A stretch of 30,195 nt of DNA from Gemmatimonadota bacterium (lineage in GTDB: Bacteria; 4572-55; J002), in contig RFFQ01000044.1 in NCBI GenBank assembly GCA_003697105.1, positions 1-30,195 on the forward strand, in the 5' to 3' direction. The notes beneath the pieces were generated by a model. It did no database searches. It worked only from the letters and a program-made list of their open reading frames with translations, and was not told where the DNA came from. Numbering within the stretch: position 1 is the stretch's first letter; every line of letters begins with the position of its first letter. Made by a program: the position numbers and the translations under genes. Positions 1 to 30,195 of the stretch are shown here, one piece after another.

Positions 1-31
1 AAAATATTTTTTCCTCTGTCCAGACTTTTTC

Positions 32-52
32 GAAAAGCGGTAAACGCTTTTC
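32..52. other. Inverted repeat in leader region
   Basis: An 8-bp perfect inverted repeat (GAAAAGCG, 5-nt spacer, CGCTTTTC). It has no clear T-run on either side, so it is at best a weak terminator for a gene lying outside the window. I see no coding region in positions 1-259; the stretch is AT-rich. Confidence 0.35.
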
Positions 53-188
53 CCACCTTCTCTTGAATTTCGGCAGACATACCGCCTTCTTTCAAATTCT
101 AATAATTCTAGATTTCTTCCATTTTTGTACACATAAGAATGACTATACATGAAACCATTAAACGTGTCAAGAAAAATTTTTATACCAA

Positions 189-215
189 TTGACTTTTCCC
201 CTTTTTTGTTATATT
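189..215 (+). promoter_or_regulatory. Possible promoter for the 260-1108 gene
   Basis: TTGACT at 189-194 and TATATT at 210-215 resemble sigma70 -35 and -10 boxes, but the spacer is 15 nt, shorter than ideal. The gene begins at 260 with a good ribosome binding site (GGAGG). The call is tentative because FCB bacteria can use other promoter consensus sequences. Confidence 0.35.
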
Positions 216-259
216 CTGCTGAGGTTGAATGAATTTACTCACAAAAATGGAGGTTCTGC

Positions 260-1108
260 ATGATCCGTAACTTGTTTATTTTATGGATGGTATTTCCCAC
301 CCTAATCTGGGCGTACTCGTTCAACCCACCCAACGGACGCACTGGCGCACCGGGGCAAGAAACCTGCAATGCTCCGTATTGCCACAACTCCTACGAACTC
401 AACGAAGGCGACGGCATGATCGAGTTTGTTGGTCCTGACGAGTTTAATCCCGAAGAGACCTACACGATCACCATCCGCGTTTCGGACCCGGGACAATCGC
501 GCTGGGGCTTTCAGGTCACACCGTTAGATTTGGGTTCGATTGAGCTAATCGATACGGAATACACCCGATTGGAGGATGATGGCGGCGATCTGTACGTGGA
601 ACACACGGCGGCGGGTACCTACAATGGCACGCCGGATGGTCCTGTGGAATGGTCGTTTGATTGGACAGCTCCCACCGAAGATGAAGCGCCCATTGATGTC
701 ACCTTTTATGTGGCGGCCAACGCCGCCAATGCCAACGGACAACCCTCTGGCGATTATATCTATACCCAGCATTTTGTCGTTGATCTCTCTAATACAGGGA
801 TTGAAGATGAATTCAACCCTGCCGTGCCGGCAACGCCATTGAAACTTTCAAATTATCCCAACCCGTTTAATCCCCGTACCACGATTCGCTATGCAATTCC
901 CACACATGATCACGTGACACTCGGGATTTACAATATCACTGGGCAGTTGGTTCGGATAGTAGTCGATCAGCCCCAAGCCCCCGGTGAGTACTCAATTTTG
1001 TGGGATGGTACGGATGATCGTGGGCAGAGTGTCGAAAGTGGGCTTTATTTGTACCGTCTGGAAACAAATACCCAATCGGTTGCACGCACGATGGTGCTAC
1101 TACGATAA
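260..1108 (+). CDS. Secreted choice-of-anchor V (Reeler-like) domain protein with type IX sorting domain
   Basis: A 282-residue exported protein of unknown biochemical role. Residues 1-18 form a signal peptide (charged MIRN start, hydrophobic core, WA-Y cleavage region). Residues about 19-175 match the choice-of-anchor V/Reeler-like type found in FCB secreted proteins: a GRTGAPG segment, a Cys-rich CH motif, a GFQVTPLD strand, and a WSFDWTAP...VTFYVAANAAN...GDYIYT tail. The usual motif in this family reads CxxCH; here it is C36-x4-C41-H42. Residues about 195-282 are a type IX C-terminal sorting domain (YPNPFNP at 199-205, ending MVLLR), so the protein is expected to cross the outer membrane and be released or anchored at the surface. 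The start is supported by GGAGG eight bases upstream. The gene is monocistronic, ends at a strong terminator and is convergent with the nuo operon. Family call is from memory of motifs, not a search. Confidence 0.8.
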   Translation: MIRNLFILWMVFPTLIWAYSFNPPNGRTGAPGQETCNAPYCHNSYELNEGDGMIEFVGPDEFNPEETYTITIRVSDPGQSRWGFQVTPLDLGSIELIDTEYTRLEDDGGDLYVEHTAAGTYNGTPDGPVEWSFDWTAPTEDEAPIDVTFYVAANAANANGQPSGDYIYTQHFVVDLSNTGIEDEFNPAVPATPLKLSNYPNPFNPRTTIRYAIPTHDHVTLGIYNITGQLVRIVVDQPQAPGEYSILWDGTDDRGQSVESGLYLYRLETNTQSVARTMVLLR

Positions 1109-1138
1109 ACCGGATCGTCTTCGTGTACTCGTAAGCAT

Positions 1139-1177
1139 AAAAAAGACCCGAAGTTGGTAGAACTTCGGGTCTTTTTT
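1139..1177. terminator. Bidirectional intrinsic terminator
   Basis: An 11-bp GC-containing perfect stem (GACCCGAAGTT / AACTTCGGGTC, 5-nt loop) flanked by A6 on the left and T6 on the right. It therefore works in both directions, ending the 260-1108 gene on the plus strand and the nuo operon (nuoN stop at 1199) on the minus strand. Confidence 0.93.
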
Positions 1178-1198
1178 ATAACGTCGTTGTGTTTTGTA

Positions 1199-2683
1199 TC
1201 AACCGGTAATAAACTGAAGTGAGAGCTTCGTCCAGTTGGCAAGGGGTGTCCAGTAAATACCCAGTAAAATAACGAAAGCTGCGAGAACGCCCAACATCAC
1301 GGTGTGGAACGTTGGTACCGCAATTGTGGAGTCGTCATCTCCTTTATCAAGATACATGGCGCGGATAATGCGAACATAATAAAAAAGAGAAATGACACTA
1401 TTGAGGATGGCAACAAAAACCAGCCAATACAGCTCCTGATGAATCGCCGCCGCAAACAGATACACTTTACCGATAAAGCCCCCAAACGGCGGCAATCCGG
1501 TGAGCGAGAGCAAAAAGACGGTCATGGTTGCCGAGACAAGCGGCATTCGCCACCCCAACCCGCGATAATCCTCAATAGATTCCGATTGGGTGATGTTGTA
1601 CACCACAATCACTACCAAAAAGGCGCCGATGTTCATCAGGTAGTAAATAACCAAATAAAATAGAATGGCTTGGATACCTTCTGTCGTGAGTAAGACCATT
1701 CCCATTAACATATAACCGGCATGCCCGATGCTGGAATATGCCAATAACCGCTTGACGTTTTGCTGAGGAACGGCTGCTAAATTCCCCACGGTCATCGTGG
1801 CGGCAGAAATAATGGCAAACAAGGACATCCAATCAAATGCGGGTAAATTCATCCAAAAGGCATCATTATTTGGTGTGGCAAATACCACGTAGAAGAACCG
1901 GATAAAGACGGCAAATCCCGCGGCTTTGGGTCCGATGGAGAAAAAGGCCGTAATAGGGGTTGATGAACCTTCATAGACATCCGGTAGCCAGACATGGAAC
2001 GGTACCATCGCAATTTTGTATCCAAAACCAGCGGTGGTCAATATACCGGCAATCATCAGCGGTAATGAGGGGACTGAATCCGCCATCAACCGGTTCCCGA
2101 TCTGGAAAATATCGGTTTGACCGGTTAAGCCGTAAAGCCATGATAGACCGAATAGCATGGCACCGGAGGACGCCGCCCCAAAAACAACATATTTCAGACC
2201 TGCTTCGGAGGCTTTGGCATTGTGCTTGGAGAACGCCGCCAGTATGTAGGAGGGCATACTGACCATCTCTAAGGCTAAATAGATCATCACCATATCCGTG
2301 GCGGTGGCTAAAAACATCATCCCGACGGTGGTGAAGAGGACCATGGCGGAATATTCGCCAAAACCGGTACGCTCAAGGTCTTGATAACGGTAAGAGATAA
2401 GCATGGTTAATAGTGCCGCGGCAATAGCAAGCACCCGGAAGAAATGACCAAACGCATCGAACGCCATCATTCCGTAAAATAAGCGGGCGGATTCCGCATC
2501 CTTCCCACTTAATAGCACACCACCTGCTATGACCAAGCCCGCCACCGTTGACCAAAAGACCAGAGGAGTTTTGGCTTTGAAAATATCCAAACCGACAACG
2601 ATAATCGCGAACAAAATCACTATAAATTCAGGCAGGCAGTAGGCTAAACTTTCAATATTTGATAATATGATCGTATCATTCAT
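1199..2683 (-). CDS. nuoN: NADH-quinone oxidoreductase (complex I) subunit N
   Basis: A 494-residue antiporter-like membrane subunit of complex I, one of the three proton-pumping Mrp-type subunits in the inner membrane. It is almost entirely hydrophobic, with about 14 membrane segments. The TM5 glutamate (E139 in LALEMVSMPSY) and the TM7 lysine (K223 in GYKIAMVPFHVWLPDVYEG) needed for proton transfer are both present. Length is normal for NuoN. It is the last gene of the operon, 22 nt after the nuoM stop, and is followed by the terminator at 1139-1177. The ribosome binding site upstream of this ATG is weak (CGGATTAATCTT), which fits translational coupling to nuoM. Confidence 0.97.
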   Translation of the reverse strand: MNDTIILSNIESLAYCLPEFIVILFAIIVVGLDIFKAKTPLVFWSTVAGLVIAGGVLLSGKDAESARLFYGMMAFDAFGHFFRVLAIAAALLTMLISYRYQDLERTGFGEYSAMVLFTTVGMMFLATATDMVMIYLALEMVSMPSYILAAFSKHNAKASEAGLKYVVFGAASSGAMLFGLSWLYGLTGQTDIFQIGNRLMADSVPSLPLMIAGILTTAGFGYKIAMVPFHVWLPDVYEGSSTPITAFFSIGPKAAGFAVFIRFFYVVFATPNNDAFWMNLPAFDWMSLFAIISAATMTVGNLAAVPQQNVKRLLAYSSIGHAGYMLMGMVLLTTEGIQAILFYLVIYYLMNIGAFLVVIVVYNITQSESIEDYRGLGWRMPLVSATMTVFLLSLTGLPPFGGFIGKVYLFAAAIHQELYWLVFVAILNSVISLFYYVRIIRAMYLDKGDDDSTIAVPTFHTVMLGVLAAFVILLGIYWTPLANWTKLSLQFITG

Positions 2684-2705
2684 AAGATTAATCCGATTTC
2701 AGAGA

Positions 2706-4250
2706 TTAATGTCCGAGTAACGGTTGGAAAATAGTCAGTAACTGGGTTACGGAGCTTGACATCAAGTTTAGGACCGGCATGGGATAAACACCGAGAACCA
2801 GTACGATCACCGCCAAGGGGGCTAATGTGAAGATTTCACGACCGTTGATTTCCACAAGCTCACTTAAATGGGCGTGTTGTTCATATTTTTGTGCATCAAA
2901 GGGACCAAAGAACATCCGTTGCAAGGTCCAAAGCAGGTATGCCGCCCCTAAAATGATGCCGGTTCCGGCTAAAATTGTATGGCTGGGATACACTTTGAAG
3001 GAGCCGATTAACACCAGTGCTTCACTAATGAAGCTACTAAGTCCCGGTAAACCGAGTCCGGCAAAAAAGGCAAAGCTTGTCCAAACGGTGTAAAGGGGTA
3101 GCCGGTTTGCCAATCCGCCAAATTTATCAATATCCCGGTGGTGCGCCCGGTCATAAATGACACCCACCACGATAAACAGCATCGCTGTGATCGTTCCATG
3201 ATTGAACATTTGGAACAGTGCTCCGTTAATGCCTTGCGGGGTAAAGGCAGCCATTCCCAACATCACAAAGCCCATGTGACTGATACTGGAATAGGCAATG
3301 AGCTTTTTCATATCGTTTTGCGCCATCGCGCACAGGGCGCCATAAATGATGTTGATCACACCTAACAGGGCTAAAAAGCCGGAAAACCACACGGAAGCAT
3401 CCGGTAACATGGGATAGCTGATGCGGATAATGCCGTAAGTCCCCATCTTCAACAGAACGCCCGCCAGAATCACGGAGATCGCGGTCGGCGCTTCTACGTG
3501 AGCATCCGGTAACCAAGTATGGAACGGGAATACCGGTACTTTAATGGCAAACCCGATAAACAATAGGATGAACATCAGTTTATCAAATGGTAATACCATG
3601 CCGAATAAGTGAATCGTGGCGTGGTTGAAGGTGGTTGCCGCAGACATTAACGAAATCATGTTGAATGTATGTAATCCGCTGGTATAATATAAGCCAAGCA
3701 TGGCAACGAGCATCAACACACTGCCTAATAACGTGTATAAAAAGAACTTGATCGCGGCGTAAATTCGGCGAGGTCCGCCCCAAATGCCAATTAGGAAATA
3801 CATTGGCAAAAGCATAACTTCCCAAAAAATGTAGAATAGGAAAAAGTCCAAGGCAACAAAAACGCCCATCATACCGGTATCCAAGAGCAAGAACATGGCG
3901 AGATAGCCCCGAAGACCTTTTTCGATATTCCACGAGACAAAAATACACAAAAAGGAAAGTAACGCCGTGAGCAACACCATAGGCGTACTCAACCCGTCAA
4001 TGCCCAGATAGTATTGGATATTAAAGGCAGTAATCCAGTTCATCTGTTCAACAAATTGGAACGAACCGGCATCATTGACGCCACCAGCGGTATAATCATA
4101 ATGAACATAGATATATATTGCCATTAGCACTTGTAAAAAGGTCACGCCGGCGGCACTCCATTTCATGATCGCTTTTTTATCAGCCGGCGTAAATAAGATC
4201 AGCAGAATGCCCAGCAATGGTATAAATGTAATCAAGCTTAAAATACCCAT
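2706..4250 (-). CDS. nuoM: NADH-quinone oxidoreductase (complex I) subunit M
   Basis: A 514-residue antiporter-like membrane subunit of complex I. Key ionisable residues of the proton channel are visible: E144 in FWEVMLLPMYFLIG, K237 in GFAIKVPVFPFHTWLPDAH and K268 in the following LAGVLLKMG. Length and membrane profile are standard. The start ATG is preceded by GGGAG six bases away; a second, stronger AAGGAGG lies further upstream, across a small hairpin (see separate entry). It lies between nuoL and nuoN, as in most bacterial complex I operons. Confidence 0.97.
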   Translation of the reverse strand: MGILSLITFIPLLGILLILFTPADKKAIMKWSAAGVTFLQVLMAIYIYVHYDYTAGGVNDAGSFQFVEQMNWITAFNIQYYLGIDGLSTPMVLLTALLSFLCIFVSWNIEKGLRGYLAMFLLLDTGMMGVFVALDFFLFYIFWEVMLLPMYFLIGIWGGPRRIYAAIKFFLYTLLGSVLMLVAMLGLYYTSGLHTFNMISLMSAATTFNHATIHLFGMVLPFDKLMFILLFIGFAIKVPVFPFHTWLPDAHVEAPTAISVILAGVLLKMGTYGIIRISYPMLPDASVWFSGFLALLGVINIIYGALCAMAQNDMKKLIAYSSISHMGFVMLGMAAFTPQGINGALFQMFNHGTITAMLFIVVGVIYDRAHHRDIDKFGGLANRLPLYTVWTSFAFFAGLGLPGLSSFISEALVLIGSFKVYPSHTILAGTGIILGAAYLLWTLQRMFFGPFDAQKYEQHAHLSELVEINGREIFTLAPLAVIVLVLGVYPMPVLNLMSSSVTQLLTIFQPLLGH

Positions 4251-4256
4251 AAATCG

Positions 4257-4287
4257 CTCCCGACATCCCTTGGATGTCTGCCTCCTT
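4257..4287 (-). promoter_or_regulatory. Hairpin between two Shine-Dalgarno sequences ahead of nuoM
   Basis: On the minus strand the nuoM leader reads AAGGAGG (4287-4281), then a perfect 7-bp stem GACATCC/GGATGTC with a 3-nt loop (4278-4262), then GGGAG (4261-4257) six bases before the ATG. The first site is 30 nt from the ATG in linear sequence and much closer when the stem folds. The layout is seen directly; a role in tuning translation or as an RNA-stability element is inference. Confidence 0.6.
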
Positions 4288-4349
4288 CTACCGGATAAGT
4301 GATGAGGTTAGTTGTCTTTCGGTTAATTTCGATGTGAACATGGTCTGCC

Positions 4350-6506
4350 TTAGTTCAATTGAATAAAAATGAGGACCAACAGACCTACAAACAAGAGGTA
4401 CACATAATTTTCAACGAAGCCGGACTGCAACTTCCGCACCCGGCCGCCCATCAGTTGGACGGCATTTGCGACTCCATTGACGACACCATCCACAACATAG
4501 GTATCAAATTTTCCTTCCAGCCACGAAATGTAACGCACTATGGTTGCTACCCCATTGACAATCCCATCAATAATTTTGAGGTCAAAGGTTGCCAATGCTT
4601 TGCTCAAGCGGATAGCACCGCCAATGACCGTTGCGCCATAAATTTCATCCACCCAATATTTATTATATAACGTTTTATAGATGAAGCGGAACTTGGCAGA
4701 AATAGCCGCCGGTAAATCCGTCTTTTTCAGGTACATCAGATATGCCAGCCCGATTCCGGCAAGAGCTATGAGAACGGAAAGTCCCATCAAAATATACTCC
4801 ATCGGGTCATGGTGATGGGCGTCACTTTTATGCACCGGTGTTGTGGTGACGTGTTCTGCCATTGCCGGTTTTTTATGTTCTATTCCCTCCCCATGAACGT
4901 TACCTGCAGTGAGTTCGGTAAGGGGTGTTTCATGCCCAATAAGGCTCGTATGGGGGGAATGGAAGACCGGTTCTAAAAAGTGCTCGATATGATTTCCACC
5001 GCCGAGCGCGGCCGGTATGCCCACATACCCGCCTACAATCGCTAAGAATGCCAGTACGATCAACGGGATGGTCAAGGTGTTTAAATGTTCGGGGTGGATG
5101 TGCTTTTGAGCATGTTCAGTCAAGCGACTGTTGCCAAAAAAGGTCAAAAAGACCAAGCGCCACATGTAAAAGGCAGTCATTCCGGCGGCGATTGCCCCAA
5201 TCAGCCACAGTAACCAGTGTCCGTGGGGTGAGCTATAGGCTTTCCAGAGAATTTCATCTTTACTAAAAAAGCCGGAGAAGCCGGGAATGCCGGAAATCGC
5301 GAGGGTGGCAATGACAAATGTCCATGTGGTATAGGGCATGTGTCGGCGCAAATTGCCCATGCGGCGAATATCTTGTTCACCATCTAAGGCATGAATGACT
5401 GCCCCCGAACCCAAAAACAGACATGCCTTAAAAAAAGCGTGAGTCATCAGGTGGAAGATACCGGCGCTATAGGCGGCAACACCCATCCCCAAAAACATAT
5501 AACCCAACTGGCTGACTGTGGAATACGCCAATACCTTTTTAATATCATTTTGTACCAGACCAATACTGGCGGCAAATATTGCCGTGATCGCCCCGACACT
5601 GGCAACTACCGCTAACGTGGCCGGCGCAAGCGTGTAAAGGAAGTTTAGACGCCCGATCATGTAAACCCCAGCCGTCACCATCGTCGCGGCGTGAATCAAG
5701 GCACTGACCGGTGTGGGACCTGCCATCGCATCTGGTAACCACACGTAAAGTGGAATTTGGGCGGATTTACCCGTTGCTCCAATGAAAAAAAAGAGCGTGA
5801 TTAAGGTGACAACCGGTAATCCCCAAAATTTCATACCGTCTAGTAGATGGGCATATTGACCTAACTCATAAAAATCAACCGTCCAGATGCCCACGTTCCC
5901 CAGTGACCAGAACAACAGCATAATTCCGGCTAAAAAGCCCAAATCCCCAATGCGGTTGGTGATAAATGCCTTCATCCCTGCTTTGGCTTTAGCCGTATCA
6001 TCAAACCAGAACCCGATCAGCAAATAAGAACACAAGCCAACGCCTTCCCAGCCGATGAACATCAAGAAGAGGTTACTGCCCAATACTAGGGTCAGCATGG
6101 AAAACATAAACAAATTCAGATAGGTAAAATAACGGTAATAGCTGGTATCGTGAGCCATATACCCAATTGAAAAGATATGAATCAGGAAGCCTACACCGGT
6201 CACGATCAGGATCATTAATGATGAAAGCGGATCGACCAAAAATGACACATCCGCGATTAAATCACCCACACGAAACCACGTGTACAAATAGGTGATATAA
6301 TGCCGGCTCGCCGGTTCGAGTGATAACATATAAAAGAAGTTCCAACTGGCGAGAATGAAGGATAGACCGACCGTACCGCATGCCAACAGATGAATCGGGG
6401 TTTTACCGAAGGTAGTTTGCACCTTCTTCCCGAAAAAGCCGTTGATTGCGGCGCCAAGAAGCGGCAAAATCGGAATCAGCCAGATAATATCCCGTATGAA
6501 AGCCAT
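4350..6506 (-). CDS. nuoL: NADH-quinone oxidoreductase (complex I) subunit L
   Basis: A 718-residue antiporter-like subunit at the distal end of the complex I membrane arm. E154 (GWEGVGLCSYLLIGFWF) and K247 (GKSAQIPLYVWLPDAMAGPTPVSAL, residues 246-270) are the channel residues. Residues about 500-568 form a His-rich hydrophilic insert before the last membrane segments. Residues 640-690 carry two similar amphipathic stretches (IIDGIVNG and VVDGVVNG), as expected for the long lateral helix and its junction with TM16. I place the start at the ATG at 6506 because GGGAG precedes it and MAFIRDIIWLIPILPLLGAAI is the family N-terminus. An in-frame start 17 codons upstream would encode a non-conserved leader crossing a hairpin. 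It is followed by nuoM after 99 nt. Confidence 0.96.
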   Translation of the reverse strand: MAFIRDIIWLIPILPLLGAAINGFFGKKVQTTFGKTPIHLLACGTVGLSFILASWNFFYMLSLEPASRHYITYLYTWFRVGDLIADVSFLVDPLSSLMILIVTGVGFLIHIFSIGYMAHDTSYYRYFTYLNLFMFSMLTLVLGSNLFLMFIGWEGVGLCSYLLIGFWFDDTAKAKAGMKAFITNRIGDLGFLAGIMLLFWSLGNVGIWTVDFYELGQYAHLLDGMKFWGLPVVTLITLFFFIGATGKSAQIPLYVWLPDAMAGPTPVSALIHAATMVTAGVYMIGRLNFLYTLAPATLAVVASVGAITAIFAASIGLVQNDIKKVLAYSTVSQLGYMFLGMGVAAYSAGIFHLMTHAFFKACLFLGSGAVIHALDGEQDIRRMGNLRRHMPYTTWTFVIATLAISGIPGFSGFFSKDEILWKAYSSPHGHWLLWLIGAIAAGMTAFYMWRLVFLTFFGNSRLTEHAQKHIHPEHLNTLTIPLIVLAFLAIVGGYVGIPAALGGGNHIEHFLEPVFHSPHTSLIGHETPLTELTAGNVHGEGIEHKKPAMAEHVTTTPVHKSDAHHHDPMEYILMGLSVLIALAGIGLAYLMYLKKTDLPAAISAKFRFIYKTLYNKYWVDEIYGATVIGGAIRLSKALATFDLKIIDGIVNGVATIVRYISWLEGKFDTYVVDGVVNGVANAVQLMGGRVRKLQSGFVENYVYLLFVGLLVLIFIQLN

Positions 6507-6518
6507 TGATAATCTCCC

Positions 6519-6552
6519 AAAACGGTATTGAGGTGGGGGTATCCCCCTCAAC
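6519..6552 (-). other. Hairpin in nuoK-nuoL spacer, near nuoL
   Basis: An imperfect GC-rich inverted repeat: TTGAGG, one bulged base, GGG, a short loop, then CCC and CCTCAA. It lies about 20-40 nt upstream of the nuoL ATG, within the 124-nt nuoK-nuoL gap. It may be a processing or stability element; no T-run follows, so I do not call it a terminator. Confidence 0.45.
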
Positions 6553-6591
6553 AACATCCGTATAATAGATTATGAGTATATATTAATATGT

Positions 6592-6611
6592 GTCCCCCGC
6601 CACGGCGGGAC
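6592..6611 (-). other. GC-rich hairpin downstream of nuoK
   Basis: A perfect 6-bp inverted repeat CCCGCC/GGCGGG (6596-6609) with a 2-nt spacer, extended by GT/AC at the outer ends. It lies 20-40 nt after the nuoK stop and is followed on the minus strand by a very AT-rich stretch. It could partly stop transcription or protect upstream mRNA from 3' decay, changing the ratio of nuoA-K to nuoLMN transcripts (inference). Confidence 0.5.
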
Positions 6612-6630
6612 GGCGATACTGTATGTTGGG

Positions 6631-6936
6631 TTAATCTTTTAGTTGGGTTAGTCGATCCACTTCAATGGTGTGGATATTCTGATAAATGCCCAACACAATC
6701 GCTAACGCGATCACGGCTTCTGCGGCGGCTAACACAATGATGAACACCGCAAAAACTTGACCCGAACCGCCAACATAATGGGCAAACGCCACAAAATTAA
6801 CGGCGGCGGCATTGAGCATCAATTCCACCCCCATTAAAATGGCGACGGCGTTTTTACGGGTGACCATTGCCATCACACCACAGACAAATAATGCGGAACT
6901 AACCACTAAATAATGCGTAAGTCCGATGGTCATCAT
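6631..6936 (-). CDS. nuoK: NADH-quinone oxidoreductase (complex I) subunit K
   Basis: A 101-residue membrane subunit of complex I with three transmembrane helices, homologous to MrpC. The two buried glutamates of the proton path are present: E38 (MGVELMLNAAAVNF) and E73 (AAAEAVIALAIV). Length is exactly typical. Two adjacent ATG codons start the gene; GGAAG lies about ten bases upstream of them. The gene begins 2 nt after the nuoJ stop. Confidence 0.97.
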   Translation of the reverse strand: MMTIGLTHYLVVSSALFVCGVMAMVTRKNAVAILMGVELMLNAAAVNFVAFAHYVGGSGQVFAVFIIVLAAAEAVIALAIVLGIYQNIHTIEVDRLTQLKD

Positions 6937-6938
6937 CG

Positions 6939-7436
6939 TTAATCTTCCTTAATTTCTTTCCGGGCTAATTTCGTCGCGCCAACCAGCACCGCTAATAATG
7001 CCACTGATGCGACTTCAAACGGCAGTAAGTATGTTGTTAATAAGGAATCTCCGAGCATCGTGATCGAGGGTTCATACACCACCTCGCCAGAAGTTGCCCA
7101 TTTGGTTTTTAGTACTGCTGATGCTAGAACGTAAAATAGAAATATGCCCACCAGTACTCCGCCGGTACGGTTCATTACTGGATTGGAGTGTTTCGCGTCG
7201 GCTAAATGGGTGGTCAACATGATGGCAAACAGGATCAGCACTAAAATTCCACCAATGTAAACCAATACTTGGGTAACGGCGATAAAATCTGCCGCCAATT
7301 GGATGTAAAGCCCTGCCACACCAAAAAAGGTGATCATTAGCGCAAAACCGGCACGTACCAAATTTCGAGTGAGTACGACATATCCGGCGGAGGCAATGAT
7401 TAAGAGGGTCATGAGATAAAACGTAAAGGCAAACAC
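6939..7436 (-). CDS. nuoJ: NADH-quinone oxidoreductase (complex I) subunit J
   Basis: A 165-residue membrane subunit of complex I with five predicted transmembrane helices, close to the quinone-channel end of the membrane arm. The core GGILVLILFAIMLTTHL, with the preceding VTQVLVYIG segment, is the NuoJ signature. It starts with GTG, six bases after AGGAG, 13 nt downstream of the nuoI stop. It is nearly contiguous with nuoK, as is usual. Confidence 0.96.
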   Translation of the reverse strand: MFAFTFYLMTLLIIASAGYVVLTRNLVRAGFALMITFFGVAGLYIQLAADFIAVTQVLVYIGGILVLILFAIMLTTHLADAKHSNPVMNRTGGVLVGIFLFYVLASAVLKTKWATSGEVVYEPSITMLGDSLLTTYLLPFEVASVALLAVLVGATKLARKEIKED

Positions 7437-7449
7437 ACTTCTCTCCTTT

Positions 7450-8043
7450 TTATTCTGGGTCCGGAGGGGACTTTTTTTCGGCGGCTTTTGCTGCCGCTCT
7501 TGCCGCCGCTTCCGCCGCTTTTCGCTCTTCTGCCCGTTTGATGACTTCCGGTTCTTCGGCTTTTAGACGCTCGCTTTCTTCTGGGGGGACAAACCGCAGA
7601 ATCAGATTATTCAAATTATCCGTTGACATCTCAAATTTGGGTGTATGTTTTATGGCAGAGGTGGAACAGGCTTCCGTACACAATCCACAGTACATACATT
7701 TGGCGATGTTGATGTTAAACACTGCCGGGCTTTTAATTTTGGCGACTTTCCGCCCCGTTTCTGGAACGATGATATAGGTTTTATCGACTTTGACTTCATC
7801 AATGTGAATGCAGTCAATGGGGCAGGCACGCTGGCACGCCGTACACGCGGTACACAGGTTGATGTCGAGGTCTAAAATACCGCGATACCGGGCGGGTAAC
7901 ATCTCCTGCACCGGTTTTTCGACCCGATCCGGATATTGAATCGTCACCGGTTTTCGCAATAGATGCGAGAACGTGATTGACATCCCCTCAAAAATGGAGG
8001 TGGTCGCCGTAACGATATTGTTAAAATAGTGATTCAATGCCAT
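7450..8043 (-). CDS. nuoI: NADH-quinone oxidoreductase (complex I) subunit I, 2x[4Fe-4S]
   Basis: A 197-residue ferredoxin-like subunit that carries clusters N6a and N6b and passes electrons to NuoB. Two 4Fe-4S motifs are seen: C64-x2-C67-x2-C70-x3-C74-P and C116-x2-C119-x2-C122-x3-C126, where the usual Pro after the last Cys is Ser. Residues about 157-197 are an extra charged, alanine-rich tail (repeated AEE/KAAE/AAR units, ending in PPDPE), likely helical and not part of the core fold. The ATG is preceded by AAGGAG at good spacing. In a complex without NuoEFG this subunit and NuoB are the remaining iron-sulfur relay, so an electron donor such as ferredoxin may dock here (inference). Confidence 0.97.
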   Translation of the reverse strand: MALNHYFNNIVTATTSIFEGMSITFSHLLRKPVTIQYPDRVEKPVQEMLPARYRGILDLDINLCTACTACQRACPIDCIHIDEVKVDKTYIIVPETGRKVAKIKSPAVFNINIAKCMYCGLCTEACSTSAIKHTPKFEMSTDNLNNLILRFVPPEESERLKAEEPEVIKRAEERKAAEAAARAAAKAAEKKSPPDPE

Positions 8044-8068
8044 GATTTCACTCCTTGTGGCATACGGC

Positions 8069-9256
8069 TTAAATTAATGGATTTACATGAATTTCGACGT
8101 GCGCTTGTTTCAGGTTATAGATGACTCTGCGGATGAATATCCCTAAAATGAGTACCCCCAAAAGCGTCATGAGATAGGACATCGGGGCAAATCCATTCGG
8201 GAATACCAGCATCCAAATTGCCACCCCAAATAGATTGACAAACGAAAACGGTACTAAATATTTCCAGCAGACATTCATCAGTTGGTCCACCCGCACGCGC
8301 GGTAATGTCCATCGTAATTGAATTGTGATAAAGATGATCACGGACGTTTTAGCGGTAAAGATGAGCAATTCGATGAGGTGGGTCAAAAGCGCATTATCAA
8401 AATGAAATGGCGATTGCCAGCCGCCTAAAAACATAATGGTCATAATGGCGCCCATCACCCATAAATTGCCCCATTCCGCGAAGAAAAAGAGCAAAAAGCG
8501 CATACCGCTGTACTCTGTGTTGTACCCAGAAACCAATTCGGATTCCGCTTCGGGAATATCAAACGGGGCGCGGTTTCCTTCTGCTAATAGCGTGATGTAA
8601 AAAATGAAGAAGGCAATAAAGGTGAAGGGGTTATGGAAGATGAACCAATCCCACGGCGCCCAGCCTTGAGCCTGGATGATACCTTGAGTACTGAGCGTTC
8701 CGGCAAGAAAAATGATCGGCAAGGCGGCTAATCCTTCCGGGATTTCGTAACTGACGATTTGGGCGGCAGAACGCATCCCGCCAAATAGCGACCATTTGTT
8801 ATTCGATGCCCAACCCGCCATCAGGATACCTACCACCACAAAGGAGGTAACTGCAAAAATATAAATCAGCCCCACATTTAGATCAGAGATGATCAGGGCA
8901 CTGCTGAACGGTAAGACGACGAAAGAGGCAAAAAAACCGGCAAACACAATATACGGTGCAAATCTGAACAACGCCCGGTCTGCTTGTGCCGGGATGATGT
9001 CTTCCTTTTGAAACGTTTTGATCCCATCTGCCAGCCATTGTAAAAAGCCGTGCGGTCCAACACGATTGGGCCCAATGCGGGACATCATTCGTCCGGCAAT
9101 CCGGCGCTCCACATAACTGGTAATACCGGCAAAAAGGGAGGCAAAGGTGAGCACGATTCCTGCAAAAATGAGCATTCCAACCAAATAAACCCATTCGTCG
9201 GGCAGGCTTTTTAGCAGTTCATGGCGTTGTATTAAGCTGGATAAAAACTCGTACAT
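8069..9256 (-). CDS. nuoH: NADH-quinone oxidoreductase (complex I) subunit H
   Basis: A 395-residue membrane subunit that forms the quinone chamber with NuoB and NuoD. NuoH hallmarks are visible: [75 protein letters not shown] and [13 protein letters not shown], each in order. It is somewhat longer than the E. coli protein because of N-terminal and loop extensions. Start ATG is preceded by GAGG. It follows nuoD directly after a 97-nt spacer, the place where nuoE, nuoF and nuoG lie in 14-gene operons. Confidence 0.97.
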
Positions 9257-9303
9257 ACAAACCTCATCTGATAGTTAGCGATTCAACATCGATGGCGGGG
9301 TAT

Positions 9304-9333
9304 GGCAACGGGATAATTCGGGTATCCCGTGCC
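9304..9333 (-). other. Stable hairpin in the nuoD-nuoH spacer
   Basis: An 8-bp perfect stem ACGGGATA/TATCCCGT with a 7-nt loop, extended by GGC/GCC around a single bulged A. It sits in the middle of the 97-nt gap between the nuoD stop and the nuoH start. No T-run follows, so it is probably an mRNA processing or stability element, not a terminator. Confidence 0.6.
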
Positions 9334-9353
9334 GGTCAATATCCCTCTGTGAA

Positions 9354-10472
9354 TTACCGGTCTACTTCCGGTGCAACCACATCCAAACTGGCGATTAAGG
9401 CGACCATATCGGCGATCATCATCCCTGGGGCAACATGTTCGATAATCGTCAGGGAGGCAAAAGACCCCGTTCGGATTTTCAGCCGGTAGGGCATATTTGA
9501 GCCATCGCTGATCAAGTAAATGCCCATTTCCCCGCGCGTGGATTCCGAGCGCACATACACATCGCCCGGCGGCGGTTTAATTACCGCGCCGACTTTTGCT
9601 TGAATGTCGCCCTCCGGTAGTTGTTCCAATGCCTGCCGTACAATCCGGCAACTTTCGATCATCTCTAGCACCCGCACCCAGAACCGTTCAAAACAATCGC
9701 CAATGGTGCCCAATTTGCCTTCTCCCACAATCACTTTAAATTCAAAATCCGGATACGCGGCGTAGGGTTCATCACGGCGCAGGTCATAATCGACTCCAGA
9801 TGCCCGCAAATTGGGTCCGGTCAAGCCGTAGGAAATCGCATCTTCAGGGGTAATGATGCCGATATTGTGCAACCGTTCGGTGTAAATCTTGTTGAACGTA
9901 ATTAATCGATTGAATTCATCAACAATCGGCTCAAAATGATTAATCCAGGCGAGGGTTTTTTCTCTCCAGCCCTCGGTTAAATCGTGGCTGACGCCCCCGA
10001 TCCGGATGTAGTTGTAGGTTAAGCGTGCCCCGCACAGTTCCTCAATCAGGTCATTGACCGCTTCCCGTTCTCGCAGGGCGTGTAAAAATGGGGTGAATGC
10101 TCCAATGTCCATTGCCATGCTCCCCACGGCCACCAAGTGGCTAATGATCCGGTTGAGTTCTGCGACGATCACCCGCAGATAATTTGCTCGTGGGGGGACT
10201 TCTGTACCCAACAGCTTTTCCACGGCGAGTGCATACGCCAGATTGGCGTTCATTGCCGCCAGATAGTCCACGCGGTCGGTGTAGGGCATAAACCCGGGGT
10301 ATGTTACTTGTTCCGCAATTTTTTCAATACTCCGGTGCAGATACCCCACGTCCGGTGTGACTTTATGGATCACTTCCCCATCTGTGGTGACCACAAAGCG
10401 CAACACCCCGTGTGTACTGGGGTGGTGGGGTCCCATATTCAAAACCATTTCTTCGGTTTTTAATTGGCTCAT
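9354..10472 (-). CDS. nuoD: NADH-quinone oxidoreductase (complex I) subunit D (49-kDa type)
   Basis: A 372-residue peripheral-arm subunit that builds the quinone site with NuoB and NuoH. The [10 protein letters not shown] motif carries the quinone-binding His21, and RVDY carries the matching Tyr70. Other family blocks follow: NRIISHL, GGVSHDL and [18 protein letters not shown]. It is a separate polypeptide, not fused to NuoC. The start overlaps the nuoC stop by four bases (ATGA), which implies translational coupling. Confidence 0.97.
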
Positions 10473-11113
10473 AATTTATCTGTCCTGTTTGTTTGTAATC
10501 CGAGTTCCGTAAAGCGGCGTACTTCTTCGGTGGGTTCGGTTTGTCCGGCAAGGAGGTTCGCCGGAGCTTCTTCCCACGGGTCGCGGGTGTTATCCAAGCC
10601 GTGATAGTGGGTGGGCTTAACGTAATCTTTTCGCAATGGATGCCCTTCCCAATCATCCGGTAGTAATAACCGGCGCAATGCCGGGTGTCCGGTAAATTGA
10701 ATCCCAAAAAGATCATAAATTTCGCGTTCAAACCAATTTGCTACCGCCCATAATGAACTCACCGTTGGGATATTGGGTGCTTCGAGCGGGACATCCACCT
10801 TAAACGCCACTTTATGTTGGTGGGAGTAGGAAAACAGATGGTACACCGCCTGCAACTTTCCATCTTGGTTGTCAACACCGCTGAGACACATCAGATAGTC
10901 AAATGCAAAGTGAGGTTCGGTTTTGAGGGCGTGGCAGACCTCATAAAGATGATCCGCCATTACATAAAAATGGGGGTCAAGGTAAACCGGCTTTTTAGGG
11001 GGCTTTTTCCCTTTGGGGGCGGCAGGAACTTCTGCCATAGTGATGTCAAAATAACCATAGACACTATCGCCAAAAGTTTCTCGCAAAGCTTCATATATTT
11101 CGTGAACCGTCAT
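10469..11113 (-). CDS. nuoC: NADH-quinone oxidoreductase (complex I) subunit C (30-kDa type)
   Basis: A peripheral-arm structural subunit of 214 residues from this ATG. The C-terminal signature [20 protein letters not shown] followed by [18 protein letters not shown] is unmistakable. A basic-Pro stretch (KGKKPPKKP, around residue 35) is an insertion near the N-terminus. A GTG nine bases upstream, directly abutting the nuoB stop, is also possible (217 residues); I prefer the ATG because TAGGTG lies seven bases before it. It overlaps nuoD by four bases. Confidence 0.95.
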
Positions 11114-11122
11114 ACGTTGCAC

Positions 11123-11644
11123 CTATTCCGATGGAGGGGTCGGGGTTTCGGGTTTCGGGGTTTCTTTTTTTGCCAGATAGGGTTCTTGCTTAACTTTTTC
11201 CTGTAATTTCATCAATCCTTCCAGCAAAGCTTCCGGGCGAGGCGGACAACCGGGCACGTAAATATCAACCGGCAAGATTTTATCAATACCGTTGAGCGTC
11301 GCATACCCCAATTGAAACAGACCGCCGGTATTGGAGCAACTGCCCATGGAAATCACATATTTAGGTTCCGCCATTTGGTCGTATAACCGGCGAATCCGGG
11401 ATGCCATTTTCAGGGTTACGGTGCCGGCAACGATGATCAGGTCGGCTTGCCGCGGGGTGGAACGGGGTACCGCTCCAAACCGGTCAAAATCAGAACGGGG
11501 ACCACCGGTTTGCATCAATTCAATCGCACAACATGCCAGTCCAAACAGCAGATACCACTGGGAATTGGCACGAGTCCATGCTAGCATATCATCCAGCCGG
11601 GTGACCAGAATATTATCATCTAAAGCGTGATTAATGTTGATCAT
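11123..11644 (-). CDS. nuoB: NADH-quinone oxidoreductase (complex I) subunit B, N2 cluster
   Basis: A 173-residue subunit that holds the terminal [4Fe-4S] cluster N2, which reduces quinone. The ligand cysteines are present: tandem C38-C39 (FGLACCAIE), C103 (GSCSNTGG) and C133 (VPGCPPRPEALLEGL). Residues 159-173 form a short Lys/Pro/Thr-rich tail. I start the gene at the ATG at 11644, because AAGGAGG precedes it and it overlaps the nuoA stop as ATGA. An in-frame upstream ATG would add 45 residues that only reflect an alternate frame of nuoA. Confidence 0.97.
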   Translation of the reverse strand: MININHALDDNILVTRLDDMLAWTRANSQWYLLFGLACCAIELMQTGGPRSDFDRFGAVPRSTPRQADLIIVAGTVTLKMASRIRRLYDQMAEPKYVISMGSCSNTGGLFQLGYATLNGIDKILPVDIYVPGCPPRPEALLEGLMKLQEKVKQEPYLAKKETPKPETPTPPSE

Positions 11645-12036
11645 GCGTCCTCCTTTGCAATCTTCTTGATCCAGTCCAAATCTCCTTTTGCCCATACGTA
11701 CACCAACCCGACCAGCAAAATCGCCACAAACAGCATGATTTCCGTAAACGCAATGATACCCACATTGTTGGCAATCCAATTCTTAAACACAACGGCGGTG
11801 GGATACATGAACACAATTTCCACATCAAAGATCAGGAAAATCAACGCGATCAGATAAAATCGCAGGTTGAACTGAATCCAAGCCGGTCCCTCCGGCTCTT
11901 CCCCGCACTCATACGGCGCATTTTTGCTGGTGCTGGGGTGTTGCGGGGCGATTATCCGGCTGAGCGTGATAGCTACCCCCACAAAAACCAAGGCGACCGC
12001 GATGAAGATCAAAACATTGGTATAATCGAACAACAT
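11641..12036 (-). CDS. nuoA: NADH-quinone oxidoreductase (complex I) subunit A
   Basis: A 131-residue membrane subunit with three transmembrane helices, at the interface of the two arms near the quinone site. The conserved loop YECGEEP (around residues 42-48) and the FDVEIVF motif are both present. It is the first gene of the operon, with AAGGA about eight bases before the ATG and a sigma70-type promoter about 90 nt upstream. Confidence 0.96.
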   Translation of the reverse strand: MLFDYTNVLIFIAVALVFVGVAITLSRIIAPQHPSTSKNAPYECGEEPEGPAWIQFNLRFYLIALIFLIFDVEIVFMYPTAVVFKNWIANNVGIIAFTEIMLFVAILLVGLVYVWAKGDLDWIKKIAKEDA

Positions 12037-12123
12037 ATTGACTTATCCTTTTTTGTGTTAAAAAATAATCCGCGCAATTCAAACCGGAACTGCTACGGAT
12101 ACGGGGGGTCAATGTCGGGGGCA

Positions 12124-12152
12124 AATATATAATGGACTTGTTTGTCTGTCAA
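12124..12152 (-). promoter_or_regulatory. nuo operon promoter
   Basis: On the minus strand, TTGACA (12152-12147), a 17-nt spacer and TATATT (12129-12124). Only one base differs from the sigma70 consensus. Predicted transcription start is near 12117, leaving a leader of about 80 nt with a run of G/C followed by an AT-rich segment before nuoA. It is the only strong promoter I see for the 11-gene operon. Confidence 0.75.
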
Positions 12153-12212
12153 GTTTAAATACAACGCTGATGAATCTTCATAAGAGAAGCAGACCTCGCG
12201 GTTTATATGAGG

Positions 12213-12244
12213 AAAACCCCTAGAATTCCCAAGAATCCTAGGGG
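12213..12244 (-). terminator. Intrinsic terminator of the M1 aminopeptidase gene
   Basis: A 12-bp stem with one mismatch (CCCCTAG/CTAGGGG plus inner pairs) and a 4-nt loop. On the minus strand it is followed by TTTT. It lies about 72 nt after the aminopeptidase stop and upstream of the nuo promoter, so it isolates the two units. Confidence 0.8.
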
Positions 12245-12316
12245 TTGGGGAAGATCGTCTCATAATGAGATTTCAGGCGCGACCGAGTGCCGTTATCAGC
12301 GGTAGATAACCTCTCT

Positions 12317-14341
12317 TCATTTGAGAAGTACCATTGTCCGGGTTTCGCTACGGTCCCCACTGGTGAGACGGTAAAAATAAGTGCCAGAGGAAACCGTGTT
12401 GCCCTGTTCATCGTCACCGTGCCAGGTGTAGGCATAGGTTTTGCCGCCCAGCAGTTCTTCGTCATATACCGTTTTGACCAATTGTCCCGTAATGGAGTAA
12501 ATCTGGAGGGTTGTATGAGCTGTTTCGGGGATAAAAAAGCGAATTTGGGTTTTGGGATTAAACGGGTTCGGCACATTCTGGTAGAGGGTTACCTGTTGGG
12601 GTACACTGATTTCCCCGTCATCCGGTCCCACATCGAGTAATACATCCTGAATGGTGCATAGAACCCATCCATTTGGGTCGAGTTCGGCATCCACCGGTTG
12701 GGCATCTACATACACATACGCCGTCTCAAATGCTTCATCCACGTCGATCACTGCCGTGTGGACATCCCCGGTGATCAACGTAATTTCGACTTCCAGCGGC
12801 ATTTCAAAAACGGTCTCTTCCGGCTGAATTTGCCCCACTTGTAATTCGACACGGTATTGATCGCCAACGGATTCCGCCCCCCATGCAAAGGTGTACTGCG
12901 GGTAATCGTAGTTGTAAATCCACTCATCAAAGAACCAGTCTAAATCCTGTCCGGTCACTTCCTCGCAGGCGGCTTTGAATTCTTCGGTTGTGGCACTTTC
13001 GTAAGCGTTTTGCTCGGCATAGAGCGGGAAAATGTCAAAAAAAGCCTCATCGCCCACTACCCAGCGCAACATGTGGAGCACGGAACCCCCTTTATCATAT
13101 TGGGCGGCACAAAAGAGATGTCCGGGCGGTGGATCGTAGATTGCATGGGCGGGGCTGTGCCCGTAAATGTAAGTCTCATGAAAATCACGAACCCAATCAC
13201 GCAGGCCTTCCTCGCCTTCCAGATATTCTGCCCAAAGGGCTTCACTGTAGGAGGCAAACCCTTCGTTTAGCCAGATTTCGCGCCAATCCATGGGACCGAC
13301 CAGATCGCCCCACCACTGGTGTCCCAACTCGTGGGCATTGATCCAATCATAGCGGTGGTCACCTCGTACCAACCACTGCCCGTAGCTGGTCATCGTCTGA
13401 TTTTCCATCGCGCCGCCCCACGGATAGACCACCATACCGTATTTTTCATCGAGGAACGGATATTCCACTTGGAACGCACTGGCAAGCGCATGGATAATAT
13501 CATCGGTGACACTAAAATCTTCTTCTGCCGCCGCTTGTTGCTCTGGATAGATGTAATATTTGATCTCCATGGAATCGGTCTCGGAGTAATGATACCAATC
13601 GGAAAAGGTGATAAATTCGGAGGCCGTGATTGCCATCAGGTAGGTTGAAGTGCGGTAATCCGTGCGCCATACATGGGTACTGGTGGCATCGGCTTCATCA
13701 ATAATTTCGATCAAGCGCCCATTGGTTGCCACCAACCAATTATCGGGGATGCGAATGCGGTATTCAACCGTCGCTTTGTCATCTGGCACATCGTGGCATG
13801 GCATCCAATAGCGTGAACCTTCCGGTTCGTCTTGCGTCCAGATGACCGGATCGCCGTAGCGGCTTGTGGTGAACTCCATACCGTAATCTTCCCCCGGACT
13901 GCTCGGATTGCCCCGGTAACGGATTGCCACGCTGAATGCTTCATTTTCGGCGAGCGGCTCATCAAAAAAGATTTCAATTTCGTGGTCTGCATGATTATAA
14001 TCTAAAGTGACATCATTCATTGTAATTTCATTCACGACCATATTATCCCGTAGATGGACAATAATGGATTCCAAACCCTCCACGTTGCTGTGGCAATCCA
14101 TCGTCACGGTGCCAGAGATAGACCCTTGTGAATAACTTAACCGGACATCTATCTGATAATGCTCGACATCGTAATCATACTCATCTTCGGTGCGTAAGTC
14201 TCTCGTCCGATCTCCATCGGGAGCAGGCAAAAGGGCTTTGTGGGCACAACCGAGTAATTCGGTCATCCGGTTAGACTGGGCGTGTACCCAACTGGTGTGA
14301 CCCAACACGACGAGCACGAAAAACAGGCGTAAATAACTCAT
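12317..14341 (-). CDS. Secreted M1-family zinc aminopeptidase with type IX sorting domain
   Basis: A 674-residue exported metallopeptidase of the gluzincin M1 family, which removes N-terminal residues from peptides. Residues 1-21 are a signal peptide (VHA-Q cleavage). An N-terminal beta domain spans about 55-240. The catalytic domain shows the exopeptidase motif GGAMEN (309-314), zinc motif H337-E-L-G-H341 with third ligand E360 in WLNEGFASY, and Tyr415 as likely transition-state Tyr. Instead of the large helical C-terminal domain of aminopeptidase N, it has a short beta region and a type IX sorting domain (VPNPFNP at 590-596, ending MVLLK). All catalytic residues are intact. The start has GGAGG six bases upstream. 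It is divergently transcribed from the giant surface protein and probably serves extracellular peptide feeding. Confidence 0.93.
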   Translation of the reverse strand: MSYLRLFFVLVVLGHTSWVHAQSNRMTELLGCAHKALLPAPDGDRTRDLRTEDEYDYDVEHYQIDVRLSYSQGSISGTVTMDCHSNVEGLESIIVHLRDNMVVNEITMNDVTLDYNHADHEIEIFFDEPLAENEAFSVAIRYRGNPSSPGEDYGMEFTTSRYGDPVIWTQDEPEGSRYWMPCHDVPDDKATVEYRIRIPDNWLVATNGRLIEIIDEADATSTHVWRTDYRTSTYLMAITASEFITFSDWYHYSETDSMEIKYYIYPEQQAAAEEDFSVTDDIIHALASAFQVEYPFLDEKYGMVVYPWGGAMENQTMTSYGQWLVRGDHRYDWINAHELGHQWWGDLVGPMDWREIWLNEGFASYSEALWAEYLEGEEGLRDWVRDFHETYIYGHSPAHAIYDPPPGHLFCAAQYDKGGSVLHMLRWVVGDEAFFDIFPLYAEQNAYESATTEEFKAACEEVTGQDLDWFFDEWIYNYDYPQYTFAWGAESVGDQYRVELQVGQIQPEETVFEMPLEVEITLITGDVHTAVIDVDEAFETAYVYVDAQPVDAELDPNGWVLCTIQDVLLDVGPDDGEISVPQQVTLYQNVPNPFNPKTQIRFFIPETAHTTLQIYSITGQLVKTVYDEELLGGKTYAYTWHGDDEQGNTVSSGTYFYRLTSGDRSETRTMVLLK

Positions 14342-14368
14342 AGGAAACCTCCGTATTTTAGGATAGAG

Positions 14369-14397
14369 AATCTAGGGGATGGATGACGTGGGGTCAA
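14369..14397 (-). promoter_or_regulatory. Candidate promoter of the M1 aminopeptidase
   Basis: On the minus strand, TTGACC (14397-14392), a 17-nt spacer and TAGATT (14374-14369), 28 nt before the ATG at 14341. Two boxes with ideal spacing make it plausible. Confidence 0.5.
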
Positions 14398-14596
14398 GCC
14401 AGTTTAAAAAATTGCGTTTGGGGTAAAAAGTCAAGAACAAAACACTGTTGGCAGCTGCAATACACGTTCAATGTGCGCCGCATCTTATGCGTAAATGAAT
14501 TTTCTCTTCAAGGGATTACCAGTAAGGGATAGTACCCGCCTATAAAATTAACTTAACCATTTGATAATGAACATATTTAACGGAACTGTCGTGTTT

Positions 14597-14633
14597 TTGT
14601 CAGGGTGACAACTTGTGCGGGATATGTTATTAT
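14597..14633 (+). promoter_or_regulatory. Candidate promoter of the giant protein with overlapping palindrome
   Basis: GTGACA (14605-14610), a 17-nt spacer and TATTAT (14628-14633) form a plausible -35/-10 pair, about 47 nt before the ATG. The palindrome TTGTCA-GGG-TGACAA (14597-14611) overlaps the -35 box and could be an operator (inference). The gene itself has TAGGAG six bases before its start. Confidence 0.45.
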
Positions 14634-14679
14634 GATATTTATGTCTTTCTGTCGTTATTTAATTCGGTAGGAGCCAATC

Positions 14680-17600
14680 ATGCAACATGTCATATCAGTT
14701 TGTTTATTGTTTAGTTTTCTTCTAATCGGGGCGATGGGCGGTGTTTTGACCTCGGCGTATGCAGACCCGCCGAATTGGAACTACAATCCGGCGGATTTCC
14801 AATATACTGCCAATGTCACGGGTACACTTCATATTAATACAGAGATGGCTGTGGGAGATTCTCATGTGGTTGCCGCGGTGGTGAATGGTGATATTCGCGG
14901 TATTGCCGCCGGGCAGGCATTTGGTGATGTCTGGCTGTATTTTCTGACGATCTCCTCCAACCAAACGGAGGGTGAGGAAATCCACTTTCAGGCATACGTC
15001 GCGGATTACGATCAGGTTGTCGATATTGATGAGACCCTTACGTTTGTCCCAAATGCCATCTACGGTAATCCCTTGCAACCCTTTGTGTGGAATGGTTACG
15101 CCGACTTTGACTTTCCTCCAGAGGTTACCGGTATTCCGGATCAGACCATCGAGCAGGGAAGTACGTTTGTCTCATTCGATTTGGATGATTATTTGATTAC
15201 CCGCGATAGCGATCCCGTTCAGTGGTCGTACAGCGGTAATCAAGAGTTACAAGTCGTGATCGACAACGATAATCGGGTGAGCATTACCCCCCCGAACGCA
15301 GATTGGCTTGGCAGCGAAACGATCTATTTTACCGCCACGGATGTGAGTGCCAATCAAAAATCAGATTCAGATTCTGCCACATTCACTATCCGCCTGCCGG
15401 ATTTACCCCCGCAAATCCTCCCGATTCCCGATCAAACCATTGGCCAACAGGATATTTTCGATCCGGTTGATTTGGATGACTACTTGATCGAGGAAAACGG
15501 CGATTCCGTCCAATGGACCGTGACCATGGAAATCCCAACCGCCGGTCAAGCCCCACCCACCTGGTCAGTAAATCCGGTAGATTATCAATTTTCCATGAAC
15601 ATTACGGCTCGGGTTTCTGCCTTTGCGCGTTATCCTACCGGCGACACTCACCTATTAGGAGCGTTTATCAATGGAGAGGTTCGAGGGGCAGCAACCGCCG
15701 TTGAAATGGGTGAAGATTGGCTGTATTTTCTCACCGTGTACACCAATACCATCAACGATACCGTACACTTTAGCTTTTATGATGCCGATGCTCAAGATTC
15801 GCTTCCGGCGTTTCAATCGATTCCGTTTGTGCCCAGTGCAGTCTATGGTTCTCCACTTGATCCGTTTCAAATTGATGCCGGTTATCTGCGGATTGACATC
15901 GATGATGAGAATCTCCTCACCTTTGATTTGCTGGACCCCGAATGGACGGGTATTCATACGCTCAATTTCCGGGTGCAGGATGTGGGCACTGCCAATGAGT
16001 TTTACGCCACGGATCAGGCTGTTTATACGGTGTATCCGGATCATACGCCTCGCATTATGCCAATCCCGAACCAGACCATTGAAACTACCGAACAATTCAC
16101 CCTCTTTGATCTCGATGATTATTTAATTGAAGATGATGGGGATGAGGTTGTCTGGACGGTGAGCGGGCAGAATGAGCTTTCAGTTGAAATTGGGCCCATT
16201 ACCCACCGGGTGACCGTTACCCCACCCACAACCACCTGGACTGGAAGCGAAACGGTGACGTTCCGGGTCACCGATCAAACCCCGAATCAATTTTTTGATA
16301 CACGAGAGGTTACGTTTACCGTTGTTGACCGGGATGACCCACCCGATGTAATTCCGATTCCGGATCGTGCCACCGGTATTGCCGGTAGTTTCGACCCGAT
16401 TGATCTGAATTTCTATCTGGTGGAAGTGGACGGTGACTCCATTGAGTGGTCGTATGAATTTGTGATAACCCCGCAAGGGGAAACCGCACCCACGTGGTCG
16501 GTCAACCCCAACAATTACCAATTTTCCATGAATATGACCGCGTTGGTTTATGCGCGTGGACGCCAAACGATGGGTGATAGCCACATGCTGGGTGCGTTTG
16601 TCGGTGATGAAGTCCGGGGGGTGTCACAAGCAATACAAATGGGGGATATCTGGCTCTATTTTATGACCATTTACGCCAATGAGTCCGGGGAAACCGTTGA
16701 ATTCCAATTTTTTGATGCTCTTGCGGAAGAAACGTTTCCGGTCTTCCAAACGCTGGAATTTGTCCCGAGTGCCGTCCACGGTAACCCGCTTGATCCCTTT
16801 ATATTGGATGCCGGTTATCTGCGAGTCTCCATCACCCCAGATGATTTTGCCGTGATTGATATTCAAAATCCGGATTGGACCGGTAACCAAACGGTGAAAT
16901 TTAAAGCGACTGATGTCGGCTCCGTGCGGGGATACTCAGACTCTACGTTCACCACCTTTACGGTATATGCCGACCATGCACCGGTACTGGCAGGCATCCC
17001 CGATCAAACGGTGGAGCAGGGTCAGGATTTTGCCCTATTCGACCTCGATGATTATCTGACCGAACTCGATGGGGATGAACTGGTCAATGTGATCAACGGT
17101 AATGTCAATTTGTTGGTGGATATCAGCGCCCAAAATTTGGTTTATGTCCACCCAATTGACCCCAATTGGTACGGCACGGAACACATCCGGTTTACCGTGA
17201 TGGATGTGACCCCGTTGGCATTCACCGGTACGGATACCGTCTCCTTTACGATTTTACCCTACGATAATCCTCCCCAACTCAACGGCATTCCAAAGCAAGC
17301 CATTGAACCCGGTGGACAGTTCACCCCCATTGATATGCGGCACTATTTGACCGAATTGGACGGTGATTCCATCGCCTGGAGCGTTCAATTTGAGATCGCA
17401 CCCCAAGGTGACCCTGCCCCGGGATGGACGGTATTCCCCACTGACTTCCAGTACACTATGAATATCACCGCCGCGGTCTCTTCTCAAGGGGATTACACTA
17501 CCGGTGGTGACCACATCCTTGCCGCCTTTGTTGGCGAATCCATCCGTGGAGTGACCCAGCCCATCGAAATGAATGGCAAATGGTATTATTTCCTGACCGT

Positions 17601-20600
17601 CTATGCCAATACCAGCGGCGAAACCGTGCGATTCGAGTTTTATGACGCCGACGTCGAAGCCGTCTTACCCGTCGCGGAAACGGTTACGTTTGAACCGAAT
17701 CGCATCCTCGGTAACCCCACTTATCCCCAAACATTGCGGGCAGGTTATCTGAGTATTTATATCGATGACCAGCAGATGGGACAGGTGGAAATCCTAGACC
17801 CCACCTGGTTTGGCACACAAGGGGTTATCTTCCGGGCGCAGGATGTGGGATCATTGCATGAATATGCGGATACAACCTATACCTCCTTCAAAATCGATCT
17901 AAAACCGGTGATCAACAATATCCCCGATCAACGGATTTCGTTCAATTTGGGTGAACGCTTCACAGAGATTGATCTGAATCGCTATACAAACAGTCCGGAC
18001 GGAGACCCTGTCACGTGGACGGCAACAAGCGGGCAACATCTAACCGCGACCATTAACGGGCAGATGGCGACCATCAGCATCCTTGATACGACGTGGACTG
18101 GCACAGAAAGCCTTATTTTTACGGCGACGGAAATCACGATGCTTCAACTCAGTGACACCGATACCGTCGATTTTACGATTTATGTGGGGCACCCGCCGCA
18201 ATTTACCACCCACCCGGATTCGACGGTGCTTGTCGGCAATCCATACACCTACAACATCGCCGCCACAGATGCCGACCTAAATGATCCGGTCACGTTGATG
18301 GCACCCACCAAACCTGATTGGCTCACCTTCACCCCGGGCACGGATCAAACCGCCACCCTGACCGGCACCCCGACCCTAAGCGACATCGGGGCGCACGAGG
18401 TCGTTCTAACCGCCACGGATGACCCCGGCAATGTCACGGAACAGCGGTTTACCATTGTGGTAGCAGATGTGAATCGCTTACCCTATTTTACCTCAACCCC
18501 AGATACGACTACCCCGGAAGGGAATGCGTATCGCTATGAAATCAGTGTCGCCGATACGAATCCCGGTGACGTGCTGACGGTTACCGCTCCGGCAAAGCCC
18601 GACTGGCTCACCTTGACCCCCGCCGGAACAAACACCGCTATTCTAACCGGAATTCCGGGGAATGACCATGTGGGACCCAATGAAATCACCCTACAAGTGA
18701 CTGATATTTTTGGGGCAATGCGCCAACAGAGTTTTCGGTTGTGGGTGATTAATGTCAACAATCCGCCTACCGCCAGAGATGACACGGTAAGTACGCCGGA
18801 AGAAACACCGGTCACCGTTAATTTAGCCCCGTTGGTGACAGATGTCGATGTCGGGGATTCTTTGACGTGGAATCTGTTTGATGGCGATCTCAGGGTGATC
18901 AACTATCAGATAAATAATGTTGCCCAAACAGTCACCTTTACGCCCGTTGCCGATTCCAACGGCACTTATACCATGCGATTGCGGGTGACCGATAGTGGGC
19001 ATGAAACCGCGTTTTCCACGATAACCATCTACGTAACACCCGTCAATGATGCACCCCAAGCGGCGACTCCGGCCAACATCCGTACCAACGAGGATGTGCC
19101 GGTAGTGCTCGATCTGGCACCGTATGCCACGGATATCGATAGCGACTCCCTAACATGGCAATTTTTAAGCGGGGATGGGCAAGTGAGCATCCGCATGACC
19201 GGAAATGAGGCTACCTTTACCCCCTCTCAAGATGTCACCGGTACGTTCAATTTTCAGTTTCAAGTTGCCGATGATAGCAGTGCTACCGATACGTTGCACG
19301 TTATCCTCACCATCGATCCAGTAAATGACCCGCCGGTGTGGGTGCATCCCCTACCAGATACCACCTTTGACGAGGACACCTCGATTACGTTCGACCTAAA
19401 ACCGTATGTCCAAGATGTAGAAACCAGTGTAGATGATTTAACATGGTCAACCGGTATGGCATTATTGCGGGCGGGTAATACCCCCACTGAAATTGTGCTC
19501 CAAAAGGCGACTCATGCCACTCGCTCCGGGTTACGTCCCCGATTGCGAGGTGTGACAGACCTCTCCAAAAGCATCGCCCCAATCGTGACAAAAGCACCGG
19601 CTTCTCCGGATCGAAATGAAGACATACCCGGCGACCTGCGCGAGAGTCAATTAACAATCCAGATCGATGATAATGGGATTGCTACCGTCACCCCCAATCC
19701 CGATTGGACTGGTAGCGAGGGAGTTGTTATCACCGTGATGGATGAAGATCAAGCTTCTGCCAGCGATACCATGACGGTTACGGTGCGAAATGTCAATGAT
19801 GTACCCCAATTCGCCGGTCTGCCAGACACGATCTTGCTGACCTTAGCCCATCCGATTGATTTGACATTGGGCGTCAATGACCCCGACGTGGGGGATAGTC
19901 ACACGTTTACCCGCCGGGTGCTAAGCGGGTTTGATAGCACGCTGGCAGAGATTCGAGACGGTAATATTCTGCATTTCAACCCAACTGTGGAGGGCACCGG
20001 CACTGTAGAAATTCAGGTGTCCGATACCGCCGGTAGCACGGATACGGATACCCTTTATGTCTCGGTTGAACCTGCACCACTCACGATTCAACGTCGCTAT
20101 GAAATTATCCGCGAACGGGATCAATTAGTACACATCTGTTTTGAGGTCTGCACGGATGACCCTCAATTCACGGTGTATGATTTTACAGTGAGCGATCCCC
20201 AAGCGGATGCCTATTTTTATGTCCGGGCCGATTCCATCGTCTCTATCACCGATCTGGTGGAGGTGCAGGTTGCCAACGAGTTTCAGGGTTGTACCGACCT
20301 CTGTTTTACGGTTGATCTAGCCGATTCCCGTCTCCCAGAGGAGGGTGGAATAACCCTTTTAACGGACCTCCAGTTCCACGGCGCCAATACAGGTGCTTTT
20401 TCTAGCCAATTTCGAGTGATCATCTTACCGGTGCTACCCGCGTCCATCATGGCATTGTTAGGCGATGTGGAGGATTTAACCCTCCAAGACCTGTGGCCCC
20501 TTGCCGATTTTGATGGTGATGGTCAAGTTGATGGCTATGATTTGCTGACCCTGATCTACGCTTACGGCTCCCAAAATGGCGATCCACACTGGAACGAGCG

Positions 20601-21465
20601 GTGCGATATCGGCATCAATGGTTTTCTTGACCTGATCGGGACCGATCAGCTGGTCAGCTTTGCCGATTTAGTTCGGGTTGCCTCGTACTACGGGCAAACG
20701 GCACTCGGCTCTACCATTGAAGACCCGCGCGATATTCCCGATGGCTTGCGGGAGGAGATCGACCCCCGCCTGACATTGGATGCCATCGCGGATACCACAC
20801 AGGTGACCGTTGATATTCGGGTGGAGGGGATGGATGACCTCTACGCTTATGAGTTGCTCTTGGATTATCCCGCCGACCGGTTGAAATTTGTCGGGGCGAA
20901 TGAGGGAGATTTCTTTAAGGCGCACCGGATGCCTTCCCTTTTTGCGCCGGTTCAAAATGTGGCAGAGCGGGGGCAACTTCGGTTGTCCGGCTCCAAATTG
21001 GGTGCGGTACGGGGTGTCTCCGGCTCTGGAGTGATTGCCACCTTGTTATTTGAGGTCACTAAACCGGGGACGTGGGCACTTGACCCCATTGAAGCGGTTT
21101 TGCTCAACTCCGATTTGCAACCGGTGATCGGTATTCCTCTGCAAGGCACTTCCGGCAAGACGCCGCTTCCGGTGCACCTCCCCGAAAACTATGCGCTTTA
21201 TCATGCCTACCCGAATCCGTTTAACCCCCAAACAACATTGCCATTTGCCTTGCCCGTGGCGTCCGCCGTCCAACTGCGCATTTACGACATCAGCGGGCGG
21301 CTTATCACTACGTTGGTAGATCAAAAACTGGAGGCGGGCTACCATCAGGTGGTGTGGGATGGCACAAATGCCACCGGAAAACCGGTAGCGAGCGGTGTCT
21401 ATTTTTACACACTCCAAGCGAGTCCGGCATTTAAAGAAACAAAGCAAATGTTGTTACTGAAGTAG
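14680..21465 (+). CDS. Giant secreted repeat protein: nested-domain repeats, Ig/cadherin-like domains, dockerin-like, cohesin-like and type IX sorting domain
   Basis: A 2261-residue exported protein, probably a surface adhesin or scaffold. Residues 1-28 are a signal peptide (AYA-D cleavage). Residues 30-146 are the first copy of a module (W-x-x-x-P-x-x-[FY]-x-[FY], GDxH...AAFV-x-x-x-[IV]RG, YFLT, FYDA). Three 310-residue composite repeats follow (151-1079), each an intact beta-sandwich (IPDQTI...DLDDYL...) and a second one interrupted by that module; a final intact sandwich begins at 1080. He_PIG-like domains start at about 1171 and 1267; tandem Ig/cadherin-like domains lie at 1362, 1458, 1551 and 1709. 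A four-Cys segment spans 1801-1920. A dockerin-like calcium loop (DFDGDGQVDGYD, from 1943) precedes a cohesin-like domain (about 2028-2154). The sorting domain starts near 2175 (YPNPFNP, ending MLLLK). No catalytic domain is visible. Function is inferred from architecture only. Confidence 0.9.
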   Translation: MQHVISVCLLFSFLLIGAMGGVLTSAYADPPNWNYNPADFQYTANVTGTLHINTEMAVGDSHVVAAVVNGDIRGIAAGQAFGDVWLYFLTISSNQTEGEEIHFQAYVADYDQVVDIDETLTFVPNAIYGNPLQPFVWNGYADFDFPPEVTGIPDQTIEQGSTFVSFDLDDYLITRDSDPVQWSYSGNQELQVVIDNDNRVSITPPNADWLGSETIYFTATDVSANQKSDSDSATFTIRLPDLPPQILPIPDQTIGQQDIFDPVDLDDYLIEENGDSVQWTVTMEIPTAGQAPPTWSVNPVDYQFSMNITARVSAFARYPTGDTHLLGAFINGEVRGAATAVEMGEDWLYFLTVYTNTINDTVHFSFYDADAQDSLPAFQSIPFVPSAVYGSPLDPFQIDAGYLRIDIDDENLLTFDLLDPEWTGIHTLNFRVQDVGTANEFYATDQAVYTVYPDHTPRIMPIPNQTIETTEQFTLFDLDDYLIEDDGDEVVWTVSGQNELSVEIGPITHRVTVTPPTTTWTGSETVTFRVTDQTPNQFFDTREVTFTVVDRDDPPDVIPIPDRATGIAGSFDPIDLNFYLVEVDGDSIEWSYEFVITPQGETAPTWSVNPNNYQFSMNMTALVYARGRQTMGDSHMLGAFVGDEVRGVSQAIQMGDIWLYFMTIYANESGETVEFQFFDALAEETFPVFQTLEFVPSAVHGNPLDPFILDAGYLRVSITPDDFAVIDIQNPDWTGNQTVKFKATDVGSVRGYSDSTFTTFTVYADHAPVLAGIPDQTVEQGQDFALFDLDDYLTELDGDELVNVINGNVNLLVDISAQNLVYVHPIDPNWYGTEHIRFTVMDVTPLAFTGTDTVSFTILPYDNPPQLNGIPKQAIEPGGQFTPIDMRHYLTELDGDSIAWSVQFEIAPQGDPAPGWTVFPTDFQYTMNITAAVSSQGDYTTGGDHILAAFVGESIRGVTQPIEMNGKWYYFLTVYANTSGETVRFEFYDADVEAVLPVAETVTFEPNRILGNPTYPQTLRAGYLSIYIDDQQMGQVEILDPTWFGTQGVIFRAQDVGSLHEYADTTYTSFKIDLKPVINNIPDQRISFNLGERFTEIDLNRYTNSPDGDPVTWTATSGQHLTATINGQMATISILDTTWTGTESLIFTATEITMLQLSDTDTVDFTIYVGHPPQFTTHPDSTVLVGNPYTYNIAATDADLNDPVTLMAPTKPDWLTFTPGTDQTATLTGTPTLSDIGAHEVVLTATDDPGNVTEQRFTIVVADVNRLPYFTSTPDTTTPEGNAYRYEISVADTNPGDVLTVTAPAKPDWLTLTPAGTNTAILTGIPGNDHVGPNEITLQVTDIFGAMRQQSFRLWVINVNNPPTARDDTVSTPEETPVTVNLAPLVTDVDVGDSLTWNLFDGDLRVINYQINNVAQTVTFTPVADSNGTYTMRLRVTDSGHETAFSTITIYVTPVNDAPQAATPANIRTNEDVPVVLDLAPYATDIDSDSLTWQFLSGDGQVSIRMTGNEATFTPSQDVTGTFNFQFQVADDSSATDTLHVILTIDPVNDPPVWVHPLPDTTFDEDTSITFDLKPYVQDVETSVDDLTWSTGMALLRAGNTPTEIVLQKATHATRSGLRPRLRGVTDLSKSIAPIVTKAPASPDRNEDIPGDLRESQLTIQIDDNGIATVTPNPDWTGSEGVVITVMDEDQASASDTMTVTVRNVNDVPQFAGLPDTILLTLAHPIDLTLGVNDPDVGDSHTFTRRVLSGFDSTLAEIRDGNILHFNPTVEGTGTVEIQVSDTAGSTDTDTLYVSVEPAPLTIQRRYEIIRERDQLVHICFEVCTDDPQFTVYDFTVSDPQADAYFYVRADSIVSITDLVEVQVANEFQGCTDLCFTVDLADSRLPEEGGITLLTDLQFHGANTGAFSSQFRVIILPVLPASIMALLGDVEDLTLQDLWPLADFDGDGQVDGYDLLTLIYAYGSQNGDPHWNERCDIGINGFLDLIGTDQLVSFADLVRVASYYGQTALGSTIEDPRDIPDGLREEIDPRLTLDAIADTTQVTVDIRVEGMDDLYAYELLLDYPADRLKFVGANEGDFFKAHRMPSLFAPVQNVAERGQLRLSGSKLGAVRGVSGSGVIATLLFEVTKPGTWALDPIEAVLLNSDLQPVIGIPLQGTSGKTPLPVHLPENYALYHAYPNPFNPQTTLPFALPVASAVQLRIYDISGRLITTLVDQKLEAGYHQVVWDGTNATGKPVASGVYFYTLQASPAFKETKQMLLLK
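15130..16059 (+). repeat. Composite coding repeat, copy 1
   Basis: Encodes residues 151-460 of the giant protein: one intact beta-sandwich domain (from GIPDQTI) followed by a second (from PIPDQTI at 248) that contains the nested module at about 292-400. Length 930 bp. Confidence 0.85.
16060..16992 (+). repeat. Composite coding repeat, copy 2
   Basis: Encodes residues 461-771 with the same order as copy 1: intact domain, then an interrupted domain from 558-559 with the nested module at about 603-712. Length 933 bp. DNA has diverged from copy 1, so the duplication is not recent. Confidence 0.85.
16993..17916 (+). repeat. Composite coding repeat, copy 3
   Basis: Encodes residues 772-1079: intact domain (GIPDQTV), then an interrupted domain (GIPKQAI, from 869) with the nested module at about 912-1024. 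Length 924 bp. It is followed by one more intact domain (NIPDQRI, from 1080) without a partner. Confidence 0.85.
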
Positions 21466-21534
21466 CTAGAAACCGGCTGAATGCTCCAGAGTTCGGCACC
21501 TCAAAGCAAAGGTTGGCAGATAGCCAAGAAGCGA

Positions 21535-21569
21535 GAACCCCCCATGACATGCAGCATCATGGGGGGTTC
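21535..21569. terminator. Strong hairpin between convergent genes
   Basis: A perfect 13-bp stem (GAACCCCCCATGA / TCATGGGGGGTTC) with a 9-nt loop. It lies between the giant gene stop (21465) and the EamA gene stop (21599), which converge. Position and strength fit a shared terminator, but no T-run follows on either strand, so termination might need Rho or the stem alone. Confidence 0.65.
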
Positions 21570-21598
21570 ATACGTACAAGAGTAGCCACACGTGCCCA

Positions 21599-22492
21599 TC
21601 AGCCAAATGTAACCAACAACGCGCCTCCCACCGCCAGCACAATCCCAATCAGCCGCTGGAGGGTGATCGGTTCTTTCAGGAGCAGGGCGGCAAAAATAAA
21701 GACAAAAATATTGCTGGTCTGGTTTAGTACCGCGGCAGTAGAGGCTTGCGTGAATTTCATTCCACCGAGCCAGCAGATCATCGCCAAATATGCCCCCAAA
21801 AAGGAGCTGGAGACGGTGTATCCCCAACTATGGACACCCATCACCGAACGGATAATATGTTTCCGCTGGGGATGAACCGCCAGCAGGATCAACAAACTGC
21901 CAATCCCCCCAATAAACCGTATTTCTGTCGCCCACAGCAACGGAACGGTTTCCAACACGGGTTTCGCGAGTACGATCCCAAAACCGGTGGTCAGCATCGC
22001 GAGTATGCCCCAGATGATCCCCCCCACCAGATTTTCCGGGGGGATGTGATGGTTCGATTTTTTGTTGGAGGCTTCCAATACGGCAGAGAGAATCAGAATG
22101 GTACCGAGGATTTGCCACAGCGAGAGGCGTTCCGCGAGGAGAATGATCGAAAAAAAGATGATAAAGGGGCTGTAAAGGCAATCCACGATGGCGGAAAGAC
22201 CCGCGCCCAACAGATTCAGACTCTTGAAAAAGAGCGTATCGCCCAAGGTGATGCCAATGACCCCACTCAACAGCAGCAACGTGAACTCCGGGAGCGAAAC
22301 CGTATAAAAGAGAGATTCACCCATCAGATAGAGCGTGGGAATCACCAGTAAAAAGGCAAAAATATTCTTAAATAGATTTAAACCGATGGGGTGAACGGAC
22401 TCACCGCTTTTCTTAAATAAAATAACGGCAATAGACCAGAAAACCGCTGCTGATAGCGCCAGAGTTTCACCCAAGTACGGAAAATGTGGCAT
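21599..22492 (-). CDS. EamA/DMT-superfamily permease
   Basis: A 297-residue inner-membrane transporter of the drug/metabolite transporter superfamily. Two EamA repeats of about five helices each are visible (residues about 7-140 and 155-295); the first holds the typical LSAAVFWSIAVILFKKSGE start and the GITLGDTLFFKSLNLLGAGLSAI segment. Members export amino acids, sugars or metabolites; the substrate cannot be read from the sequence. The start is supported by AAAGGAG six bases upstream. It lies 82 nt downstream of the histidine kinase gene in the same direction, so they might be cotranscribed. Confidence 0.9.
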   Translation of the reverse strand: MPHFPYLGETLALSAAVFWSIAVILFKKSGESVHPIGLNLFKNIFAFLLVIPTLYLMGESLFYTVSLPEFTLLLLSGVIGITLGDTLFFKSLNLLGAGLSAIVDCLYSPFIIFFSIILLAERLSLWQILGTILILSAVLEASNKKSNHHIPPENLVGGIIWGILAMLTTGFGIVLAKPVLETVPLLWATEIRFIGGIGSLLILLAVHPQRKHIIRSVMGVHSWGYTVSSSFLGAYLAMICWLGGMKFTQASTAAVLNQTSNIFVFIFAALLLKEPITLQRLIGIVLAVGGALLVTFG

Positions 22493-22574
22493 CTTGGACT
22501 CCTTTGAAGGTCGTGAGGACGCAATCTAATTATCGTTAGCCAAAAGAGCAAGAGGTGTTATGGGGTAGTAAGGG

Positions 22575-25085
22575 TTAAAGGTGCTGTTGGTGGGCAAAAA
22601 ATTCGGCGGATTCGGCACCGGTTTCGGTCTCTGGGGGGCGATGAACAACGAGTTCGACGCGGAAGGTGGTTCCCTGACCTTTTTGGCTGTGGACGGTAAT
22701 TGTCGCACCGTGTGCTTCCACAAACCGCTTGGAGAGGGCTAACCCCAACCCAGTGCCTTCTGTTTTGGTACTAAAAAAGGGATCAAAAATCCGTTCTTGC
22801 TGTTCGGGGGGTATGCCCACCCCCGTATCGCTAACTTCGATGAAGACCGTCTCTACTCCCATCTGAAAATTGATATTTTTCTTTACCCGGAGCGTCAGCC
22901 GTCCGCCGTTGGGCATCGCTTGTAGCGCATTTTGGAGCAGATTGATGAAGACCTGCTCCATTTTGCCTTCGTCGATGAATAATTCGGGGAGATTGTCATC
23001 GTATTCTTCCACAAATTCAATGTTGTCATATTCTTCCAAGATCATGCGGATATTGTACACCGGGCTCATCAACATCTCCCGAATCGGTACTAAACTGAGA
23101 TGCAATTCCGGTTCGCGAGAGAAACGCAACAGGTCTTTCACGATGCGATCCATACGTTTGATTTCGTCCAGCAGGGCATCCATCTGGCTTGCATCCTCAT
23201 CAGAGGCGGCGGTAGCTTGTGCCACCTGAATTCCGGTTTGAAGGGCGGCTAGGCTGTTTTTAATCTCGTGCGCAATTCGAGCCGACATTTCACCCATTTG
23301 CGCCAGATGTTTTAATTTTTGCTGTTCTTCTTCAATCGCTTTAATCAGGGTCAGGTCTGAGAAGAGTACGACCGCCCCCACCACGCGGTCATTGCCCCGA
23401 AGCGGTGCAATGCTGATCCCAATCGGGATTTCCACGTCGTCTTTCCGCCGGATTACGGTCTCTTTTTGGGACATCACCACGCCTTGCTCGATTACTTCCC
23501 GAAACGGGTCTGCCAGATCGAGTTCTTCGGCTAACGTGCTTAAATCCATCACGTTTTGTACCGGTTGCCGGACGACCTCTTCCCGTTTCCAGAGCAAAAT
23601 ACCTTCGGCGGCTTGGTTAAACGTTGTGATTCGGCTTTCCCGGTCAATTGTGAGGATGCCGCTGGCGGCATTTTGGATAATGCCTTCGGTAAATTCTTTT
23701 GCCGCGAGCACTTCGGCATGGGAGTGGCGTAATTCCCGGAACAGTTGGGCATTGCGGATGGCAATCGCCAGTTCATCCGCAACTTGTTCCAGCAGGCTGA
23801 GGTCTTTAGCGGCGTGACTTTCCAATTTACGGCTAAAAAGCTCCAACACCCCAATAATTTTTTCCTCAAACACCAGGGGTAACCGCACCGCTGACCGCAA
23901 CCCTTCCTTGAGGAGCAGTTTATCCTCGGCAAAGTGGCTCAGTGCCATATCGCGTTCAATATGCCGCCGCCGGCTGTAAACGATCCACTCGGCGGCGGTA
24001 GATTTCATTGATTGGTGTTCCAACAGGCGTTGGCGATACCCTTCCCCGACCCGGTAGAGGGCTAAAATTGAGGCATAATCAATATCCAGTTGCAAGGTTA
24101 AATGCCCGCCAATGGGGGCGCTGTGAGCCTGAACTTCAAACAGTACCAGATTTGCCCGGTCAATCAGGATCATCTGGGAAAGTTCTTGAACCACCACCCG
24201 GAACATAAATTCAATGTCCAAACTGGAACTGATCGCTTTTGTGATGGTATTGATAATGGTTAATTCGCGGTTGCGATGTTCCAGCTCCCGTTCGGCTTCT
24301 TTCAGATTCGTAATATCAAAGGAGACCCCTTGTGCGGTGTGAATGTTCCCCTTGTCGTCCTCCACGGGGACAATATTTTGCAATGTCCAGCGGACGGAAC
24401 CGTTTTTCTGAACCACGGGTATTTCTTCCGCGAGGATCGTCTCGCCTTGCCGCAGGCGATCCAGTAATTTTTGGTAGCGGGGGGCATACGTTTCGGGGAA
24501 CAGTTGGACGTTGCGCAATTTGAGTTCGCGCAAGGAGTAGCCTGTTTGGATTTCCGCTTCTTTATTGAAAAAGTCGATGGTGTCCCGTTGCAGGTCAATC
24601 ACAAAAATGGCGGCGGGGGTGATCTGTACCAGATTTTCCAGATAGTTTTGGGTGCGTCCCAGTTCCCGCTGGAGTTTTTTGTTTTGCCCGCGGATATTAC
24701 TGGTGACCAGCACATTATCAATGATGTTGAGCAACTCCGAGGTGCCAAACGGTTTAAGGAGATAAACACTCAAGCCCAATTCCAACAACCGCCGGCGGAT
24801 CGAGCTATCACTGCGTTTGGCGCTCAACATAATCACGGGTATATCGCGGCAGTCACTATATTGCGGGTTGGTCATCATTTCCTGAAAAACGGCTTCCCCG
24901 CTCATGCCGGGCAAAGTGGAATCCAGCAAAACTAAGTCGGGGTGCGTCTCTTGAATGCGTTCCAGACCCGTGATGCCGTCACTTTCCCACAAAAAGTGGT
25001 AGCCGGCGTCTTCCAACACGGATTCCAGCAACAACGCTAATTTTTGACTTTCGTCGATGAGTAAAATAACGGCAGGTTTATCCAT
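22575..25085 (-). CDS. Histidine kinase with N-terminal receiver, PAS, GAF and PAS domains
   Basis: An 836-residue soluble signalling kinase without membrane segments. Residues 5-125 are a receiver domain (D11/E12 acidic pocket, phosphoacceptor D55, S88, K111). A coiled linker leads to a PAS domain (about 145-262, with PAC end), a GAF domain (about 275-447) and a second PAS (about 462-580). The kinase core has H606 (H-box HEIKNSLAALQTG), N719 in the N-box, D753 (DTGVGIP) and the GTGLGL lid at 777-782, so it should be active. The receiver being N-terminal instead of C-terminal suggests its phosphorylation gates the kinase. No clear Shine-Dalgarno precedes the ATG. The partner regulator is not identifiable; it may be encoded elsewhere or be a receiver protein nearby. 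Confidence 0.94.
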   Translation of the reverse strand: MDKPAVILLIDESQKLALLLESVLEDAGYHFLWESDGITGLERIQETHPDLVLLDSTLPGMSGEAVFQEMMTNPQYSDCRDIPVIMLSAKRSDSSIRRRLLELGLSVYLLKPFGTSELLNIIDNVLVTSNIRGQNKKLQRELGRTQNYLENLVQITPAAIFVIDLQRDTIDFFNKEAEIQTGYSLRELKLRNVQLFPETYAPRYQKLLDRLRQGETILAEEIPVVQKNGSVRWTLQNIVPVEDDKGNIHTAQGVSFDITNLKEAERELEHRNRELTIINTITKAISSSLDIEFMFRVVVQELSQMILIDRANLVLFEVQAHSAPIGGHLTLQLDIDYASILALYRVGEGYRQRLLEHQSMKSTAAEWIVYSRRRHIERDMALSHFAEDKLLLKEGLRSAVRLPLVFEEKIIGVLELFSRKLESHAAKDLSLLEQVADELAIAIRNAQLFRELRHSHAEVLAAKEFTEGIIQNAASGILTIDRESRITTFNQAAEGILLWKREEVVRQPVQNVMDLSTLAEELDLADPFREVIEQGVVMSQKETVIRRKDDVEIPIGISIAPLRGNDRVVGAVVLFSDLTLIKAIEEEQQKLKHLAQMGEMSARIAHEIKNSLAALQTGIQVAQATAASDEDASQMDALLDEIKRMDRIVKDLLRFSREPELHLSLVPIREMLMSPVYNIRMILEEYDNIEFVEEYDDNLPELFIDEGKMEQVFINLLQNALQAMPNGGRLTLRVKKNINFQMGVETVFIEVSDTGVGIPPEQQERIFDPFFSTKTEGTGLGLALSKRFVEAHGATITVHSQKGQGTTFRVELVVHRPPETETGAESAEFFAHQQHL

Positions 25086-25243
25086 AAGTCATGAGGCGTG
25101 ACGAATAAAGAATGATGGGTAATGTGTAACCCCTTTTGATAACATATTGACGTAGGGTGCTGGATAACTGGCACACATTTACGTTGCATATTTTTTCACT
25201 TTTCAACGCTTCTGAATTCTGAGCAAAAGCTACGCCTATTCCG

Positions 25244-25279
25244 AAAAATAAAACCCACATCAACAGCAGATGTGGGTTT
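25244..25279 (-). terminator. Intrinsic terminator after the stress-protein operon
   Basis: A perfect 11-bp stem AAACCCACATC/GATGTGGGTTT with a 7-nt loop; on the minus strand it continues into a T-rich tract (TTTTATTTTT, counting stem end). It lies 40 nt after the stop of the small acidic gene and so ends the two-gene unit ahead of the histidine kinase. Confidence 0.88.
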
Positions 25280-25318
25280 ATCTTGGGTTTCCAACACAAT
25301 GGTGCTCGTCCGGTAAGC

Positions 25319-25564
25319 TTAATAATCTTCATCTTCGTCACTAACATAAAAATCTTCGGCATCTCGTAGAATCTGGTTGAGCTCTTCCATCAAATCGTCC
25401 AAATCAACCTCTTCTCGTAATGCGCATTCTTCTAATGACTCGTGCTGAAGTTCGGGGTCAAGATGGGACTCCGCCATAAAATACGCCTCAAAGACCGCTT
25501 CGGCTTCGGGGTATAATTCCATAATTTCAGCGGGTGTCATTTCCGGTATTACTTTAGGTCGCAT
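25319..25564 (-). CDS. Small acidic DUF1858-like protein
   Basis: An 81-residue, strongly acidic protein. Residues 4-64 resemble the DUF1858 fold: a 'I-P-x-M-T-x-x-E-[IL]-x-x-x-Y-P-E-A' start, a middle helix, then 'SLEECALREEVDLDDLMEELN', close to the ETLEEA...GIDLDELLEELN end of that family. DUF1858 proteins normally carry a CxxC/CxGC pair in the middle; by eye those positions are S33 and D36, and the only Cys is C47. The tail (VSDEDEDY) is highly acidic. It follows the stress-protein gene after 24 nt, and GGAG lies 11 bases upstream of the ATG, slightly long. Family call is by motif memory; function is unknown. Confidence 0.65.
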   Translation of the reverse strand: MRPKVIPEMTPAEIMELYPEAEAVFEAYFMAESHLDPELQHESLEECALREEVDLDDLMEELNQILRDAEDFYVSDEDEDY

Positions 25565-25588
25565 TTCTTGTATGTCTCCTTTTTCAAC

Positions 25589-26422
25589 TTATCGTACAAG
25601 TAAAATCGGGATCATGGTATTGCGCATAACGGTTTCGGTGGTACTGCCCAATAACAACTCATGGATACGATTTTCGCCATAAGCCCCCATCACAATAATA
25701 TCACACAGTTGGGCATCCGCAACGGCAATAATGCTTTTTTCTGGGGCGCCGTCTTCATGCAGATAGGTAACGGTGAGTTGGAAGGGGTCTAAGTAGGTTT
25801 TGGCGTCTTCGAGTTTCTCTGTTGCCCACTCCTCATCACCAACGACTAACACGATTACCTCCAGATCAATCTCCGATGCCATGTTCGCCGCCACGTGCAA
25901 TGCTTGTGTGGCGTGTTCATCCCCGTTATAAGCGATCAGAATTTTTGATACCGTTTGTACTTGATCCGACGTTACCAAAATGGGGCGGTTTGCTTTGCGA
26001 ACAACTGCTTCCAATGTCGAACCAAGTAGGACCGACGACCACGAGGCGTGTTCCCCGTGCCGCCCCATGGTGACCAAATCCACATGGGTGGCGGCATCGA
26101 TAATCTCTTTATTGACAATACCAACGGTGAGATTAGAGGCGTATTTTAAGCCGCTCTCTTGTACCAGTTCTTCCGCCGACTTGAGGATTGCTCGCCCTCG
26201 TTCCTCCAAAATGGCCCGAATTTGTGATTGATAGTTGACCAGCGGCGCTGCCCCCAGCGAGGCAGAAATATCATGCAACAACGGACCTTCCAACGCCCGG
26301 ACATCAATCACGTGTAATAATTGCAAGTGCGCGTTGTACTTATCACCAATCCGAATGGCATAATCTAATGCCGTCTGACTATATTCGGAACCGTCTAAAG
26401 GCACTAAAATGGTCTTAAACAT
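25589..26422 (-). CDS. Tandem universal stress protein (two UspA domains)
   Basis: A 277-residue cytoplasmic protein made of two UspA domains (residues about 1-150 and 158-277). Each begins with a beta-strand (TILVPLDGSEYS; KILIAYNGDEHA) and ends with a nucleotide-binding glycine motif. Domain 2 keeps the canonical G-x2-G-x9-G-S (GAYGENRIHELLLGS), while domain 1 has one extra residue between the second and third glycine (GRHG...LLGS). ATP binding is likely at least in domain 2. I start at the ATG at 26422: GGAG precedes it, and the consensus promoter lies inside the longer in-frame extension, which excludes upstream starts. It is the first gene of a two-gene unit with the DUF1858-like protein. 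Confidence 0.93.
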   Translation of the reverse strand: MFKTILVPLDGSEYSQTALDYAIRIGDKYNAHLQLLHVIDVRALEGPLLHDISASLGAAPLVNYQSQIRAILEERGRAILKSAEELVQESGLKYASNLTVGIVNKEIIDAATHVDLVTMGRHGEHASWSSVLLGSTLEAVVRKANRPILVTSDQVQTVSKILIAYNGDEHATQALHVAANMASEIDLEVIVLVVGDEEWATEKLEDAKTYLDPFQLTVTYLHEDGAPEKSIIAVADAQLCDIIVMGAYGENRIHELLLGSTTETVMRNTMIPILLVR

Positions 26423-26459
26423 GAGCTTATTCTCCAAATTAGGGGTCTTGGTGATGCGC

Positions 26460-26487
26460 ATTATAGCGACTTTCACCAATTTGTCAA
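26460..26487 (-). promoter_or_regulatory. Consensus sigma70 promoter of the stress-protein operon
   Basis: On the minus strand, TTGACA (26487-26482), a 16-nt spacer and TATAAT (26465-26460). Both boxes match the sigma70 consensus fully. Expected transcription start is near 26453, giving a leader of about 31 nt. Confidence 0.88.
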
Positions 26488-26544
26488 CAGAAAATTTACC
26501 CCCCGACCCCACCGAGCAAAAGACAAACCCCCTTGATAAACCCC

Positions 26545-26573
26545 TTGACATCTCCCTCAAATTAAGAGATTAT
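26545..26573 (+). promoter_or_regulatory. Candidate promoter of the receiver-kinase fusion gene
   Basis: TTGACA (26545-26550), a 17-nt spacer and GATTAT (26568-26573). The -35 box is perfect and the -10 box matches four of six. Expected transcription start is near 26580, so the hairpin at 26593-26616 would lie in the mRNA leader. Confidence 0.6.
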
Positions 26574-26592
26574 TAGAGTAATAACCCCCCAT

Positions 26593-26616
26593 CCTCTAAA
26601 AATCCGATTTTAGAGG
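26593..26616 (+). promoter_or_regulatory. Leader hairpin that sequesters the Shine-Dalgarno
   Basis: A perfect 9-bp stem CCTCTAAAA/TTTTAGAGG with a 6-nt loop. The 3' arm contains AGAGG (26612-26616), the only Shine-Dalgarno-like sequence before the ATG at 26626 (9-nt spacing), paired with CCTCT of the 5' arm. No gene reads into it that would need a terminator, and no T-run follows. It may be an RNA thermometer or other translational switch (inference). Confidence 0.6.
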
Positions 26617-26625
26617 TCTTATGCC

Positions 26626-28758
26626 ATGTCAAATTGTATTCTACTGGTTGAAGATAACGACGAATTCAGAGGAGCAATTCAATCCTATTTAGAATTGGAA
26701 GGATTCACAATCTACCCGGCCACTCAGGGTAAAGAAGCCCTCCATATATTGGAAGGTCACGCGGTGGATTGTATTCTTGCGGATATTATGATGCCCGTGA
26801 TGGATGGCTACGAATTATACCGCCGGGTGCAGGAAAATCCCCAATGGGCATGGATTCCTTTTGTGTTTTTAACGGCGAAAGGTACTGCTGAGGATATCCG
26901 GCAAGGTAAAGAACTTGGCGCAGATGATTATCTGGTCAAAACCGCCGAGCCGGAAGACATCATCGCCACAATTCGGGGCAAAATCAAACGCTCCCAAGCC
27001 CAAAAACAACATATCCCACCGGAAACCATCGCCGAGTATCGTACCCATCTGGCCCCCGGTGACCTCATCCGGCAACGGTACCAGATCATCCAAATATTGG
27101 GCGAAGGGGCGACAAGTCATGTCTATTTAGCGCAAGATACGACCCTGCCTGAGCGAACGGTGGCACTAAAACGGCTCCGCTTTACCCCCCAAATGAATGA
27201 TACGGAACAGAAACAAAACCGGCACTTATTTGAGCAAGAAGTACGCTTGTTAAGCCAGTTTCGGGAGCCTTGCTTTCCCCAATTGTATGATTTTTTTGAG
27301 GAGGGTGAGTTCTACTATTTGGTGATGGAATACATCGCCGGGGAAACACTTCTACAAAAAATTGATCGCGCCACTGACTTTTTCCCAGAAGAGCAGGTCA
27401 TTGAGTGGGGCATCAAGTGTTGCCAAGCGCTTTCGATTCTCCACACCCAAAATATCATCTTTCGGGATATGAAGCCGGGCAATATCATGATCACCCCTCA
27501 AAATCGGTTGGTTTTAATTGATTTTGGAGTCGCGCGGCTTTTCAAATATGTTCAACGGGATACCATTTTTGCCTGTACGGTGGCGTATGCCGCTCCCGAA
27601 CAATTACGGGGGTATTCCGATGCGCGCTCCGATATTTTCGGTTTGGGAGCGACCCTTTACCATGCCGCTACCCGCACCACCCGCACCGAGGAAACCTTTC
27701 CCCGTCCGCGGACACTGAACCCGAATATTTCACCCGCCTTGGAATACGTCATTACCAAAGCCCTTGAATTTGACCCAGATGACCGGTATCAAAGTGCCAC
27801 CGAATTTCAGCACGCCCTAGAACAAGTCCGTGCCCCGCACGTTGTCCCGGAAGAATCCTCCCCACCGGAAGTAACGGCGGCGCCTCCGCCCCCGATAGAA
27901 CCAACCCCCCAACACCCTTTTCAGACATCACCCCCGCTGATCAAAACGCCTTCTAAACCTCATAAAATCCCAACTTCGCACCGAATTCTTTTGAGTTTGT
28001 TAGGTGTCGTTGTGTTGGTTGGTTTTTCGTGGATGATCTTCCAACCCTCAGAACATGAGGATGTAACGCTCCAGCAAGTACCCGTAGAATCGACTCCGGC
28101 TGGGATGGTCCGCGTGCCGGGAGGGGTGTTTTGGATGGGCAATCCCGAAGGGTTTCCCGCGGAACGCCCGCAAATTCGGGTCGAATTAAACCCATTTTAT
28201 CTGGATCAGTACGAGGTCACCAATGCCGAATACCAACGTTTTGTGGATTCAACCGGGTATGATCCACCACCTCATTGGATTGGGGGGCGTTTTCCGCCGG
28301 GTAGCGGTCATCTACCGGTGACTTTTGTCTCCCAACCGGATGCTCAGGCGTATGCGGCGTGGGTTGACAAACGGTTACCCACCTCGGCAGAGTGGGAACG
28401 TGCCGCCAGAGGACTGGATGGACGGCTTTTCCCGTGGGGGAATACCTTTGATGCCAAAAAGAGCAATTTGCAAGGTGCGGAAGATGGCTATACGGCATTA
28501 GCACCGGTGGGTTCCCTACCAACAGACAAAAGCCCGCACGGTGTGTTCGATCTCGCGGGAAATGTCTCGGAATGGTGCCAGGATAATGTCCCGAATAAGG
28601 ACCCATTGGTGATTGTGCGGGGTGGACATTGGCAAGCCCCAGCAGACATTGCCCGGTGCACCTACAAACAGACGGTCCCGAAAACCGAACGCCGTGCCAC
28701 GCTGGGCTTCCGTTGTGCCATGGATGTCCAAAAAACATATTCTGCGAGCCGTGATTAG
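26626..28758 (+). CDS. Receiver-Ser/Thr protein kinase-TM-SUMF1 fusion protein
   Basis: A 710-residue signalling protein. Residues 3-120 form a receiver domain (E9/D10, phosphoacceptor D53, T83, K105; the usual Pro after this Lys is Thr106). Residues about 150-400 are a Hanks-type Ser/Thr kinase with glycine loop 158-169, K182 in VALKR, E205, catalytic D281/K283/N286, DFG at 299-301 and APE at 323-325. The HRD histidine is Phe279 (FRD). A Pro-rich linker (405-445) leads to one membrane helix (about 454-471), and residues 490-698 form a SUMF1/FGE-sulfatase-type domain (GGVFWMGN, EVTNAEYQRFV, RLPTSAEWERAARG, FPWGN, GNVSEW, RGGHW, GFRCA) that should lie outside the membrane. It lacks the paired cysteines of true formylglycine-generating enzymes; only C678 is near. 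The downstream gene lies 109 nt away on the same strand. Confidence 0.92.
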   Translation: MSNCILLVEDNDEFRGAIQSYLELEGFTIYPATQGKEALHILEGHAVDCILADIMMPVMDGYELYRRVQENPQWAWIPFVFLTAKGTAEDIRQGKELGADDYLVKTAEPEDIIATIRGKIKRSQAQKQHIPPETIAEYRTHLAPGDLIRQRYQIIQILGEGATSHVYLAQDTTLPERTVALKRLRFTPQMNDTEQKQNRHLFEQEVRLLSQFREPCFPQLYDFFEEGEFYYLVMEYIAGETLLQKIDRATDFFPEEQVIEWGIKCCQALSILHTQNIIFRDMKPGNIMITPQNRLVLIDFGVARLFKYVQRDTIFACTVAYAAPEQLRGYSDARSDIFGLGATLYHAATRTTRTEETFPRPRTLNPNISPALEYVITKALEFDPDDRYQSATEFQHALEQVRAPHVVPEESSPPEVTAAPPPPIEPTPQHPFQTSPPLIKTPSKPHKIPTSHRILLSLLGVVVLVGFSWMIFQPSEHEDVTLQQVPVESTPAGMVRVPGGVFWMGNPEGFPAERPQIRVELNPFYLDQYEVTNAEYQRFVDSTGYDPPPHWIGGRFPPGSGHLPVTFVSQPDAQAYAAWVDKRLPTSAEWERAARGLDGRLFPWGNTFDAKKSNLQGAEDGYTALAPVGSLPTDKSPHGVFDLAGNVSEWCQDNVPNKDPLVIVRGGHWQAPADIARCTYKQTVPKTERRATLGFRCAMDVQKTYSASRD

Positions 28759-28784
28759 TATGTTTTAGAAGTACACCGCACAGA

Positions 28785-28800
28785 TGACCCTCCCGGGTCA
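28785..28800 (+). other. Small hairpin in spacer
   Basis: TGACCC/GGGTCA with a TCCC loop, in the 109-nt spacer between the two plus-strand signalling genes. It has no T-run and is short, so it may be chance. Confidence 0.25.
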
Positions 28801-28867
28801 GGTCGTTCTGGGGATTTCGGCAGCGTAATCAAATGTAAGTTCCACTTATAAAGGAAGGATAGCCCAA

Positions 28868-30195
28868 ATGACCCAAATTTTGATTGTCGAAGATGAGCAA
28901 AGTTTACGAGAGGGGGTTGCAGAAGTTCTGGAACTGGAAGGCTACACCGTTTTAAGCGCTGAAAATGGGCAGATGGCATTAGACCTCCTCAACCAGCACC
29001 AACCCGATTTGATTGTGTGCGACATCATGATGCCGGAGTTAGACGGCTATGAGTTTTTGACCCGAGTTCGGCAAAACCCCCGGTTGAACACTGTTCCCTT
29101 CATCTTTTTGACGGCGAAAGTCTCCCACGATGACCAGCGCCATGGCATGAATTTAGGGGCGGATGATTATCTGACTAAGCCGTTTGACCCGGATGAGCTT
29201 ATTTCTGCTGTGGAAGCCCGGTTGGAACGGCACCAGAGCATGGTTGCCCCTTATGAAAAAGCACTGCAGGAGGCGAAATCAGAACAAGAGCGGATTCGCC
29301 AGTGCCTAGATGAAGCCGCCGAGCAATTCCGCCGCTTTATCCGGCTCTCCCCAGATGGCGTATTGATGATCGACCTTAAAGGCATCATTCATCTGGCAAA
29401 TCCAGCAATGCTACGGATGCTGAGAGCGGATCAACGGGATCACGTAGTCAAACACCCTATCCGCGATGTTCTGGTCGCAGAAGAAGTCAGCACAATGACC
29501 GCTTACTTACAGGATGTTATTGGAAATCCCGAACATCAAGGATTGCAGTTTGAAACCCAGTTTTTACGCCAAGATGGTACCACGTTCCTAGCCGAAGTGA
29601 CCATGGGATATTTTGAATTTGGTGACATCGCTGCCGCCCAACTGATTGTGCGCGATGTCACCGAACGGCGGCGGGTCGAAGCCGAGTTACGAGCCTTGAA
29701 TGAGCATAAAAACCGCTTTTTTAGCATCTTAGCCCATGATCTGCGCAATCCATTTACCGTCTTACTCGGTTCGATTGAACTCCTCATGGAAAATATCGAT
29801 GATTTTGACAAAACGGAAATTAAACGACTGGCGGAAACAATGGATATTTCGGCGAATACAGTATTTCGCCTCCTAGAGAATCTGTTACAATGGTCCCGGA
29901 TACAAATGGGACGGATGGAGATCGATCCCGCCCCGCTAGACCTCGCCGTGATTGCCACCCTAAACTTGGAATTGGTGCGAGAAAGCGCACAAGCAAAACA
30001 AATTCAGTTAATAAACCAGATCACTACCGAAATTCCCGCTTACGGAGATATGAACATGATCGATACCGTAATTCGGAATTTATTAACGAATGCTATCAAG
30101 TTTACACCGCCGGGCGGGAACGTTACAATTACCGCTCAGGTGAACGGAAATACGGCCGAACTGAGTGTCAGCGATACCGGAATCGGTATCAGCCC
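28868..30195 (+). CDS. Receiver-PAS-histidine kinase (3' end beyond window)
   Basis: At least 442 residues; the reading frame is open to the window end. Residues 3-120 are a receiver (E8/D9, phosphoacceptor D52, T82, K104 followed by P105). A coiled-coil linker (about 125-155) leads to a PAS domain (about 156-267, ending in RDVTERRRVEAEL). The kinase core has H290 in the H-box (ILAHDLRNPF), N408 in the N-box (RNLLTNAIKFTPPGG), and the first G-box DTGIGIS, where the window stops. The start ATG has AAGGAAGGA with an 8-base spacing. Its receiver closely resembles that of the upstream fusion protein (shared DIMMP, DGYE, PF/PFx-FLTAK and GADDYL blocks), so they look like paralogues, and the pair may be cotranscribed and exchange phosphate (inference). 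Confidence 0.92.
   Translation, partial: MTQILIVEDEQSLREGVAEVLELEGYTVLSAENGQMALDLLNQHQPDLIVCDIMMPELDGYEFLTRVRQNPRLNTVPFIFLTAKVSHDDQRHGMNLGADDYLTKPFDPDELISAVEARLERHQSMVAPYEKALQEAKSEQERIRQCLDEAAEQFRRFIRLSPDGVLMIDLKGIIHLANPAMLRMLRADQRDHVVKHPIRDVLVAEEVSTMTAYLQDVIGNPEHQGLQFETQFLRQDGTTFLAEVTMGYFEFGDIAAAQLIVRDVTERRRVEAELRALNEHKNRFFSILAHDLRNPFTVLLGSIELLMENIDDFDKTEIKRLAETMDISANTVFRLLENLLQWSRIQMGRMEIDPAPLDLAVIATLNLELVRESAQAKQIQLINQITTEIPAYGDMNMIDTVIRNLLTNAIKFTPPGGNVTITAQVNGNTAELSVSDTGIGIS

Follow-up and report, generated by a model that had tools for sequence, protein, structure and literature searches.

Domain organisation and predicted topology of the encoded protein

The window analysed here, meaning the whole stretch of 30,195 nucleotides, contains at 26626..28758 on the + strand an open reading frame that starts with ATG and, by its translation and Pfam, encodes a 710-aa protein with the order receiver (REC), Ser/Thr kinase, transmembrane (TM) helix and SUMF1 domain. 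One uninterrupted frame holds all three Pfam domains: Response_reg (residues 5-117, E=4.6e-26), Pkinase (residues 152-389, E=5.1e-38) and FGE-sulfatase (residues 492-698, E=5.6e-49), each match being far above the curated Pfam cut-off. An earlier sequence-only reading had proposed this domain order and D53 as the phospho-acceptor, and Pfam, motif positions and hydrophobicity bear out the order, the coordinates and D53. The receiver (26638..26976, +) was assigned by its Pfam match, by its motif positions and by PDB sequence matches, among them CpxR, a CheY-like response regulator and PleD. True receivers are distinguished from pseudo-receivers by five conserved residues, two acidic ones (DD), D, T/S and K (PMC12632262). 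All five catalytic residues are found here as E9/D10, D53, T83 and K105, and Asp53 (codon at 26782..26784, +), the phospho-acceptor by position, is invariant in the alignment; judged by these residues, the receiver has everything needed for phosphorylation. The switch position (K-3) is occupied by the aromatic Y102, and K105 is directly followed by Thr, not by the usual Pro (K-T).

The second domain (27079..27792, +) is a Hanks-type Ser/Thr kinase, whose nearest solved relative is PknB (E=1e-30). The residues that define such kinases stand in invariant columns and are intact: the catalytic lysine K182, the alphaC glutamate E205, F279-R280-D281 with N286, and D299-F300-G301. FRD takes the place of HRD, as is usual for the clade of this kinase, and T313 and T318 are the threonines of the activation segment. 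Matches to defence-system kinases were also obtained (PADLOC PD-T4-6 and mad6, and NCBIfam MAD6). Since they span essentially the kinase domain alone, and since the NCBIfam match scores far under the cut-off set for it, they say only that the domain is a Ser/Thr kinase, and the defence assignment was rejected.

The kinase is followed by a Pro-rich basic linker (residues 405-453; 27838..27984, +), read directly from the sequence and taken as cytoplasmic by positive-inside inference, and by a single TM helix (residues 454-472, ILLSLLGVVVLVGFSWMIF; 27985..28041, +) with a Kyte-Doolittle mean of 2.58 over 19 residues; by the same scale, no second hydrophobic segment along the 710-aa protein comes near it in rank. 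The helix is flanked by the basic stretch KTPSKPHKIPTSHR before it and by an acidic stretch after it. Because the basic, Pro-rich stretch precedes the helix, an arrangement with the REC and the kinase inside and SUMF1 outside fits the sequence. The protein therefore combines a kinase, one TM helix and a C-terminal SUMF1 domain, the three parts of a kinase-TM-SUMF1 receptor.

The SUMF1/FGE-sulfatase domain (28099..28719, +), taken as extracytoplasmic, was identified by Pfam and by alignment with SUMF2, its best solved relative (E=4.4e-28); enzymes of the FGE (formylglycine-generating enzyme) type are also among the most similar solved structures. SUMF2 is a SUMF1 paralogue that lacks FGE activity. 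The two catalytic, copper-binding cysteines of FGE (human C336 and C341) are replaced by A671 and A676, as assigned in an ungapped register from the RGG motif (RGG...GFR segment), and the Cys pair is also absent from the other kinase-linked SUMF1 domains that were inspected. With Ala at both positions, FGE activity is very unlikely, and the domain probably serves for binding rather than catalysis. The standing NCBI product name, 'bifunctional serine/threonine-protein kinase/formylglycine-generating enzyme family protein', suggests instead that the kinase carries an active FGE or another nonheme-iron enzyme. The strong match to the FGE-sulfatase family is what such a reading could draw on, but the alanines, the closeness to SUMF2 and the missing Cys pair in the other kinase-SUMF1 proteins inspected make it very improbable. 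Still less probable is that the C-type-lectin-like SUMF1 end is a hypervariable target of a diversity-generating retroelement (DGR). Classic DGR targets include SUMF1/FGS domains, which can sit behind many fused domains (PMC7159879), but no reverse transcriptase above the cut-off was found in the genome, and no near-repeat of the 3' end of the gene, which would serve as the DGR template, occurs in the window; a role as a DGR variable protein is thereby largely ruled out. The only RVT_1 match of the genome is a broken fragment with two stop codons (G000:C45:2695-2880).

Neighbouring genes and a candidate phosphodonor

A histidine kinase gene follows on the same strand, 109 bp beyond the REC-kinase gene (28868..30193, +; open-reading-frame list and Pfam). 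The sequence-only reading had named a neighbouring histidine kinase as a candidate donor; the histidine kinase is there, although, according to Pfam, it is more exactly a REC-first hybrid (REC-PAS-HisKA-HATPase). The contig end at 30195 cuts this gene, and the assembly lacks part of its HATPase domain. No terminator-like site was found on the + strand in the 109-bp gap, and no TM segment is visible in the hybrid kinase as assembled. Its receiver is the best relative of the REC studied here among the own-genome REC matches found (45% identity, E=3.6e-31), and the only one under E=1e-30, which suggests that the two adjacent receivers either have a local origin in common or work with the same partner. 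The downstream kinase is a plausible candidate donor for D53, and control of the Ser/Thr kinase by a histidine kinase is likewise plausible on this gene arrangement. It may be, however, that the histidine of the downstream kinase serves its own REC in cis, or another partner. For REC-first hybrid kinases, the phosphate on the N-terminal receiver is said to come from a different kinase (PMC9239204). The second hybrid histidine kinase of the locus (REC-PAS-GAF-PAS-HisKA-HATPase by Pfam; 22575..25085, -) lies upstream and is an alternative candidate donor.

Alternatively, the REC could act as a phosphate sink, competing with the REC of the hybrid kinase, or the protein could be a hub of cross-talk in which the Ser/Thr kinase phosphorylates nearby two-component proteins, the direction of control being reversed. 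In favour of this reading are the adjacency and 45% identity of the two receivers and the precedent of response regulators that are phosphorylated by Ser/Thr kinases (e.g., DosR in Mycobacterium tuberculosis). The linkage of REC and kinase nevertheless recurs in other phyla (below), which is a better fit to a REC acting on its own kinase, and we consider the sink or hub unlikely.

A universal stress protein gene (25589-26560, -) is divergent from the REC-kinase-SUMF1 gene. Between the two genes lies a perfect 9-bp inverted repeat, CCTCTAAAA-ATCCGA-TTTTAGAGG (26593..26616, +), of a kind of which 0 are expected by chance in the window. It ends about 10 bases before the start codon and covers an RBS-like GAGG, and it could be an operator or a hairpin that hides the RBS. 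Elsewhere in the window, a complex I cluster, nuoA-B-C-D-H-I-J-(K)-L-M-N, occupies 1199-12036 (-); it resembles the 11-subunit form, and no nuoE/F/G was found in the window between nuoD and nuoH. Three proteins, encoded at 260-1105 (+), 12320-14341 (-) and 14680-21462 (+), carry C-terminal sorting domains of the FlgD_ig / Por_Secre_tail type; they include an M1 peptidase and a 2261-aa Ig/cadherin-repeat protein. The presence of these three sorting domains suggests a type IX secretion system in the source organism.

Distribution and origin of the fusion

Above the Pfam cut-offs, the source genome (4.18 Mb, 97% complete) has 18 kinases and 6 SUMF1 domains, and both are found together in this protein alone; in blastp with its receiver, none of the other kinases of the genome proved to carry one. 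In the other genome of the phylum (n=2 with the source), the kinase and SUMF1 parts were unmatched at E<=1e-30 and the only match was a receiver. A REC-kinase or the full protein was searched for in about 1,050 genomes: 386 that were sampled broadly, samples from the phyla of G332 (350 genomes), G247 (264) and G145 (64), and two small phyla of 5 and 3 genomes. The triple fusion REC-kinase-TM-SUMF1 was seen in this protein only, as was membrane anchoring of a REC-kinase, in a search that was shallow for most of the genomes. In the large samples, 4-6 candidates were scored per genome and weaker examples could be missed; for this reason, the data support rarity of the architecture and not uniqueness. 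In the scan of named genome contigs, matches were mostly receiver-only. An apparent REC-kinase in G703 turned out to be two adjacent genes with a stop codon between them, and not a fusion. No paper describing a REC-kinase-SUMF1 protein was found, in a literature search that covered few subscription journals.

Simpler pairings of these domains are more widespread. REC-Ser/Thr-kinase fusions were found as ten Pfam-checked proteins from the phyla of G128 and G247, both other than the source phylum. Two of the ten (L166 and L170) have an Hpt domain before the REC-kinase, and all ten lack both SUMF1 and a clear TM helix. Kinase-SUMF1 proteins that lack a REC occur in G025, G332, G145, G458 and G704, and also on plasmids H1 and H2, of Candidatus Chlorohelix and Acaryochloris. 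The N-terminal receiver on a kinase-SUMF1 protein, unfamiliar to the earlier reading, is indeed rare (once in about 1,050 genomes searched at shallow depth), but a REC-first Ser/Thr kinase is not in itself new, as the ten proteins show. The other statement of that reading, that SUMF1 domains on bacterial Ser/Thr kinases are known, is confirmed, the pairing being common enough to have an NCBI product name. As each pairing is already known, the new part, judged by domain content, is the joining of a REC-kinase unit to a TM-SUMF1 module.

The origin of the fusion was addressed with a tree of 58 kinase domains. This kinase falls in a clade of mostly FRD/YRD kinases (support 100/99), at the base of which stand two other kinases of its own genome, L018 and L019. 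A separate clade (support 100/99) unites the REC-kinases from the phylum of G128 with that of G948, a genome from another phylum. A common clade of this kinase with that main REC-kinase family is rejected (AU p=3.5e-5). By this test, the receiver was joined to a Ser/Thr kinase independently here. A single example leaves room for a receiver that was fused recently and has little effect. That the fusion arose repeatedly and independently favours a real regulatory, and useful, coupling of REC and kinase, though it stops short of proof. The tree also brought out a soluble REC-Ser/Thr-kinase family common to two phyla (L166 and L170 from G388 and G387, and L217 from G948), some members of which are Hpt-REC-kinases. 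In this family, a direct link from a phosphorelay to a Ser/Thr kinase is possible.

Proposed regulation and comparison with known systems

The reading that we put forward, at about even confidence, is that the protein is a membrane-anchored response regulator with a Hanks-type Ser/Thr-kinase output and a second, extracytoplasmic input through SUMF1. It is proposed that the cytoplasmic receiver is phosphorylated on D53 by a histidine kinase, perhaps the adjacent REC-PAS-HisKA hybrid. The receiver in this state would then alter how the kinase domains pair or dock, the simplest route being dimerisation via its alpha4-beta5-alpha5 face, and this change would promote trans-autophosphorylation of the activation segment (T313/T318). 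The activated kinase would in turn phosphorylate Ser/Thr targets. The single helix would keep the protein in the membrane, and the non-catalytic, C-type-lectin-like SUMF1 domain would bind an outside ligand or partner as a second, independent input, or else would anchor the protein at a site. The sequence itself gives the domain order, the intact REC and kinase active sites, the TM helix, the loss of the FGE cysteines and the separate origin of the fusion; the phosphotransfer, its donor, whether it raises or lowers kinase activity, and the ligand of SUMF1 are what we infer in this scheme. The response-regulator reading is supported by the presence of all five REC residues, by the intact kinase and by the tandem genes with no terminator-like site between them; the Thr after K105 and the fact that the adjacent kinase has its own REC count against it. 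More tentatively, both inputs may control the one Ser/Thr kinase as a coincidence detector, the histidine kinase writing to the receiver and the outside ligand binding to SUMF1.

The main rival is a transmembrane receptor kinase driven mainly from outside, in which SUMF1 would sense a ligand and control the kinase. The receiver would then be a modulator, would serve for docking or localisation, or would itself be phosphorylated by the kinase. The form found elsewhere, kinase-SUMF1 with no REC, agrees with such a receptor. Moreover, the periplasmic domain of Xanthomonas PknS seems to hold its kinase in check, and PknS needs this domain to function (PMC13147305), so the main input can come through an extracytoplasmic domain. 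On the other hand, the receiver keeps every catalytic residue, which a pure scaffold would not need, and genes for hybrid histidine kinases lie on both sides of the locus. On balance, we regard the SUMF1-driven receptor as possible but doubtful.

In bacteria, two-component signalling is usually considered apart from the eukaryote-type Ser/Thr network. A receiver placed directly on a Hanks-type kinase makes a direct link between them testable, and the present protein has, beyond that, a membrane anchor and a domain outside. If the coincidence-detector reading is true, the two great bacterial phosphorylation systems would be linked within a single molecule. In a survey of thermophilic cyanobacterial genomes, a possible involvement in Ser/Thr phosphorylation is mentioned for response regulators (PMC9953108). 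The soluble bacterial REC-kinases (L162-L170, L213, L217-L220) likewise have the REC directly before a Hanks-type kinase, with a short linker; they differ in having no clear TM helix and no SUMF1, and the kinases of their main group belong to another clade by the AU test given above. These proteins, including the two-phylum family with its Hpt-REC-kinase members, offer a comparison set for switching by receiver phosphorylation. Kinase-SUMF1 proteins share the kinase, the C-terminal SUMF1 domain and, where inspected, the loss of the FGE cysteines, but lack the N-terminal receiver. Fungal Rim15 also combines a protein kinase and a receiver in one chain; however, it is eukaryotic, its receiver is C-terminal and often lacks the Asp (PMC12632262, PMC8510515), and it has no SUMF1. 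In response regulators whose output is enzymatic, for example PleD (REC-GGDEF), a REC likewise switches a catalytic output domain, whereas in the protein described here the output is a Ser/Thr kinase and the whole is membrane-anchored, with a domain outside.
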